From Chloroflexota bacterium (GTDB lineage Bacteria > Chloroflexota > JAJPGV01), in NCBI GenBank assembly GCA_021325635.1, contig JAJPGV010000055.1:1-64000 (forward strand): a stretch of DNA of 64,000 nucleotides, written 5' to 3'. Of this stretch, positions 1 through 64,000 are shown piece by piece. How positions within the stretch are numbered: position 1 is the first letter of the stretch; each line of letters starts with the position of its first letter. The translations under genes and the position numbers were made by a program. The notes under the pieces were generated by a model, which saw only the letters and a list, made by a program, of their open reading frames with translations, searched no databases and had not been told where the DNA came from.

Positions 1-75
1 AATCCTCGGGTTCGCACACGCCATTGGCTTCCGACCTGCTTCGCCCTCACCCGCCCACCTATTTTCATCCCTGAT

Positions 76-94
76 GGTGCCCCGCCGGGGCATC
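76..94 (-). terminator. GC-rich hairpin after the class II aldolase gene
   Basis: An 8-bp stem (76-83 with 87-94, one G-U pair) with a 3-base loop lies about 20 bases beyond the stop of the minus-strand aldolase gene. There is no clear T-tract after it, so intrinsic termination is only possible. The rest of bases 1-112 shows no gene. Confidence 0.3.
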
Positions 95-112
95 GGTACT
101 AATCCCTCGCTC

Positions 113-892
113 CTACGTCGCGGGTATCAGCTCCGAGGGCAGAATGCCCTGGTGATCCAGGAGCCTGAGATAGTAGCGCCACACCGGCAGGGATCCGCCG
201 CCGCCATGGCCGTGGCCGCTGCTGCGCTGAAATTCGGCCAGGTCTTCCGCGGATAGCTCTTTGACGGGAACGCCTCGCTGGCGCGCATGCCAGTTGATGC
301 GCGCCAGCGACTCGAGCTTAATGGCCTTGATCGTGGCTTCTTCGACGGTCCGGCCAACGACGGTGATGCCGTGGCCGAGCATCAGCACGACGTCCTTGCC
401 GTTCATGATGCGGATCATGTCCTGAGCCAGCTCCGGACGATGGAGGGTGATCATGCGCGGATAGATCGGCACTCCGTCGATGGCCAGACGCATGGCGGAG
501 GGGTCATAGCCGCCGAAAATGGGACGCAGCTCCAGGTCGGTGATACCGCAAACCAGGATGGCCGGCGGGTGGGCATGCACGACGCAGCCGATGTCGGGAC
601 GAGCCTTGAACAGCTCGCCATGGATCGGGAACTCATTCGGGATGGTGACGCCCTCCTTCGTCCCGAGGATGTTGCCATCCAGATCGGTGCGCAGCACGTC
701 GCTCTCCTCAGTGAAGAGCAGGGCCGACTCAGCCGGTCCGCGGGCGCGAATGAGGATGTTGTCGGTGCCGGGGATACGGGCGCTGACGTGCCCTGTGGTC
801 TCTTTGACCAGGCCCAGCATGGCCAGGATGCGGCATGACAGCGCAACTTTGCGGCGAATGTTCTGCACGTCTGTGTCTTCAGTCATCGGCAA
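113..892 (-). CDS. class II aldolase/adducin family protein
   Basis: This 259-residue protein has the full layout of a metal-dependent class II aldolase, decarboxylase or epimerase (fuculose-phosphate aldolase/AraD fold). It shows GHVSARIP near residue 34, a probable catalytic Glu in NEFPIH (E87), the metal-binding HAH at H106/H108, and a third His in GHGITVVG (H174). The family handles zinc-bound enediolates in the cytoplasm; the substrate cannot be told. Some homologues decarboxylate aromatic acids, which would fit the neighbours. It is divergent from the Rieske gene, with about 60 bases between them that must hold both promoters. A His/Gly-rich stretch (HGHGGGG, about 227-233) is unusual. 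ATG at residue 3 is an alternative start. Confidence 0.85.
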   Translation of the reverse strand: MPMTEDTDVQNIRRKVALSCRILAMLGLVKETTGHVSARIPGTDNILIRARGPAESALLFTEESDVLRTDLDGNILGTKEGVTIPNEFPIHGELFKARPDIGCVVHAHPPAILVCGITDLELRPIFGGYDPSAMRLAIDGVPIYPRMITLHRPELAQDMIRIMNGKDVVLMLGHGITVVGRTVEEATIKAIKLESLARINWHARQRGVPVKELSAEDLAEFQRSSGHGHGGGGSLPVWRYYLRLLDHQGILPSELIPAT

Positions 893-952
893 GCATCTTA
901 CTCCCCTGGGCTCGTATAATCGGCCAACAAGTCAGGCAGATGGAGGCCGGCC

Positions 953-2245
953 GTGCTCACAGCCCAAGAGAACGCCGAATTCACGCAGGTTGGGCCCGGA
1001 ACCCCAGGAGGGGATTTCCTGCGGCGCTACTGGCATCCCATCGCCGCGAGCTCCCAGCTGCCTGATGCGGGAACAAAGCCCCTCACCATCCTCGGTGAAT
1101 CTCTCGTGCTCTACCGCGATCGCCAGGGCAAGCTTGGCCTGCTGGGGGATCGCTGTCCGCATCGTTCCGCCGGCATGGTGTATGGCGTGCCCGAAAACGA
1201 AGGCCTTCGCTGCGCTTATCACGGCTGGCTGTTCAGCGGCTCCGGCCGCTGCCTGCAGCAGCCCTATGAAGAGACGGAGGACCCGACCAGCACGTTCAAG
1301 GACCGCGTCCGCATCAAGGCCTACCGCGTGGAGGAGATGGCGGACATGATCTGGGCCTATTTGGGTCCCGATCCCGCCCCGCTGATTCCGCGTTGGGACC
1401 TGTTCACGCGCCTCGACGCACCCCGCGAGATCGGCTTCGGCGTCATTCCCTGCAACTGGGTTCAGATCGCCGAGAATGCGCTGGATCCGGTCCACGTAGA
1501 GTGGCTGCACCAGCACTTCTCCAACTACGTCTATGAGCGCCTGGATCAGCCCGAGCTGCGGAAAAAGGTCCAGCACCACACCAAGATCGGCTTCACCCTG
1601 TTCGAGTACGGCATCATCAAGCGCCGTCTGCTGGACAGCGACACCGAGGAGCACGAGCACTGGGCGACCGGCCATCCGCTGGTGTTTCCGATGATGCTCA
1701 AGTCGGGCAACGCGGCGCACCCGGTGTACCAGATGCGCACCCCCATCGACGACCACCACACCATGCACTTCTGGTACAGCGCGCACTACAAGATCCGGGA
1801 CGACGACATGGAGGTGCAGGCGCACACCACGGTGCCGTTCTACGAGGTGCCTATCCCGACGCTGACCGATGGAGGAGAGCCTCCGTGGTCGCTGGTTGAC
1901 AACAACAGCGGGCAGGACTCGGTGATGTGGTACACCCAGGGCCAGGTGACAGACCGTTCGGCGGAGCACCTCGGGCTGTCCGATCGGGGCATCATCATGT
2001 TCCGCAAGCTGCTCGAGGACAACATCGAGAAGGTGAAGCGCGGCGAGGACCCGATGAACGTGTTCCGCGATGCGGCCAAGAACGTGTGTCTCGAGTTGCC
2101 CGTGGAGCGCAACAAGTTCGGACCGGGACGCTACCGGCCAGGCGAAGTTCGCGGCGGCAACACCAGCAAGTACAGTCCGCTGCTCAAAGAGGCGGAAGAG
2201 CTGGTTGGAGCTGCCAGCGGGGCGGTCCCGAAGTCGCAGTTCTAG
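953..2245 (+). CDS. Rieske (2Fe-2S) aromatic ring-hydroxylating oxygenase, alpha subunit
   Basis: This 430-residue protein has an N-terminal Rieske domain with C68-x-H70 and C87-x2-H90, then a catalytic domain with the mononuclear iron motif D178-x2-H181-x4-H186 (DPVHVEWLH). Length and layout match single-component-alpha oxygenases of the phthalate 4,5-dioxygenase or vanillate demethylase type, which need a separate reductase. No reductase gene is in the window. The start is GTG with GGAGG at 942-946. It is the first of five plus-strand genes ending with an ABC permease, so it probably acts on the substrate that system imports. The N-terminus resembles the two other Rieske proteins here, so the three are paralogues. 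The exact substrate is unknown. Confidence 0.92.
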   Translation: MLTAQENAEFTQVGPGTPGGDFLRRYWHPIAASSQLPDAGTKPLTILGESLVLYRDRQGKLGLLGDRCPHRSAGMVYGVPENEGLRCAYHGWLFSGSGRCLQQPYEETEDPTSTFKDRVRIKAYRVEEMADMIWAYLGPDPAPLIPRWDLFTRLDAPREIGFGVIPCNWVQIAENALDPVHVEWLHQHFSNYVYERLDQPELRKKVQHHTKIGFTLFEYGIIKRRLLDSDTEEHEHWATGHPLVFPMMLKSGNAAHPVYQMRTPIDDHHTMHFWYSAHYKIRDDDMEVQAHTTVPFYEVPIPTLTDGGEPPWSLVDNNSGQDSVMWYTQGQVTDRSAEHLGLSDRGIIMFRKLLEDNIEKVKRGEDPMNVFRDAAKNVCLELPVERNKFGPGRYRPGEVRGGNTSKYSPLLKEAEELVGAASGAVPKSQF

Positions 2246-2268
2246 CAGCGGACCGAGGCGCGGCAGGT

Positions 2269-3408
2269 GTGACACGGCTTCGGTTCGGGCTCGCTGGGGT
2301 TGGCGCCGGCGCCAAGAACCTCCTGACGGGGTTCGGCCAGAGCGAGCTCGTGAAGCTGGCGGCCGCCGCAGACGTACGGCCGGAGGCCTTGGCCGCGCTG
2401 AACCGGCAGTTCGGTGCTCGGACCTACTCCTCCGTCGAGGAGATGTGCCGCGATCCGGATCTGGACGTCATCTGGGTCGCGACACCCAATCCGTTCCATG
2501 CCGAGCATGCCATCGCCGCGTTGAACCACGGCAAGCATGTGATCGTGTCCAAGCCGATGGCGGTCACGCTCGACCAATGCGAGGCCATGAATGCCGCGGC
2601 CGAGCGCAACGGCCGCTATCTCCTGGCCGGGCACAGCCAGGCAATGGCCGCGCCCATCCGCAAAATGGCGGAGCTGGTCGCCAGCGGAGAGTATGGCCGG
2701 CTGGCGATGGTGCACACCTGGCATTACACCGACTGGTTCTACCGGCCCCGCCTGCCCGATGAACTGGATGAAGCGCGCGGCGGTGGCGTGGTTTTTCGCC
2801 AGTCCCCGCATCAGGTTGACATTGTGCGGGCGATCTGCGGAGGGGAGATGGTGGACAGCGTGTCGGCCAGCACCTTCCGGCTGGACGCCGATCGTCCAGG
2901 TACTGGCGCCTACACGGCGTTCCTGCGCTTTGCCGGCGGCGCTGCCGCGACCCTGGCCTATTCGGGCTATGGCCGCTTCAACGCCGCGGAGATCACGTTT
3001 GGCCAGGGCCGGGCACGAACCGCGGTGGTGCGAGGACGGTCAGGCTCCGAGGAGGAGCTGGCTCTGAAGGAGTCGAGCCGCTACACCGGCTCGGATGCCC
3101 TCCCGGTAACGCACGGCCAGCCCTTCTTCGGGCTCACCGTCGCGAGCTGCGAACGAGCGGACATCCGGCAGTCGCCCAACGGCCTCTACGTCTACGATGA
3201 GTCCGGTCAGAGCGAAATTACGCTGCCGCCGGACGAGCAGCGGGGGGAAGCCGAGTTCCAGGAGATGCACGAGGCGGTCGTTCACGGGCGACCGCTCACC
3301 CACAGTGGCCGCTGGGGCCAGCGCACGCATGAAGTTACCCTAGCCATCGTCGAATCAGCGCGGCTGGGCCATGAGGTCAGGCTGTCGAAACCGACCGCGG
3401 CCATTTGA
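2269..3408 (+). CDS. Gfo/Idh/MocA family NAD(P)-dependent oxidoreductase
   Basis: This 379-residue protein begins with a Rossmann nucleotide-binding segment (FGLAGVGAGAKNLL) and continues with the family signature around VSKPMAVTL, whose Lys is the usual catalytic lysine. The C-terminal half is the alpha/beta domain of this family and contains GGGVVFRQSPHQVDIVRAI. Family members oxidise or reduce sugars and cyclic alcohols, and some act on dihydrodiols. Coupling to the upstream Rieske oxygenase as a cis-dihydrodiol dehydrogenase is conceivable but only an inference. The open frame runs further upstream inside the Rieske gene; the GTG at 2269 was chosen because the fold begins directly after it and it clears the preceding stop. 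Confidence 0.85.
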   Translation: MTRLRFGLAGVGAGAKNLLTGFGQSELVKLAAAADVRPEALAALNRQFGARTYSSVEEMCRDPDLDVIWVATPNPFHAEHAIAALNHGKHVIVSKPMAVTLDQCEAMNAAAERNGRYLLAGHSQAMAAPIRKMAELVASGEYGRLAMVHTWHYTDWFYRPRLPDELDEARGGGVVFRQSPHQVDIVRAICGGEMVDSVSASTFRLDADRPGTGAYTAFLRFAGGAAATLAYSGYGRFNAAEITFGQGRARTAVVRGRSGSEEELALKESSRYTGSDALPVTHGQPFFGLTVASCERADIRQSPNGLYVYDESGQSEITLPPDEQRGEAEFQEMHEAVVHGRPLTHSGRWGQRTHEVTLAIVESARLGHEVRLSKPTAAI

Positions 3409-3441
3409 AGTAATAACCACGAAAAGAAAGAGAGGAGTCAC

Positions 3442-4548
3442 ATGAGACAGGGCAAGGTCTTGGCCAGCCTGATCGCGCTTGGGCTGCTGATGTCGGCATG
3501 CGGTGGGGGACAAACCGCGGGGAGTAGTGCGGCCGCCGGGTCGGGGGTGGCGAGCGGCGGTAAACCGGCCGCGTCCGGCGCTGCGGCCACGAACGACCAG
3601 CTGTACGAGGCGGCGAAGAAGGAAGGCGAGATTGTGGCCAACGTCCAGGACTCGGATAGCGAGCGCCTGGCTGTTGACACCTTCACCAAGCGCTATCCCG
3701 GCATCAAGATCACCTGGCAGCTGGGCCGCGGCGCCGACGTCGCCAACAAGTTGACGACACAGGCGCAGGGCAACGTGTTCACGCATGACGTGTTCTCGTC
3801 CGGCCCGCACGACATGGACGGCATGCGCGAGGCGGGAATGCTGGAGCCATATCAGTCGCCCGAGCTCGCCAATGTGCGTCCCGACTTTGTGGACGCCAAC
3901 AAGGTCATCGATCCGCAGTACGTCTTGGTGTACGGCATTACGGTGAACACCAAGCTGGTGCCGCCGGACCAGGAGCCAAAGAGCTGGAACGATCTGCTGG
4001 ACCCCAAGTGGAAGGGCAAGATCGCTATGCAGGATCCCCGCGGCTCGGGCGGCACGATGACCCTGCTGGTCGGCCTGAGCAAGTACGAGCCGCTGGGCAT
4101 GGACTACATCCGCAAGCTGGCCGCGCAGCAGCCCTTCATCGGTCGAGAGACCAATCAGCTGCTGACTCAGCTGGTTAGCGGCGAGTTCCCGATCATGCTG
4201 GGGGTGTCGGCCGGGCAGCTCGTGACGCAGAAGGACAAGAACCCTTCCGTGCCCGTCAAAGAGATCAAACCCACTGAGGGCATACCGATGGTGCTGTTGG
4301 GCGCGGGCTTGATGAAGAATGCGCCCCATCCTAACGCTGCTCGGCTGTGGCTCGACTGGCGCCTATCGCAGGAAGGACAGGAAGTACTGGGCAAGGAAGG
4401 CCAGTCTCCTGTTCGCAATGGTGTACCGACTCCCCATGAAGAGACCACCATCGAGGGCGTGAAGCTGCTGTACCTGGACAAGGGGCAGGACACCGCCAAC
4501 CTTCCGCAGTACACCAAGCAGTGGGACGACATCTTCTTCAAGAAATAG
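3442..4548 (+). CDS. extracellular solute-binding lipoprotein, iron-type ABC family
   Basis: This 368-residue protein has a Sec lipoprotein signal with the lipid-modified Cys at C20 (LLMSAC), then a Gly/Ser/Ala linker to about residue 52. The binding domain opens with LYEAAKKEGEIV and contains SWNDLLDPKWKGKIAMQDP and NAPHPNAARLWLDW, as in AfuA/FbpA-like and related proteins for organic anions. It should sit anchored outside the membrane and deliver a ligand to the permease two genes on. A good Shine-Dalgarno (AGAGGAG, about 3431) precedes the ATG. It is followed by a close paralogue. Iron is not implied, since many members of this family bind organic anions. Confidence 0.88.
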   Translation: MRQGKVLASLIALGLLMSACGGGQTAGSSAAAGSGVASGGKPAASGAAATNDQLYEAAKKEGEIVANVQDSDSERLAVDTFTKRYPGIKITWQLGRGADVANKLTTQAQGNVFTHDVFSSGPHDMDGMREAGMLEPYQSPELANVRPDFVDANKVIDPQYVLVYGITVNTKLVPPDQEPKSWNDLLDPKWKGKIAMQDPRGSGGTMTLLVGLSKYEPLGMDYIRKLAAQQPFIGRETNQLLTQLVSGEFPIMLGVSAGQLVTQKDKNPSVPVKEIKPTEGIPMVLLGAGLMKNAPHPNAARLWLDWRLSQEGQEVLGKEGQSPVRNGVPTPHEETTIEGVKLLYLDKGQDTANLPQYTKQWDDIFFKK

Positions 4549-4594
4549 ATGGGAGTGGGCAGGAACTGAAGACGGACCGATTGGGAGTTAGGCG

Positions 4595-5695
4595 ATGACT
4601 GCGCGGCAATTCTTCGCACCCCTGGGTGTGCTGGTCTGCCTGCTCGCGGCTGGCTGTGGCTCAACCGCCCCGATCGCCTCCAGCCAGGCGCCGGCGAGCG
4701 CTGCCGCGGCTTCGTCTGCCGCAACCGGATCGGCCGCGGCCAACGCCCTGTACGAGGCCGCCAAGAAGGAGGGCGAGGTCGTGGTCAATAACCAGGATCC
4801 CGACCGAGACAAGCTGGCCGTTGACACCTTCACCAAGCGCTATCCGGGCATCAAGGTCACCTGGCAGGTCGGCCGCGGCGCGGACATCTCCAGTAAGCTC
4901 ATCACCCAGGCCCAGGCGAACATGTACACGCACGACGTGTATGCTTCGGGACCTCATGACGCCGATGCCATGCGGCAGGCAGGTATGTTCGCGCCCTACC
5001 AATCGCCCGAGCTTTCGGCCGTCCGCCCGGATTTCCTCGATCCGAACAAGACCCTCATGCCGCTGTACGTGCTGGTGTACGGCTTAACCGTGAACACCAA
5101 TCAGGTGCCGGCAGGGCAGGAGCCCAAGAGCTACAAGGACCTCCTCGACCCGAAGTGGAAGGGCAAGATCGCCATGCAGGACCCGCGAGGATCAGGTGGG
5201 ACGATGACCGCCCTGATTGGCATCAGCAAAGAGTCGTCGCTTGGTATGGATTACCTGCAGAAGCTGGCCGGCCAGGACATGTTCATCGGGCGCGAGACGC
5301 TGCAGTTGATGACGGATCTGATTCGGGGAGAGCATGCAGCCATGCTCGGCGCGTCCGCGGGCAACCTGGTTGCTGAGCGCGACAAGAATCCTTCCGCTCC
5401 GTTCAAGCAGATCAAACCCACCGAAGGGATGGTGTTCACCCTCAACTGGATGGGCCTGGTCAAGAATGCTCCGCATCCGAACGCGGCCAAGCTGTGGAAC
5501 GATTGGCGGCTGTCGCAGGAAGGGCAGGAGATCTTGGCCAAGGAGGGCCTGGCGCCCGTTCGCAGCGGGGTCAAGGTCGAGCGCGACGAGATCAATACTG
5601 ACGGGGTCAAGATTCTGTACCTGGATACCGGGCAAGACGCCGACCGTTTGCCCGAGTACACGAAGTTGTGGGATACGACCTTTTTCAAGAAGTAG
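4595..5695 (+). CDS. extracellular solute-binding lipoprotein, paralogue of the preceding gene
   Basis: This 366-residue protein has the lipobox LLAAGC (C21) and a short Ala/Ser linker. Its binding domain matches the previous gene almost segment for segment, for example DTFTKRYPGIK, LLDPKWKGKIAMQDPRGSGG and NAPHPNAAKLWNDW. The pair is therefore a tandem duplication, with two receptors feeding one permease, probably with related but different ligands. The gap before it is about 45 bases, and the permease follows 33 bases later. An ATG at 4595 with a modest GGGAG-like sequence upstream is the likely start. Confidence 0.88.
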   Translation: MTARQFFAPLGVLVCLLAAGCGSTAPIASSQAPASAAAASSAATGSAAANALYEAAKKEGEVVVNNQDPDRDKLAVDTFTKRYPGIKVTWQVGRGADISSKLITQAQANMYTHDVYASGPHDADAMRQAGMFAPYQSPELSAVRPDFLDPNKTLMPLYVLVYGLTVNTNQVPAGQEPKSYKDLLDPKWKGKIAMQDPRGSGGTMTALIGISKESSLGMDYLQKLAGQDMFIGRETLQLMTDLIRGEHAAMLGASAGNLVAERDKNPSAPFKQIKPTEGMVFTLNWMGLVKNAPHPNAAKLWNDWRLSQEGQEILAKEGLAPVRSGVKVERDEINTDGVKILYLDTGQDADRLPEYTKLWDTTFFKK

Positions 5696-5728
5696 TAAGC
5701 CTTTGCATCGCCATCAGAGTTCGTTAGC

Positions 5729-7480
5729 GTGAGTGACACGCTGGTAGCCAGGGCCGAGCCTCAGGTTTTGCCCTGGGGCTGGCGGCTGCGCCTCAACGCC
5801 GCGTTGACCCCGGCCAACATCGCCATGGGCGGGATCACCCTGTTTGTGGCCTTCCTGGTGCTGTACCCGCTGGGAACGCTGCTCATTGGGAGCTTCTTGA
5901 CGGCCACCCCCGGCAGGACCGGCACGTTCACGCTGCAGAACTACATCTCAGCGTACACCGACTCGGCGACCTACCGAATCCTGCTGACTACGGTGGTTCT
6001 GGCCGGAGTGAAGACGATCCTGGCCACACTGCTGGCCGTGACCTTCGGACTGATCGTGGTTCGGACCGATACGCCGCTGCGGCGGCTGCTCGAGCTGCTC
6101 ATCGCCGTGCCGTTCTTCGTGCCGCCTATCCTGGAGGCTATCGGCTGGATCATGCTGCTGAGCCCGAAGGCCGGCGCACTCAACGTGGCCGCCCAGGCTC
6201 TGTTTGGACCCGGCGCGCCGGTGTTCAACATCTACAGCTTGGGCGGCATGATCTGGGTGCTCATGCTGAACTCGACCGCGTTCATTTTCCTGCTGGTCGT
6301 AAATGCGCTGAGGAGCATGGACGCCTCCTTGGAAGAGGCCGCCTTCGCCTCCGGCGCAAGCAGCTTGCAGGTTGCTCTGCGCGTCACGCTGCCGCTGATG
6401 GCGCCGGCGATCCTCGGAGCGGCCACACTGAGCTTCATCAGAGCGCTGGAAGCTTTTGAGGTGCCGGTGCTCATCGGGCTGCCGGCCAAAGTCTTCGTGT
6501 TCCCCAACCGCATCTATGCGGCCATCGACTACGACCGTCCGAGCAACTATGGCCTGGCTACGTCCCTGGGAGTGAGCCTGATGGTCATCACTCTGGTGCT
6601 CATCTTCCTGCAGAACCGCATCATGAGGGGTAAGCAGTACACGCTGATCTCGGGCAAGGGCTATCAGCCGAGGATCATTCGCCTGGGGCCTGCCCGCTAC
6701 GCCGCGTTCGCATTGTGCATCCTGTTCTTCGTCGTCACCGCCGTGCTGCCCATCTCACAGCTGTTGGCCGGGTCGCTGTCCCGTACCTTCGGCCTGTGGG
6801 ACCCGGCCAGCCTGACGCTGTCCAACTACGCCAGGATCTTCACCGACGATCAAATGTGGCGCGGTCTGCGCAACACGCTCCTGGTGGGTGGGGTGACGGC
6901 CCTGTTTGCCATGGTGCTGTGCTCGTTCGTAGCGTACGTGATCGTGCGGACGAAATTCGCCGGACGCCGCTTCCTGGACCTGGTGTCCTGGCTGCCCTGG
7001 ACGGTACCGGGTATTGTGGTCGGCGTAGGCATGCTGGCGGCCTACATTCGCTTTCCGGTGCATGTGTACGGCACCGTGTTCCTCCTTGGTATAGCGTTCG
7101 TTACCGGCGGCATCCCGCTGGGCGTGCGGCTGATGTCGGGCATCATGATGCAGATTGGCGCTGAGCTCGAAGAGTCGGCGCGAGTCCATGGTGCGCAGTG
7201 GGGGCAGACCTACCGGCGCGTGCTGCTGCCCTTGGCCCGCCCGGCGCTGCTGGCGGGGGCGCTGATCCTGTTCGTCACCTTCTCCCGCGCGTTGAGCTCC
7301 GTGGTGCTGCTATCGGGCCCGGGTACCGAGCTGCTGTCAGTGGTGCTGTTCAAATACTTCAATGCGGGACGCGTTGAGGCGGTTTGTGCCCTGGCCATGC
7401 TGATGCTCGTCATCAACCTGGTTGGCCTGGCGATAGCCCGCCGCACAGGCTTTCTCAGCGCTGGGGGTGGCCACCTCTAG
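5729..7480 (+). CDS. ABC transporter permease, fused double-domain FbpB type
   Basis: This 583-residue integral membrane protein is two permease domains in one chain, about 12 membrane segments in all. Each half carries an EAA-type loop for contact with the ATPase: EEAAFASGASSLQVALRVTL at about residues 205-225 and EESARVHGAQWGQTYRRVLL at about 480-500. This is the FbpB/PhnU-like form used by iron-type and organophosphonate importers. The start is GTG. It is the last gene of the operon beginning at 953 and converges on a second permease gene with only 42 bases between the stops. No ATPase gene follows, so the energising subunit must be encoded elsewhere. Confidence 0.92.
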   Translation: MSDTLVARAEPQVLPWGWRLRLNAALTPANIAMGGITLFVAFLVLYPLGTLLIGSFLTATPGRTGTFTLQNYISAYTDSATYRILLTTVVLAGVKTILATLLAVTFGLIVVRTDTPLRRLLELLIAVPFFVPPILEAIGWIMLLSPKAGALNVAAQALFGPGAPVFNIYSLGGMIWVLMLNSTAFIFLLVVNALRSMDASLEEAAFASGASSLQVALRVTLPLMAPAILGAATLSFIRALEAFEVPVLIGLPAKVFVFPNRIYAAIDYDRPSNYGLATSLGVSLMVITLVLIFLQNRIMRGKQYTLISGKGYQPRIIRLGPARYAAFALCILFFVVTAVLPISQLLAGSLSRTFGLWDPASLTLSNYARIFTDDQMWRGLRNTLLVGGVTALFAMVLCSFVAYVIVRTKFAGRRFLDLVSWLPWTVPGIVVGVGMLAAYIRFPVHVYGTVFLLGIAFVTGGIPLGVRLMSGIMMQIGAELEESARVHGAQWGQTYRRVLLPLARPALLAGALILFVTFSRALSSVVLLSGPGTELLSVVLFKYFNAGRVEAVCALAMLMLVINLVGLAIARRTGFLSAGGGHL

Positions 7481-7522
7481 AGCGAGCTTCTCGATCGGCT
7501 CTATCGGGCGTTGGCGCTCGAC

Positions 7523-9265
7523 TTACAAGCGATCGCGAGAGAGGCGGTAGCCGAAGGAGCGCGCGCCGATGAGCACCAGCATCACGAAGACCGTGATGAG
7601 GACGCCCACGGCTGCGCCGCGCTCGCGCGTACCCGAGAAGCTGTACTCAAGCATCAGGATGGACAGCGGACGCGAGCGGGCGCTGTACAGCAGCACCGGC
7701 GTGGTGATGTCGTGAATGGCGGTAAGGAACGCCAGCAGCCCCACAGTCACCGCCGTCGGAGCGATTAACCGCAGCAAAATGCGGCGGTACACCAGCAGCC
7801 ATGAGCCGCCGCAGATCCGTCCCGCCTCCTCCAGCTCGCGGCCCAGCTGCAGGAAGCTCGTCTTGAAGAACTGGGTGCTCAGCGGGCTGGCATGGATCAC
7901 GAAGGCCACGACCATCCCCGCGACCGAGCCATAGAGCACGGTTCGCAGGGGCGTGGCCAGGAACAGCCACAGCAGCCCCAGGCTCATCAGGATCCCTGGC
8001 ATGGCCCAAGGCGACCAGACCAGGAAGTCCGCCGTCCTCAGCGCTCGCGAGGGGTGTCGCACGACGGAGTAAGCGACGGTCGAGTACAGGACGATGGCAA
8101 TCAGGGCGGACGCCGTGGCGATGATCAGGCTGTTGCGCACGCCCAGCAGAAACGCCGGGTCGATGAAGACGGCGTGCCACTGGTTCAGCGTGAACGGCTC
8201 CGGCGAGTTGAAGAACCCGTAGATCTTCATGAAAGAGCCCAGCAGCAGGAACGCGAACGGGGCCGCCAGCGCGATCGCGAAGAAGCCGTAGCAGGCGGCG
8301 CTGAGCAGCCAGCCCCAGCGTCCCAGCCGGGCGGGGGCGCTGCTGTAGCCTCGGCCGTCCACCGTGGTGAACGATCTGCCCCGGAGGAAGCGCCTGTAGA
8401 GCGCGGCCAGCGCAAACAGGAACACCACGAAGACGAAGGCCAGCGCCGTCGCCGCGCCAACGTTCGAAGGCTGATTGCTCACCAGCTCGTACACGCGCGT
8501 GGAGTACACGTAGAACTTGCTGGGAATCCCCAACAGCAGCTCGACCTCAAAAGCCTCGAAGCTGAAGACCAGCGATATCAGGGCCACCAGCAGGATGGCC
8601 GGCAGCAGCAGCGGCAGCGTAACCTTCAGGATCGCTTGGCGAGTCGTTGCGCCGCAGACTTTGGCGGCTTCCTCGGTTGCCGCCGACACTCGCCGGAAGG
8701 CGGGGGTCAACAGCACCACCTTGAAGGCAATGGCGTTCGATGCCAGGTGCACCCAGGTGATGCCCCAGAAGCCGTAGATGTTGAATGCCTTTCCCTGCAT
8801 GAACGGCAGGTGGGACAGGCCGCTGTTGAGCAGCCCCAGGCGCGGGTCGAGCAGCAGGATCCAGCCGAGCGTGAGCGGGAGGATAGGGGTGAAGATGGAC
8901 AGCCAGGACAGCAGCTCGATACCCGAGCGGCCGGGCATGTCGGTGCGCGTGACCAGCCAGGTGATGCCGATGCCTATGGGCATCGAGATGGCTGTTCGAA
9001 CGAGCGCGAGGGACAGGCTGTTCCACAGGGCGCTGAGGGTCGTTGGATTGCCAAACGCATCGGCCCAGTTCTTGAGGCCGAAGCGTGCCGCCGCCCCGGT
9101 CCCTGCCACATTGAAGCTGTTGGCCAGCAGCAGGATCGTTGGCGCGGCGATGAGCAGGCCTACGGCCAGCGGGAGGATCGCACCGGACAGGCGCTTCACT
9201 CTCAGCTCCAGCCTCAGGCCGCGGGTTGTTGCCCGCGGCGCGGTGCCCGCGGTTACGGCTGCCAT
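7523..9265 (-). CDS. ABC transporter permease, fused double-domain FbpB type
   Basis: This 580-residue membrane protein has two BPD_transp_1-like halves with EAA loops at EEAAKVCGATTRQAILKVTL (first half) and EEAGRICGGSWLLVYRRILL (second half). It lies on the minus strand directly downstream of a binding-protein gene, so the two form an importer unit that mirrors the plus-strand unit opposite. The N-terminus before the first membrane segment is basic, and no clear Shine-Dalgarno was seen at the ATG. No ATPase is adjacent. Its similarity to the convergent permease suggests that both belong to one expanded transporter family. Confidence 0.92.
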   Translation of the reverse strand: MAAVTAGTAPRATTRGLRLELRVKRLSGAILPLAVGLLIAAPTILLLANSFNVAGTGAAARFGLKNWADAFGNPTTLSALWNSLSLALVRTAISMPIGIGITWLVTRTDMPGRSGIELLSWLSIFTPILPLTLGWILLLDPRLGLLNSGLSHLPFMQGKAFNIYGFWGITWVHLASNAIAFKVVLLTPAFRRVSAATEEAAKVCGATTRQAILKVTLPLLLPAILLVALISLVFSFEAFEVELLLGIPSKFYVYSTRVYELVSNQPSNVGAATALAFVFVVFLFALAALYRRFLRGRSFTTVDGRGYSSAPARLGRWGWLLSAACYGFFAIALAAPFAFLLLGSFMKIYGFFNSPEPFTLNQWHAVFIDPAFLLGVRNSLIIATASALIAIVLYSTVAYSVVRHPSRALRTADFLVWSPWAMPGILMSLGLLWLFLATPLRTVLYGSVAGMVVAFVIHASPLSTQFFKTSFLQLGRELEEAGRICGGSWLLVYRRILLRLIAPTAVTVGLLAFLTAIHDITTPVLLYSARSRPLSILMLEYSFSGTRERGAAVGVLITVFVMLVLIGARSFGYRLSRDRL

Positions 9266-9313
9266 GCTCTGTACTGACCTACCTGCCCGGCTGGAAAGCG
9301 AGACCCAAGTCGC

Positions 9314-10552
9314 CTATTTCAGGAGCTTATCGAAGAAGTCGCGGATAGCGATGCGCTGCGTCGTCTCGAACGTGTAGTCGTACGTGTCGAGGTACTTCAC
9401 GCCGGGCTTCGGTACCAGGTAGTCGGGCAGCCAGGTTGCCGGCACGTCGTTCCGCACCGGAATCTGCGCCTGGGTGGGAGCGAAGACTTCCATGCCCTCC
9501 TTGCTCGCGATCCAGTTGGCGAAGACACGCGCGGCGTTAGGATGCGGCGCCTTGTTCCATACGCCGATGTCGCCGAATCCGCCGCCCAGAGCGCTGCCTG
9601 CATCGGGAAACTCCGCCAGGTCGGTGGAGCCGGACTGCGCGATCTTCACGCCCGCCTTGATGTACTTATCGAGGTAGTTCAGCTGGGTTGCGAGGGCGAT
9701 TGGATAGCTGCCCTGGGCGACCCAATCGGCGACCTGCTGATAGTCGCGGGAGAGCGTCACGTTCTGGCCCTTGTACAGCTTAGTGACGTAGTCCTGGCCC
9801 TTGGCCACGTAGGCCGCGCAGCCGATGGCCAGTCCGGCGCCATTGACGCTCGGATCGTAAGCGCAGATCTTGCCCTTCCAGCGGGGATCGAGCAGAGCGT
9901 CGGCGTTGGGCAGGTCCTTGGGCGACACGTTTGCCAGGTTGATGGTAATCATCGGCTGGACGGTGTTGAACACCTGCAGGATCGTGTCCTGGTTCGGATC
10001 CCGGAACCAGGGTCCGCCGGACCGCCACTTGGACGCATCGGCCGTCTCCGGCAGCAGCACGCTCGACTTCCAGGGCTCGATCCACTTGTTCTTGTAGAAC
10101 GTCTCCATCATGCTGTCGCTGCCGGAGATGCTGACGTCCATGGAGTACTGATTGGCTGCGCGCTCGCTTTCGATGCGGGCTGCCAGCTGGCTGGAGTTGC
10201 CGCCGAGGTACTCCACATCGATGCCGAAGCGAGCCTTGAAGGCCGGAGGCAGCTTGGCGCGGCTGTCGGGGTCAGGAGGACCACTCACCACGACCTTGCC
10301 TTCCTTTTTGGCTGCTGCCAGGAGGTCATCCCAGGTGCCGGCAACCGCGGATGCCGCGCCTCCCGAAGCGCTGGGCGAGCCGGCAGGAGATGCCGCTGCC
10401 GTGCGGCTCGCCGCGCCGCTTCCCGCGGCGCTGCCTGCGGCCGGGCTGCTCCCGGCCGGGGTCGACGCGCTGCCTCCACCACAGGCGGCGAGGACCAGGC
10501 CGGCCGACGCGGCGAAAGCGGACTTGAGGATGTACCTACGGCTGACGTTCAT
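9314..10552 (-). CDS. extracellular solute-binding Tat lipoprotein, iron-type ABC family
   Basis: This 412-residue protein has a twin-arginine lipoprotein signal (SRRYILKS, lipobox LAAC with C24), then an Ala/Ser/Gly/Pro linker to about residue 70. The binding domain begins WDDLLAAAKKEGKVV and contains LLDPRWKGKICAYDP and NKAPHPNAARVFANW. The ATG at 10552 was chosen over an earlier in-frame ATG at 10570 and the longer frame, because AAAGGA lies about 10 bases before it and the signal peptide starts there. The gene is first in a two-gene minus-strand unit with the permease 48 bases downstream. A Tat route suggests folding, or cofactor or ligand loading, before export, but this is inference. 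Confidence 0.88.
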   Translation of the reverse strand: MNVSRRYILKSAFAASAGLVLAACGGGSASTPAGSSPAAGSAAGSGAASRTAAASPAGSPSASGGAASAVAGTWDDLLAAAKKEGKVVVSGPPDPDSRAKLPPAFKARFGIDVEYLGGNSSQLAARIESERAANQYSMDVSISGSDSMMETFYKNKWIEPWKSSVLLPETADASKWRSGGPWFRDPNQDTILQVFNTVQPMITINLANVSPKDLPNADALLDPRWKGKICAYDPSVNGAGLAIGCAAYVAKGQDYVTKLYKGQNVTLSRDYQQVADWVAQGSYPIALATQLNYLDKYIKAGVKIAQSGSTDLAEFPDAGSALGGGFGDIGVWNKAPHPNAARVFANWIASKEGMEVFAPTQAQIPVRNDVPATWLPDYLVPKPGVKYLDTYDYTFETTQRIAIRDFFDKLLK

Positions 10553-10913
10553 GGCTGGTTGTCCTTTCATAGTCAAAGCTGTGCCGCCGCGGGGACTCGG
10601 GAATGCTGCCGCGCGGACGGCGTCCAACCGCGGTGTGGTGCTCTGGCCACGGCCCCAGACCCAAGGCCAGTGACTACCTTGGCTGGTCGAATGGTAGGGC
10701 GCGCGTTACCGGCAGCCGTGATGGTGCCGAACAGCCTGGTGAGCTGCTTCAGCTCCGGCACCGGCGCCGTTGCCAGTGTTGCCACAGTGGTCAAGATTGT
10801 ACGGAGTGGGCGGGCGTCTGCCAATACCTGAGCGTGATTTCCGCGATTCCCCCATAATGGGTGCGCGCTTTCATATTTGAAATCACGCCCGGTGAGGGCG
10901 AGGAGCCAGGGAC
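10553..10913 (+). promoter_or_regulatory. divergent intergenic region
   Basis: This 361-base gap separates the minus-strand binding-protein gene from the plus-strand PqqC/TenA-fold gene and must hold promoters for both directions. A possible minus-10 (CATAAT, about 10852) and an AT-rich patch near 10870-10885 lie before the plus-strand gene, whose Shine-Dalgarno GAGGAG is at about 10899. No gene, convincing operator or RNA structure was recognised. Confidence 0.3.
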
Positions 10914-11723
10914 ATGAAGGACATCAAGCACAAGTTCAAGCCCGGCGAAAAGCTGTCGCGAGCCGAGGCCGACGAGCTGCTGGACGAGCTGTACGCCTGG
11001 ACGGACGGCGTCTTCCAGCGCGAGATCGTGCACGGCGACTTCATGTCTCGGCTGGCTTCCGGCACTCTGCCGATGGACACGGTGCGGCTGTTCTGGGCCA
11101 ACTGGTACTACTTCGTGTCGGAGATCAACAACTTCCACGGCATTACGTACCAGCGCTTCCTGGGCTTCTTCAAGCGCTACCCGGATCTGCTGGCCGCATA
11201 TGCCGACAAGATCGCCGACGAGCTCATCCACCCGCGCGCGCCAGGGCACATCGCCGTGGTCATCGAGCAGGGCAAGAACTTTGGCCTCAGTGAGGAGGAG
11301 ATGCTGGAGTGCGAGATGCTGCCGGAGCCGCGCGCCTGGACGGAATGGTTCCGCGGGCTGGCCTACGAGGGCAACCTGGCGGAGTGGTGGGCCGCTCACC
11401 AGGTTGAGCAGTGCATCGGCCAGTGGGCAGCCATGTGCCGCAAGGCGCTGCGCCAGCACTACGGCTTCAGCGATGCCGACCTGGTCTACTTCCAGGTGCA
11501 CGAGGAGGCAGACCTCGAGGTGCACGAAGGCGGGATCATTCCGCATGCTGAGTTCAACCGGATCACGCTGCGGCATCTGCTCGAGAGCGGCATGGCGGAT
11601 ATGCGTCCCGGCTTCTCGATCGGGTATTGCGCGCGCATGACCATGGCCTATTTCCGCTGGTTCCTCGATGGCTGCTATGCTGGGTCGGGAGCGGCCGAGA
11701 AGACGCCGGCAGGAGTTCGCTAG
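10914..11723 (+). CDS. PqqC/TenA-fold protein (haem-oxygenase-like diiron oxidase candidate)
   Basis: This 269-residue, mostly helical protein resembles the TenA/PqqC 'iron-containing redox enzyme' family. Helices carry FWANWYYFVSEINNFHG and the acidic/His-rich motif VHEEADLEVHEG (about residues 193-204), where family members place metal ligands. Members of this fold oxidise small molecules with O2 through a diiron centre (UndA, CADD-like) or without metal (PqqC). No other PQQ genes are nearby, so a PQQ role is unlikely. It starts a plus-strand run of HDO, binding protein, UbiD, binding protein, UbiD, aldolase and MFS. This suggests an oxygen-dependent step in the same pathway. A second member of the superfamily is at 20708-21511. 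Confidence 0.75.
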   Translation: MKDIKHKFKPGEKLSRAEADELLDELYAWTDGVFQREIVHGDFMSRLASGTLPMDTVRLFWANWYYFVSEINNFHGITYQRFLGFFKRYPDLLAAYADKIADELIHPRAPGHIAVVIEQGKNFGLSEEEMLECEMLPEPRAWTEWFRGLAYEGNLAEWWAAHQVEQCIGQWAAMCRKALRQHYGFSDADLVYFQVHEEADLEVHEGGIIPHAEFNRITLRHLLESGMADMRPGFSIGYCARMTMAYFRWFLDGCYAGSGAAEKTPAGVR

Positions 11724-11725
11724 CT

Positions 11726-12907
11726 GTGCGGGCGCGGGTGTGGATGACCTCCGCGGGGGCAGGGGTGGCGGCCAAAGGTCAGTCTGCCTTGAAGGTGGGC
11801 GGGCGGTCGGTGGGGCTAGGCCTGCTGGCCACGATGATCGCCGGGTGCGGCGGGCAGGCGGCACCGGCGTCCACAGTCGCCGCTAGCTCGGCCATCTCTA
11901 CGCCGGCCGTCAGCTCGGCGAAGCCCGCCGCCAGCCAGGCGAGCGCCGCCGCTTCTAAGCCGGCCGCCAGCGCTTCTGCCGGCGGGTCGGCTTCAGCCAG
12001 CGCCAAGCCAGCGGCGTCCGGTCTTACGCCCGTCAGCATCGAGGTGCCCAACAAGGGCATTGCCTTCGCCTACCTGTACGTGGCGCAGGACCTGGGCATC
12101 TTTCAGAAGCACGGCATCGATCCGCGTATCTCGGTGATCGCTCCGCCGGCTGCCTCGGCGGCGCTGCAGGCCGGCGAGCTCGATTTCATGTCGGCGGTAG
12201 GGTCAGCCATGACTGCCGCTCTCGGCGGCTTGCCGATTCGGGTGGTTGAAGTCTCGTCCAACCAGCCGAACTTCCTGATGTACGGTGCCAAGGGTGTTAC
12301 CAGCGTGGATCAGCTCAAGGGCAAGACGGTTGCAGCTTATGCGCCGGGCAACACGGTGAACCTGGTGATGGTGGAGTTGCTGAAGCGCAAGGGCCTGGAT
12401 GCGAGCCAGTACACCATCCTGAACGCCGGGGCGGACGCAGGCCGGGCGGCGGCCATCCAGAACGGCGCGGCAGCTGCAACGCTCATGGAAGCGTCAAATG
12501 CGCTGGCCCTCAAGAAGGATGGCTTCCCTCAGCTCACGACGATCGCCGACGTCCCGGCGTTGCCCTTCACCGGGCTGGCCGCGTCGCAATCCACGTTGAA
12601 AAGCAAAGCGGCGGTGATGCGCGAGGCTATTGCCGCTACCCTCGAAGGCACGGATCTCATGCGGACGCAAAAGGCGCAGGTGCTGCCGGTTCTGCAAAAG
12701 GAGTTCGATCTGTCGGCCGATGACGCCGGACAGCTCTTCGACGAGATGCAGGGAAGCTGGACGGATAGCGGCAAGCCGAGTCAAGCCGCAACCGACTTCG
12801 AATTTGCCAGCCTTCAGGTCGAGCAGAAGCTGAGCGCTCCGGTGAAGCCGGAGCAGGTGTACGACTTCTCGATCGTCGATGGCCTGCGCGGGGGTGCGGG
12901 CAAGTAG
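11726..12907 (+). CDS. ABC substrate-binding lipoprotein, NMT1/THI5-like
   Basis: This 393-residue protein has a lipobox at IAGC (C41) and a long low-complexity linker of Ala, Ser, Lys and Pro to about residue 105. The domain resembles SsuA/ThiY-type receptors: IAFAYLYVAQDLGIFQKHGI, ALQAGELDFMSAVGSA and DQLKGKTVAAYAPG. The GTG at 11726, three bases after the preceding stop and with AGGAG at 11711-11715, was taken as the start; ATG at 11744 is an alternative. The stop is two bases from the UbiD start, so binding protein and decarboxylase are translationally linked. Such receptors bind sulfonates, pyrimidines or aromatic acids; the ligand here is unknown. Confidence 0.85.
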   Translation: MRARVWMTSAGAGVAAKGQSALKVGGRSVGLGLLATMIAGCGGQAAPASTVAASSAISTPAVSSAKPAASQASAAASKPAASASAGGSASASAKPAASGLTPVSIEVPNKGIAFAYLYVAQDLGIFQKHGIDPRISVIAPPAASAALQAGELDFMSAVGSAMTAALGGLPIRVVEVSSNQPNFLMYGAKGVTSVDQLKGKTVAAYAPGNTVNLVMVELLKRKGLDASQYTILNAGADAGRAAAIQNGAAAATLMEASNALALKKDGFPQLTTIADVPALPFTGLAASQSTLKSKAAVMREAIAATLEGTDLMRTQKAQVLPVLQKEFDLSADDAGQLFDEMQGSWTDSGKPSQAATDFEFASLQVEQKLSAPVKPEQVYDFSIVDGLRGGAGK

Positions 12908-12909
12908 CC

Positions 12910-14499
12910 ATGGGCGGCTACTACTTGGACCTGCGGCAGTACCTGGCAGCGCTCGAGGATCAGGGTTTGCTGCGGCGGGTGCGGCGCTCGATCAACAAGG
13001 ACACCGAGCTGCATCCGCTGGTTCGCCTCCAGTTCCGCGGGCTGCCTGAGGAGCAGCGTACGGCGTTCCTGTTCGAGAACGTGACTGACAGTGCCGGCCG
13101 CGGCTTCGATATGCCGGTCGTCGTGGCCTGCATGGCTGGCTCGCGGGCGATCTACGGGCTAGGGATGCAATGCGACCCCAAGGACATCGGAGCCAAGTGG
13201 GATGAGGCTCAGCGCAACCGGATTGCGCCGGTACGAGTGGATTCGGGTCCCGTGCAGGAGCTGGTGTTGACCGGGGACGAGCTGCGGGCAGCCGGTGGCC
13301 TGATGACGCTGCCCATTCCCATCTCGACACCGGGCTTCGACAATGCGCCCTACATGACGGCGGCCCATTTCGTCACGCGTGACCCGGAAACCAAGCTCCA
13401 GAATATGGGCAACTATCGCGCCCAGCTCAAGAGTCCGACTCGCCTGGGGATTTATGCCGGCACCACGCAGGACATCGCCGTGGACTGGCACAAATGGCGC
13501 AAGCTCGGCCAGCCCATGGAGGTCGCCATCGCCATCGGCGTGACGCCGAACTTGTCCTATGTGGCGGCTACCAAGCTGCCGCATGACGTGGGCGAATATG
13601 AGGTGGCCGGCGGCATCGCCGGCGAGCCGGTGCAGCTGGTGCGCTGCAAGACGGTCGATCTCGAGGTGCCGGCGCAGGCGGAGATCGTCGTGGAGGGCAT
13701 CGTCCGGACCGACGTACTGGAGATGGAAGGTCCGTTTGGGGAATTCACGGGCTATATGGCGCAGCGCGACTGGAACCTGTTTGTGGAGGTGCAGTGCATC
13801 ACACGGCGCCGGCAGCCGGTGTACCAGGCGTTCCTCAGCCAGTTTCCGCCCAGTGAAAGCAGCAAGCTCCGTGGCGTAGGCAAGGAAGCGGTGCTGTACA
13901 AGCGGCTGGCGGTGGACCACGCTATTCCGGGCGTGCTGGACGTCATCCTCCAGGAGACCGCCGGGAGCTACGGTATCTGCGTTGTGCGCATGGATCGCAG
14001 CCAGGGCGGTGACGTGCGCAAAGCGCTGGAGCTCATCGGCTGCGATCCGCGCCTGCACAGCAAGATGGTGATAGCCGTGGACCCGGACATCGATCCGCGC
14101 GATCCCGATTCGGTCAATTGGGCCATCAGCTTCTGCATGCAGCCGCATCGCGACGCCTGGGTCGTGCCGGTACGTCCTCTGGACCTGGACTATTCGGCGG
14201 CTCCGCCGAACGCGCGACGGGACGTGACTGCCGAAGCCAACGAAGGCTCCTCGCTGCTGATCGATGCCACCCGCAAATGGGCCTATCCGCCAACCTCCCT
14301 CCCGGCCAAGAAGTACATGGAACGAGCCATCGATCTGTGGCGTGAGGAGGGCTTACCCGAGCTGCACCTCAAATCACCCTGGTTTGGGTACGAGCTGGGG
14401 CACTGGTCGGAAGAGGATCGGGTGCAGGCCGAGCGCGCGACCCGCGGCGACTACCTGCTGACCGGTGAGGAACAATCTCAGCAGCGGCGCCCGGCGTAG
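12910..14499 (+). CDS. UbiD family decarboxylase
   Basis: This 529-residue protein matches the prenylated-FMN-dependent UbiD family along its full length. The signature Arg/Glu/Glu set is R170 (MGNYRAQ), E273 and E278 in EMEGPFGEFTGY, with the spacing of Fdc1 and UbiD. Further family segments are PIPISTPGFDNAPY and VDPDIDPRDPDSVNWA near the C-terminus. The family reversibly decarboxylates aromatic, heteroaromatic or alpha,beta-unsaturated acids in the cytoplasm. No ubiX, which makes the cofactor, is in the window. The quinone pathway is an unlikely role because three divergent UbiDs sit among receptors and Rieske genes. It pairs with the binding protein directly upstream. Confidence 0.9.
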   Translation: MGGYYLDLRQYLAALEDQGLLRRVRRSINKDTELHPLVRLQFRGLPEEQRTAFLFENVTDSAGRGFDMPVVVACMAGSRAIYGLGMQCDPKDIGAKWDEAQRNRIAPVRVDSGPVQELVLTGDELRAAGGLMTLPIPISTPGFDNAPYMTAAHFVTRDPETKLQNMGNYRAQLKSPTRLGIYAGTTQDIAVDWHKWRKLGQPMEVAIAIGVTPNLSYVAATKLPHDVGEYEVAGGIAGEPVQLVRCKTVDLEVPAQAEIVVEGIVRTDVLEMEGPFGEFTGYMAQRDWNLFVEVQCITRRRQPVYQAFLSQFPPSESSKLRGVGKEAVLYKRLAVDHAIPGVLDVILQETAGSYGICVVRMDRSQGGDVRKALELIGCDPRLHSKMVIAVDPDIDPRDPDSVNWAISFCMQPHRDAWVVPVRPLDLDYSAAPPNARRDVTAEANEGSSLLIDATRKWAYPPTSLPAKKYMERAIDLWREEGLPELHLKSPWFGYELGHWSEEDRVQAERATRGDYLLTGEEQSQQRRPA

Positions 14500-14599
14500 G
14501 GTGCCAACGGTCGACAGCCGAGAAATGTGCCCGTGTCATACCCTGAAGGGCGCAGCCTCCCGGCGGCATTCACAACGGTGTGAAAGGACAGAATAAGAG

Positions 14600-15715
14600 A
14601 TGATTCAGCTGCCAATCTTCGATCCCCGGGGAGGCCTCCGCATGGCCCGTAGCGCTATCTCGGGCGCGCTTGCGGCCCTGGTGCTGGCCAGCTGCGGCGG
14701 CAGCGCTGCTCCCGCCCCAGCCACAACCACTGGCGCTCCGTCGTCATCAGCCTCGGCTGGAGCGTCCGTGGCTTCGACCGTGGCTAAGCCCGCCGCGAGC
14801 GCATCTTCCACGGCCAAGCCGTCGGCCGCGGCGAGCGGCCAGCTCCGCCCGCTCAAGATCTCGGTGCCGACGAAGGGCAGCGCCTTCTCGTACCTGTACG
14901 TGGCCAAGGACCTGGGCTTCTTCGAGCAGCACGGCATCGACGCCCAAATAGCCGTGGTTCCCCCGGCCAACGCCGTGACTGCGCTGCAGTCCGGCGACCT
15001 GGACTATGCGGCTACCATCGGCTCGACGATCCGGGCCGCTCTGCGAGGCCTGCCGGTTCGCGTGGTGATGGTCGGCTCCAACCGGCCGGATTTCGTCATC
15101 CTTGGGCAAAAGGGACTGACTTCGTTGGATCAGCTTTCGGGCAAGCTGATTGGCTCCGATGCGCCGCAGACCACGACTTTCGTCATGCTGACCGAGCTGA
15201 TGAAGCGCAAGGGCTTGGCAGGCAAGTATCAGACGCTGACCGCCGCAAACGATGAGGGCCGTGTGGCGCTTGTGACCAACGGACAGGCGGCCGCGTGCAT
15301 CATTGAAGTGTCGACCGCCCGCATTTTCGAGAAGCAGGGCTACAGCGAGCTGGCGCCTACGACGGATTTCCCTGAGGAGCCATTCGTGGGTCTGGGCGCG
15401 TCGCAGGCCGCGATTCAAAAGAAGGGCGACGTGCTTCGTGATGGACTGCAGGCGGTGCTGCAAGGCATCGACGCCATGCGCAATCAGAAGGACAAGGTCG
15501 TGCCGATCATGGCCAAGGAGTTCGACTTGAGCGCCGAGGACGCCGGCCAGATCTTCGATGCGCTGCGGCCGAACTGGACAGCGGACGGCAAGCCCAGCCA
15601 GGCGGCCAACGATTTCGAGTTCGCCAACGACAAGGACGCGCTGGAGCTGAAGGAGCTGCCGAAGCCCGAGCAGGTCTACGATTTCTCCCTGCTAGACCAG
15701 CTGTCCAAGAAGTAG
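14600..15715 (+). CDS. ABC substrate-binding lipoprotein, NMT1/THI5-like
   Basis: This 371-residue paralogue of the receptor at 11726 has lipobox LASC (C32), an Ala/Ser/Lys/Pro linker, and SAFSYLYVAKDLGFFEQHGI as the start of the binding domain. Its end, KPEQVYDFSLLDQL, is shared with the other NMT1-like receptors here. Two starts are possible: ATG 14600 with AAAGGA about 10 bases before it, and ATG 14642 with GGGGAGG 7 bases before it and the signal peptide directly after. The first is listed, but the second is a serious alternative. It is followed 12 bases later by another UbiD gene, repeating the receptor-decarboxylase unit. Confidence 0.85.
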   Translation: MIQLPIFDPRGGLRMARSAISGALAALVLASCGGSAAPAPATTTGAPSSSASAGASVASTVAKPAASASSTAKPSAAASGQLRPLKISVPTKGSAFSYLYVAKDLGFFEQHGIDAQIAVVPPANAVTALQSGDLDYAATIGSTIRAALRGLPVRVVMVGSNRPDFVILGQKGLTSLDQLSGKLIGSDAPQTTTFVMLTELMKRKGLAGKYQTLTAANDEGRVALVTNGQAAACIIEVSTARIFEKQGYSELAPTTDFPEEPFVGLGASQAAIQKKGDVLRDGLQAVLQGIDAMRNQKDKVVPIMAKEFDLSAEDAGQIFDALRPNWTADGKPSQAANDFEFANDKDALELKELPKPEQVYDFSLLDQLSKK

Positions 15716-15727
15716 GAGTATCAACTG

Positions 15728-17380
15728 ATGAGTATTGCCAGCCCGGAGTCGCCCGCCGTCAACGTCGGCGGATCGGGTGAGCTGCGCGCCCACCTTCAAG
15801 AGCTCGAGCGACGCGGCAAGCTGATTCGGGTCAGCCGTCCGATCAACAAGGACACCGAGCTGCACCCGCTGGTGCGCTGGCAGTTCCGCGGTCTGCCGGA
15901 ATCGCAGCGCAAGGCCTTCCTGTTCGAGAACGTGTACGACAGTCGCGGTCGGAGCTACGGCTTCCCGGTCGTCGTTGGCGCGCTGGCCGCGTCAGAGGAG
16001 ATCTACGCGCTGGCCCTGGGAAGCTCCACGGCCGATCTTTCCGCAAACTGGCGCAAGGCACTGTCCTCGCCGGTCGAGCCCGTGCTCGTGGACGCCGCTC
16101 CGGTCCAGGAGGTGGTGCACAGCGGCAGCGATCTCCTTGCTTGGGGCGGGCTGGACATGCTGCCGGTCCCCATCTCCACGCCGGGCTTCGACAATGCGCC
16201 GTACTTCAATTCCGCGGTGTGGATCGTGCGCGATCCCGAGACGGGTCTGCGCAACGCCGGGCTCTACCGGGGCATGATCAAATCGCCCACGAGGACCGGG
16301 GTCTTCTCGGAGTCGAGCAAGGACACCACCATCATCTGGGAGAAGTGCAACCGCGACGGCCGTCCGCTGGAAGCCGCGGCCGTCATCGGCGCGGCGCCGG
16401 CAGTGTACTTCTCGGCCATCCAGATCGCGCCGTTTGGCACCGACGAGCTGGGTATCGCGGGGGCGCTGCAGGGCCACCCGGTTGAGCTGGTCAAGTGCCG
16501 CACCATTGACCTGGAGGTTCCGGCTCAGGCCGAATTCGTGGTCGAGGGCGTTATCCACACCGACATGCTGGAGCCCGAGGGCTCGTTCGGCGAGGCGCAC
16601 GGCTACTGCGACCCGCGCTCGCTGTCCATGGCCTTCGAGGCAAAGTGCATCACCCACCGGCGCGACGCCATCTTCCTGTCGATCATCAGCCAGCTCACGC
16701 CCAGCGAGAGCAGCAAAACTAAGCAGGCTGGATATGAGGCCAACCTGCTGCGTTATCTCCGTGAGGGTTGTGGCTTGCGCGGAGTGCAGCGGGTGATGCT
16801 GAAGGAGGAGCTGCTGAACCGCCAGTACTGCGTGATCGTCATGCGTAAGACCGATCGCTATGAGCCGATGAACGCGCTGTACGCGATGCTCAACCGGCGG
16901 GCTTCACCCAAGATCCTGGTGGCGGTGGACGAGGACATCGATCCCACCAACGACACCATGGTCAATTGGGCGATCGTCAACCGCTGCCAGCCGCACCGCG
17001 ATCTCAAGGTCGTCCATCCGCGGCCGCTGCCCTTCGGGCCGCTGCGTTATGTCGGCGGGTCGGAAGGCTACGACCGGCAGGATTCGGCGGTGCTTATCGA
17101 CGCCACACGCAAGGCAGACTTCCCGCCGGTGGCTCTGCCCAAGCGGGAGTTCATGGAGAACGCCCGCAAGATCTGGGAGGAGCTCGATCTTCCCGCGCTG
17201 GATCCGCGCACGCCGTGGCACGGCTATTCACTTGGCTTGTGGCCGCAGGAAAACGCGGATGAGGCCGAGCTGGCCATCGAGGGCCGATACTACGAGACTG
17301 GCGAGAAGCTGATGCAGCGTCGGGTGCCCACGCCACCCGGTACCCGTCTGCATGAGGTCCGGCGCCACGACCTGCACTGA
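15728..17380 (+). CDS. UbiD family decarboxylase
   Basis: This 550-residue UbiD paralogue has the key residues R181 (AGLYRGM), E284 and E289 in EPEGSFGEAHGY. It shares INKDTELHPLVR and PISTPGFDNAPY with the UbiD at 12910, so the two arose by duplication together with their receptors. The substrate loop differs (EAHGY against EFTGY), which may mean a different acid. A prenyl-FMN cofactor is expected. The start ATG follows GGAGTATCAACTG. The aldolase gene follows 15 bases downstream, so the decarboxylase and the C-C lyase are probably co-transcribed. Confidence 0.9.
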   Translation: MSIASPESPAVNVGGSGELRAHLQELERRGKLIRVSRPINKDTELHPLVRWQFRGLPESQRKAFLFENVYDSRGRSYGFPVVVGALAASEEIYALALGSSTADLSANWRKALSSPVEPVLVDAAPVQEVVHSGSDLLAWGGLDMLPVPISTPGFDNAPYFNSAVWIVRDPETGLRNAGLYRGMIKSPTRTGVFSESSKDTTIIWEKCNRDGRPLEAAAVIGAAPAVYFSAIQIAPFGTDELGIAGALQGHPVELVKCRTIDLEVPAQAEFVVEGVIHTDMLEPEGSFGEAHGYCDPRSLSMAFEAKCITHRRDAIFLSIISQLTPSESSKTKQAGYEANLLRYLREGCGLRGVQRVMLKEELLNRQYCVIVMRKTDRYEPMNALYAMLNRRASPKILVAVDEDIDPTNDTMVNWAIVNRCQPHRDLKVVHPRPLPFGPLRYVGGSEGYDRQDSAVLIDATRKADFPPVALPKREFMENARKIWEELDLPALDPRTPWHGYSLGLWPQENADEAELAIEGRYYETGEKLMQRRVPTPPGTRLHEVRRHDLH

Positions 17381-17395
17381 AGGAGTCATTACGCC

Positions 17396-18376
17396 ATGCT
17401 GATGAAGCCGACTGACCTGCGAGGCATGTACGCCATCATCGCCACGCCGGCCAAGGAGGGCGCCGATCGTTGGGACGCGGTCGACACCGTCGACCTGGAC
17501 GAGACCGCGCGTCTCGTCAATAACCTCATCCGTGATGGAGCCACCGGGCTCATCACGCTGGGAACGACCGGCGAATGCGCCACGCTGACCCGCGAGGAGT
17601 ACGAGGCCTACGTGGAGTGCGTCCTGGCCACGGTCAACAAGCGGGTTCCTACGTTCGTCGGTGCGACGGCGCTGGGCCTGCATGAGGTCATCTGGCGGCT
17701 GCGATTCGTGCGCGATCACGGGGCTGATGGGACGCTGCTGGGCCTGCCCATGTGGCAGCCGCTGACCATCGACATGGCGGTGGAGTATTACGCCAACGTC
17801 GCGGAGGCCTTTCCCGATCTCTCGGTGATGGTCTACGCCAACTCACGCGCCTTCCGCTTCGATTACTCGCCCGAATTCTGGGGCCGGGTCATCGACAGGG
17901 CTCCCAACGTCATGGCGGCCAAGTTCTCGAACGCCAATACCCTGCTCGATTGTCTCGCAGCGGCAAGAGGGCGAGTGCATTTCCTGCCGAACGAAGGCGC
18001 GGTGCTTCGTTTCGCCGAGCTGTCGCCGGACACGACTGCAGCCTGCTGGGCCACGGCCGCGTCCATGGGACCGCGCCCAGCCGTGGCGTTGATGGAGGCC
18101 ATCCTGGCCAGGGATTGGGAGCGGGCCAAGACGATCAACGCGGACGTGAAATGGGCCTCAGAGCCGATCGAGCACATCGTGCGCAACGCCGAGGTGTTCG
18201 CCTCGTACAACATACAGATCGAGAAGATCCGCTTCAATGCCGCCGGCTACTCCAAAGCCGGGCCCATCCGTCCGCCCTACCATGTGGTTCCCGAGGAGTA
18301 CGCCGAAGCCGCTCGAGAATGTGGCCGCCGCTGGGCGCAGGTGGCTCAGAAGTACGCGACGGTCACTGCCAGCTGA
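17396..18376 (+). CDS. trans-o-hydroxybenzylidenepyruvate hydratase-aldolase-like protein (DapA/NAL superfamily)
   Basis: This 326-residue class I aldolase has the likely Schiff-base Lys K176 in VMAAKFSNA and Tyr Y147 in VYANSRAFRF. The segments GTTGECATLTREE, TLLGLPMW and AGPIRPPYHVVPEEY agree with remembered NahE/DoxI/PhdJ sequences much better than with ordinary dihydrodipicolinate synthases. Those enzymes split benzylidenepyruvates into an aromatic aldehyde and pyruvate during naphthalene and phenanthrene breakdown. Here the true substrate is unknown, and a related aryl-pyruvate or furan is possible. A good AGGAG precedes the ATG. It sits between two UbiD genes upstream and an MFS gene downstream. 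dapA for lysine synthesis is less likely given the context. Confidence 0.85.
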   Translation: MLMKPTDLRGMYAIIATPAKEGADRWDAVDTVDLDETARLVNNLIRDGATGLITLGTTGECATLTREEYEAYVECVLATVNKRVPTFVGATALGLHEVIWRLRFVRDHGADGTLLGLPMWQPLTIDMAVEYYANVAEAFPDLSVMVYANSRAFRFDYSPEFWGRVIDRAPNVMAAKFSNANTLLDCLAAARGRVHFLPNEGAVLRFAELSPDTTAACWATAASMGPRPAVALMEAILARDWERAKTINADVKWASEPIEHIVRNAEVFASYNIQIEKIRFNAAGYSKAGPIRPPYHVVPEEYAEAARECGRRWAQVAQKYATVTAS

Positions 18377-18480
18377 CGTCCGTTCCTTTCAAGGCGTGGT
18401 GATCAACGGCGGTTGACGTCCGCCGCCGGCGCGGCAAGGGGCTGGGGGCGCTGGGGTTTCGGGACTATCGGCTGCTGTGG

Positions 18481-19677
18481 ATGAGCCTGCTGATCTCGTA
18501 TGTGGGCTCCTGGATGCAGCAGGTGGCGAACTCCTGGCTGCTGCTGCAGCTGAGCAACTCGGCCTTCCTGCTGGGCTTGCTGGGTCTGTTCACGTCACTG
18601 CCGTTCATTGCCGCGTCGATGATCGGCGGCACGCTGGCCGACAGGGTGGACCGGCGCAAGCTGCTGGGTTTTACGCAGAGCGCCCAAATTACCACGGCGG
18701 TGATTCAGGGCTTGCTGGTGCAGCTCGGGCTCATCCAGATATGGCACATCTATCTGTTTGGCGCACTCAACTGGACCATCGGCGGGTTCGACGCCGCCGG
18801 GCGGCAGGCGCTCATTCCAGCGCTGGTGCCACGCCAGTACCTGCCCAGCGCCATCGCGCTGAACGCCGCCCTGCGCCGTGGTGGACAGATCCTCGGGCCG
18901 GCGCTCGGCGGGACGACCATCGCTTTGCTGGGCGTCTCTGGAGCTTACTGGGCTAACGCCGCCAGCTTTGTGCCGGTGGTGCTGGCGGTGGCGCTCATCC
19001 GGGCCCGGCCGGTGACCGAGAACACCCATCGCCGCTCCATGGCGCATTCGATGCTTGATGGCCTGCGCTACGCCGGCGGTCGGCCGCTCATCGCCAGCCT
19101 GCTGGGCATCGAGGCTATCAGTGGCATCTTCGCTAACGTCAACCCGCTCATGGCGGTGTTTGCGCGCGACATCCTGCACGTAGGGGCGAGTGGTTTCGGG
19201 TTGCTGCTGTCCATGGTGGGCAGCGGCGCGCTGCTCGGAACGGCGGTGCTGGTAGCCTCCGGCAGCCGGCTGGTTCACGGCCGTTACATCATCCTGGCCA
19301 CGCTGCTGTATCCGCTGGTCGTGATCGGCTTTGCCTTTTCTCGGCTGTATCCGCTGTCGCTGGCGCTGCTGCTGGGCGTGGGCATGCTGGACATGATCGG
19401 CGGCACGCTTCGCAATACCGCCGTGCAGCTCGACGTCCCGGATAGCTACCGCGGTCGGATCATGGGCCTGCTGTCGATCGCCGGCCGCGGCGTGAGCCCG
19501 CTGGGCGGTGTGCAGGCGGGAGCCGTGGCGAGCGTGCTGACGGTACCGGTGGCGCTGGTCGTCGGAGCGCTGGTGACGATGGGCTGGAGCGTGGCCACCG
19601 TCGTTCGTGCTCCCGCGATTCGGGCTTTCAGCGAGGGGAGGGCAGAAGGCGAGCTGGCGTCCTCGCAGGCGATCTAG
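18481..19677 (+). CDS. MFS transporter, EntS-like, start uncertain
   Basis: This protein of at least 398 residues has about 12 membrane segments and the MFS loop motif GGTLADRVDRRKLL near residue 45-55. It belongs to the MFS_3/EntS-like exporter group. The same frame stays open upstream to 18403 and encodes ALGFRDYRLLW just before the listed ATG, a stretch normally part of such proteins. No ATG, GTG or TTG lies in that extension, so the real start may be CTG (18442 or 18451) or a frame error may be present. It could export or import the pathway substrate or an end product. The stop overlaps the menA stop by four bases (CTAG). Confidence 0.85.
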   Translation: MSLLISYVGSWMQQVANSWLLLQLSNSAFLLGLLGLFTSLPFIAASMIGGTLADRVDRRKLLGFTQSAQITTAVIQGLLVQLGLIQIWHIYLFGALNWTIGGFDAAGRQALIPALVPRQYLPSAIALNAALRRGGQILGPALGGTTIALLGVSGAYWANAASFVPVVLAVALIRARPVTENTHRRSMAHSMLDGLRYAGGRPLIASLLGIEAISGIFANVNPLMAVFARDILHVGASGFGLLLSMVGSGALLGTAVLVASGSRLVHGRYIILATLLYPLVVIGFAFSRLYPLSLALLLGVGMLDMIGGTLRNTAVQLDVPDSYRGRIMGLLSIAGRGVSPLGGVQAGAVASVLTVPVALVVGALVTMGWSVATVVRAPAIRAFSEGRAEGELASSQAI

Positions 19678-20594
19678 AAGACGATGCTGAGGACTTCGAG
19701 CACGCCGTAGATGAGCGTGAGTCGGGCGGTCCCGACCAGCGCGGCGTTCAGGGGCCGGCCTTCCTCCCGGAAGACGGTGCGTGCCAGGCGAATAGCCAGA
19801 GGGGCCGAGAGCCAGGGCAGCCAGAACCATATGGAGCCGCCGGTGAGCAGGCGGGCGGCGGGCAGAGCGTAGGTCACTGCCAGCAGCAGCGCGTATTCGA
19901 CCCGGGTCGCGCGGCGCCCGATGGCCACGGCCACGGTGAACTTGCCGGCAGCGTGGTCGGAATCGACGTCCCTGAGGTTGTTCACGACCAGGATGGCCGT
20001 GATGAGGAGACCGATCGGAATCGCATCGATCGCGGCCTGCGCGCTGAAGCCGGCGCCCTGCAGGTAGGCGCTGCCGGTGACTCCCAGCAGCCCGAAGAAG
20101 ATAAAGGCCGCGGCGTCGCCGAGGCCGTGGTAGGCCAGCGGCCAGGGTCCGCCGGTGTACAGAATGCCGGCGCCTATGCACGCCAGGCCTATGGCGAGCA
20201 CTGGCCAGCCGCCCACGGTGACCAAATAGATGCCGCACAGCAGCGCCAGCCCGAAGACGAGCGCCGCGCCATTGCGCACCGCCGTGGGAGGAAGGAGTCC
20301 CAGCTGCGTCACGCGCGGTGGTCCCAGCCGAGCGCTGGTATCGGCGCCGCGGATGAAGTCGAAGTAGTCGTTGGACAGGTTCGCCCCCACCTGCACCAGC
20401 ACCGCGCATAGGAGCGTGGCGGCGAACACGACAGGCCGGAATCCGGCCATTGAAGCTCCGCTGGCGCTGCCGACCAGCACCGGCACAATCGAGGCCGTGA
20501 GGGTTGGTGGCCTGGCCGCCATGAGCCAGGCTCGGAGCGGGCTTGGCCGCTGGCCCGGCATGCTCGCGGCAAGCGCTCCGGCGGGGCCGCTCAT
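19674..20594 (-). CDS. menA: 1,4-dihydroxy-2-naphthoate polyprenyltransferase (MenA), UbiA superfamily
   Basis: This 306-residue integral membrane prenyltransferase has the Mg-prenyl-diphosphate motifs NDYFDFIRGAD (about residues 75-85) and NNLRDVDSD (about 200-208), spaced as in MenA. It also has TARPPTL-like MAARPPTLTASI near the N-terminus. It would attach the isoprenoid tail to dihydroxynaphthoate in menaquinone synthesis, at the membrane. About eight membrane segments can be seen. It is alone, without other men genes, and flanked by transporter and PqqC-like genes. An ATG 33 bases further in is an alternative start. Other UbiA enzymes are possible but the motif pattern favours MenA. Confidence 0.85.
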   Translation of the reverse strand: MSGPAGALAASMPGQRPSPLRAWLMAARPPTLTASIVPVLVGSASGASMAGFRPVVFAATLLCAVLVQVGANLSNDYFDFIRGADTSARLGPPRVTQLGLLPPTAVRNGAALVFGLALLCGIYLVTVGGWPVLAIGLACIGAGILYTGGPWPLAYHGLGDAAAFIFFGLLGVTGSAYLQGAGFSAQAAIDAIPIGLLITAILVVNNLRDVDSDHAAGKFTVAVAIGRRATRVEYALLLAVTYALPAARLLTGGSIWFWLPWLSAPLAIRLARTVFREEGRPLNAALVGTARLTLIYGVLEVLSIVF

Positions 20595-20707
20595 TGCCAG
20601 CTGCGGTCGGATTGGCGGGAATGACCCAGGCTCACGTGGCGAGTGTACGCTGCCCGGTCGCGCGGATTGTGACGCGGCGAGCCACAGCCCGCCGCGTCAC
20701 CACGATC

Positions 20708-21511
20708 TCAGCCCTGGAGCACGTAGTAGCGGTAGACGATCTCGGTGCGCGCTTCGTGGTTATCCCAGCGGAAGCGGGCGGCTTCGAGGGCCTTGCGCTG
20801 CGCCTCGCGTGTGGTGCAGTGCTCCTTGATGATGTCCTCGCAGATGTCGCCGTGCTCGTCGTTGGCGTCGCTGTGGACATAGAAGAACTCGAGCGCCTCT
20901 TCGGGCAGCCCGAAGTATTTCTTCAGCGCGTCGCCCTCCTTGAGCAGCGTGGTGTCCCCATGCTCGGACTTGGGCGTGTAGCGGCGCCACATCTGGCCTT
21001 CGGTGGCGTAGGTCGCGGTCAGGCCCTCGATCCAGCTGTTGTTCTTAGCGAAGTTGAACACCGCGTCCACCGTGTACTTGTACACGGGCAGCACCTCGGA
21101 ATAGCTCTTCATCACGTCGCGCGGAATGCCGAGCGCGTCCGAGACCTTGAGCCACATGTCGTAGTGCGGCCCCAGCTTGCCGCCCATGAGGTCCTGGCCC
21201 TCCTCGTCGATGTACTTCTTCATCAGACGCCGCCGAGCGTCCGAGAAGGGGCAGTTGGCGATGATCTGCGCGTCCTTGCGGTTGATGTTGGCTAGAAAGT
21301 AGTAGCGATTCTTGACATAACCAAGAAGCGCCTCACGCGACACCCGGCCTTCGGAAAGGGCAGTCTGCCAGGGATGCGGCTGCTTGATCCTTCCTTCCCG
21401 AACATAACGGCGGCGCTCCTGCCAGATGGCGGCGATGAACTGGTCGGGCGGTAGGCCCGGCTCCGGCGTCTCGTCGATTTGCGCGCCCGCGACCTCGTCA
21501 ATAACCTGCAT
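20708..21511 (-). CDS. PqqC-like protein (TenA/PqqC fold)
   Basis: This 267-residue protein resembles pyrroloquinoline-quinone synthase in its first two thirds. It has HPWQTALSEGRVSREALLGY, NRYYFLANINRKDAQIIANC, and a later DEEGQDL, all with counterparts in PqqC. A C-terminal extension with VHSDANDEHGD suggests the diiron haem-oxygenase-like branch instead. No pqqA, pqqD or pqqE is near, so PQQ synthesis is doubtful. The start ATG has AAGGAG 7 bases before it. A perfect 12-base palindrome lies just upstream, so it may have its own regulator. It is a distant relative of the protein at 10914. Confidence 0.75.
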   Translation of the reverse strand: MQVIDEVAGAQIDETPEPGLPPDQFIAAIWQERRRYVREGRIKQPHPWQTALSEGRVSREALLGYVKNRYYFLANINRKDAQIIANCPFSDARRRLMKKYIDEEGQDLMGGKLGPHYDMWLKVSDALGIPRDVMKSYSEVLPVYKYTVDAVFNFAKNNSWIEGLTATYATEGQMWRRYTPKSEHGDTTLLKEGDALKKYFGLPEEALEFFYVHSDANDEHGDICEDIIKEHCTTREAQRKALEAARFRWDNHEARTEIVYRYYVLQG

Positions 21512-21533
21512 AGCTGTACTCCTTGGACCGGTG

Positions 21534-21545
21534 TCTCACGTGAGA
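21534..21545. promoter_or_regulatory. perfect 12-base palindrome, possible operator
   Basis: TCTCACGTGAGA reads the same on both strands and lies 23 bases upstream of the PqqC-like start. A minus-strand TACAAT (21570-21565) could be a minus-10 box, with no good minus-35. The palindrome would then fall at about +13 to +24. The rest of the 284-base gap to the next plus-strand gene shows nothing else. Confidence 0.3.
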
Positions 21546-21795
21546 ATTGGGGATTCTGGATCGGATTGTAGAGGGGTGGCATAAAAAAGCCGTAAACATG
21601 CAGTCGCGGCTTCTCGACGCGGCCGCCAGGGCTTCACCGGGTAGACTCCGCTGGTGGCCAGCCACGTTCCGGACGAGCGAGCGTTCGTCGTCGCACTCGT
21701 GCGGCCGGGCAATCGCACGGTGATCTGAGATAGCTTCGGCCACCTCCAATGAGCCGGCGGTTGAAGCGGCGCCGCCACCGCCCAGCCGTCCGGGC

Positions 21796-23016
21796 ATGCT
21801 GGCGTTTCGCTATTCAGCCTTCCGGCTGTACTGGGTTGGCCAGGTCACCACCAACGTGGGCACCTGGATGCAGTTCGTGGCCACCGGTTGGCTGGTCCTG
21901 GAGCTCACGGACTCACCCGCCGACCTTGGCATTACGGCTGCGCTCCAGGGTTTGCCGACCGCGGTGGTCATGCTTTTTGGCGGGCTCATCGCGGATCGCT
22001 TCAACCGCTATCGCCTCGTCCTGATTGTCGGCGCCATGCGCCTGGTGCCCGACGTGACGCTGGCTGTATTGGTTGGCAGCGGCCACGTCCAGGTATGGCA
22101 CATCTTCGCCTACGCGCTGGCGAACGGCGTGATGGACGGCTTGAACTCGCCGGCCGGCCAGGCGCTGCTGCCGAGCACCGTGCCGCGCAGCGCTCTCATG
22201 TCAGCCCTGTCGCTGAACGCCATCGTGTACCAGGGATCGGCGGTGCTGGGTCCGACTATCGCCGGCCTGGTCCTGGCAACCTGGGGCACCGCCGCCAATT
22301 TCTACATCAATGTCTTGAGCGACGTGCTGAGCCTCATCCTGCTGCTGATGATGCGCGTCGAGTCGCCCAAGATGGAGGCCGCTCGGCTGGCCTTCGGCAG
22401 CGTTATTGAAGGCCTGCGCTACGCGTGGCGGCGCTCCGAGCTGCGTTTCCTGCTCCTCACGGTCGCAAGTGTCAGCGTCCTCGCCCGGCCATACAGCGCG
22501 CTGCTGTCGGTTATGGCGCGGAATGTCTTTCAGGCCGGCCCGCAGGCCTTCGGCCTCATGGTGACGATGCCCGCCATAGGCACCGTGGTGGCCGGAGTGA
22601 TCATGGCCACGATGCGCAACATTCCGCTGGCTCGGGCCTTCCTGACGATGGCGGCGACGGTCTGTCTCGTGCTGGTGGCGTTTTCCAACTCACCCCTCTT
22701 TCCTCTGTCACTGGGGCTGCTGGTGCTCGTAGGCGCGAGCGTGACTACGTCGCAGACCCTGGCCAATACCCTGCTGCAGCGAAGCATCCACGAGCGCATG
22801 CGCGGCCGCCTGATGGGCCTGTTTGGAGTCTGCACCATAGCTGCCTGGAAGATCGGCTCGCTGCCATTCGGCTACATCGCGCAAGTCTGGGGAGCGCCCC
22901 GCGCAATCACGGTTGGCGCGGTTGTGCTGCTCGTTGTCGTCCTGGTCGTGATCCGCAGTCGGGTCCTGCTGGTCCTGCCGGCGGAGCCTCGCGACGCTGA
23001 GGTGACTGCCTCTTAG
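21796..23016 (+). CDS. MFS transporter, EntS-like
   Basis: This 406-residue protein has about 12 membrane segments. It opens with FRYSAFRLYWVGQVTTNVGTW, typical of MFS_3/EntS-like exporters, and has motif A as GGLIADRFNRYRLV. It resembles the transporter at 18481. The ATG at 21796 is the only usable start in frame. It is divergent from the PqqC-like gene, and its stop overlaps the stop of the bluB-like gene by four bases. The substrate is unknown. Export of an inhibitory intermediate or of a siderophore-like molecule are both possible. Confidence 0.87.
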   Translation: MLAFRYSAFRLYWVGQVTTNVGTWMQFVATGWLVLELTDSPADLGITAALQGLPTAVVMLFGGLIADRFNRYRLVLIVGAMRLVPDVTLAVLVGSGHVQVWHIFAYALANGVMDGLNSPAGQALLPSTVPRSALMSALSLNAIVYQGSAVLGPTIAGLVLATWGTAANFYINVLSDVLSLILLLMMRVESPKMEAARLAFGSVIEGLRYAWRRSELRFLLLTVASVSVLARPYSALLSVMARNVFQAGPQAFGLMVTMPAIGTVVAGVIMATMRNIPLARAFLTMAATVCLVLVAFSNSPLFPLSLGLLVLVGASVTTSQTLANTLLQRSIHERMRGRLMGLFGVCTIAAWKIGSLPFGYIAQVWGAPRAITVGAVVLLVVVLVVIRSRVLLVLPAEPRDAEVTAS

Positions 23017-23678
23017 GAGGGCTCTGCCTCGCGAGGGGGCGGCGCCCAGCGCTCGTAAGACACCAGGTCAGGCAGTGGCAGCCGCCGGCGCCAGCCTTCG
23101 GATTCGAGCATAGGCTGCTCGGGAAACGTCTCCGGATAGCCAATGCACAGGTAAGCCACGGGAATGACGTGTGGGGGAATGCCCAGGATGTCCCTGAGTT
23201 GCGGCAGCTTGAGGATGCTTACCCAGCCCACGCCGACGCCCTCGGCCCGTGCCGCCAGCCACAGGTTCTGGATGGCGCAGCAGGTGCTGTAGACGTCGGT
23301 CTCGGGCTGCGAGTTGCGGCCCAGCACCACCCCGCCGCGCTGCGGGTCGCAGGTGACGCACAGGTTGACCGGGGCCTCCGAGATGCCCTCCAGCTTGAGG
23401 CTCAAGTACTTGGAGCGCCGGGGCTCGTCGTAGAAGCAGGCCGCTGCCTGACGCTCTCGTTCGAACAGATCCTTGACGCGGCTTTTCACCTCAGGGCTGC
23501 GCACCACGATGAAGCTCCAGGGCTGCATGAAGCCGACCGAGGGGCCATGGTGGGCGGCTAGCAGCAGCCTCTCCAGGACCTCGTCATCGAGACGATCCGT
23601 GCGGAAGCGGCGGATATCCCGCCGCTCGAAGATGGCGCGATAGACGGCCTGGCGCTCGGCTTCCTGAAACGCGGCCAT
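23013..23678 (-). CDS. bluB: 5,6-dimethylbenzimidazole synthase-like flavoprotein (BluB), nitroreductase fold
   Basis: This 221-residue protein has the BluB hallmarks FERRDIRRFRTD near the N-terminus and AAHHGPSVGFMQPWSFIVV about residues 45-65, then AIQNLWLAARAEGVGVGWVS. BluB cuts reduced FMN with O2 to make the lower ligand of vitamin B12. Control by the cobalamin riboswitch just upstream independently supports the assignment. The ATG at 23678 has GGGAG 8 bases upstream; an in-frame GTG three codons earlier is the alternative. No cob/cbi neighbours are present, so it is a detached B12 gene. A general nitroreductase is the fallback identity. Confidence 0.88.
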   Translation of the reverse strand: MAAFQEAERQAVYRAIFERRDIRRFRTDRLDDEVLERLLLAAHHGPSVGFMQPWSFIVVRSPEVKSRVKDLFERERQAAACFYDEPRRSKYLSLKLEGISEAPVNLCVTCDPQRGGVVLGRNSQPETDVYSTCCAIQNLWLAARAEGVGVGWVSILKLPQLRDILGIPPHVIPVAYLCIGYPETFPEQPMLESEGWRRRLPLPDLVSYERWAPPPREAEPS

Positions 23679-23711
23679 GGCAAGCACTCCCGGAGCCCGC
23701 CCGTGGCGGGG

Positions 23712-23882
23712 TGATGTTCCAGGCAGGTCTCCTGGCTCGCGCCTCCTTGCAGTCGTGCTCGCCTTCCCACCCCTGAGGGCAGTGGCGTTGAGCCTGCTCC
23801 GCGCTTACAGTGCCGGGCTGCGCGCCGGCTTCACACCGGCTTCCCTATTCTCCGCTGCGAACAGCGGCACCTGGATGCTCTT
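23712..23882 (-). ncRNA. cobalamin (B12) riboswitch
   Basis: On the minus strand the leader holds the hallmark core: GGGAAGCCGGTGTGAA (about 23845-23830), then a CACTGTAAGCGCGG-like segment, then the B12 box GCCAGGAGACCTGCCT (23736-23721). A GC-rich hairpin (CCCGCC/GGCGGG) follows just before the Shine-Dalgarno of the bluB-like gene, as expected for a platform that hides the ribosome site. High adenosylcobalamin should lower expression. The edges are approximate. Confidence 0.92.
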
Positions 23883-24056
23883 TGCCGGTATCCATGGTAA
23901 AGGATGGCGAGTGATGGCAGCCGGGCCCGCCGGTGCCTGTTGGCCTCCTAACGCGAACTTTCGCTCATCCGATGGAGGGCCGGCTCGTTCGCCACGTGGC
24001 CTGACGGGTGGGTGTACTATTCTCGCGCCGAAAAATTGGGGCTGGGAGAACGTTTC

Positions 24057-25001
24057 ATGGCCGGAGTCATGCGCATACGGGGGATCTATCGAGCAACCTC
24101 TCACCTTCCGGTGTGGGAGGTAATCCAGCAGGCGGGCATCTGGGAAAAGATGGGCATCGAGCTGGTGGATTTCCAGTTCGTGGACAGCTCGGCGGTGGCC
24201 GAGAGGCTGCTCCTGAGTGGGGAGATCGACTTCATCTCCGGCAACCACATCAGCCCCTACACGCAGTTCTACAAAGGCCAGCCGATCCGCCACCTGACCT
24301 CGCCCGGGAATAGCGTCCACGATGTGTGCGTCACCCGCGAGCGCATCGGATCGCTGAGCGACCTGCGAGGCGTGCGGGTGGGCGACACGGCGCAGATCAG
24401 CGCGGATGGGGGCTATGCCCACAATCGCGGGAATCACATCTTGTACCTCATGCGCGAGGGTGTGCAGCCGAGTGACGTCACCTGGGTCGAGCTGGCCGAC
24501 AAGAATGGCGAAGAGTTTGCCCGCAACCAGCTGGCAGCCATGAAGGACGGCCGGATCGACGCCACGTTTGTCACAGGCAGCGCTGCCGACTATGAAGCGG
24601 CCGGCTTCCACCTCTCCACGCCGGCCCGCCTGCCCATGATCAACGGTCCAACCATCACCTGCTCCAGTGAGACCTTGCGGCGGCGGCCAGGATTAGCGGA
24701 AAAGCTGGTCGAAGCGCAGGTCCTGGGCATTCACTACGCGCACGCCCACGAGGCGGAGACCAACCGCATCCTGGCAGACCTGTCTGGCCGCCAGGGTTGG
24801 GCTCGACCGGTGACGGCGGAGCGAATCACACGCATGCCCAGGAAGCCGTACCCGGAGATGGAGGCGGTCGCGAACGCGTATGAGCTGGCCTGCCTTCAGC
24901 ATCCCGAAACGCGCAGCGTGAGTCCCCTGGCGCTGTGGGACATGCACTACCTGAGAGAGCTGGACGACACGGGCTACATCGACCGGCTGTACGCTGCCTG
25001 A
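24057..25001 (+). CDS. NMT1/THI5-like substrate-binding-fold protein without signal peptide
   Basis: This 314-residue protein has the periplasmic-binding fold of the NMT1/SsuA type: PVWEVIQQAGIWEKMGIELV, LLSGEIDFISGNHI and LSDLRGVRVGDTAQ. Unlike most receptors in the window, it begins MAGVMRIRGIYRATSH and has no signal peptide, linker or lipobox. The ATG at 24057 with GGGAGAA 8 bases upstream was preferred over the longer frame from 24012. It may be a cytoplasmic enzyme of this fold, such as a THI5-like or decarboxylase-like protein, or be exported by an unknown route. The next gene is a classic lipoprotein receptor. Confidence 0.75.
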   Translation: MAGVMRIRGIYRATSHLPVWEVIQQAGIWEKMGIELVDFQFVDSSAVAERLLLSGEIDFISGNHISPYTQFYKGQPIRHLTSPGNSVHDVCVTRERIGSLSDLRGVRVGDTAQISADGGYAHNRGNHILYLMREGVQPSDVTWVELADKNGEEFARNQLAAMKDGRIDATFVTGSAADYEAAGFHLSTPARLPMINGPTITCSSETLRRRPGLAEKLVEAQVLGIHYAHAHEAETNRILADLSGRQGWARPVTAERITRMPRKPYPEMEAVANAYELACLQHPETRSVSPLALWDMHYLRELDDTGYIDRLYAA

Positions 25002-25125
25002 GGCGGCAGAAACGATCGCCATCCCTGTGGGTTGGCGCGGAGAGGCCGGCTTGAGGCACAATCAACAATCACCTGCGCAGCACGCTCCGTGCCATAGGGC
25101 GCAGAGCTATCGGAAGGAGGATGTG

Positions 25126-26208
25126 ATGCGAGCCCTTCGTTTGACTTCAGTGGCCTGGTCACTGGCGGCGCTGGTCGCGCTCGGAGGCTGCGGGTCGACC
25201 GCGAGCACTCCGGCGGCAAGCAGTCCGGGCAGCGCGGGCGCGAGTTCCGCCACGGCGAGTTCCGCGGCAGCCAAGCCGTCGGCTCCCGCCGCTGCTTCGG
25301 CTAAACCATCCGCCGCGGCATCCGCCCCAGCTTCCGGTTTGACACACGTCAAGATTGGACTGACGAGCAAGAGCACCGGCGGACTTTACCTGTACGTCGG
25401 TCAGGACCTGGGGATTTTCCAGGCACACGGGATTGATGCGGAGATGGTCATCGGGCAGTCGAATGCGCTGGCGCCGGCGCTGGTGAAGGGCGATCTCGAC
25501 TTCATGGGGACCATTCCACCGGCGATCCAGGCTGCCGAGCGGGGGCTGCCCGTTCGTGGGGTGTTCGTCGCCAAGGATCATCCCGAGTACCTGCTGGTCG
25601 GCGACGTCGGCGTTACCCAGGTGAGCCAGCTCAAGGGCAAGCAGCTGGCGGGAAGCAATCCGACCCAGCTGCCCACGCTGATGATGCAGCAGCTCTTGGA
25701 GCTCGATGGCCTCAAACCGAGTGACTACACCGTCATCCCGCTGGCCGACGATCCGGCCCGCGCCGCGACCGTGGCCAACCACCAGGCGGCGGCCGGCGTA
25801 TTGGGCCTGGCAGAGGCGCTGCCGCTGCTCGACCAAGGCCACCAGGTGATAGACAGCACCCTATCGAAGATCTACTCGCCCAGCAACGGGCTGGCGGTCA
25901 CGCTCACCGCGCTCGACAAGCGTCGGGACCTGGTGCAGCGCATGATTGACGCTTCGCTGGAAGCGACCAACGTCGCCGCAAACGACAAGACCAAGGCCAC
26001 GGGTGTGTTGACCAAGGAGTTTGGTCTGAGCGAAGCCAATGCCGGGAAGCTGTTCGATCTCATGAAATCCACGTACACCCAGGCGGGCCGTCCGGCGCCA
26101 CAGTCGATCAAAGGCCAGCTCGAGGCCGACGCGAAGGCCATGGAGCTCAAGGAAGTGGCTGCGCCCGATCAGGTGTACGACTTCAGCCTGCTGCCACCGG
26201 CCAAGTGA
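25126..26208 (+). CDS. ABC substrate-binding lipoprotein, NMT1/THI5-like
   Basis: This 360-residue receptor has lipobox ALGGC (C22), then an Ala/Ser/Pro/Lys linker to about residue 70. The binding domain begins STGGLYLYVGQDLGIFQAHGI and ends PDQVYDFSLLPPAK, so it is the third member of the family with 11726 and 14600. The ATG at 25126 follows GGAAGGAGG by 5 bases; the open frame before it is not coding. It is followed after 19 bases by a Rieske gene and then a UbiD gene. This is the third receptor-enzyme unit of the window and the only one with an oxygenase inside it. Confidence 0.88.
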   Translation: MRALRLTSVAWSLAALVALGGCGSTASTPAASSPGSAGASSATASSAAAKPSAPAAASAKPSAAASAPASGLTHVKIGLTSKSTGGLYLYVGQDLGIFQAHGIDAEMVIGQSNALAPALVKGDLDFMGTIPPAIQAAERGLPVRGVFVAKDHPEYLLVGDVGVTQVSQLKGKQLAGSNPTQLPTLMMQQLLELDGLKPSDYTVIPLADDPARAATVANHQAAAGVLGLAEALPLLDQGHQVIDSTLSKIYSPSNGLAVTLTALDKRRDLVQRMIDASLEATNVAANDKTKATGVLTKEFGLSEANAGKLFDLMKSTYTQAGRPAPQSIKGQLEADAKAMELKEVAAPDQVYDFSLLPPAK

Positions 26209-26227
26209 TGCCCGGAGGGGTCCTTTC

Positions 26228-27538
26228 GTGTTAACCGCGGAGCAGAACCGTCTTCTCACCGAGACCGGGCCGGACACGCCAGGTGGCCAGCTCCTGCGCC
26301 GCTACTGGCAGCCTGTGGCGTTATCGGAGGAGCTGCCTCCCGGCGGTGCTCCGCTGCCAGCCCAGGTCATGGGCGAGGATCTGGCGCTCTTTCGTGACGA
26401 TGCCGGCCACGTCGGCCTGCTGGGTCTGCACTGCAGCCACCGAGGGGCCGACCTGAGCTACGGCCGGGTCGAAGATGGGGGTTTGCGCTGCCTGTATCAT
26501 GGGTGGCTGTACGACGTTCACGGCAACTGTCTGGATCAGCCGGGCGAGCCGGCCGGCAGCGACTTCTGCCGCAAGGTGCGCCAGCTCTCCTACCCCTGTC
26601 AGGAAGCGAACGGGCTGGTGCTCGCTTACATGGGGCCTGGCGAGGCGCCGCTGCTGCCCGCCTATGAGTTCTTGACCGCGCCCGAGGGGCACGCGTACGT
26701 CAATAAAGTGCACCACGAGTGCAACTACTTGCAATCGAACGAGGGCAACATCGATCCGGTGCATCTCTCATTCCTGCACCGTTTTCTCAAGGACGATCAG
26801 CCCCGCATCGTGCGCGGCACGGCCGAGACCGGTTACTACACGCTGATGGGCAGAGAGCTGGCGCCGCAGATCGAGATCGAGGAGACCGACTACGGCCTGC
26901 GGATCTCGGCGGTGCGCGACGCAGGCTCCGGGAAGCGCTATCTGCGGGTGACGAACTTCGTGTTCCCCAATTTCGCGTCATTCCCGGGCAACACCGGCGG
27001 CGACGGCTTCAGCGTGAACTGGCACGTGCCGATCGACGACACCCATCACTGGAAGTACCAGATTGTCTACAAGCGCAGCCAGCCGATGGACCTGGAGAAG
27101 GCTCGCCGGCAGGCGGCGCAAGAGCTGGACGAGAGCTACCACACCTACCGGCATCGCGGCAACCGCTATCAGCAGGATCGCCAGGAGATGAAGACCACCA
27201 CCTTCATTGGCATGGGCAGCATGTTCGCGGTGCACGATAAGTTCGCTACCGAAGGCGAGGGCGCCATCCAGGACCGCACCACCGAGCGGCTGTCCTATAC
27301 CGACAAGGCGATTGGGGCCAGCCGCCAGCTGCTGCTTCAGGCGATCCGCGACGTCCAGGAGGGCCGCGAGCCTCCGCACATCGTCCGCGACGCGGCCCGC
27401 AACGACTTCTCGCACATGGTGGTGCTGTCCGAAGCGATTGAGGGCTCGGTCGACTGGCGGAATTACTGGAAGACCGGCGGCACGCAGGGCGCCAAGGTGA
27501 GCGCGGCGGCGCTGGCAACCGCCGGCTCGAAATCATAG
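26228..27538 (+). CDS. Rieske (2Fe-2S) aromatic ring-hydroxylating oxygenase, alpha subunit
   Basis: This 436-residue paralogue of the protein at 953 has Rieske ligands C69-x-H71 and C88-x2-H91 and the mononuclear iron motif D176-x2-H179-x4-H184 (DPVHLSFLH). The start is GTG with GGAGGGG at about 26216. It sits between the receptor at 25126 and a UbiD at 27611, and all three are probably one transcript. The order suggests import, ring hydroxylation or O-demethylation, and decarboxylation, as in phthalate-type routes. The reductase partner is not encoded here. Confidence 0.92.
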   Translation: MLTAEQNRLLTETGPDTPGGQLLRRYWQPVALSEELPPGGAPLPAQVMGEDLALFRDDAGHVGLLGLHCSHRGADLSYGRVEDGGLRCLYHGWLYDVHGNCLDQPGEPAGSDFCRKVRQLSYPCQEANGLVLAYMGPGEAPLLPAYEFLTAPEGHAYVNKVHHECNYLQSNEGNIDPVHLSFLHRFLKDDQPRIVRGTAETGYYTLMGRELAPQIEIEETDYGLRISAVRDAGSGKRYLRVTNFVFPNFASFPGNTGGDGFSVNWHVPIDDTHHWKYQIVYKRSQPMDLEKARRQAAQELDESYHTYRHRGNRYQQDRQEMKTTTFIGMGSMFAVHDKFATEGEGAIQDRTTERLSYTDKAIGASRQLLLQAIRDVQEGREPPHIVRDAARNDFSHMVVLSEAIEGSVDWRNYWKTGGTQGAKVSAAALATAGSKS

Positions 27539-27610
27539 CCTTGCATCCGGCCGCCGGCGTGAGCCGTGTTCGGCCGTTCCGAACCATCGAGGTCTGAACA
27601 GGAGGTTTCC

Positions 27611-29086
27611 ATGCTGGCTGCTGCCCCGGTCTCCGGTGCTGTGTATGACGACCTGCAGAGCTTCGTCGCCGCCTGCCAGGAGCTAGACGAGTGGCGTCTG
27701 ATCGACGGCGCCGATTGGGACCTGGAAATCGGCGCCCTCACGGAGGCCACGGCCGAGCTCATCGCCGAGCCGCCGCTGCTGCTGTTCGATAACGTTCGCG
27801 GCTATCCGGCTGGCTACCGGGTGGTCTCACTGCTGGTGGCGTCGTACCGCCGCGCCGCTCTGGCCATGGGCCTGCCAATCGACCGCCCCAAGCTCGAGCT
27901 CATGCGCCTGGCCGCACGCAAGGTGAAGGAGGCTCGGCCAATCGAGCCCGAACGTGTCTCTGGCGGTCCGGTCATGGATCGCATTCAACAGGGCGAGGCG
28001 GTGGACCTGCTGAGCTTCCCCGCGCCGCGCTACCACGCGATGGATGGCGGCCGCTATATCGGCACCGGCGATTCGCTCATCTGCCGCGATCCCGACGGCG
28101 GCTTCGTGAACATGGGCACGTATCGGATGCAGGTGCACGAGCGCAACCTGCTGGGACTGTGGATGAGCCCCGGCCAGCATGGCCGCCAGATCTGCCAGCG
28201 TTACTGGGATCGTGGCCAGGCCTGCCCCGTCGTGGCCACCTTTGGGGCGGATCCGCTGCTGTTCATGGGGTCGCATACCAAGATTCCCTGGGGCACGAGC
28301 GAGCTGGCGACGGTGGGTGGTCTGCGGGGCCGGCCGGTGCAGATCGTCGAGGGCCCGCTCACCGGGTTGCCCATCCCGGCGTTTGCTGAGATCGCCATCG
28401 AAGGCGAGGTCCCGCCGCCCAGCGTGGAGGGTCGCGATGAGGGCCCGTTCGGTGAATGGCCGGGCTACTACTCGGGCGGCACCCGCGGAACGGGCGAGCC
28501 GCAACCCGTCATCCGCGTGAAGGTGCTCTACCATCGTGAAAACCCGATGATCCTCAATGAGGCGCCGCTGTGGCCGGGAGCCCCCAAGCACGGCCTGCCC
28601 ATCAACGCCGGTATCCTGTGGGATCAGCTCGAAGCCGCCGGCATCCAGGACATTGCCGGGGTTGGCTTCCACACCCCCTACATGATCGTCGTCTCCATTC
28701 GCCAGCGCTACGCCGGCCACGCCAAGCAGGCCGGGCATGCCGTCATCGCCTGCTCTGCCGGGGCGCGCAATGGACGCTACGTGGTGGTCGTGGACGAGGA
28801 CATCGACCCCACGGACCTCAAGGAGGTGCTGTGGGCGATGGAAACGCGGGTGGACCCGGCGAGCGACATCGAAGTCGTCGCCGGCTGCTGGGGCACCCCG
28901 CTGGACCCACGCATGTCGCCGCAGCAGCGCGAAACGCGGGATCACACCAACAGCCGAGCCATCTTCTACGCCGTGCGGCCGTTTCTGTGGAAGGACCGCT
29001 TCCCGCAGGTGAGCCGCAGCCCGCGCGAGCTGCGGCAGAGCGTCGTGGAGAAGTATCGGGACCTGCTGGGCTTCCCTCGAACCTAA
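27611..29086 (+). CDS. UbiD family decarboxylase
   Basis: This 491-residue UbiD member is more distant from the pair at 12910 and 15728. The key residues are R172 (MGTYRMQ), E277 and E282 in DEGPFGEWPGYY. It also has SFPAPRYHAMDGGRYIGTGD and VVDEDIDPTDLKEVLWA, as in the vanillate/phenolic-acid branch. Prenyl-FMN is expected. The ATG at 27611 has AGGAGG 5 bases upstream, so the longer frame from 27566 was not used. It is the last gene of the receptor-Rieske-UbiD unit and converges on another Rieske gene only four bases away. Confidence 0.9.
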   Translation: MLAAAPVSGAVYDDLQSFVAACQELDEWRLIDGADWDLEIGALTEATAELIAEPPLLLFDNVRGYPAGYRVVSLLVASYRRAALAMGLPIDRPKLELMRLAARKVKEARPIEPERVSGGPVMDRIQQGEAVDLLSFPAPRYHAMDGGRYIGTGDSLICRDPDGGFVNMGTYRMQVHERNLLGLWMSPGQHGRQICQRYWDRGQACPVVATFGADPLLFMGSHTKIPWGTSELATVGGLRGRPVQIVEGPLTGLPIPAFAEIAIEGEVPPPSVEGRDEGPFGEWPGYYSGGTRGTGEPQPVIRVKVLYHRENPMILNEAPLWPGAPKHGLPINAGILWDQLEAAGIQDIAGVGFHTPYMIVVSIRQRYAGHAKQAGHAVIACSAGARNGRYVVVVDEDIDPTDLKEVLWAMETRVDPASDIEVVAGCWGTPLDPRMSPQQRETRDHTNSRAIFYAVRPFLWKDRFPQVSRSPRELRQSVVEKYRDLLGFPRT

Positions 29087-29090
29087 GGGT

Positions 29091-30485
29091 TCAGCGAGCC
29101 TGGGAAGCCGCTTCCACGCGGTCGGCCAGCTCTTCCGCCCGGCGGTAGAGCTCGACGATAGCGTCGCGGTCGGGGCAGAAGCGATCGGCGTCGTCGTCGA
29201 TGTACAGCCAGCCGCCCTTGGAGACCTTATGGTAGTTGCCGCGGTAGGCTGTGACCTGGCCGCCGATCTGGGCCGAGCGCAGGGGCGACTCGCCGTCGCT
29301 GCCGGGAATCTGCAGCTCGAGGCTTTCGTTCTCCGCGGGATCGCGGAACACATTCATGGGCTCTTGGCCGGCGGCCACTCGAGCGATCTGCTCCGACAGC
29401 ATCTTACGGTAGGCGATGACGCACACGTCGCTGACGCCCAGGTGCTCCTGGGTGCGGTCCGTGACCTCGCCCTGCGCATACCAGGCAACCATGTCCTGAG
29501 CTAAGACGTAGTCGAGGACGTATTCGCCCTTCTCGTTCTGCAACGGCACGGCGGCGTAGGGTACGAAGTCCTGCTGCGGCGCGCCAACCTCGGCCGGGAA
29601 GGTGTAGCAGAAATACTGCAGGTGCCAGGTCGTGGTGTCATCGATGGGCACGCCAATCTGGTAGGTGCGGCGGTAGCCAACCTCGCCCGGTCCGAAGGCC
29701 AGGGTGTAGGGGAAGAGGATCGGGTTGGAGCCAATCGTCCAGCCTCGGCTGTCCTCGGGCTGATCGTTGGTGCGCGTGCCCTTGGTGAAGCCGAAGCGGT
29801 TGTAGATGGGACGATAGCGTGTGTAGCCGCCGCGGGCCAGCAGCGCATTCTGGCGGGCCATGGCCGAGTTGTAGCGGGCTTTAGGATCGTCGGTGAGACG
29901 GCCCTGCCGCTCGAGCGCGTACTGGAACAGCCGGCCGTGGAGGTAGATGGCGTGGCCCAGGTCGCCGCGGTTCTCCATGACCTGCAGCCAGTTGCAGGGC
30001 AGCCAGTGGGCGATGATCTGCCGGAAGCCATCCGGCCGGACGAATAGGTCCCAGCGCGGGAGCAGCGGCGCGGGATCCGGTCCCAGGTATGCCCAGATGA
30101 GCCCGCCCAGCTCCTGGACCGGGTAGGCCTTGACGCAGACTTTGTCCTTGAAGGTCCCATCGGGCGGTTCGAGTGGCTGCTCGAGGCAGCGACCCTGGCT
30201 ATCGAACAGCCAGCCGTGATAGCAGCAGCGCAGCCCTTCGGGCTCGGGAATGCCGTAGGCCATGCTCACGCTGCGGTGGGGGCAGCGCTCGGCAATCAGC
30301 CCCAGGCGGCCACGGCGGTCGCGAAAGAGAACGAGGTCCTCGCATAGGATCCGCACCTTGGCCACTGGGTTTTCGCGCAGCAGGGCGCCTGGATAGATCG
30401 GGTGCCAATAGTGGCGCAGCAGCTCGCCGCATGGTGTGCCCGGACCGATCCGGGTCAGGTATTCGTTCTCTTCGGGGGTCAGCAT
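29091..30485 (-). CDS. Rieske (2Fe-2S) aromatic ring-hydroxylating oxygenase, alpha subunit
   Basis: This 464-residue oxygenase has Rieske ligands C68-x-H70 and C87-x2-H90 and an iron motif D175-x2-H178-x4-H183 in the unusual context GDLGHAIYLH. The start of the protein and the segment WAYLGPDPAPLLPRWDLF are close to those of the protein at 953, so the two are the nearest pair. It lies on the minus strand downstream of a cupin gene and a receptor gene, with a 38-base gap after the latter. The three probably form one unit. No Shine-Dalgarno of note precedes the ATG. Confidence 0.92.
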   Translation of the reverse strand: MLTPEENEYLTRIGPGTPCGELLRHYWHPIYPGALLRENPVAKVRILCEDLVLFRDRRGRLGLIAERCPHRSVSMAYGIPEPEGLRCCYHGWLFDSQGRCLEQPLEPPDGTFKDKVCVKAYPVQELGGLIWAYLGPDPAPLLPRWDLFVRPDGFRQIIAHWLPCNWLQVMENRGDLGHAIYLHGRLFQYALERQGRLTDDPKARYNSAMARQNALLARGGYTRYRPIYNRFGFTKGTRTNDQPEDSRGWTIGSNPILFPYTLAFGPGEVGYRRTYQIGVPIDDTTTWHLQYFCYTFPAEVGAPQQDFVPYAAVPLQNEKGEYVLDYVLAQDMVAWYAQGEVTDRTQEHLGVSDVCVIAYRKMLSEQIARVAAGQEPMNVFRDPAENESLELQIPGSDGESPLRSAQIGGQVTAYRGNYHKVSKGGWLYIDDDADRFCPDRDAIVELYRRAEELADRVEAASQAR

Positions 30486-30523
30486 GTGATGACGTCGGTG
30501 CTACTTTAGCCGAGCGGGAGAAT

Positions 30524-31711
30524 CTACTTCAGCTCCTCTTTGGAGATGGCGATAGCCTTCAGCTGGGTGTCGTAGCTGTCCTCGGTCTGGAGGTCGATGT
30601 ACTTCTTGTTGCCGTCCACGGCGCCATCGGGATCGACGACCGCCACGTCGGTTCGGCGGCTGTTGAAACCGCTGCGCCGAGACCAGGACGTCTGCCCCTC
30701 CTGGCTCATCAGCCAGTTGATGGCGACCTTAGCCGCGTTGGGATGCGGTGGCTGGTCGAATGCGGCCACGGCGCCGTGCGTCAGTGACCCACCGGCCAGG
30801 GCTTCGGTGTCCAGCGGCTTGATTTGCGACACGTCCACGCCCTCGCTCTTGAAATTGATGAGCACGTCCGGAGTGAAGCCGAGGGCGATCGCGTACTGGC
30901 CGCGAATGAGCCAATCACCCAGCTGGCGGCGGTCCTGGGTGAGCACCAGGCTCTGATCGCGCAGCAGGGCTCGGAGCCGGTCTTCGCCGTAGGTCGCAAG
31001 CAGCGTTGCCAGCTTGGACGCGCCGGCTGATCCGGGTCGGGGATCGAGCAGGGCAATCTTGCCCTTCCATTTGGCATCCCAGAGCTGGTCGATCTTCGAC
31101 AGCTGGCTTTCGGGCACGACGGCGCGATTGACGTAGGCTGTCCAGACTTCCTGGCTGTGCAGGAAGTACACGGTTGATCTGTCGTGGTCCGCCCAGCCGG
31201 CGGCGAAACCGCCGATCCACTTCTTGTCGTCCAGGACCTCGGGCAGGATGAGGTTGGGCTGCAGAGCGGTCAGGGCGCCCACTGGCTTGAGGGACTGGAA
31301 GCCCGTGCTGGGACTGTGAATCATCACGTCCCAGTTGAACTGTCCGGCCTTGCGCTCGGCCTGCAGCTTGGGGGCCAGATCCGCGCCACCGTTCCCGCTG
31401 AGCAGCTCGACCTTGATGCCGTACTTGGCCTGAAACGGATCCCAGACCTGGCGGTAGCCCTCGCCAGGCATCGTGACCAAGTTGACCTGGCCCTCCTTCT
31501 TGGCGGCGGCCAGCACCTGGTCCCAGGCCGCCGGCGAGCCGGCAGCAGAGGCTGATGCGCCGCTTGTGCCGACGGCTGGCGCAGGACTGGCGGGGGCGGC
31601 GGCGCTGCCGCAGCCGGTGAGCGCGATGAGCGCCAGGACGCCCAGCGCGGTGACGTGCCTCGCCCCGCGAGGCCGGTTGTGTGCCTTAGCCGTTCTCCAG
31701 CGTTTCGGCAT
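30524..31711 (-). CDS. extracellular solute-binding lipoprotein, iron-type ABC family
   Basis: This 395-residue protein has lipobox ALTGC (C34), a linker of Ala, Ser and Gly, and a binding domain beginning WDQVLAAAKKEGQVNLV with DAKWKGKIALLDPRPGS and QPPHPNAAKVAINW. Its C-terminus (AIAISKEELK) matches that of the receptor at 40057, so these two are paralogues. The ATG at 31711 lies inside the end of the cupin gene, a 26-base overlap. It was chosen because the basic signal-peptide start MPKRWRTAKA follows and the longer frame is a shadow of the cupin. No permease is adjacent. Confidence 0.85.
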   Translation of the reverse strand: MPKRWRTAKAHNRPRGARHVTALGVLALIALTGCGSAAAPASPAPAVGTSGASASAAGSPAAWDQVLAAAKKEGQVNLVTMPGEGYRQVWDPFQAKYGIKVELLSGNGGADLAPKLQAERKAGQFNWDVMIHSPSTGFQSLKPVGALTALQPNLILPEVLDDKKWIGGFAAGWADHDRSTVYFLHSQEVWTAYVNRAVVPESQLSKIDQLWDAKWKGKIALLDPRPGSAGASKLATLLATYGEDRLRALLRDQSLVLTQDRRQLGDWLIRGQYAIALGFTPDVLINFKSEGVDVSQIKPLDTEALAGGSLTHGAVAAFDQPPHPNAAKVAINWLMSQEGQTSWSRRSGFNSRRTDVAVVDPDGAVDGNKKYIDLQTEDSYDTQLKAIAISKEELK

Positions 31712-32192
31712 CGAGGCTGTCCTTACCGCGATAGCTGTAGCGGGTGAGCTTGGGCGGCTTGGCCGGTTTCGTTTCCACCTGGTACAGCACGGTGAGCTCG
31801 TCGGACTCGTTGGCGAGCTGGTAGTAGTAGCTGGCGTTGATGTGCACCAGCTCGCCGGGATGGAGCACGATGTCCTCGCCTTCGTTGATGCCGTAGATGT
31901 GCAGCTCGCCCTGCACCACGTAGAAGAGGTGCTCGAAGCCAGGATGGCAGTGCATTTCGTCGCGTTTGCCAGGCGGGTAGAGGTTGATGATGGCTGTCGA
32001 GTGGCGGTTATCGGTGAGGCGGACAAAGGTTTTGCCGCCGGCGGTCTCGATGTTGTCGGGAATGCTGACTACCTGCCACCCCTTGGTGTGCAGCTTCTGC
32101 CGGTCCTCGTGGTTCGAGCCGCCTTGACCTTCAAAGCGGTCGTCCCGCAGGACGTGGCTCGTGTCCAGGGTGTTGGCGCTGGGGGTGCTCAT
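31686..32192 (-). CDS. cupin-domain protein
   Basis: This 168-residue protein holds one cupin barrel: motif 1 as EMHCHPGFEHLFYVVQGELH and motif 2 as LHPGELVHINASYYYQLAN. The two His of HCH, the Glu/His region and the later His could bind a metal. Small cupins of this size include ring-cleavage-related dioxygenases, isomerases and sugar epimerases. Here it is first in a unit with a receptor and a Rieske gene. ATG 32192 has AGGAGGAAC upstream, so the longer frame was not used. The function is unassigned. Confidence 0.8.
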   Translation of the reverse strand: MSTPSANTLDTSHVLRDDRFEGQGGSNHEDRQKLHTKGWQVVSIPDNIETAGGKTFVRLTDNRHSTAIINLYPPGKRDEMHCHPGFEHLFYVVQGELHIYGINEGEDIVLHPGELVHINASYYYQLANESDELTVLYQVETKPAKPPKLTRYSYRGKDSLDAETLENG

Positions 32193-32507
32193 GCTGCCTG
32201 TTCCTCCTGAAATCCGACGCACTCGGGGGCGCCGCACAGTGGTTGGCGCCGCTCGAAGTTTGGGGCCGATTCTACCTCCGGCGGGCAGCCAGCGTCCAGG
32301 CCGGAATCACGGGGCTCTGTCTAGCGGCGAAGCCGGTGCAGGGCGCTCCTCGCGGCCGCCATCGCTCCGTCCCTTCGGGCGGAAGACGGCGTAGGTCTGC
32401 ATCCCGTCTCCGGTCACGTGAAGAGGCCCTCGTCCGGAGGCGGGAGAGGAGGGTCTCAGTGCTCCGTGCCGGTTCGCGCGGTTTGGAGCCAGCGAAGCAG
32501 GCGGGGG
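32193..32507 (-). promoter_or_regulatory. intergenic region between the electron-transfer operon and the cupin unit
   Basis: This 315-base GC-rich gap lies between two minus-strand genes. A possible minus-10 (TAGAAT on the minus strand, about 32274-32269) and an inverted repeat (GGCGCC around 32228-32252) sit before the cupin gene. No gene, tRNA or known RNA was recognised, and no T-tract terminator was seen for the upstream operon. Confidence 0.25.
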
Positions 32508-33581
32508 TCAGCCTTTCACCAGGAAGGTGAAGCGCTGACCTTTGTCGCGATGCAGGAAGGTCGAGCCGTCGGGGTTCTTGCTGGTCATGAAGCAGACCGC
32601 GGCCCACATGCCAGGCGTGAGCGCAGCCGTCTTCTGCCCGGTCTTGCCGGGGGCCAGATCTTCCAGGAGTGGCTGGCCCTTGATCAGATCGTAGTTCTCA
32701 CCACCGTTCAGGCGGTCGGCGATGAACTTGGTGATGTCGCCCAGCGGATAGACCACGAAGTCGTGCTCGGAGGTCATCTTGTTGGTCACCGAGAAGGTGA
32801 CGTTGCCGGCTGGGACGATGAGGCGGTCGGGCTGGAACAGCCAGGAATCGGCCAATATGCCAGTGCCCTGGACCAGATCGACGTTCATGGTGCTGCCGGC
32901 GGTGAGGATCGCCGGCGAGGGCCCGCCCTGACCCACCGCGGCCAGTGTGACCGTCTGGCCCTTGTCGAAGTGCCGGTAGGTACTCCCATCGGGGTTCTGC
33001 CCTTTCATGTAGCAGGCCAGCTCGTAGAAGCCGGGTGTGAGCGTCGCGCTGAAGTTGGCGCTTTTGGCCGGCTCCACCTCGCCGGTTTGCCCGACCAGAC
33101 CCTTCAGGTACTGGGTTTCGCTGGCGCTCTTGCCTGCCCGCCGCAACGTCATCATCTGGCTCACGTCCTGGGTGGGATAGACCCACAGCTCGTGTGTCTC
33201 CTTGCCGGTGTTCTTGAACGTGAAGTTGACGGGCGTCCCGGCCATGACCGCCAGGTTGTCGACGTCGAAGAGCAGGTTGTTACCATCTTCCCGGGCGGAG
33301 ATCGTCACGGCGGTGCCCGGGGTGCCGGGCGCCGCTGTGCTGGCGGCCGGCGCGACCGACGGGGCTTTGGGCGCCGCCGGAGCCGAAGGGGCCGCCGGAG
33401 GGGCCGAAGCAGCGGCTGCAGACGGGCTGCTCGACGCAGGCGCTGGGGCCTGCGCTCCGCCGCAGGCCGCCAGGAGAGCCACGGCTCCCGTGAGCCCGAC
33501 GAGCATGCCGCCGCTGCGCAGCAATTGCCGCCGGGTGATTGGATATTCGACGTGGTGCGACAAGGATCCTTGCGTGTTCAT
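32508..33581 (-). CDS. Tat lipoprotein with two cupredoxin-like domains
   Basis: This 357-residue protein has a twin-arginine signal (TRRQLLRSGG) with lipobox LLAAC (C40), a Pro/Ala/Ser linker to about residue 90, and two related beta-sandwich domains of about 125 residues. Each repeats the same pattern: His in THELWVYP or EHDFVVYP (H130, H273), Cys in ELACYM or AAVCFM (C190, C330), then NPDGS and a later His (H204, H344). These could be type-1 copper ligands, but the Cys-to-His spacing is longer than in plastocyanin. It is the last gene of the FeS-NrfD-cytochrome operon and would be its soluble-side electron carrier. Confidence 0.78.
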   Translation of the reverse strand: MNTQGSLSHHVEYPITRRQLLRSGGMLVGLTGAVALLAACGGAQAPAPASSSPSAAAASAPPAAPSAPAAPKAPSVAPAASTAAPGTPGTAVTISAREDGNNLLFDVDNLAVMAGTPVNFTFKNTGKETHELWVYPTQDVSQMMTLRRAGKSASETQYLKGLVGQTGEVEPAKSANFSATLTPGFYELACYMKGQNPDGSTYRHFDKGQTVTLAAVGQGGPSPAILTAGSTMNVDLVQGTGILADSWLFQPDRLIVPAGNVTFSVTNKMTSEHDFVVYPLGDITKFIADRLNGGENYDLIKGQPLLEDLAPGKTGQKTAALTPGMWAAVCFMTSKNPDGSTFLHRDKGQRFTFLVKG

Positions 33582-33601
33582 GGACGTTTCCTTTCTTGCT
33601 G

Positions 33602-34054
33602 TTAGCTGGGTGGACTGGTTTTCATGGAATCGAGATACGCCGCGATGGCCGCCAGGTCATCGTCACTGAGCGTCGTGCCGAACGAGGGCATCTCTCCGGG
33701 GCCCTTGCTGGTCCGGTCGCGCAGCTCGGCTGCGCTGAACCCGACGATGGGCTTGTTCACCAGGCCTCCCCGTCCATCCAGGCCGTGGCAGGTGGCGCAC
33801 TGGTTGGCCACGATCAGCTCGCGGCCGCGCTGGATCTGATCGGCCGCGGTCATTCCGGCTGCGAGCCCTGGTCCGTGGAATGGGCTCGGCGCCGCGCCCA
33901 CGATGGTCTGCGGCGTGCGGTGATAGTCCACCTCCACCCCGGGAGCCAGGTTGCTGTGCGTGTACGGACTGTGCAGGACGAGGGCCACCAGGGTGATCCC
34001 GGCGACAAGCACCCAGGCCCCGATAAGTCCCGGCATCGCCAGCATGCGGCTCAT
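33602..34054 (-). CDS. membrane-anchored class I cytochrome c
   Basis: This 150-residue protein has an uncleaved N-terminal membrane segment (about residues 8-28) and a single haem domain with C86-x2-C89-H90 (CATCHG) and a likely axial Met M122 in GEMPSFG. It would pass electrons outside the membrane. The ATG at 34054 overlaps the stop of the preceding gene as ATGA, which implies translational coupling. The longer open frame upstream overlaps that gene and was rejected. The Ig-like protein comes before it and the cupredoxin protein after it in the operon. Confidence 0.88.
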   Translation of the reverse strand: MSRMLAMPGLIGAWVLVAGITLVALVLHSPYTHSNLAPGVEVDYHRTPQTIVGAAPSPFHGPGLAAGMTAADQIQRGRELIVANQCATCHGLDGRGGLVNKPIVGFSAAELRDRTSKGPGEMPSFGTTLSDDDLAAIAAYLDSMKTSPPS

Positions 34055-34674
34055 CGCGAGCCCTCGGAGGGATCCCGAGCGATCTTCAAGAGAAGCGTGA
34101 CAACGCGAGCGTAGAGCGACCAGACGATGAGCAGGGCGAGGGCGATGGGCCACCCACTGGCGCGCGGCCAGAGCTGGCCAAGCATGGCCAGCGGGGGCGA
34201 ATTCAGCAGGGGAATGCGGACGCCGGCGTCTTGCACGTAGAGCTGCCGGCTGCCGGCGACGCTGATGGTTGCGCTAGCCGATGCTGGCCCGTGGCTGGCG
34301 TCGCCGCGATACTGCGCCGTGACGGCGAGGTCACCGCTGCTGCGCACCTGCCATTGGGCCTTGACCAGGCCGGTGTCGTCGGTCACTCCCTGGGCCACCA
34401 CCTCGTCGCCGCTCACATGCAAGAACGTCTGAGGGACGACGAAGAGCACCGTGGCTTTGGCCAGCGGCGCTCCGCCCGCTCCGACCAGTCGTGCCTGGAG
34501 GAGGATCGTTTGGCCCAGGGTGGCCGTATCAGGAGCCGCTACGGCGATGGCCGAAGGGGATGTGCCAACCTGTGCCTGGGCCACGCCTGGGAGAGCCGCG
34601 GCCAGCAACAGCACGCCGGCCAGCGCTCGAAAGGCGTAGTGACGCAGGTGGCTGTGTGGGGTAAGGGTGCTCAT
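34051..34674 (-). CDS. membrane-anchored protein with Ig-like domain
   Basis: This 207-residue protein has a signal peptide (to about AQA at 33-35), one Ig/invasin-like beta domain (about residues 40-140, with GQTILLQARLVGAGGAPLAK and TAQYRGDASHGPASA), and a C-terminal membrane helix (about 173-195). No cofactor motif is present. It overlaps the NrfD-like gene before it and the cytochrome gene after it by ATGA, so it is tied to the complex. An assembly or docking subunit on the outer face of the membrane is a reasonable inference. No named family was recognised. Confidence 0.7.
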   Translation of the reverse strand: MSTLTPHSHLRHYAFRALAGVLLLAAALPGVAQAQVGTSPSAIAVAAPDTATLGQTILLQARLVGAGGAPLAKATVLFVVPQTFLHVSGDEVVAQGVTDDTGLVKAQWQVRSSGDLAVTAQYRGDASHGPASASATISVAGSRQLYVQDAGVRIPLLNSPPLAMLGQLWPRASGWPIALALLIVWSLYARVVTLLLKIARDPSEGSR

Positions 34675-36104
34675 GAATGGGCTCCGGCCGGTTGTTTGCC
34701 GGCAGTCTCGGTGCCGGCAGGCTCAGGTCCGCGCCGCTCGATGACCTCCCACAGGGAAACCATCGGGAAGAGCTTGGCGAAGACCGAGATGATCAGCGCG
34801 AACAGCGCCAGCGCCCCGGCCAGGATGGACCATTCGGTCCAGGTCGGACTGTAGGTGGCGGGCGTGTAGGGCATGAGCGGGACTCGCAGGCCCCCGACGA
34901 CGATCAGGTAGCGCTCGACCCACATGGCGAGCAGGACGAGCACCGCGGCGACCGTGATACCCGCTACCGTGCGCGTTCGCTTGTAGAGCACGATGAGGCC
35001 CGGAAGGGCGATGCCGCCCAGCATGTAGAACCAGAAGAGCCAGGCCAGCGGCCCGAGCATCAGCTGCCGGAAGTGAAAGGGCTCTTGCCCCGACATCTTG
35101 TAGCCGGTGGTAATGTATTCCGCCAGGTTGAAATAGAGCATGATCAGCGAGAACGCGGCGAGCAGGTAGCCGAGGCTCACGAACTGGGTCCGAGTGATGT
35201 ACTCCTCGAGGTGCAGGAGCTTGCGCAGCACCGCCATGAGCAGCACGATCGCGGCTATACCGGAGTAGATCGCTCCGGCAACGAAGAAGGGTCCGAACAC
35301 GGTGCTGTTGAGCGGCTCGCGAAGGGACATGGCGAAGATCCACGACACCACGGTGTGGACCGAAACCGCCACGGGGATGATGACGCACATCATGATGGTG
35401 ATGGCGGATTCGAGCGCGTGCCGCTGCCCGGGCGTTCCCCGCCAGCCAAGCGCGGCAAGCTCGAAGAACGTGCGTTTCCAGCGAGGAGCGGTCGCAGCCA
35501 GCCGATCGCGGCAGCGTGCGAAATCGGGGATCAGGGGCAGATAGAGATAGATGGTGCTGCCCGTGAGGTATGTCCCGATGGCCATCACGTCCCACAGGAG
35601 CGGAGACTGCCAGCGCCCGAAAAAGAGGAGATTCAGGATGCGGTCGGGACGGCCCATGTCGATGAACGGAAACAGGGCGCCGACCATCAAGGCCACGACG
35701 GTGATGAACTCGGCCATACGAGTGATGGACAGCTGCCAGCGGGCCTTCACCGCCCGCAGGATGGCGGAGAGCAGCGTCCCGGCATGGCTGATGCCGATGA
35801 AGAAGACGAAGCTGATGATGTACAGGCCCCAGGAGATGCGGTCGCGGACGCCGGCGACGATCAGCCCGTAATGGAGCTGCCGGCCGTAGGCGAAGACTGC
35901 CCAGCCGATGACGGTCAGCAGGAAGCCCACCCAGGCGGCGTAACGCCAGCTCGTCCGGCGCAAGGGGGCCAGGACATGCCCTTCCAGGCGATCTTGCCAC
36001 TCAGGTGGCGCAGTCGGGCCAAGCTGTTCGACTTCGACCGCCTGAGGGGTGTTGACGGCGCCGTTGGCCCGCACCGGCTGGCGGACGACCTCTACTACTC
36101 GCAT
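34671..36104 (-). CDS. NrfD/PsrC-type polytopic membrane subunit
   Basis: This protein of about 477 residues has nine or ten membrane helices. It carries NrfD-family segments WGLYIISFVFFIGISHAGTL, PFIDMGRPDRILNLLFFGR and AVSVHTVVSWIFA, as in ActC/ActF, PsrC and related quinol-interacting subunits. It would take electrons from menaquinol or deliver them to it. ATG 36104 has GGAG upstream, and a GTG one codon earlier is equally possible. It follows the ferredoxin-like gene by nine bases and overlaps the next gene. The layout with a separate FeS protein is like NrfCD, but no catalytic molybdoenzyme is encoded next to it. Confidence 0.88.
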   Translation of the reverse strand: MRVVEVVRQPVRANGAVNTPQAVEVEQLGPTAPPEWQDRLEGHVLAPLRRTSWRYAAWVGFLLTVIGWAVFAYGRQLHYGLIVAGVRDRISWGLYIISFVFFIGISHAGTLLSAILRAVKARWQLSITRMAEFITVVALMVGALFPFIDMGRPDRILNLLFFGRWQSPLLWDVMAIGTYLTGSTIYLYLPLIPDFARCRDRLAATAPRWKRTFFELAALGWRGTPGQRHALESAITIMMCVIIPVAVSVHTVVSWIFAMSLREPLNSTVFGPFFVAGAIYSGIAAIVLLMAVLRKLLHLEEYITRTQFVSLGYLLAAFSLIMLYFNLAEYITTGYKMSGQEPFHFRQLMLGPLAWLFWFYMLGGIALPGLIVLYKRTRTVAGITVAAVLVLLAMWVERYLIVVGGLRVPLMPYTPATYSPTWTEWSILAGALALFALIISVFAKLFPMVSLWEVIERRGPEPAGTETAGKQPAGAHS

Positions 36105-36113
36105 CACCGGCTC

Positions 36114-37166
36114 CTACCAGCTGCCGCCCGGCTCATCGCGCGACCAGTCGGCGCTTCCGCTGAGGAGGTCCTGCCATGGCCATTCGGTCGCCTTGCGGCC
36201 GCTGGTCAGAGGATTGCGCCCGACCAGCTCGCCGTGACCGGGGATGTAGAACACACGCGGCTGTGTCCCCAGGTCTTCCTTCAGCCGGTAGCTCGTGCCC
36301 TGGTTGAGCAGGGTCGATAGGCTCACGACCTCGTTGCCATTGGTGGCCACGTCTTCCTCCAGGTCACCGAAGTAGATGGCGCCGTTGGGGCAGCCCTCAG
36401 CACAGTGGGGCCGGCGCCCGGCGCTAAGCAGGTCCATGCAGAAATCGCACTTCATCACGGTTCCCCGTATCGCCGGGGTTTGGCGCTCGATGTCGTATTT
36501 GGATGCTTGCGTCTGTGCGGGTTGGGGAGGGTTGCCCCAGTTGAAGAAGCGCCGATCGTAGGGGCAGGCTTCCATGCAGAAGCGGCAGCCGATGCAGCGC
36601 TCCTGGTCGATGAGGACGGGGCCCTCCGGGGTGGAGAACGTGGCGCCGACCGGACAGACGTTGGTGCAAGGAGGGTTCTGGCACTGCTGGCAAGGTGTGG
36701 GCAGGAATTGCGTGCCACCTCCCGACAGCTCGGCCTCGTACACCTGGATCCACTCCATAGGCTTGGGCACGTAGTGGGCTTCGATGCAGGCCGCGGTGCA
36801 CTGCGGGGCCTTGTTCACGGACTGGCAGCCGTCGCAGCGGCGGAGGTCGATAGCCATAGCCCAGCGCCGCAAACGGGGAGGCTGATCGGGCGGAGCCTGC
36901 GCGGCGTCGTGCAGCCGGCATTCATACTCGTAGCCAGCGCCCTCGGGGCCCGCGCTACCCCAGCTCTGCCGTGGGCCGCTGCCCACGATGGTGCTGGCCG
37001 TGGTCTTGGCGAAGACGGAACGAGCGTTCGCTGCCAAGGCGATGGCGGCCGATGCAGCCAAACATTTGAGGACCGTCCGGCGAGGGGTTCGCCGCGGTGC
37101 GTCAGCGCAGGAGTTGGTGCCCGATTCGACGGCGATGGCGGCTTGGTCGGTTCTCGGGCTGCTCAC
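36114..37166 (-). CDS. Tat-exported 4Fe-4S ferredoxin-type electron-transfer subunit
   Basis: This 350-residue protein has a twin-arginine signal (PRRTVLKCLAAS, about residues 28-39) and four groups of cysteines. They are CDGCQSVNKAPQCTAAC, CQQCQNPPCTNVCP, CIGCRFCMEACP and CDFCMDLLSAGRRPHC followed by AEGCP. Four 4Fe-4S clusters are expected, as in NrfC, PsrB, HybA or FdhB. It opens the five-gene operon and should hand electrons between the NrfD-like subunit and a further partner on the outer face. The large catalytic subunit normally found with it is absent here. Confidence 0.88.
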   Translation of the reverse strand: MSSPRTDQAAIAVESGTNSCADAPRRTPRRTVLKCLAASAAIALAANARSVFAKTTASTIVGSGPRQSWGSAGPEGAGYEYECRLHDAAQAPPDQPPRLRRWAMAIDLRRCDGCQSVNKAPQCTAACIEAHYVPKPMEWIQVYEAELSGGGTQFLPTPCQQCQNPPCTNVCPVGATFSTPEGPVLIDQERCIGCRFCMEACPYDRRFFNWGNPPQPAQTQASKYDIERQTPAIRGTVMKCDFCMDLLSAGRRPHCAEGCPNGAIYFGDLEEDVATNGNEVVSLSTLLNQGTSYRLKEDLGTQPRVFYIPGHGELVGRNPLTSGRKATEWPWQDLLSGSADWSRDEPGGSW

Positions 37167-37297
37167 TGACCTCAGAGTGGGGTCTGCCGCGTTTCCTAGC
37201 TATGAAAGTCGAATGAACGCGACGTAAATCTTGCTGGCGGCGTGGGCCGCTCACGGACGCCTCGATTCCGGGAAAGCCGGAGTGATAGGCTGCTCGG

Positions 37298-38020
37298 TTA
37301 GGACTCGAACGCCGCGCCCGAATGCAGTTGGTCGTCCACGTCGCGCTCCAGGTTCGCGTAGTACAGCAGCGTGCGCCGGGCGCTCTCGGATGGGTCCGCG
37401 GCGCCGCGAGTCTCGGCGAGGTTCGGTACGGGCAGGGGCCGGCCTATGGCGCTGGCCTCCCAGAAAACGCGGGCGTTTTCTTCCAGAGCGGTCGCTCGCT
37501 GAAACATCTCTTCCAGTGTGTTGCCGACGATGGTCGTGCCGTGCCAGCGCATGAGGACTCCGGCCGCGTTGCCAAGCGCTGCATTCAGCCGCTGGCCCAG
37601 CTCAACCGTGGTGACGAGCTGCGGCTCATCGAAGGTGGGCAGCGGCCCGCCAAGGCAGCGAGCCGGTAGGAGGACGATCGGCAGCGGCATGTCCAGGACA
37701 CTGAACACCGTGGCCCAGTGAGGATGCAGGTGCGCCACCGAGTCCAGCTCCGGCCGCGCCGCGTGGACCGCCGTGTGGATCGGGGTTTCGAGCGGCGGAG
37801 GGTAGCGTCCGTCCATGCGCTTCCCTTCAGCGTCGATGACGACGAGGTCGGAGGGGCGCAGCCGCGACTTGTCTAAGCCACCTCCCGGAGTGATCAGGAT
37901 GCGGTCGCTATTGGGGACGCGCAGGCTGATGTGTCCGCCCAGCCCATACAGACCGAGCGAGTGCAGTGCCCGCCCGCACAAAGCGAGACGCTCTCGGGCT
38001 TCGCTCTCCTCTGATGTCAC
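37298..38020 (-). CDS. class II aldolase/adducin family protein
   Basis: This 240-residue protein has the class II aldolase fold: LGGHISLRVP near residue 28, a probable catalytic Glu in LETPIHTAVH, the metal-binding HLH (H97, H99), and a later His in RWHGTTIVG. It is a distant paralogue of the protein at 113. The start is GTG. It is divergent from the decarboxylase-like gene at 38098, with 77 bases between them. A role in decarboxylation or C-C cleavage of a hydroxy acid is plausible; the substrate is unknown. Confidence 0.82.
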   Translation of the reverse strand: MTSEESEARERLALCGRALHSLGLYGLGGHISLRVPNSDRILITPGGGLDKSRLRPSDLVVIDAEGKRMDGRYPPPLETPIHTAVHAARPELDSVAHLHPHWATVFSVLDMPLPIVLLPARCLGGPLPTFDEPQLVTTVELGQRLNAALGNAAGVLMRWHGTTIVGNTLEEMFQRATALEENARVFWEASAIGRPLPVPNLAETRGAADPSESARRTLLYYANLERDVDDQLHSGAAFES

Positions 38021-38097
38021 GTCTCACAGCTTAGACCAACCACGGATGCAGCCTTGTCCGTCGTGCCTGTATCCTTGTTCGGCTGAGGAGGTTGCCT

Positions 38098-39048
38098 ATG
38101 TCCCAACCGAAGCTGCGGTTTCACTTCCACGAGCCTTCCATCGACACAAATCTGCCTCTGACCGACGGCACGGTGAAGGTGGAAGGCTTTGAGCTGGAGT
38201 GTGTGGAGCACGGGGACTTCGACGCCTGGGACAATGGCTTTGGGGCGCTGATGCGCGGCGCGGCGGAGGGCCTCACCGACGTCTGCATCCCTGCCTTTCC
38301 CAACCGCAAGTTCCGGCTGTCCTCTATTCAGGTCAACAGCGCGGCGGGAATCGGGTCGCCTCGGGATCTGGAGGGCAAGCGCGTGGGTATCCCCGGCTGG
38401 ACCAACACCGCCGGGGTGTGGGCCCGCGGCGCGCTGCAGAACTTTTATGACGTCGACCTGGCGCGCATTCGCTGGCACACGGTGCGGGCGGACGCGCCCG
38501 ACCTTCCACCTGGCGTCAAGCTCATTTCACTGCCCAAGCCAGCTGGGCCTGCCGACGAGCTGCTCGATACGATGCTGACGGCCGGTGAGCTCGACGCTGT
38601 CATCAGTCCCAACGTGCTGCCGTCGATCACTCGCCGCGATGCCCGCGTGCGCCGTCTCTTTCTCGACCATAAGAGCGAAGAGCAGACGTACTTCAAGCGC
38701 ACGGGCATCTTTCCCATCAGCCACGTGGTGACGCTCAAGCGGGAGTTCGTGGGGCGGCATCCTGAGGCGCCGGTGGCGCTGCTGCAGGCCTACCGCCGTG
38801 CGCGAGACGTGGCCTTCGAGCGAATCGAGGGCTCCGATCCTGTGGTTCTGACGATCTCCTGGGCCAGCGTGGCGATGGCCGAGCAGCGAGCGCTCATGGG
38901 CGAGCGCTACTGGGCCTACAACGTTGAGGACAACCGCACGGCGCTCGACGCCATGGTGCGCTTTGCGCACCAGCAGCGGCTGACGCCGACGGTCTTGGAC
39001 TACGAGCAGCTGTTCGATCCGCGGGCGGCAGCCCTGCCTGGCTGGTGA
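38098..39048 (+). CDS. 4,5-dihydroxyphthalate decarboxylase-like protein
   Basis: This 316-residue protein has a periplasmic-binding-type fold without a signal peptide. It agrees over its length with remembered 4,5-dihydroxyphthalate decarboxylase (Pht5-type) sequences: DLEGKRVGIPGWTNTAGVWA, then RTGIFPISHVVTLKREFV, then ALMGERYWAYNVEDNR and YEQLFDP. That enzyme removes a carboxylate from dihydroxyphthalate to give protocatechuate. Many relatives have unproven function, so the substrate is not certain. ATG 38098 has GAGGAGG 6 bases upstream, which beats the TTG two codons earlier. It supports a phthalate-like theme together with the Rieske genes. Confidence 0.8.
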   Translation: MSQPKLRFHFHEPSIDTNLPLTDGTVKVEGFELECVEHGDFDAWDNGFGALMRGAAEGLTDVCIPAFPNRKFRLSSIQVNSAAGIGSPRDLEGKRVGIPGWTNTAGVWARGALQNFYDVDLARIRWHTVRADAPDLPPGVKLISLPKPAGPADELLDTMLTAGELDAVISPNVLPSITRRDARVRRLFLDHKSEEQTYFKRTGIFPISHVVTLKREFVGRHPEAPVALLQAYRRARDVAFERIEGSDPVVLTISWASVAMAEQRALMGERYWAYNVEDNRTALDAMVRFAHQQRLTPTVLDYEQLFDPRAAALPGW

Positions 39049-39156
39049 GCTGGCCGAGCTCATAAGCTCACGCGCTCATTTGGCTGCTTGACACACGGGG
39101 GTAAGATGGCTCGCAGCGCGGGCCGGGCGGCCCGACGACCACGAGGGAGGTTATTC

Positions 39157-40002
39157 ATGCACGTGCTTTCATCTTCCATTCGCGGCCTGCTCGGCCTGTC
39201 TGTGGGTAGCTTGGTCGTTCTGGCGGCTTGTGGAGGCGCTCAGCCGGCGGCCAGCCCAGTCAGCTCGGCCCCTGCGCCCGCCGCCAGCAGCCCAGCGGCC
39301 AAGCCCAGCGCTCCGGCATCCTCGGCCGCTGCCGCGGCCAGCGCTCCCGCAAGCGCGAAACCCAGCGCGTCCACTGCCGCGTCACCTAGCGGCAGCGCCG
39401 TGGCTAAGCCGGCCACCTCCGCATCCGCATCGGCATCGGCGGCAGCCGTTCCCGCGCCCGGAACTACCCCGGTGCCGTCGCCCGTGAAAGTCGATCCCAA
39501 GACCACTGCCCTGCTGGTGCTGGATCAGAGCGCGCGCTGTGACGATCCTGCGCAGGTATGCAACAAGCTGGCTCCCCAGCTCAAGACGTTGGTGGACAAA
39601 GCGCGGGCAAGCAAGATGTTCACGATCTTCACCGTTTCCGAAGCAAAGGGGACGCCGCTGGGGGTGCCGTGGAAGGGCTTTGACGTGAAGCCCGACGAGC
39701 TGGTGATCAACATGTCCGGCTTCGACAAGCTCATGAATCCGGACGTTGCGAAGCCGCTGAAGGATCATGGCGTCAAGACCCTGATCGTCACCGGCTCCTC
39801 TGCCAACGTGGCGGTGATGTACACGGCGACGGGCGCTGCCTCGAACAACGACTATGACGTAATTGTCCCTGAGGACGGCACGACCTCGAGCAACGACGTC
39901 AACAACTACAAGACGACCTACGCCCTGTACCAGCTCAGCGCGCTGCCTTCCGGCAAGAAGATCCAGTTCACCACGCTGGCGGGCATCAGCATGGGCTCGT
40001 AG
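39157..40002 (+). CDS. lipoprotein with isochorismatase-like domain lacking the catalytic Cys
   Basis: This 281-residue protein has lipobox LAAC (C25), a very long Ala/Ser/Pro/Lys linker (about 28-110), then a cysteine-hydrolase/isochorismatase fold. The domain starts TALLVLDQSARC, keeping the usual Asp (D123), and has LIVTGSSANVAVMYTATGAA where enzymes read roughly G-x-x-T-x-x-C-V. The nucleophile position is Ala (A219), and the usual Lys position appears to be Asn (N185). An extracytoplasmic binding or structural role is therefore more likely than hydrolysis. ATG 39157 has GGGAGG upstream. It lies between the decarboxylase-like gene and a convergent receptor gene. Confidence 0.78.
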   Translation: MHVLSSSIRGLLGLSVGSLVVLAACGGAQPAASPVSSAPAPAASSPAAKPSAPASSAAAAASAPASAKPSASTAASPSGSAVAKPATSASASASAAAVPAPGTTPVPSPVKVDPKTTALLVLDQSARCDDPAQVCNKLAPQLKTLVDKARASKMFTIFTVSEAKGTPLGVPWKGFDVKPDELVINMSGFDKLMNPDVAKPLKDHGVKTLIVTGSSANVAVMYTATGAASNNDYDVIVPEDGTTSSNDVNNYKTTYALYQLSALPSGKKIQFTTLAGISMGS

Positions 40003-40056
40003 CCTCTCGCTCGTCACCGTTCAGCCGCCATCCGGCTCATGGGGCCGCGGCAGACT

Positions 40057-41235
40057 TTACTTCAGCTCTTCCTTGGCGATGGCGATAGCCCTGGTTTCGT
40101 AGCTGTTGTTGGCCTCCGTTTGCGGGTCGAAGTACTCCTTGGAGGGGTCCAGCGCCTTGTCCGCATCGACCACCGGAGCGTCGAGCCGGCGCACGTTGTA
40201 GCCGGACTGCTGAGCGTAGACCGTTTGCCCCTGCTGACTCAGCAGCCAGTTGACGAATACCTTGGCCGCGTTGGGATGAGGGGCGCGGTTGAACAGGCCG
40301 ATGGTGCCCGTGCCGTCGCTCACCTTGATGGCCGCGGGGTCTTCGTCGGTCAGCGGCTGAATCGGCTTGAGGTCGACCCCGGCTTTGCTGAAGTCCTCAA
40401 TCGTTGCCGGATTGAGGCCGATGGAGATGGGGTACTGGCCTTTGACCAGCCAGTCGGCCAGCTGGCGCCCGTTTTGGGTGAGCGTGGGTTGGGCGGTTTG
40501 GAGAAACGATCTCAATTTCGCTTCGTCTTTGTTGTACAGCCAGATACCGAGCACGCCGGACCCGGCCGATGGGGAGCGCGGATCCTGCATGGCGATCTTG
40601 CCTTTCCACTCCGGCTGCCAGAGCTGCTCCAGCTTATTGAGCTGAGCCGCTGGGACAAGCCCGCGGTTCACCCAGACGTTCCAGGTGAGGTAGTGGACGA
40701 AGCTGTAGGCCGAGGTCTTGTCGCGGTCCACCCAACCGCCGTCGAAGCCGCGCGCCCACTTGGCATCGTCCGTCACCCCCGGCGCGATGAGCGCGGGACG
40801 CAGCGGGTCGAGCGCGCCCAGCGGCTTGAAGCCACTGTGGACGACAACCGGGGCGCTGACCGCGACGTCCCACAGGTACTGACCGGCCTGGCGCTCCGCC
40901 TTCACCCTGGGGACCAGGTCGGACGTCCCCGCGCCGGTGACGATATTGACCTGGATGCCGTAGGTCTTCTGGAACTCCATGAAGGCCAGCCGGATGCCGT
41001 CGCCGGGCGCGGTCATGATGGCAACCTGGCCCTCCTGTTTGGCCTGCGCCACGGTCTGATCCCAGGCGGGGCTGGCCAGGGTAGCCGCGGATGACGCCGC
41101 GCCGGCCGGCCGCGGACTTGTCGCCGCGACGGATCCGCCGGGTGAAGGTGCCGAAGCGCGGGCGCAGGCGGCGAGGCCAACGCTTGCGCAAGCTGCCGCG
41201 AGGCGGAGGAAGGATCGCCGGGAGAAGTTCGTCAT
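40057..41235 (-). CDS. extracellular solute-binding Tat lipoprotein, iron-type ABC family
   Basis: This 392-residue receptor has a twin-arginine lipoprotein signal (SRRSFLRLAAA, lipobox LAAC with C24) and a linker to about residue 52. The binding domain begins WDQTVAQAKQEGQVAI, with QPEWKGKIAMQDPRSPSAGS and NRAPHPNAAKVFVNW. It is a paralogue of the receptor at 30524. The ATG at 41235 has AGGGAG about 9 bases upstream; the much longer open frame before it is a shadow. No permease is near. The SDR gene upstream on the same strand may be co-transcribed across a 124-base gap. Confidence 0.87.
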   Translation of the reverse strand: MTNFSRRSFLRLAAACASVGLAACARASAPSPGGSVAATSPRPAGAASSAATLASPAWDQTVAQAKQEGQVAIMTAPGDGIRLAFMEFQKTYGIQVNIVTGAGTSDLVPRVKAERQAGQYLWDVAVSAPVVVHSGFKPLGALDPLRPALIAPGVTDDAKWARGFDGGWVDRDKTSAYSFVHYLTWNVWVNRGLVPAAQLNKLEQLWQPEWKGKIAMQDPRSPSAGSGVLGIWLYNKDEAKLRSFLQTAQPTLTQNGRQLADWLVKGQYPISIGLNPATIEDFSKAGVDLKPIQPLTDEDPAAIKVSDGTGTIGLFNRAPHPNAAKVFVNWLLSQQGQTVYAQQSGYNVRRLDAPVVDADKALDPSKEYFDPQTEANNSYETRAIAIAKEELK

Positions 41236-41359
41236 GTGCGTGCACTCCCTACCGGATTCTTGGACCGGCCCGAGCGAGGCCTGACGGGCTCCCGCCAGTA
41301 TGCATCCGCGGCCGGAAGTTCGCCAGCCCGGACGGGTGGCAGAGCTTCCCGCCTCAGTC

Positions 41360-42109
41360 CTAGCTTTCGATGGCCAGCATCCCGTCTTGGAGCGTGACCA
41401 AGTGACCGGAAAGGTCCATGTCGGCCTGGGCGGCCAGTACGAATCGGCTGCCGGCAAAATCGGGGCCGGGCATGCGCCGGCGCGCCTCTTCAGGCGCATC
41501 TTCGGTGGCAATGGCGGCACCCGGTGAGATAACGACGATGCACACGTTTGCATCGCGCTCCTCCGCGGCGACGAAGCGGGTGAAGGTCTTGATGGCGTCC
41601 TTGGACACCATGTAGGCGCAGCCGCCAGGTGGGGTGAGGCCGGCGCCGCCGTAGACGTTGATGATGTGGCCGGCGCCGCGCGGCCGCATGTGCCGCAGCA
41701 CGTGCTTGGTGCACAGGAAGGTGCCGCCCAGGTTGGTCCGGATGACGCGTTCCCAGAAGTCCTTGTCCATCTCTCGTATCGGCGACCAGCGCGGCAGTCC
41801 CCAGTTGAAGTGGGGCACGATGCCGGCGTTGTTGAGCAGGACGTCGATCTGGCCGTAATGTGAGGCAACCTCATCGACCATCCGGCTTACGTCCTGCTCG
41901 TTGGTGACGTCCGCCACTACCGTATGCACCTCCGTGCCCGCGGCACGCAGCTCCTGAGCGGTCTGCTCCAACCGGCTTGCGTCCACGTCGGCCAGGCCCA
42001 GCCTGGCCCCTTCGGCCGCGAACGTCCCCGCCGCGTAGCGGCCGATTCCCTTCGCACCGCCCGTGACGATGACCACCTGTCCCGTGAGCGACAATCGAGC
42101 ACCCTCCAT
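41360..42109 (-). CDS. SDR family oxidoreductase with altered active-site Ser
   Basis: This 249-residue classical short-chain dehydrogenase/reductase has the cofactor motif TGGAKGIG, ADV, the NNAG motif, and the catalytic pair Y-x3-K in AYMVSKDA. The Ser expected 13 residues before the Tyr is replaced (INVYGGAGLTPP has Tyr/Gly there). The enzyme could still work with a reduced or altered mechanism. Members commonly oxidise dihydrodiols or hydroxy acids, which suits the Rieske genes, but the substrate is unknown. An Asp after the second strand (LADVDASR) points to NAD(H). Confidence 0.87.
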   Translation of the reverse strand: MEGARLSLTGQVVIVTGGAKGIGRYAAGTFAAEGARLGLADVDASRLEQTAQELRAAGTEVHTVVADVTNEQDVSRMVDEVASHYGQIDVLLNNAGIVPHFNWGLPRWSPIREMDKDFWERVIRTNLGGTFLCTKHVLRHMRPRGAGHIINVYGGAGLTPPGGCAYMVSKDAIKTFTRFVAAEERDANVCIVVISPGAAIATEDAPEEARRRMPGPDFAGSRFVLAAQADMDLSGHLVTLQDGMLAIES

Positions 42110-42231
42110 CCGGCGCCGGCCTAGTGCTGGGCCATCTCGGAGCGACTGGCCCGCGCGCTGGCTCTTACGGCTGACCGCCTGTCGCAGTGTACATCGCGCA
42201 GCCTCCCGTCAAATGGGCGCCCAGGCAGTGC

Positions 42232-42864
42232 TCAGTCAGACCGAATGCGCTCGTTCGTCGAAGCATTCGACCGGAATCGATTTCCCCGTTCGTCTTGTCG
42301 TTCCGCCGTGGCCCGATCGCGGCGGATCTCAGCCTGGACCGCTTTGTCTCGTACAGCTTGCTGCTGCTGGCTGATACGGAGGAGGATTGACGGCTGGCTG
42401 ATGAGCGGAATTGGTAGAGGGGCAAGCAGGGGTGCGGCTGCAGCCTTGGGCGCAGCCGGTGGGGCTGTTGGCGCCGGGGTGGGCGCTGGCGATGGTGGCA
42501 GATGAGGTTGGACGGCCAGCGGGGCTCTGACGAACGCCGCGGGCGACGCGATCTGCGGCTGGGGCTGGCTTGGGGCAGTCGACGCCGGCGGTTGCGGGCC
42601 GGCTTGGGGCGGCGCCGGGGCCGCTGCGGAACGCTGGCTCAGCACGCCCGCCAGCGACAGGGCTGCTGCCGGGGAATCGGCAAACGGGGATGACGGCAGG
42701 ACGTCGGCCCTGGTGGGAGCCGCCAGCCCCAAGCCGTTTCCGAGGATGGACCCGGCCAGCGCGAGTGGAACGCCAATGCCGGCGACAATGGCTGCCTTGC
42801 GGCGGATCGACAAGGGCCCTCTGCGGTTTGCGAGACGAGGGAGGTAGATAGGGGTATGTGCCAT
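42232..42864 (-). CDS. proline/alanine-rich membrane protein of unknown function
   Basis: This 210-residue protein has a basic N-terminus, one membrane segment (about residues 25-48) and a long Pro/Ala/Gln-rich region (about 75-150). A charged tail (about 170-210) has many Arg and Gln and may be helical. No family was recognised. The ATG at 42864 has AAGGAG about 8 bases upstream. It ends the minus-strand run GT2, GT39-GH8 fusion, then this gene, with only three bases after the fusion. A wall-spanning or complex-bridging part of the same polysaccharide machinery is an inference from position. Confidence 0.65.
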   Translation of the reverse strand: MAHTPIYLPRLANRRGPLSIRRKAAIVAGIGVPLALAGSILGNGLGLAAPTRADVLPSSPFADSPAAALSLAGVLSQRSAAAPAPPQAGPQPPASTAPSQPQPQIASPAAFVRAPLAVQPHLPPSPAPTPAPTAPPAAPKAAAAPLLAPLPIPLISQPSILLRISQQQQAVRDKAVQAEIRRDRATAERQDERGNRFRSNASTNERIRSD

Positions 42865-42867
42865 CAA

Positions 42868-45570
42868 TCAGCTCCTTGCTGAGGAATTGGTTGGATTGGA
42901 GCCTTCCTGGCTCCGTCTGCCATTCCATTGATCGCTGGTCACGCCGCTGTACAGCGGCGTTGCCGCCCAGCCCCATTCCTGCGCGTACAGGTCGTTCGGA
43001 TCGCCCCAATAGACCGTGCTGCCGCCGTGATTCGCGGTGGCCACGAGCTGGCTGGCGTACAGCGCATTGGCCAGGTTGGTGTCCAACGTGAGCAGGGCAG
43101 CCATCGCGCCGGCATCGCCAACGACGCTCGGCGCTTTCTCGACGGGCTGGCCCGTGTGCGTGTACACAGCCGCGGGCGCGCCGTCGCGCTGCGTCTCATC
43201 TCTCAAGAAGCCTGCCTGCTGAAGATAGGACTGGGCACGCCCGTCGGCTGACCAGCGCCAGTCGAGCGCGACGCGCCAGTACGTGCGCGAGGCATCGTAG
43301 CCGTAGCTGCTGGCATCGCCCTGCTCGTTGCGATAAGGAACGAGCCGGCCGCTGGAGCGCTCCAGCCCGATCCAGTTTGGCGGCAGGCCGGCTGATTGGC
43401 CGCCACCCAGGTTGGCCGACGAGGCATCGAACAGCAGTCGATAGCCGTCGTCGATAAGCGCGTTCCAGGCATGGCCCGGATCCACCTGCTGGAAGACCCG
43501 ATAGGCGTATGGAGCGAAATAGCTGGGGTTGATGCCGGCCACGGCGTCGGCCGGCGCCCAATCCCCGCCGCTGATGTAGGGCTTACCGGCGGCTGTGACG
43601 ACGTCCTTGTCCCAAATGGCGTGCACCATCGACGTCCCGGCTGCTTGCAGCTCGGGGCGGTTCCAGCGCTTGCTGGCCATGAGCAGGGCCAGCGCCGTGT
43701 CGACGTCTGCATCCGAAGCCGTGTGCCTGTCGGCTACCGCACCATTGCGCCACAGCCAGGAAAGCAACCCCTCGTCGTTCAGGAGGTGGCTGCTGGTCCA
43801 GCCCCAGACGCTGTCGAAGGTCTGGGGATCATTTTGCCAAACCGCGCGCAGCAGGGCCAAGCTCTGACTCTCCGAGGTCACCGAGCCCTCGGTCGTGGTG
43901 AGGGCGCCGTCCCGGTCGAAGTGCATGTAGATGTAGGCGGCGCTGCCGTCCAGGATGTGGGCGTCGCTGACGCTCGGTTTGTCGACCTTCCACAGCTCCA
44001 CGTCACTGCCGTCGACGGACCACTGCTGCACCATGTGCGCGTTCTGGAAGGCGTCCTGGGCCACGGTGATGTGGGCGTCGTTCAGATCCTGTTTGGTCTG
44101 AGGAGACAGGATGAGGTAATCGACCGTGCGCCAGTCATCGTGAAACACGCCATCACGGATGGCCGGGTCGGCGCCAACCTTCCAGTGGGAGTGGTCGTTG
44201 GCGAACGAAGGTCCGCCGAGCCCGGGCTCGTGCAGGTCGGTCCAGATGTCGCTGTCGGAAACGATGAGGCTTTGGGCCGGTACGTGCTGCTTGATCCATT
44301 CGACGGCATCCCGGCTGGCCTTGGCAGGATGGAGCGCGTATAGCGGCTGCATGCTGCCACCTCGCCAATAGCCGGCGATCAAAAGACAGCAGCCGGCCGC
44401 GGTCATTCCGGCCGGCAGCGAGCTGCCTGCTGTGCGAGGCATGTGCGCCGCGATGGTCGACAGCAGCTTGGCGATGTTCAGGCTCAGGAACGGAATGGCA
44501 ATCAGCACGTAGAAGTCGAACACCACACCGCCCCGGGCGAGGTACAGCAGCGGCAGGAGGCTGAGGAGCGCCGCCCCCAATGTCGCGCGATCTCGCGTCT
44601 TGGGCCAGACGCAGAGACCCAGGTTGACGAGCGTAGCCAGCGCCCCGCCGCCGAACAGCACCGGATCCTTCACCAACCAGTCGGTGCGCACAAGGCTCCA
44701 GAACTGGTTGCCCAGATTGAAGAATCCTCCGCCTCCCCGTGTCGCTTCCCACCGTAGGGCGTCCACCAGCGACAAGCCCGGTCCCGTGTCCACGTTGAAG
44801 ATGAAGAAGCGCAGCGATTGTCCGGCCGGTAAGAGCTCGCCTCGAAGCAGGGCAAAGGTGGGGTACAGGCTGACCACGAGGAGCATTGGCAGCAGCCAGG
44901 CGGCAATGGCAAACCGTCCATGGTGCTGCTGTCGCTGTTGAACGGCCAGGAAGATCATGGCCGGGAGCAGGAACGCCGCGGACTCTTTGCTGAGCACGGC
45001 CAGGCCGAAGCAGCATCCGCTGAGGGCCAGACGGCTCAGCCGTCCCCAATCGTCGAGGAGCAGATCCAGGCTGACCAGGGTCCAGAAGATCATGATGTTG
45101 TCCAGCAGCACCGGCCGCTCGTAATACACTGCCAGCGGCGAGACCGAGAACAGCAGGGTGGCCACGGCGGCTGCCCAGCTTGGACAGCCGAGCTTGCGAG
45201 CCAGCTGGTAGAGCAGCGGCGTCATGGCGAGGTACAGCAGCAGCATGAAGGTCCGGCCGCTGTCGGCGGCGAGACCGAACGCGTGCGGCCCGCCGGTGAT
45301 GGCCATCCAGACTGCCAGGAAGATCCAGCCGGCCGGTGCGTGATCGTAGAAGTAGGCATATGGGGCAAGCCTGTGCTCGCGAATGACCGCCCAGGCTTGA
45401 GACAGGTAGGTGCCCTCGTCGTCGAACCGATTGAGGGCCGGGTACTGGAACATGTTCAGCCCGTGGGCCAGCAGGGTCGCCAGAGTCACCAGCGCGGGCT
45501 CGCCGACGACGGCCAGGCGCAGCCGCAGCTCGCGGCTGGCGGAGGGCAGCGATACCAGGGCCCTAGCCAC
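42868..45570 (-). CDS. GT39-like membrane glycosyltransferase fused to GH8-like glycosidase domain
   Basis: This protein of about 900 residues has two parts. Residues about 20-415 form a GT-C type membrane transferase with an early acidic loop motif (FDDEGTYLSQAW, D50-D51-E52) and about 10 helices, as in GT39/ArnT-like enzymes that use lipid-linked sugars. Residues about 530-880 look like family 8 glycosidase. They have SESQSLALLRAVW with the likely acid Glu E567, FDSVWGWTSSHL, SDADVDTALALLMA and NPSYFAPYAYRVF. GH8 enzymes cut cellulose, xylan or chitosan and often sit in cellulose operons. The GTG at 45570 with AGGAGG 6 bases upstream was chosen; it overlaps the GT2 stop. Confidence 0.82.
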   Translation of the reverse strand: MARALVSLPSASRELRLRLAVVGEPALVTLATLLAHGLNMFQYPALNRFDDEGTYLSQAWAVIREHRLAPYAYFYDHAPAGWIFLAVWMAITGGPHAFGLAADSGRTFMLLLYLAMTPLLYQLARKLGCPSWAAAVATLLFSVSPLAVYYERPVLLDNIMIFWTLVSLDLLLDDWGRLSRLALSGCCFGLAVLSKESAAFLLPAMIFLAVQQRQQHHGRFAIAAWLLPMLLVVSLYPTFALLRGELLPAGQSLRFFIFNVDTGPGLSLVDALRWEATRGGGGFFNLGNQFWSLVRTDWLVKDPVLFGGGALATLVNLGLCVWPKTRDRATLGAALLSLLPLLYLARGGVVFDFYVLIAIPFLSLNIAKLLSTIAAHMPRTAGSSLPAGMTAAGCCLLIAGYWRGGSMQPLYALHPAKASRDAVEWIKQHVPAQSLIVSDSDIWTDLHEPGLGGPSFANDHSHWKVGADPAIRDGVFHDDWRTVDYLILSPQTKQDLNDAHITVAQDAFQNAHMVQQWSVDGSDVELWKVDKPSVSDAHILDGSAAYIYMHFDRDGALTTTEGSVTSESQSLALLRAVWQNDPQTFDSVWGWTSSHLLNDEGLLSWLWRNGAVADRHTASDADVDTALALLMASKRWNRPELQAAGTSMVHAIWDKDVVTAAGKPYISGGDWAPADAVAGINPSYFAPYAYRVFQQVDPGHAWNALIDDGYRLLFDASSANLGGGQSAGLPPNWIGLERSSGRLVPYRNEQGDASSYGYDASRTYWRVALDWRWSADGRAQSYLQQAGFLRDETQRDGAPAAVYTHTGQPVEKAPSVVGDAGAMAALLTLDTNLANALYASQLVATANHGGSTVYWGDPNDLYAQEWGWAATPLYSGVTSDQWNGRRSQEGSNPTNSSARS

Positions 45571-46894
45571 CAGCCACCTCCTGGCGCGACGGTTCGACCG
45601 CCGCACTCGCGGTCGAGCGGCGATGCGCGCCGGTGTGCGTGGTCTTCTCCCAGGTGTTGATGCCGCGAAGCTGACGCCACACGGCGCGAAGGGCGGCCAG
45701 GCACAGCATCCATTGATAGGGGATGTAGGTCAGCAGCAGCACAACCGGTGACCATGGCGACGGGCGCAGACCGTGAACGCCCGTGAACTCGTACAGCCCG
45801 ATCAGGTTCACCGCCAGCTGGACGATCAGCATGTACAGCGGCAGGGTGCTGATCATGGCGATGAGCTCCGGCGTCTTCAGCGCTGCCATCATCCACAGGC
45901 TGACGGGAATGTAGAGCAGCATCAGCGCCTGCATGAGCGGCGCCGAAAGCGTGTACAGCGCCAGCAGCCGCTGCCGCCAGGATGGCAGCCGCAGCCAGTC
46001 TCCCTTGGCGAGCACCTGCAGGAAGCCTTGATTCCAGCGCGTTCGCTGTCGAATGAACTGGCGGGCGGATGGGGGCGTTTCCTCTTTGGTCACGTAGCGG
46101 TCGTCGTACAGCACGCGGATAGGTATCCCCGCGGCGCTGATCCGTATGCCGATGTCGGCGTCCTCAGTCAGGCAGCCGCTGTCCCAGCCCTCCATTTCGT
46201 CCAGCAGGTGCCTCTCGATGAACACGGTGTTGCCACCGAGCGCGACCATGTTCGTGGCGGCGTGGTAGTGCATGCGGCTGCGGAACCAGAAGAAGTACTC
46301 CAGCACGTTCAGCGCGGAGTACCAGCGATCGCCGTAGTTCATGAGCTGTACCCCACACTGGACCACCGGGCTGCGCTCGCGCAGCATCACCGTGTTGACC
46401 ACTTGCAGGATGTCGTGGTGCGGCTCGTCCTCGGCGTCGAAGATGGTGACGACCTCGTTCCCGGCCTCGGCCAGCCCGACGTTGAGCCCGTGCGGCTTGT
46501 TGATGGGTAAATCGCTGAAGGTGAGCAGCCTCATGTTGTCGGTGCCCTGGGCGGCGAGATCGGCCAGCTGCCGCTGGACTTCAGCGATGGTCCCGAGGTC
46601 CCCGGATTCGACCACCACCAGTACTTCTACGAGCTCGCGTGGATAGTTGAGGCCCGCCAGCCGCAGGATGGTCTCCTTGATGACGTCCTCTTCATGTCGG
46701 GCAGGCAGGAGGATGGTGAAGGAGATCCGCGGAGGATCGAAGGTTTCCGGCGCCCTGTTCTGCAGCTGACGCTCGCGGTCCTCCCATGCGTACATCAGCA
46801 GCAGGGCGGCATAGGCTGATTGTGCCGCCAGCAGCAGCGAGATCACGGCCAGCACCCAACTCGCTGCCGGGCCGGCGAAAACCGTTGGGCTCAC
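45563..46894 (-). CDS. processive family 2 glycosyltransferase (cellulose-synthase-like)
   Basis: This 443-residue membrane glycosyltransferase has an N-terminal helix and the GT2 catalytic core: FDAED (about D153-D156), a TED acid group (about D245) and the QxxRW motif QRTRW (283-287). Three or four membrane helices follow near the C-terminus. The QxxRW motif marks enzymes that polymerise and extrude beta-glucans, chitin-like or hyaluronan-like chains. No PilZ domain is present. With the GT39-GH8 fusion downstream this forms an exopolysaccharide operon. The product sugar is not known. Confidence 0.88.
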   Translation of the reverse strand: MSPTVFAGPAASWVLAVISLLLAAQSAYAALLLMYAWEDRERQLQNRAPETFDPPRISFTILLPARHEEDVIKETILRLAGLNYPRELVEVLVVVESGDLGTIAEVQRQLADLAAQGTDNMRLLTFSDLPINKPHGLNVGLAEAGNEVVTIFDAEDEPHHDILQVVNTVMLRERSPVVQCGVQLMNYGDRWYSALNVLEYFFWFRSRMHYHAATNMVALGGNTVFIERHLLDEMEGWDSGCLTEDADIGIRISAAGIPIRVLYDDRYVTKEETPPSARQFIRQRTRWNQGFLQVLAKGDWLRLPSWRQRLLALYTLSAPLMQALMLLYIPVSLWMMAALKTPELIAMISTLPLYMLIVQLAVNLIGLYEFTGVHGLRPSPWSPVVLLLTYIPYQWMLCLAALRAVWRQLRGINTWEKTTHTGAHRRSTASAAVEPSRQEVAGG

Positions 46895-47244
46895 TGCTGC
46901 ATGGACGGCTGCCCTCGATGCGAGCAGCTGTTCGGTTGTAGAGGCTGTTTGCGACGGCTACGGCTCAGCACCGTACCCCCCAGGTTTGGACTCGAGTGCG
47001 TGCTCGATGCCTGCCACTGCGCGGGCGCCAATGGTGCCGCAAGTTCAGGGCCAGAGATCCGCCCTACGCGGTTTTGCTCAGGTGCCCCTTGCCTGCCCCG
47101 TCGGGGCCTCTAGGTTGAGCGCTCAGCCCGGACCTGACCGGTACTGACGGGGGATTGGCTCGCCGCTGGCTCGCGGGTCAACGTTACAGGTTTGCGGGAC
47201 GGAGCCAATGCCGTCGACTTACCCATAGGAGTCGCTCAATCGTT
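46895..47244 (+). promoter_or_regulatory. divergent intergenic region with paired hairpins before a Shine-Dalgarno
   Basis: This 350-base gap between the divergent GT2 and secreted-glycosidase genes has no gene. On the plus strand two stems stand side by side: GACGG/CCGTC (47198-47202 with 47211-47215) and CGACT/AGTCG (47215-47219 with 47230-47234). They share one base, and the second covers part of the AGGAG at 47227-47231. Folding could hide the ribosome site. No known riboswitch core was matched. Confidence 0.35.
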
Positions 47245-49377
47245 GTGACGATTCGCCGTGTTGTTCAGTGCGCCCTGGTCATAGCGCTTGCCTGGGTCGG
47301 GGCCTCGGCTGCCGGCTGGCCGGCCTCTACCGCTCGAGCAGCAGGAGCCCCGGCCGGATTGCCAAGTCACTTTGCCATCGGATTGGCCGCTCAGCCAGAC
47401 GCCACCGGTCTCGCCGGCTGGATGCCGGACAGTGGAATTCCTTGGGATTACGCCTACCAGTACCTCACGGGTGGGGTGAACACCAATTCGGGCTGGGAGA
47501 CCTGGAATAGCGATGGACAGTTCGCGCTGTCCTATGCGCGCAGCGCCGGCGCTCACGGCTACCTGCCGGTGTTCAGCTACTACGAGCTGCAGGCCAGCTC
47601 TGGCAGCTGCAGCGGCTGTGGCGAGATCCAGAAGGACCTCTCCAATCTCAATAACCCGGCGACCATGGCGGCCTACTACCAGAACTTTGCCCGGCTGATG
47701 CAGCAGCTCGGTCCGAGCGTTTACGGAAAGCCGGCCATCGTTCACGTCGAGCCCGATCTCTCAGGCTTTGCGCAGCAGGCGGTTGCCAACACGACCGGCT
47801 GCTACGGCTACTGCTCGGGGCAGGGCGCCGATCCTTCCTATCTCAAGGCCTCCGTGGCCAGCTCCGGGTACGGCCCGGTGGCCGGTTTGCCCAACACCTA
47901 CACCGGGTTCAACTGGGCACTGCTGCATTTGCGTGACCTGTACGCGCCCAACGTGCTGCTGGCGGTGCACGTCAGCGACTGGGCCACGGGCGTGGATATC
48001 AGCTCCGATGCCCGCTCCGGTGTGGATGCCAGCGGGCTGGGCCAGCAGGCCGGGTCGTTCGCCGCGCGGAGCGGAATCACAGGGGTGCCCAACGGTTCCA
48101 GCACCTACGACCTGATCTTCAACGATGTGAGCGATCGCGATGCGGGCTACTACAAGTCGGTGCTGGGCAACGCGTCGGTGTGGTGGGACCGGCTCAACAA
48201 CGGTTTCCCCAACTTCCATCGCTGGGAGAGCTACGTCTCGGCCGTGTCATCGGCCGCCGGCCGGTCGGTGATGGTATGGCAGATCCCGGAAGGCAATCAG
48301 TACTTCGACAGCGAGAACAACACCACCGGCCACTACCAGGACAACCGGGCGGAATACTTCTTCGGACACATCGACGAGCTGGCCCAGTCGAACGTCATCG
48401 GGCTGCTGTTCGGCAGCGGCCATGGCGGCAGCACGGTGCACTTCGACGGCATGAAGGACGGGGTGACCAATCCCGCCGCTCTTTGCACCAGTGACGGGCT
48501 GAGCAGCGGCCAGATCTGCGCCAGCCACCTCAGCTCGACGGCCGATGACGATGGCGGCTACATCCGCATGGCAGCGCAGCGCTATTACGCCTCCGGCCCA
48601 CACCAGCTCGGGACTCAGCCTACGCCGACGCCCACCGTGGTCTCCACCACCACGCCCCAGCCCACGAGCACGGCGGCGCCGTCGCCCCCGCCGAGCAGCG
48701 GTCTGGCGGCGGTGAGCCCGCTCAGCCTCTCCTCCTCAGCCGTGTACGCGGGCGGCAAGCTCAGCGGCAGCGCCACGCTGCAGAACAGCAGCTCGTCGAG
48801 CGTTAGCGTCTCGCAGATCGAGATTGCCGCCCGGCCCCCGGTAGGCAGCCACGCGGGCGGTCCGTACGACGACTTTGGTGGGCTGGGCAGCGTCTCGCTT
48901 GCTCCGGGCCAGAGTGTGACGATCCAGGAGACGCGGTCGTTCACGTCAGCCGATCCGCTAGGCCAGTGGTACGCCTATCTCACGTATGAGCTGTCCGACG
49001 GATCCTGGCACGACGCCTCGCCCGATCTGGCGTTCAGCGTGCTGCCCAACCCGGGGTTCAGTCAGTCCACGTCTGCCTCGCCGGCGCAGCTGCCGGCTGG
49101 CGCCCAAACGGCTATCCAGGCAGCGCTGACGGTAAACAGCGGCTCGCTGGCAGACGGCATCGTGGACGTTGAGGTCTACAGCGCGGCTGGCCAGAAGGTG
49201 GGCCAGCAGTTCTTCAGCGGGCAGAGCATCAGCGCCGGGCAGACGAGGCCTTACTCGGTGTCCTGGACCGCGGTTCCGGCGATAGGCATCTATCGCGTGA
49301 CGGTCGGTGTCTTCGGCTCGGGCTGGAGCCCGGCGCTGTACTGGGTGTCCGACGCTGCCAGCGTGCGTGTGGTGTAG
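47245..49377 (+). CDS. secreted glycosidase-like protein with C-terminal beta-sandwich region
   Basis: This 710-residue protein has a signal peptide (to about residue 32, ending near TARA). A TIM-barrel-like region (about 40-455) follows, with HFAIGLAAQPDATGLAGWMP, QYLTGGVNTNSGW, PAIVHVEPDLSGFAQQA and VMVWQIPEGNQYF. A Thr/Pro linker (about 460-490) then leads to two beta-rich domains (about 495-710). Glu in HVEPD and IPEGN are candidate catalytic residues, but no GH family was fixed. The GTG at 47245 with AGGAG at 47227-47231 (long spacing) is the best start. It is divergent from the GT2 operon, so it may trim or bind the same polysaccharide. Confidence 0.75.
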   Translation: MTIRRVVQCALVIALAWVGASAAGWPASTARAAGAPAGLPSHFAIGLAAQPDATGLAGWMPDSGIPWDYAYQYLTGGVNTNSGWETWNSDGQFALSYARSAGAHGYLPVFSYYELQASSGSCSGCGEIQKDLSNLNNPATMAAYYQNFARLMQQLGPSVYGKPAIVHVEPDLSGFAQQAVANTTGCYGYCSGQGADPSYLKASVASSGYGPVAGLPNTYTGFNWALLHLRDLYAPNVLLAVHVSDWATGVDISSDARSGVDASGLGQQAGSFAARSGITGVPNGSSTYDLIFNDVSDRDAGYYKSVLGNASVWWDRLNNGFPNFHRWESYVSAVSSAAGRSVMVWQIPEGNQYFDSENNTTGHYQDNRAEYFFGHIDELAQSNVIGLLFGSGHGGSTVHFDGMKDGVTNPAALCTSDGLSSGQICASHLSSTADDDGGYIRMAAQRYYASGPHQLGTQPTPTPTVVSTTTPQPTSTAAPSPPPSSGLAAVSPLSLSSSAVYAGGKLSGSATLQNSSSSSVSVSQIEIAARPPVGSHAGGPYDDFGGLGSVSLAPGQSVTIQETRSFTSADPLGQWYAYLTYELSDGSWHDASPDLAFSVLPNPGFSQSTSASPAQLPAGAQTAIQAALTVNSGSLADGIVDVEVYSAAGQKVGQQFFSGQSISAGQTRPYSVSWTAVPAIGIYRVTVGVFGSGWSPALYWVSDAASVRVV

Positions 49378-49432
49378 CGGGATTGGTCGGAGCGCTCCCC
49401 AGGCAACCGGACGCCGCGGCCAAAGGCCCGGG

Positions 49433-50063
49433 CTACAGGGACGGATGCAGCGTGGGGAGCGACTGGTCCAAGGGCACCCTGGCGGTGGCGCAAAGAAGCG
49501 GATGGCGTGGGTCGGGGCCATCGTGAACGTAGGGGTTGGCGAAACCCGCCGTCAGCAGCAGCGCTCGAAGCGTGCCGGCGGTGAAGTCGAGATAGATGCC
49601 ATGGCTGCGGCGGCGGACGGTAATCGCCAGGCGAGCGCCGGGCCGGAGCACTCACCGCACCTCCGCCAGGCTTCTGGCCGGATCCGGCCAGAAGTAGATC
49701 GAGTGCACGGCCAGAGCGGCGTCGAAGACGGCGTTTCGAAACGGGATCCGGGTAACGTCTGCGCTGATGAAGGTCGGGGCCGGGCGATGCTGCGCGCGAC
49801 GATCGTTCGCACGCTTGGCGCAGCATGGACAGCGAGTGGTCGAAACCCCAAACGTGGCCTGCGCGCCGCGCGGCGTAGAGGGCGGCAACACCAGGTCCGC
49901 AGCCTATCTCGATGACGTTGTCTTCAGGTTGAAGATTGAGGATGTCGACGGTCCAGCGGTTGTCGGGCCAGGTGAACCTGGCCATAGCCTTGCCCAGCAG
50001 CCATCCTGCCAGCCCGCGAGGGCAAGCCGCCTGGTCGAGTCCAAAGCGTTCCAGTCGATTCAA
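49433..50063 (-). pseudogene. class I SAM-dependent methyltransferase, frameshifted and with an internal stop
   Basis: The first part (from 50063) reads as a methyltransferase: VDILNLQPEDNVIEIGCGPG then HVWGFDHSLSMLRQA. Sense then continues in another frame near 49855 (ISADVTRIPFRNAVFDAALA, SIYFWPDPARSLAEVR). That frame meets TGA at 49654-49652 and goes straight on in the same frame as VLRPGARLAITVRR. Relatives read EVRRVLRPG here, so CGA has most likely become TGA. Two independent lesions make this a pseudogene, unless they are sequencing or assembly errors. Confidence 0.8.
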
Positions 50064-50116
50064 CGGGGCTCCCGGGGTGCTACCACAGATTCCTGCCGGT
50101 TGCTATTATCGCTGTG

Positions 50117-50617
50117 ATGGACCCGGCAGCGCGGCTCGATGAGGCCTTGCGAGAGCATTTCCTGCTCATAGACGGGCAGGGACAATCACTGCTGGCCGAC
50201 TACCTGGAGCGATGCAAAGTGGCGGCAGAGCCGGCGATCATCATCAACACCGATCCGCCGGCCTCGCTGACGATCCATCTCGAGCCGACCGGCAAACGGC
50301 TCAACGAAGCTCGGCGGCAGGGCCTCGAGCAGCTGCTCCGCCAGCTGAGCGCGCCCAACGCCATTGTCGCCGCGGGCCCCGGGGCTGGTCGCACCGACTG
50401 GCTCGTGGCCCAGCCTGCCGAAGCGGCGAGCCGGGTCGTGGGCTACCTGGCCGAGACCCAGCCGGAGGAGCTCGATACCCCGTACGTCTCCGAGCCAGCG
50501 CCGGACCGCCTTAGGCCACGGCCCACGACGTTCAATGAGTGGCTGAACAACACCGTGGACAATTTCGCCAGCTTCCTGGAATTCGTCGAAGAGATGTTGG
50601 CGCGCCGCTTTCCCTAA
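50117..50617 (+). CDS. hypothetical protein
   Basis: This 166-residue protein has no signal peptide, membrane helix or known motif. It has a mixed alpha/beta look (IIINTDPPASLTIHLEPTG), a Gly-rich turn (AAGPGAGRTDW) and an acidic, helical C-terminus (NNTVDNFASFLEFVEEML). ATG 50117 follows GTG directly, and either could start. It is divergent from the broken methyltransferase and converges on the molybdenum hydroxylase gene. Codon use is like the neighbours, so it is probably real. No function is assigned. Confidence 0.6.
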   Translation: MDPAARLDEALREHFLLIDGQGQSLLADYLERCKVAAEPAIIINTDPPASLTIHLEPTGKRLNEARRQGLEQLLRQLSAPNAIVAAGPGAGRTDWLVAQPAEAASRVVGYLAETQPEELDTPYVSEPAPDRLRPRPTTFNEWLNNTVDNFASFLEFVEEMLARRFP

Positions 50618-50626
50618 CCCGGCCCG

Positions 50627-52774
50627 TCAGCTTTTCCGTACGGCTGAAAGGCCCGCCAGGACCTTTTCGGCGGTGATGGGCAGGTCGGTGATGCGGATGC
50701 CGGAAGCGGCGTAGACGGCATTGGCAATGGCCGCGGCCAGTGGAGTATTGGCCGATTCGCCAATGGCTTTGGCGTTATGCGGGCCGGGGCCTTCGGCTGC
50801 TTTCACGAGAACCGTTTGGAGCTCGGGCATGTCCTCGATGGTGGGCAGCTTGTACTCCCCAAGGTGCAGCGCGCCCACGCGGCCGTCGGCAATCTGCATG
50901 TCCTCGATCAGGGCGAAGCCGACGCCGCTGGCGACGCCGCCGTCGATCTGGCCCTGGTGCAGGATCGGATGCATGATCGTGCCCACATCGTGTGCGCTGA
51001 CCACGCGCTCCAGCTTCACCTGGCCGGTTTCGGGATCGACCGACACCTCGGCTACCTGGCAGGTAAAGCAGGTGACAGGCGCTTCGGCGCCAGGGTAATT
51101 GAAGGTCACCGTCAACGATTGGCGCGCCTCGCCAATGGTCAGCCCACGGGACTCGAGCTCCTTCTTCAGGGTTTGGGCGGCGCCGAGCGCTGCCCGTCCG
51201 CCTACGTGTGTGGCGCGGCTGCCGCCGACGCCGCTATCGCTCAGCCCTTCCAGCGTGCTCACGGTGCGGACCTGGACAATCTTCGGCAGTACGCCCAGCT
51301 CCTCGGCCACGACCTGGCGCATGACGGTGTGCAGGCCGGTGCCGGTATCCGGCAGGCTCGTTTCAAGAACCAAGAAGCCGTCCACTTCCAGGGTCAGGCG
51401 CACGTTGGCGAACCCGCTGCCAACGTGCCGGTCACCGACCGACATGCCCAGCCCACGCCACGGCTGCTTAGGGCGATTCCAACCGGCCCGCTCGGCGGCC
51501 GCTTTCACGACTTCCTCTTCACGCACGTCCTCGAGCGGATGTGGCGTCGAAGCCGTCGTATCCCCGTCGTGGAGCAGGTTGTTGAGGCGGAGCTGGAGGG
51601 GATCGAGGCCCATCTCGGCGGCGATCATGTCCATGTGCGACTCGACGGCAAAGAGCGCTTGCGGCTCGCCCGGAGCGCGTACGTGGCCGCGCGGAACGGA
51701 GTTGGTGTAGACGCTGTAGGAGTCGATGCGAACGTGCGGGATGGCGTAGCTTCCGCCCAGGGAGTCGGCTCCGTGCAGATTCACGATGGGTGTGGGCTTG
51801 AAGGCTCCATAGGCCCCGGAGTCCCAAACGGCGACCGCGTGCCGGGCAACGATCGTCCCATCCTTCTTGAGGCCGCTGCGGATGCGGATGTAACCGGTGT
51901 GGCGTGGGTTGGCCGCCATGAGGTCTTCCACGTAGCTCATCACGTACTTCACCGGCCGCCCGGTCTTCTTGGCCAGGTAGCAGACCGCCGCCACGTTCAG
52001 CAGCGAGCCCTTTCCGCCAAAGTCGCCACCGATGGAGGTGGCGTGAAAATCAATACCTTCAACCGGCATGTCCATCAGCGGCGCGAGCTGGTTCTGCTGG
52101 CGGAAGGGCATCTTGTTGGCGTCCCACACCTGCAGCCGGCCGCTCTCGTCGACGCGAGCGATGCAGGCGTGCGGCTCGATATGGCCCTGGTGCACCGGCT
52201 GCGTGGTGAACTGGTGCTCGATCACGACGTCGGCCTGTTTGAAGCCCTGCTCGACGTCGCCCTTGCTCCACACCATGTGTGAGTGGGTATTGGGCTCGCT
52301 GGCTAATGGCTCGGGAACGGCTTCATAGCTGGCAATATCGTCGTGGATGAGCACGGCGCCAGGCTGCATAGCTTCGCGTGGGTCGAAGATCGCCGGCAGC
52401 TCTTCGTACTCGACTTCGACGGCCAACGCCGCCGCCTCGGCCAGGTCCGGATCGTCGGCTGCTACCGCCGCGATGGGCTCGCCCAGAAAGCGCACCTTGT
52501 CACGCGCCAAGATCGGCATGTCCTTCATCATGCGGCCCCATAACAGGTTGGGCAGATCCTGAGCGGTAAGCACCGCCTTCACGCCGGGCATCGACCGCGC
52601 CTGGGTGACGTCCACGCGTTTGAGCTTCGCGTGGGGGACAGCTGCTCGGGTGAACTTGCACCACAGCATTCCGGGCAGGATCACGTCGGCGCCGTACGTC
52701 GCCTGGCCGGTCACTTTGATCACGCCGTCGACGCGCTCGACCGGCGTACCGACGACAGTCAGGGGTGTGCTCAA
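50627..52774 (-). CDS. xanthine dehydrogenase family molybdopterin-binding subunit
   Basis: This 715-residue large subunit belongs to the molybdenum hydroxylases (CoxL, HcrA, XdhA types). It has the N-terminal half-domain GQATYGADVILPGMLWCKF, the cofactor motif SIGGDFGGKG, GHVRAPGEPQALFAVE, and the active-site Glu in AIGESANTPLAAAI. It hydroxylates aromatic or aldehyde carbons with water as oxygen donor. The CO-dehydrogenase active-site motif was not seen. The FeS and FAD subunits usually next to it are absent. The start is TTG with GGAGG 7 bases upstream. Its substrate may be an aromatic compound handled elsewhere in the window, which is inference. Confidence 0.88.
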   Translation of the reverse strand: MSTPLTVVGTPVERVDGVIKVTGQATYGADVILPGMLWCKFTRAAVPHAKLKRVDVTQARSMPGVKAVLTAQDLPNLLWGRMMKDMPILARDKVRFLGEPIAAVAADDPDLAEAAALAVEVEYEELPAIFDPREAMQPGAVLIHDDIASYEAVPEPLASEPNTHSHMVWSKGDVEQGFKQADVVIEHQFTTQPVHQGHIEPHACIARVDESGRLQVWDANKMPFRQQNQLAPLMDMPVEGIDFHATSIGGDFGGKGSLLNVAAVCYLAKKTGRPVKYVMSYVEDLMAANPRHTGYIRIRSGLKKDGTIVARHAVAVWDSGAYGAFKPTPIVNLHGADSLGGSYAIPHVRIDSYSVYTNSVPRGHVRAPGEPQALFAVESHMDMIAAEMGLDPLQLRLNNLLHDGDTTASTPHPLEDVREEEVVKAAAERAGWNRPKQPWRGLGMSVGDRHVGSGFANVRLTLEVDGFLVLETSLPDTGTGLHTVMRQVVAEELGVLPKIVQVRTVSTLEGLSDSGVGGSRATHVGGRAALGAAQTLKKELESRGLTIGEARQSLTVTFNYPGAEAPVTCFTCQVAEVSVDPETGQVKLERVVSAHDVGTIMHPILHQGQIDGGVASGVGFALIEDMQIADGRVGALHLGEYKLPTIEDMPELQTVLVKAAEGPGPHNAKAIGESANTPLAAAIANAVYAASGIRITDLPITAEKVLAGLSAVRKS

Positions 52775-52892
52775 AAGGTCGCCTCCGACATCCTGGGATG
52801 AATCCTCCTGTGCTCTGGCTTAGAGGGTACCCGGTCCACGCAAGGTTCGTCCGAGCTGACGGCTGGCCGGCCCTCGCTCGTATACTGCAGCC

Positions 52893-53741
52893 GTGAAGGC
52901 GCTGGTCGCACTGGCGCTGCTCGCGGTTGCGGGCCTGTCCGCCTGTGGAGCGCAGAGCGCAACGGCCGTAGGGCCCTCCGCGCCGGCGCCCGGCCCGCCT
53001 CCTGCGCCGACCGATCCGCCCGCCGCGGCTCAGACGCCGCAGCCAAGCCCAACAGTGGTGCCAACGGATACGCCGGCCCCCACCTTCACGCCCGTCCCGG
53101 CAACGCCCACGCCGCTGCCGACTGCCACGCCCACGCCGCGACCGCCGGCCTATCCCGCGGCTGGCTACGAGCGGCTCAAGGCGCTGCGCTTCTACCACCT
53201 GCAGTTCACCGTCAAGGCCGATACGTACGACTACAGCGTGGTTGGAGACGAAGCGACACCCGCCTATCACGTGAGCATGGCGGTGCCCTATTTCGAGCCG
53301 ATCGAGCTGTACTTCGTCGGCGGCCATTACTACAGCGGGCAAGCCGGGGTGTTCACGGACGCCGGGGCCTCGCCGCCGATACAGGCCGGAGTGCTGGAAG
53401 CCAGCGAGCAGTTCGCCCAGGCCTGGTTCGACCGGCCGGACTCGGCGGTGTTCGTTGCTGTCGAGACAGTCAATGGAGTGCGCGCCGATCACTTCCGGCT
53501 CGGCTGGCGCACCGGCCGTCAGGCGACGTTGGGCACGATCTCGTGGACGACTGCCGAGCCGGCGTCGGGCGACGCATGGATAGACGTTGCCAGCGGCGCT
53601 ATCGTCAAGGCGATGTTCGGCATGAAAGTGACGTCCGGCGGGGCGCTGGCCAACGTTTCCAGCGAGTTCGACCTTACGCGCATCAATCAGCCCGTGACGA
53701 TCGCAGCGCCAGCGCTGCAGAAGGCGCCGGCCGGTGGCTGA
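52893..53741 (+). CDS. lipoprotein with Pro/Thr-rich linker, LolA/LppX-like fold candidate
   Basis: This 282-residue protein has lipobox GLSAC (C18), a Pro/Thr/Ala linker to about residue 85 (TPTPLPTATPTPRPP), and a beta-rich domain. The domain features YHLQFTVKADTYDYSVVG, ELYFVGGHYYSG and DAWIDVASGAIVKAMF. The beta pattern ending in a conserved substitution-slope motif (DVASGAIVK) is typical of LppX/LprG-like or LolA-like proteins. The start is GTG. It overlaps the HAD gene by 8 bases, so the two are co-translated. The ligand and role are unknown. Confidence 0.75.
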   Translation: MKALVALALLAVAGLSACGAQSATAVGPSAPAPGPPPAPTDPPAAAQTPQPSPTVVPTDTPAPTFTPVPATPTPLPTATPTPRPPAYPAAGYERLKALRFYHLQFTVKADTYDYSVVGDEATPAYHVSMAVPYFEPIELYFVGGHYYSGQAGVFTDAGASPPIQAGVLEASEQFAQAWFDRPDSAVFVAVETVNGVRADHFRLGWRTGRQATLGTISWTTAEPASGDAWIDVASGAIVKAMFGMKVTSGGALANVSSEFDLTRINQPVTIAAPALQKAPAGG

Positions 53742-54411
53742 CGGCCAGCGATTGGTCTTCATGCTGGACGTGGACAACACGCTCCTGGATAACGATGCGG
53801 TCAAGGAAGACCTCGACCGCAGGATGCGAGGTTTCCTGGCGCCCCAAGACGAGGCCCGCTTCTGGGAGCTGTACGAGCAGGTCCGACACGAGCGCGACGT
53901 GGTCGATTTTCCGTTGACGTTGGAGCGCTTCCACGAGACGTTCCGTGACGAGCCGCGTTTCCACAGGCTTTGCCACCTGTTGAATGACTACCGCTTCGAT
54001 AAGCTGCTGTATCCGGGAGCGCTGGACGCCATCCGCCATCTGCGCACGATGGGCACGTGCGCCGTGGTGTCGGACGGTGATACGGTCTTTCAGCCGCGCA
54101 AGATCAGGGAAGCCGGCATCACCGATGCCGTCGACGGCCAGGTGTTCATCTACACCCATAAGGAGAAGAGCATCAGTGAGGTGATGGATCGCCTGCCCGC
54201 CGATCGCTACGTGATGGTCGACGACAAGCGGCGCATCCTGGCGGCCCTGAAGAGCGCTTTTCCCGATGCCTTCACCACCGTTCACGTGAGCCAGGGTCAT
54301 TATGCTGCCGCCGATGCGGAGCTGGCGCCCCGGCCGGACATCGAGCTGGCCCGTATAGCCGATCTGACCCGACTGACCAAGCAAGAGTTCCTCCTGCTCG
54401 GTGAAGGGTAG
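53734..54411 (+). CDS. HAD-superfamily hydrolase
   Basis: This 225-residue cytosolic phosphatase-like protein has motif I as FMLDVDNTLLDND (nucleophile Asp D12, D14), motif II near VVSDGDT, a Lys in KEKSISEVMD, and motif IV as YVMVDDKRRIL. A helical cap (about residues 20-90) lies between motifs I and II, as in the phosphoglycolate-phosphatase-like branch. The start is GTG, overlapping the lipoprotein gene by 8 bases. It converges on rnc with about 20 bases between. The substrate is unknown. Confidence 0.82.
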   Translation: MADGQRLVFMLDVDNTLLDNDAVKEDLDRRMRGFLAPQDEARFWELYEQVRHERDVVDFPLTLERFHETFRDEPRFHRLCHLLNDYRFDKLLYPGALDAIRHLRTMGTCAVVSDGDTVFQPRKIREAGITDAVDGQVFIYTHKEKSISEVMDRLPADRYVMVDDKRRILAALKSAFPDAFTTVHVSQGHYAAADAELAPRPDIELARIADLTRLTKQEFLLLGEG

Positions 54412-54433
54412 GAGCGAGCCAGAGAGGGCGGGT

Positions 54434-55132
54434 CTAGGCCTCGCTGCCGGTGAGCTTGAGGAGAGCCTCGCGGGCGGCGGCCTGCTGGGCGCTGCGCTTG
54501 TTTGCGCCTTCCCCTCGTCCCGCCACCTCGTCTTTGATCAGCACTTCGACCGTGAAGGTGCGGGCGTGGCTCGGGCCGGACGCTTTCACCGTACGGTACT
54601 CGGGGGTGGCCTGCATCTCCGCTTGAGTGAGTTCCTGCAAACGAGATTTGAAGTTCTGGTGCCGCCCCTCGATCACAATGGCCTCGATTTCGGGCTCCAG
54701 GAAACGCTGGATGAAGGCGCTGGCGCGGTCCAGCCCTTGGTCGAGCAGGATGGCCCCGACCAGCGCCTCGAAAGCGCTCGATAGCAGCAGCGGCCGCGAC
54801 CGTCCGCCTCCTTTCTCCTCTCCGCGGCCCAGCAGCAGGTACGTGCCGAGGTCGATCTGGCGGGCGAATTTGGCCAGGGTCTCGGCTCGCACAGCGGCTG
54901 CCCGGAGCGCGGTCAGCTGGCCTTCTTGAACCTCCGGGAAGGCGCGGAACAGGTGCAGGCTGCTGACGTAGGTGAGGACCGCGTCGCCCAGATACTCGAG
55001 CCGTTCGTTGGATTCCAGCCGGAACTCAGCGTGCTCGTACAGGTATGAGCGGTGAGCGAGCGCCTGGCGCAGCAGGTCGACGTCGTTGAACTGAACGCCG
55101 CACGCCTGTTCCAACTGGCCAAGGTCAGGCAT
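54434..55132 (-). CDS. rnc: ribonuclease III
   Basis: This 232-residue protein has the RNase III signature NERLEYLGDAVL with the metal-binding acidic residues, then SSAFEALVGAILLDQG with the second acidic set. A C-terminal double-stranded-RNA-binding domain follows (NFKSRLQELTQAEMQATPEY, then KRSAQQAAAREALLKL). It cuts double-stranded RNA in rRNA maturation. The length is normal. The gene follows fabF on the minus strand with a 35-base gap, the usual fabF-rnc order in many bacteria (acpP is not here). Confidence 0.95.
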   Translation of the reverse strand: MPDLGQLEQACGVQFNDVDLLRQALAHRSYLYEHAEFRLESNERLEYLGDAVLTYVSSLHLFRAFPEVQEGQLTALRAAAVRAETLAKFARQIDLGTYLLLGRGEEKGGGRSRPLLLSSAFEALVGAILLDQGLDRASAFIQRFLEPEIEAIVIEGRHQNFKSRLQELTQAEMQATPEYRTVKASGPSHARTFTVEVLIKDEVAGRGEGANKRSAQQAAAREALLKLTGSEA

Positions 55133-55167
55133 GGCAGACCTGCGCGGCGCCTGACGAAAGGCGGTGT

Positions 55168-56499
55168 CTACTCGTAGCGCTTCAAGATGAGCGTGGCGTT
55201 ATGGCCGCCAAAGCCGAACGTGTTGTTGAGCGCGACGTTCACGCGCGCGGACCGGGCTACGTTGGGCACGTAGTCCAGGTCGCACTCTGGGTCCGGCTGT
55301 TCGTAGTTGATGGTTGGCGGAATGACCTGGTCTTGGATGGCCATGATGCACATCAGGCTTTCAATAGCGCCGGCGCCGCCCAGCAGGTGACCGTGCATCG
55401 ACTTGGTCGAGCTCACGGGGACTGAAGCCGCTCGGCCACCGAAGACCTTGTGGAGCGCCGCGGTCTCGCTCTTGTCACCGATGTCGGTCGACGTTCCATG
55501 TGCGTTGACATAATCCACGTCTTCAGGACGGAGGTGGGCGCGGTGAAGGGCGCGGCGCATCGATTCGACCGCGCCCTCGGTCAGCGGCGCGGTGAAGTGG
55601 TAGGCGTCGGCCGAGGCGGAATAGCCGGCGATCTCGGCGTAGATTCGCGCGCCTCGCTCCAAGGCATGGTTCAGATCCTCCAGCAGCAGCATCGTGCCGC
55701 CTTCACCCATGACGAAGCCATCGCGCTTTGCGTCAAAAGGGCGCGAAGCGTGGCAGGGATCGTCGTTACGGGTGGACATGGCCTTCTCAGCGGTGAAGCC
55801 GGCAACGCCGATAGGCACGATAGCCGCCTCCGCCCCGCCGGCCAGCATGGCCAGCGCGTCGCCCCGGCGGATGATCGCCGCGGCTTCTCCGATGGCGTGG
55901 CCGCTGGTGGCGCAGGCGCTGGTAACGGTGAAGTTGGGGCCGCGCGCGCCCGTCACCATCGATACCTGGCCCGAGGTCATGTTGCTGATGAACATAGGGA
56001 TGAGGAATGGGCTCACACGGCTTGGCCCGCGCTCCGCCAGCACCTTGAACTGCTCGGACAGCGTGCCTATTCCGCCGACGCCCGTCCCAACGAGCACGCC
56101 TACGTCAAGGCAGTTATCCGGGGTGATGTCGAGGCGAGCGTCCTTGAGCGCTTGAATGGAAGCGCCAATGGCAAACTGGACGACCCTATCGGTGTGCCGG
56201 ATCTCCTTGCGGTCGAGGTATTCGCCCGCATCCCAGTCCTTGACCTCGCAGGCGATCCGGGTATCGAAATCGGACGCATCGAACAGGGTGATGGGTCCGG
56301 CGCCCGACCTGCCCGCCACGGCCGCTGCCCAGGTGCTGGCCACGTCAAGGCCCAGCGGGGTTACGGCGCCGAGGCCCGTGACGACCACGCGTCCCGAGGG
56401 GACGCTCATCTCCTCGCGCAGCAGCTGGGCGCGCGTCTCGGCGATGGGTTGAATCTCAACAGGGATGCCCTCGGCCTGAGCGGCCTGGGGGGAACTCAT
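55168..56499 (-). CDS. fabF: beta-ketoacyl-ACP synthase II
   Basis: This 443-residue condensing enzyme has the catalytic Cys in TSACATSGHAIGEA, the two His in VNAHGTSTDIGD and STKSMHGHLLGGAG, and the glycine-rich NNTFGFGGHN end. It extends acyl-ACP with malonyl-ACP in fatty acid synthesis. The ATG at 56499 gives an N-terminal extension of about 30 residues with no obvious Shine-Dalgarno. An ATG at 56409 with GAGGAG directly before it would give the usual FabF length of about 413, so the start is uncertain. It is followed by rnc on the same strand. Confidence 0.93.
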   Translation of the reverse strand: MSSPQAAQAEGIPVEIQPIAETRAQLLREEMSVPSGRVVVTGLGAVTPLGLDVASTWAAAVAGRSGAGPITLFDASDFDTRIACEVKDWDAGEYLDRKEIRHTDRVVQFAIGASIQALKDARLDITPDNCLDVGVLVGTGVGGIGTLSEQFKVLAERGPSRVSPFLIPMFISNMTSGQVSMVTGARGPNFTVTSACATSGHAIGEAAAIIRRGDALAMLAGGAEAAIVPIGVAGFTAEKAMSTRNDDPCHASRPFDAKRDGFVMGEGGTMLLLEDLNHALERGARIYAEIAGYSASADAYHFTAPLTEGAVESMRRALHRAHLRPEDVDYVNAHGTSTDIGDKSETAALHKVFGGRAASVPVSSTKSMHGHLLGGAGAIESLMCIMAIQDQVIPPTINYEQPDPECDLDYVPNVARSARVNVALNNTFGFGGHNATLILKRYE

Positions 56500-56548
56500 T
56501 GGATTCGAGTATAGGAGCTACTCGCAGCTTTGGGCTCGACCCTCCAGG

Positions 56549-57880
56549 TTATCCCTTGAGGAGCGGCAGCAGCTCGAACTTGCCGCCAAGCACCTCCTGG
56601 CCATCCATGCCCAGCCACTTACTGAGGATGGTGTTGTACACGGCGCGGAAGTCGATGCCGAATACCAGGTCACCGTTACCGTCCAACTTCGACAGGCTGG
56701 GCTGGTCTCCGACGAGGCCGCCGTTGACCGCGTCTCCCACCACGAACAGCGGCGCTGCCGTCCCGTGGTCGGTGCCGCTGCTTCCGTTCTCCTTGACCCT
56801 GCGACCAAACTCAGACCAGGTCATCATCACCACGTTTTGGGACAGGCCGTGTGCGTTGAGGTCGTTGTAGAAGGCGGTGATGGAGTCGGATAGGTCGGTC
56901 ATCAGCCGGTCGTGCGCGTTCTTTTCCCCGGAATGGGTGTCAAAGCCGCCTGTTGCCACATGAAACACCCGCGTACCGAAACCTCCGGCCAGCAGTTGGG
57001 CCACGTCGGCCAGGCTGCGTCCCAGTGGCGTCTGCGGGTAGGTGACCGACGACTGGTAGCGCGTGGCGGCGTCCTTGAGGTCGTTTGCGGCGCTGGCAGC
57101 CGTCGACTCCGCGCGTTCCACCACCCCGTAGTAGCTCGCCCCGGCCGGCCCATGCTGGTACAGCTGGGCGAAGGCGCCCATGACGTCCGCATGGTCCTGG
57201 GGAAAGCGCGGATCGGTCTTGAAGGTGAAGTTGCGTACGTCCTGCAGCGCGGCTACGGTTGCGTTCTTGCCCTTGAGTGACTGCGGGATGCTGCCGCCCA
57301 CGCTGGCCGCGTTAAACGGGTTGTCGGCCGGCAGCTCCGCTGCATCCAGGTAGCGCCCGAGCCAGCCTGTGTCGGATGGCTTGCCCGGGGTCGCGCTCTG
57401 CCAGATGTCCATGGAGGCGAAATGCGACCTGTTTGGATCGGGATAGCCGACACCCTGGACGATGGCCACCTTGTGCTGGTCCCAGAGGCCTTTTAACGCC
57501 TTCATGTTGGGGTGCAGGGCCACGTTGCCGTCGAGCTTGAGCAGCTGCTCGTCTGTAAACGTCAGGGTTGGACGGTTGTCCTTGAGCACAGGATCGGCGT
57601 AAGGCAGCACCGTGGCCAAGCCGTCGTTGCCGCCGGCCAGCTGAATCACCACCAGGCTGCGTGGCTGCGGCTTGGCGGATGCTTGAGCGGAAGGCAGAGC
57701 GGAGCCCGATGCCGGAGCGGCTGCCGGCGACGCTTCACCGCTCGGATGGGCGCTTTCCCCCGGAAGCAACGCCGTGCCGTTGTGGAGGTTCCTGATCTCC
57801 AGATAGGCGATCGGGGCGCCGATGCCGACCCCCGCGGCCGCCAATACGCCCTTCAGGAAGCTTCTTCGTGTTGGGTTCAT
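56549..57880 (-). CDS. DUF1501 family protein with Tat signal
   Basis: This 443-residue protein has a twin-arginine signal (RRSFLKGVLAAAGVG). An Ala/Pro/Ser patch leads to the DUF1501 body (sulfatase/alkaline-phosphatase-like fold): LVVIQLAGGNDGLATVLPY, DIWQSATP, GGFDTHS and MTWSEFGRRVKENGSSGTDHG. The last holds a metal-site-like His/Asp group. The start is one base after the stop of the DUF1800 gene (TGAGATG), so the two are coupled. These pairs are found in several phyla, with no agreed function. Confidence 0.88.
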   Translation of the reverse strand: MNPTRRSFLKGVLAAAGVGIGAPIAYLEIRNLHNGTALLPGESAHPSGEASPAAAPASGSALPSAQASAKPQPRSLVVIQLAGGNDGLATVLPYADPVLKDNRPTLTFTDEQLLKLDGNVALHPNMKALKGLWDQHKVAIVQGVGYPDPNRSHFASMDIWQSATPGKPSDTGWLGRYLDAAELPADNPFNAASVGGSIPQSLKGKNATVAALQDVRNFTFKTDPRFPQDHADVMGAFAQLYQHGPAGASYYGVVERAESTAASAANDLKDAATRYQSSVTYPQTPLGRSLADVAQLLAGGFGTRVFHVATGGFDTHSGEKNAHDRLMTDLSDSITAFYNDLNAHGLSQNVVMMTWSEFGRRVKENGSSGTDHGTAAPLFVVGDAVNGGLVGDQPSLSKLDGNGDLVFGIDFRAVYNTILSKWLGMDGQEVLGGKFELLPLLKG

Positions 57881-57881
57881 C

Positions 57882-59219
57882 TCATGCCACCTGATATTCG
57901 GGGCTGACCATCAACAGGTGGACCAGCCCTCGGAGCTTGACTTCCAGAGCCTGCGGCGCCGACGAGGCGGTCTTCGACGCGTAGCTTTTGAGCGCGTCGC
58001 GAGTAGCCGGAGTAAGGCCGCCCGTCAATGACTCCCCGAACAGATCGAGCACGGCATCCCAGCTCTTGGTGCCGAGCTTCTGCACGAAGCTCTCGGGGTC
58101 GATGTAGCCGCCGCCGTTGGGCGTCTGGGCGTTCTTCACACCGGCGACCAACAGGCCGCCAAAGTTGAAGCGGGCCAGCATGCTGCCGGGATCGATCCAG
58201 CCGGGCCCTCCATGCCAGCCGGCGACGTTGGGAGGGTTGAACAGCTCCTGGCCAAGCTGTTTGAGCGCCTGGGCCAGGTTGCGCTCGCGGACCTTGCCGC
58301 CCAGCGACCTGATCGTCCCGATGACGTATTCCACCGGGCTTTTGACGTGCTGCTGGAACGACTGCTCGGAGTAGAAGGCGTCCGACAGCAGGATGGCCTT
58401 GACCACGGGCTTGATCTCGTAGTTGCTGGCCAGGTACAGGTCGGCGATGGGTTGAATGACGCCGGGGTCGGGGTTGTCGTAGGCGAAGAACGAGAAGAGC
58501 TTGCCGGCCAGGCGCTTGGCGGTGGCGGCGTCGGCCACGACGTTGGCAATGACGTCCGTTCCGTCCAGCGGGCCGCTGATGCCGCGAAAGGTCTTGGGCC
58601 CATCGTCGTGCTGGTTCTTGTTGAACGCGAAGACGCCCTGCTGGTAATTGAGGTTCCAGCCGGTGAAGGCGCGAGCCGCGGCGTGCACGTCGTCCTCGCT
58701 GTAGTTGCCGATGCCCAGCGTGAACAGCTCCATCAGCTCGCGAGCGAAATTCTCATTGGGCGCACCTTTGTGGTTCGTGGCGCCGTCGAGCCAGATGAGC
58801 ATGGCCGGGTCTTTGGCCACGGCCATCGTCAGATCCTTGAAGTTGCCCAGCGCGTGCTGCCGGAAGGTCTCGTTCTGGTCGTGCATGAAGCGGGCGTTGT
58901 TGACCTTGTACTGCGCCGTGGCGAAGTGCCCGTGCCAGAACAGCGTCATCTTCTCCTGCAGCGGCCTGCGGGTGTTCGCCATGCGGTAGATCCACCACGT
59001 CTGGACGTCTTCCAGGTTGTGCATGTCCAGCAGGTCGCCCTGCAGCTTGGACAGCGTCGCGTCGAGGTCGTCGGGAGTGCGATCGTACTCGACCAGCTCG
59101 TCCACGGTTGCCGGTATGCCCTTGTCGGCATACTGCTGGACCTCGTCGGGAGTAGCCCCGAAACCTGCCCGCCGCAGCAGGTGGCCAACTCGACGGACCG
59201 TGTCTTTATCGGCTGCCAT
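57882..59219 (-). CDS. DUF1800 family protein
   Basis: This 445-residue protein matches DUF1800 along its length: HLLRRAGFGATPDEV near the start, KMTLFWHGHFATAQYKV, RELMELFTLGIGNYSEDDV, ARAFTGWNL and VAGWHGGPGWI near the end. No signal peptide is visible on this start. It is partnered with the DUF1501 gene directly downstream. The role is unknown; pairs like this have been linked to extracytoplasmic processing. It lies between a secreted glycosidase gene and fabF. Confidence 0.88.
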   Translation of the reverse strand: MAADKDTVRRVGHLLRRAGFGATPDEVQQYADKGIPATVDELVEYDRTPDDLDATLSKLQGDLLDMHNLEDVQTWWIYRMANTRRPLQEKMTLFWHGHFATAQYKVNNARFMHDQNETFRQHALGNFKDLTMAVAKDPAMLIWLDGATNHKGAPNENFARELMELFTLGIGNYSEDDVHAAARAFTGWNLNYQQGVFAFNKNQHDDGPKTFRGISGPLDGTDVIANVVADAATAKRLAGKLFSFFAYDNPDPGVIQPIADLYLASNYEIKPVVKAILLSDAFYSEQSFQQHVKSPVEYVIGTIRSLGGKVRERNLAQALKQLGQELFNPPNVAGWHGGPGWIDPGSMLARFNFGGLLVAGVKNAQTPNGGGYIDPESFVQKLGTKSWDAVLDLFGESLTGGLTPATRDALKSYASKTASSAPQALEVKLRGLVHLLMVSPEYQVA

Positions 59220-59279
59220 GTTTGCCTCCGCCAGGTGTTGTGGCCAACGCTAGGAGGGCCGCGTTACACGGGCGTTAAG

Positions 59280-59297
59280 CCCTCGGTTAACCGGGGG
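59280..59297. repeat. 18-base inverted repeat around GTTAAC
   Basis: CCCTCGGTTAACCGGGGG is an inverted repeat broken only by one T-G pair. It lies in the 99-base gap between the secreted glycosidase gene and the DUF1800 gene. It could be an operator for the DUF1800-DUF1501 pair. As a hairpin it would need an opened centre, and there is no T-tract. Confidence 0.3.
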
Positions 59298-59318
59298 TTA
59301 CGAGTGGCGGCGGGCGGA

Positions 59319-61889
59319 TCAGCGCGGATAGAGGTGCAGCGCGGTGATCGAATAGCGCGGGAAGGTGTAGATGAACTGTGCTCCGGAGGGAACGATCTTC
59401 ATGGTCGGCGGAGTATCCTGCGTGGCCACCGCCTGGGCGCCATCCCACACATAGTTGTCACCGCTCCAGGTGTAGGCCTCGGCCAGTGAGGCGATGCCGC
59501 TGCCGCCAACTGCAATCGGCGAGGTGAAGTCCGCCACCGGATCCTTGTTGATGACCATGAGGTACAGCGAACCATCTTGTGCCCGGCTGCCGTAGGCGGC
59601 AAGCCGATCCCTGCTCACGTCGCCGATGCTGGTGGCCAGCACGGCCTGTCCGAAGTAGTGGTGGTACATGTAGGCGGCCCAGTATCGAGCGTTTGGCTGC
59701 CGCAGGGTCTTCTGGGCCTCGATTTGTCCGAAGTACAGCGGCGTGCCGATGGCCACCGGCGAGCTGACCACGATGTCCAACCGGCGGGCCCTGGCTAAGC
59801 GCGTCGGGTCGACCGGGAAAACCAGCCGGTTCCAGCGTCCCCATACGGCGCTCAACGGCTGGTCGTGGTAGCCGTCGTCGATGCTGCCGTCGACGTTTTC
59901 GATACGCAGCCAGAAGGAGATGGCGCCGTTTCCCTTTTCCTGGGGAATGAACACGTCGGCCCGGATGCCGTCCACCGCGCTCCAATCGACGCCCGATGAG
60001 CGCGTGCCGGCTGAGGCGCCGCGGCCGGCGGCCTGCATGTCGCGCCCCAGGCCCGCGTTCGCGCCCGTCGAGCCGCTGTAGTCGACTGCCAGCGATACCC
60101 GTGTGCTGCCGGGAGGTGCTTGCCAGCTGGCAGTCATGGAGGCGCCGTTTGTGGCCGAGGCAAACCATCCCGCGCTCGTTTGCCCTGGGTTGAAACCGAA
60201 CATGGGCACCAGGCTGCCGTTGTTGGGGATCATGTTGCCGATGTCCCAAGCGTTGGCGAAGGTGAGCTGGCTCTTGGCCATCTGTCCCATCAGGTCGGCG
60301 GCGAACAGTCCGTCGCCGACGGGATAGAGGTTGTTGTAGTCGCCCCACTCGGATACGGCCACGCCGATCTGCCCGGCGCGAGCCGGCGCGAGCTCTTGAA
60401 TCCAGGCCCGCAGATGATCGACCTGCGTCTCGAGGTTGGATGGCACGGCCAGATACTCTGCTTCGGTTTGCCCCGAGTCATAGAAGTGCATGTCCATGAC
60501 GTCGACCACGTCACCGGCTTCCTGCAGGAAGCTGCGCATCCAGTTGCCGCGCCAGCTCCCATCCCCCGGAGCGCCGATGAAGCCGACGGGACCGGCGACC
60601 TTTATGCCCGGATCGACCAGCTTCATCTGCCGAGCGTAGACCCGGAAGATGGTGGCGTAGTCGTGCGCGGTAATCCAGTGCCAACCGCGTGCGCTGCGGT
60701 CGCGGATGTGTGAGCCCACCTCGGCCCCAAAGGGATTGAGCTCGTTCCCAATCTCCCAGTACTTGACGTGCAGTCCGAGCTTCTGGTTGAAATAGCGCAC
60801 CCATTCTTTGGCCTCGATAGCGCCGGGCATGACGTCGGCTTCGGTCAGTGTGTTGTTCGGGCCTGAAGCGCCCATCGAGCTGGCCGAGCCCACGTTGACG
60901 TCTACGATCAGCTGCGCCTGAGGGCCGAGGCTCATGACCCACCGGGCAAGCTGCGTGACGTCCACGGGCGGTGAGTGGTCGTAAACGTTGAGGTTGACGA
61001 ACACGGGGTAGTCCGTGGGCTTGGGGTCGCCGGTAACCCCTTCGCCCTTCACCTCGAAGCCCGGCGCCCAGCCGGAATAGTCGATGCGCCAGGTGCCGTC
61101 ACGGTTTCGCGCGGCCGGATTGATCGAGCCATCGGGCCGGCGCACCCCGTTGCCGTTCCAGTGATAGACGTCGGTGTTCAGCCCGCCGGGGATTCGAAAC
61201 GACAGGAAGCCGGCGTCTTTGGCCATGCTCGCGACGTTCGGGTCGGTTAGGAATGACGGCGGATAGTAGTAGGCGATGTTGTTGCCCCACAGCGACACCG
61301 CGTCGATGCTGCCTGTGACCTTGGTGGCGTCGACGGTGATGGTGGGTTGGACGGCCCGCAGGTTGGCGATGACGATGGGCGCCGGCATGGGGTCGTTGGT
61401 GTCCAGCACGAACGCAAAGCTGTGCTGGCCACTCAGCTGGCCGGCGTGCACCGGCCAGCGCAGATGGAACCAGCTCCCACGGGTGTTGATGAGCTGCACG
61501 GGCACGTCGCCGGTGGGCGCGCCATCGATCTGGATGCCCAGGCCGATAGGGGCAATTGCCGCCTGGTCGGGCACGTACACGTCGGCGCTGATCGTGACCA
61601 CGTTGTCCCAGGCTGCCGGTGGAATGGCCGACGTGCTGACTGAGGCATTCATTCCCCGCGACCCGCTGTAGTCGATGCGCAGGCCGCCACCTGGCGGGTA
61701 GGGGAAATCGCGTTCGCCAACCAGGCTCAGCGCGTTAGACGCGCCGTTGGACGGCGAGCTGTGAAAGCCGGCCGTGTCCGCGGCAAAGGCCCACAATGGT
61801 GTGCCGTCCGCGGCGGCGGCAGAGGGGAAGGATCCGGCGCCTGCCAGCGCGATCCCCAGCGCCAAGACAAGCGGCCACAGTCGTGACAT
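59319..61889 (-). CDS. secreted clan GH-A-like glycoside hydrolase
   Basis: This 856-residue protein has a signal peptide (to about residue 27). An N-terminal beta-sandwich (about 30-185) comes next, then a TIM barrel (about 195-620) with the likely acid/base Glu E383 in YWEIGNELNPF and nucleophile Glu E514 in AVSEWGDYNN. A second beta-sandwich (about 625-740) and a C-terminal beta region follow. The arrangement resembles GH39/GH51-like arabinofuranosidases or xylosidases. The substrate is unknown. It should act outside the cell. Downstream on the same strand are the DUF1800 and DUF1501 genes. Confidence 0.82.
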   Translation of the reverse strand: MSRLWPLVLALGIALAGAGSFPSAAAADGTPLWAFAADTAGFHSSPSNGASNALSLVGERDFPYPPGGGLRIDYSGSRGMNASVSTSAIPPAAWDNVVTISADVYVPDQAAIAPIGLGIQIDGAPTGDVPVQLINTRGSWFHLRWPVHAGQLSGQHSFAFVLDTNDPMPAPIVIANLRAVQPTITVDATKVTGSIDAVSLWGNNIAYYYPPSFLTDPNVASMAKDAGFLSFRIPGGLNTDVYHWNGNGVRRPDGSINPAARNRDGTWRIDYSGWAPGFEVKGEGVTGDPKPTDYPVFVNLNVYDHSPPVDVTQLARWVMSLGPQAQLIVDVNVGSASSMGASGPNNTLTEADVMPGAIEAKEWVRYFNQKLGLHVKYWEIGNELNPFGAEVGSHIRDRSARGWHWITAHDYATIFRVYARQMKLVDPGIKVAGPVGFIGAPGDGSWRGNWMRSFLQEAGDVVDVMDMHFYDSGQTEAEYLAVPSNLETQVDHLRAWIQELAPARAGQIGVAVSEWGDYNNLYPVGDGLFAADLMGQMAKSQLTFANAWDIGNMIPNNGSLVPMFGFNPGQTSAGWFASATNGASMTASWQAPPGSTRVSLAVDYSGSTGANAGLGRDMQAAGRGASAGTRSSGVDWSAVDGIRADVFIPQEKGNGAISFWLRIENVDGSIDDGYHDQPLSAVWGRWNRLVFPVDPTRLARARRLDIVVSSPVAIGTPLYFGQIEAQKTLRQPNARYWAAYMYHHYFGQAVLATSIGDVSRDRLAAYGSRAQDGSLYLMVINKDPVADFTSPIAVGGSGIASLAEAYTWSGDNYVWDGAQAVATQDTPPTMKIVPSGAQFIYTFPRYSITALHLYPR

Positions 61890-61981
61890 GTGGCGGAATT
61901 CTGGTAGCGCCGCCGGAATGTGTCAATTTGGTCACCGCTTTGGCTGTCTCGTCCGTGATCGGAGAGGGCAGAGCGAGCGGA

Positions 61982-62182
61982 CTAGGTAAGGCGCGCCAGC
62001 GTCTGGAGCGGCGTCTTGAAGTCGAGCTGGGGCAGCTGCAGAAGGAACCAGCCGTGGCCGATGAAGAAGGCGTACGCGACGCCGATGAGCGCCCAGCAGA
62101 CGAGGAAGGCGAGGGCGTATTGCCAGCCTGGCGTATGCTGCGGGGCCAGTGCGTATCGAGAACGAGACAGTTGTGTGGCCAT
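61982..62182 (-). CDS. small single-helix membrane protein
   Basis: This 66-residue protein has one clear membrane helix (about residues 20-45, ALAFLVCWALIGVAYAFFIG), a basic N-terminus with SRSRYALAPQ, and a short outer tail. It lies 39 bases downstream of tsaD on the same strand. No strong Shine-Dalgarno precedes the ATG. The composition looks like a real membrane peptide, but no family was recognised and it could be a chance frame. Confidence 0.5.
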   Translation of the reverse strand: MATQLSRSRYALAPQHTPGWQYALAFLVCWALIGVAYAFFIGHGWFLLQLPQLDFKTPLQTLARLT

Positions 62183-62221
62183 ATCCGCGTCTCAGCAAAA
62201 CGCAGGCCAGCTGCTGATGAA

Positions 62222-63250
62222 TTAAGCGGCCAGGCGCAGTCCGGGCTGAACGTCGAGATCGCCGCTGGCGAAGTCGCGCTGCAGGAAGTGGTAGTAGGCG
62301 GCCGAAGCAGACATGGCGGCGTTGTCAGTGCACAGCCAAAACGGCGGACAGTAGAAGGGGATCGCGAGCGCCTCACGGAGGCCTTCGCGCAGCGGTCGGT
62401 TGGCGGCAACTCCACCGGCGAGGGCAACCGATCGCACCCGCAGCCGCTGTGCAGCCTGCACGGTCTTGGTGACCAGCACGTCGACCACGGAGCGCTGAAA
62501 CTCGGCGGCTACCGCGGCTATCCAGGACGCGTCGGCATCGCTCTGGCCACTCATGAGCCGCAGCACCGCTGTCTTGAGCCCGCTGAAGCTGAAGTCATCG
62601 CTCCCCGGCAGCCAGGCGCGCGGAAGGACGATGTCGTTCTGTTCGGCTGCCGCCTCGGCGGCCTTCTGAATCGCAGGACCGCCTGGGTAGCCCAATCCCA
62701 GCAGCCTGGCCGTCTTGTCGAAAGCCTCGCCGGCTGCATCGTCGCGCGTCTGGCCTACCAGCTCGTAGTTGCCGTGGTCGCGCATCAGCACCAGCTCGGA
62801 ATGCCCGCCCGACACGATGAGCGCCAGCAGTGGGAACTCCGGCGGCGGTTGATCCTGGCTGGTTGACCGGTCGATGACCCAATTGGCGTAGACGTGGCCT
62901 TCGAGGTGATTGATACCGATCAGGGGCAGGTCGCGCGCGAGCGCCAGCGCTTTGCAGACGTTGACGCCTACCAGCAGCGATCCTGCAAGGCCGGGGCCAT
63001 GCACGGTGGCGATGGCGGAGATCTCCTCCCATCCTCCCGCCTGCTCAACCGCTTCTTCGACCACCGGCACCACCGTCAGCAGGTGCTCGCGCGAAGCCAC
63101 CTCCGGGACGATACCGCCGTAGCGGCGGTGAATCGCTTCTTGCGTGCTGGTGACGTTGCTGACCACTTGGCGGCCATTTCGGACAACCGCGGCTGAGGTT
63201 TCGTCACACGACGTTTCCAGCGCCAGGATGTTGACGGTGGGCGTGGTCAA
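62222..63250 (-). CDS. tsaD: tRNA N6-adenosine threonylcarbamoyltransferase
   Basis: This 342-residue protein is TsaD (Kae1/Gcp): ALETSCDETSAAVV at the start, EVASREHLLTVVPVVEEA, the metal-binding H-x3-H in NHLEGH (H115, H119), LIVSGGHSELV, and DDAAGEAFDKTARLLGLGYPGG. It transfers the threonylcarbamoyl group to A37 of ANN-decoding tRNAs, with TsaB and TsaE. The ATG overlaps the rimI stop (ATGA). The order upstream partial gene-rimI-tsaD is the common tsaB-rimI-tsaD arrangement. Confidence 0.96.
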   Translation of the reverse strand: MTTPTVNILALETSCDETSAAVVRNGRQVVSNVTSTQEAIHRRYGGIVPEVASREHLLTVVPVVEEAVEQAGGWEEISAIATVHGPGLAGSLLVGVNVCKALALARDLPLIGINHLEGHVYANWVIDRSTSQDQPPPEFPLLALIVSGGHSELVLMRDHGNYELVGQTRDDAAGEAFDKTARLLGLGYPGGPAIQKAAEAAAEQNDIVLPRAWLPGSDDFSFSGLKTAVLRLMSGQSDADASWIAAVAAEFQRSVVDVLVTKTVQAAQRLRVRSVALAGGVAANRPLREGLREALAIPFYCPPFWLCTDNAAMSASAAYYHFLQRDFASGDLDVQPGLRLAA

Positions 63251-63897
63251 CCGAGCTTACGGAGAAGGCTGCTCTTGAGCAGCCGGTAGTTATTCAAGAA
63301 CACGGGCGCGTTAATGGCCTCGGCCGTCATGATCAGGGCGTCCTCGTTGTTGTCACTGTAGTAGCGCCGGCGCAAGCCCGATTGCTTGAATCCGTACTTG
63401 AGATACAGGTTCTGGGCTACGGAATTCGATATGCGAACCTCCAGGGTCATCAGGCGCGCGCCAATCTCCAGCGACGTATCCACGAGGCCGCACAGAATCA
63501 GCTCGCCCAGGCCTTTGCCGCGGTATTCGGGCCGGACGGCAATGGTGGTGATGTGCGCCTCGTCGACCATGAGCCACAACCCGGCGTAGGCAAAGACCGT
63601 GGGCGGGCCCTCATGCTGCGGGAGTTGCTGCGCGGGGGTCAGCGCCCGTAGAAAAGAGAACAGCCCTCGAGACTCATCTCGACGCTCCTTTTTCGGAGCG
63701 GCGTGCGCTTGAGACGATTGGCTGGGATCGTGCCGGCGCACGACGATGTAGTGCGCGGTGCGGTTGTCCTGTAGCTCCCTCTTGTAGGCGTTCGACGGCC
63801 AGGGCAGGCTGAAGCTCTGACGCTCGATGTCGATGACTTCGGCGATGTCACCGACGGTCATGCGGTCCACGTAATAGGCTGCGGACGTTGTGGCCAC
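63247..63897 (-). CDS. rimI: ribosomal protein S18-alanine N-acetyltransferase, with insertion
   Basis: This 216-residue GNAT protein has VIDIERQSFSLPWPSNAYKREL, the acetyl-CoA loop ITTIAVRPEYRGKGLGELIL, and EVRISNSVAQNLYLKYGFKQ. These are all RimI segments. Between the first strands an extra stretch of about 45 residues (about 57-100, Lys/Arg/Glu-rich then QQLPQHEGPP) makes it longer than the usual 150. The start is GTG. Overlap with tsaD supports the assignment, and the acetylation target in this lineage is not certain. Confidence 0.88.
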   Translation of the reverse strand: MATTSAAYYVDRMTVGDIAEVIDIERQSFSLPWPSNAYKRELQDNRTAHYIVVRRHDPSQSSQAHAAPKKERRDESRGLFSFLRALTPAQQLPQHEGPPTVFAYAGLWLMVDEAHITTIAVRPEYRGKGLGELILCGLVDTSLEIGARLMTLEVRISNSVAQNLYLKYGFKQSGLRRRYYSDNNEDALIMTAEAINAPVFLNNYRLLKSSLLRKLG

Positions 63898-63898
63898 C

Positions 63899-64000
63899 TT
63901 AGGTGCTGGGGCTCCCGGCCCGCGTCGCCCCGGCTTCGGTCAGCTCGAGTGCCGGAGCTCCGGCCGCGCCGGCGTCCTGCGGGCTCGGCAGCATGTGCCG
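63899..64000 (-). CDS. 3' end of a gene upstream of rimI, possibly tsaB (partial)
   Basis: The minus strand is open from the window edge for 33 codons and ends in TAA just before the rimI GTG. The tail is Ala/Gly/Pro-rich (PALELTEAGATRAGSPST) and has no diagnostic motif. The position before rimI-tsaD makes tsaB the natural candidate, but the visible part cannot prove it. Confidence 0.4.
   Translation of the reverse strand, partial: RHMLPSPQDAGAAGAPALELTEAGATRAGSPST

Follow-up and report, generated by a model that had tools for sequence, protein, structure and literature searches.

The six genes at positions 10914-18376 of the window, the whole 64,000-nucleotide stretch of DNA analysed here, are read with a probability of roughly 0.55 as a catabolic operon for the uptake and decarboxylation of aromatic or α,β-unsaturated acids, in which a receptor gene was duplicated in tandem and the UbiD-family decarboxylases were recruited separately. 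All six lie on the plus strand (Table 1), separated from TENA1 to ALD by gaps of 2, 2, 100, 12 and 15 bases, and this spacing and shared orientation make the run appear operon-like. The initial annotation described a receptor gene followed by a UbiD gene, 2-12 bases apart, twice over, and both the coordinates and the Pfam families bear this out: R1, which has a GTG start 2 bases past TENA1, ends at 12907, leaving a 2-base gap before U1 (12910), and R2 ends at 15715, 12 bases before U2 (15728). These receptor-UbiD units plausibly serve uptake and decarboxylation and may, as the initial annotation suggested, handle one acid each. A second plus-strand group (24058-29086) comprises R0, R3, a LigXa-type Rieske oxygenase and U3; it matches the third unit described earlier, in which the oxygenase stands between receptor and UbiD (25126-29086), with R0 additionally preceding R3. 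The source genome is that of a Chloroflexota bacterium, a placement that follows from the genome of L106 ('Chloroflexi bacterium'; G404, and G120 with identical coordinates) belonging to its phylum; it comprises 4.64 Mb in 63 contigs and is 96% complete; below, C-numbers denote its contigs, L-numbers UbiD loci from elsewhere and G-numbers genomes.

Table 1. Genes of the receptor-UbiD run and of the second group, in window coordinates.
Feature	Coordinates	Strand	Evidence
TENA1, TenA/haem-oxygenase-fold protein	10914..11723	+	PF14518 33.6 bits; PF03070 32.8 bits
R1, NMT1-type lipoprotein receptor	11726..12907	+	PF09084 67.0 bits; lipobox IAGC; Ala/Ser/Pro linker
U1, UbiD-family decarboxylase	12910..14499	+	PF01977 191 bits; TIGR00148 257.6 bits (cut-off 244.85)
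R2, NMT1-type lipoprotein receptor	14600..15715	+	PF09084 55.2 bits; lipobox LASC
U2, UbiD-family decarboxylase	15728..17380	+	PF01977 174.8 bits; sister of C61:175-1863
ALD, NahE/PhdJ-type hydratase-aldolase (arylidene-pyruvate cleavage family)	17396..18376	+	phmmer match to 6dao
R0, leaderless NMT1/PBP2-fold protein	24058..25001 (ORF listed from 24012)	+	PF09084 29.3 bits
R3, NMT1-type lipoprotein receptor	25126..26208	+	PF09084 57.8 bits; R1/R2 clade
Rieske oxygenase, LigXa-type	26228..27538	+	PF00355 66.2 bits; PF19301 122.8 bits
U3, UbiD of another subfamily (phenylphosphate-carboxylase-beta-like)	27566..29086	+	PF01977 181 bits

R1, R2 and R3 each combine an NMT1 domain, scoring above the Pfam cut-off of 20.5 bits, with a lipoprotein signal and an Ala/Ser/Pro-rich linker after the lipobox. 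The PEQVYDF-type C-termini that the receptors were said to have in common are confirmed, as the motif [DE]Q[VI]YD[FY] occurs in only four of the 63 NMT1 proteins of the genome, namely R1, R2, R3 and a paralogue on C42 (C42:2470-3558), the last being 64% identical to R3. R0 has neither a signal peptide nor a lipobox; its AlphaFold model (pLDDT 89) has periplasmic NMT1 proteins, Thi5 and DszB as its nearest PDB folds, and R0 could act in the cytoplasm in connection with UbiDs, either as an enzyme or as a binding protein. A function like that of 4,5-dihydroxyphthalate decarboxylase was considered for R0 and set aside, with NCBIfam and the fold search returning the NMT1/PBP2 class only. Members of the R0 clade also adjoin UbiDs on C32, L081 and L151.

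U1, U2 and U3 all score above the Pfam UbiD cut-off of 23.3 bits, and U3 reaches 270 bits against TIGR02724, under the cut-off of 469. The catalytic R-E-E triad (equivalents of R173, E277 and E282) is kept in all three, in line with the E-R-E motif described for the family (PMC8379154). Elsewhere in the genome, UbiDs on C32 (76704, 84336, 86630 and 101584) and C22 (43939) have Asn in place of the catalytic Arg and EGPFGE without the first Glu, and may be non-decarboxylating relatives. The His ligand of the prenylated FMN (prFMN) metal, presumably equivalent to H191 of Fdc1, is kept in U3 and replaced by Asp in U1 and U2. Asp occupies this position in 53/86 members of the U1/U2 subfamily, which marks it as characteristic of the subfamily and not as a loss; altered chemistry in U1 and U2 is possible because of this substitution.

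The flanking genes would act in oxidation and cleavage. TENA1 does open the unit with a haem-oxygenase-like protein, as previously noted: its AlphaFold model (pLDDT 77) has the CADD/PqqC/TenA/UndA fold, best matching CtCADD (TM 0.83-0.86 by target length; Foldseek E 1.3e-6), followed by PqqC, TenA, UndA and BesC. A sequence search of the PDB with TENA1 gave no match. Judged by the model, TENA1 is a probable haem-oxygenase-like di-iron oxidase (HDO), with candidate metal ligands spaced H-x3-D-x3-H against the canonical H-x3-D-x2-H, in a loop of low model confidence. A homologue 40% identical to it is encoded in L081. Thiamine-precursor salvage by TenA and a ThiY-like receptor was considered because TenA and NMT1 genes adjoin; it is disfavoured, as the fold search favours CADD over TenA, and UbiDs are not known to act in that process. 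A UbiA prenyltransferase and a second TenA-family protein are encoded side by side next to the cassette (19674-21511, minus strand). The aldolase reported at the end of the unit can be assigned specifically to the NahE/PhdJ hydratase-aldolase family: ALD matches 6dao over its full length (phmmer E 4.6e-75), and in alignment with NahE it conserves the AAKF lysine, the YAN tyrosine and asparagine, the CW tryptophan and the SYN asparagine, which are the Schiff-base and other active-site positions.

Taken together as a pathway, the lipoproteins R1 and R2 would bind acids outside the membrane and pass them on to a permease whose gene lies elsewhere. U1 and U2, with prenylated FMN supplied by the single UbiX, would by analogy with their family remove the carboxyl group as CO2, and the HDO-fold TENA1 and ALD could then oxidize the product, or a side chain related to it, and cleave it. 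With regard to architecture, the receptor would have been duplicated in tandem within its own lineage, with two old UbiD subfamilies recruited separately.

That the receptor-plus-UbiD unit was copied in one piece, two or three times over, as proposed in the initial annotation, is very improbable, although the R-U-R-U order, the similar identities within the two pairs (approximately 48% for R1 and R2, 46% for U1 and U2) and the identical C-terminal receptor motif would all fit it. In trees from 'quick' searches, with branch support from SH-aLRT only, R1 and R2 are sisters (99), R3 is sister to C42:2470-3558 (100), and all four together make up a clade (100) that no external sequence joins in the tree, whereas no sister relation links U1 with U2, each being nearer to UbiDs of other phyla. 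A 69-row UbiD clade (SH-aLRT 100) contains U2 and excludes U1, and U2 groups with C61_175 and three other-phylum UbiDs (SH-aLRT 97-98). The C61 UbiD, on another contig, is the nearest paralogue of U2 (69.5% identity), the UbiD of L080, from a MAG labelled Deltaproteobacteria, is 61% identical to U2, and 18 external UbiDs, Chloroflexota and Desulfobacterales among them, find their best match in the source genome in U1, not U2. U1 lies on a longish branch, and the tree result was unchanged after dropping long rows, including one that meets U1. Forced monophyly of U1, U2 and the C61 UbiD was rejected (delta lnL 122, AU p = 0.0008).

Distances tell against joint duplication in the same way, with a patristic distance of 2.21 between U1 and U2 against 0.94 between R1 and R2. 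Between the comparable loci L081 and L086, the path length is 0.36 for the UbiDs and 0.97 for the NMT1 genes that follow them; as UbiDs are the slower of the two there, a U1-U2 distance well under 0.94 would be expected had receptor and enzyme duplicated together. U3 belongs to another subfamily, outside the UbiD clade described above and with its nearest paralogues (68%) on C61, though R3 falls within the R1/R2 clade. Given one clade of R1, R2 and R3, a U1 and U2 that are not sisters and a U3 placed elsewhere, the trees disagree at all three units, and the expectation that receptors and UbiDs co-diverge fails. No R1/R2-like receptor stands next to the external U1- or U2-type UbiDs. Under the model used, whole-unit duplication is already refuted for the current sequences; its sole rescue could be receptor gene conversion, that is, an ancient joint duplication followed by homogenization of the receptors. 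Similar gene order combined with similar identity did not, in this case, signify joint duplication. A hidden fourth unit, formed by joining the ends of C61, with its UbiD at 175, and of C42, with its receptor at 2470, was also considered and rejected, the ends having no overlap. The left end of C11 and the right end of C32 overlap by 63 bases, which suggests that these two contigs join.

The adjacency of receptor and UbiD genes recurs elsewhere. Among 80 loci of other genomes, picked solely for their similarity in UbiD, strong NMT1 genes adjoin a UbiD in L081, L086, L092, L106 (from a 'Chloroflexi bacterium'), L151 and L158, those in L081, L086, L092, L151 and L158 standing beside U1/U2-type UbiDs. 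The hosts of such adjacencies include other Chloroflexota, Deltaproteobacteria-labelled MAGs and a plasmid of Neorhizobium. On this Neorhizobium petrolearium plasmid (L182), a U2-like UbiD (44%) shares a cluster with UbiX, xanthine-dehydrogenase-type genes and an NMT1 protein that lacks a leader, and the species provides a cultivated relative in which the receptor-UbiD idea could be tested. The L182 cluster also encodes molybdenum hydroxylases and a tripartite-tricarboxylate receptor. The expectation that the same gene order would be found elsewhere holds in so far as NMT1-UbiD adjacency occurs in other phyla, but not for the receptors themselves: a profile of the R1/R2 clade (E <= 1e-45) had no match in any other of 400 genomes sampled from the phylum, the relatives searched being of the same phylum at closest. 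A literature search found no paper linking UbiD with NMT1 receptors.

A lesser possibility, though one to be taken seriously, is that receptors and UbiDs are neighbours merely as a result of their huge expansion in catabolic islands, with no functional pairing of receptor to enzyme. The genome encodes 35 UbiDs and 63 NMT1 proteins within its 4.64 Mb, and its same-strand adjacent pairs number only four (three in the operon and one on C32; 0.9 expected), two of which use one common receptor. Such adjacency statistics are biased where genomes were picked for showing adjacency; in the less biased test over the 80 loci, 11/29 strong NMT1 genes lie beside a UbiD (counted by hand), a weak enrichment (p = 0.048). 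The receptors next to related UbiDs also stem from different NMT1 clades, those of the other loci lying outside the R1/R2 clade. Against chance stand the 2- and 12-base gaps within one operon-like run and the recurrence of the adjacency across several phyla, with either gene coming first and the two sometimes alternating (L081, L086 and L151). The earlier claim that the pairing is unusual is accordingly true only in part: it is rare and weakly enriched among the 35 UbiDs of this genome, but recurs in at least six other loci and on a rhizobial plasmid. It is improbable, more so than chance neighbourhood, that the receptors, instead of being ABC receptors, act as extracellular sensors or carriers, for example by delivering to a sensor or to a non-ABC transporter. 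A PF00528 permease is encoded at 3 kb or less from just 12/63 NMT1 genes, and two MFS transporters are encoded just downstream (18481-19677 and 21796-23016), as this alternative would have it; the NMT1/SsuA/ThiY class is, however, best known in the role of ABC receptor, and no sensor kinase was found among the cluster genes scanned. The operon itself encodes no ABC permease or ATPase, a point against reading it as an uptake operon, and the nearest PF00528 permeases (6032-8980) are part of separate iron-type ABC genes.

Family searches across the genome and phylum place the catabolic operon in a wider setting. Besides the UbiD and NMT1 families, the source genome encodes seven TenA-family proteins and one UbiX (a 255-aa frame on C50, PF02441 142.6 bits), in addition to a CoaBC-like frame of 432 aa. 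More than 12 UbiDs are spread over approximately 120 kb of C32, and the single UbiX serves all the UbiDs of the genome. Any UbiD at all is found in only 100/301 Chloroflexota genomes, mostly as one copy. Where a genome has 12 or more UbiD candidates, at least 16 NMT1 candidates are present in 10/11 cases, compared with 10/290 among the others (Fisher p 1e-12, a test that ignores kinship and uses unscored first-look candidate counts), and the UbiD-rich Chloroflexota genomes span eight families. Genomes reached via loci of other phyla (G400-G403) contain 32 to 125 UbiDs. In the L151 genome (G402; 8.3 Mb), a single MAG, UbiD has 125 matches and NMT1 at least 138; its very large size makes a mixed bin possible. 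The joint expansion of the two families points to a lifestyle based on many different carboxylic acids. It is conceivable, though rather unlikely, that several uncultured soil and groundwater lineages mix and match, with each acid having its own orphan NMT1 receptor and its own UbiD, with a few shared transporters and one UbiX, and with modules shuffled rather than copied. Such uncultured genomes abound in unassigned UbiDs and orphan NMT1 genes, and loci that combine them with an aldolase or oxygenase allow direct, testable guesses about the acids handled.

The components of the operon resemble known systems and depart from them in specific respects. In common with UbiD, Fdc1, VdcC, HmfF and phenylphosphate carboxylase, the decarboxylases have UbiD domains, the R-E-E triad and a genomic UbiX, but in the U1/U2 subfamily Asp frequently replaces the metal His, and the genes are paired with lipoprotein receptors. 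R1-R3 share the NMT1 domain, lipobox and flexible linker of NMT1/ThiY/SsuA-type binding proteins, and differ in lying near UbiD genes in a cluster that lacks an ABC permease and ATPase. TENA1 shares its predicted fold with the di-iron oxidases CADD, UndA and BesC and has Glu/His/Asp/His in comparable regions, whereas its metal motif has one extra residue and the sequence match is weak. ALD is similar over its full length to NahE (trans-o-hydroxybenzylidenepyruvate hydratase-aldolase) and PhdJ, with active-site positions conserved, although the neighbouring genes that were scanned include none for naphthalene or phthalate ring cleavage. Some aromatic-acid clusters come with a binding protein, for example TphC with the terephthalate genes. 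These clusters likewise have a binding-protein gene beside catabolic enzymes and a permease elsewhere, but use tripartite-tricarboxylate-type receptors and oxygenases where the present operon has NMT1 receptors and UbiDs. The gene order is real and recurrent, and is a variant of UbiD catabolic clusters combined with orphan NMT1 receptors rather than a new category.
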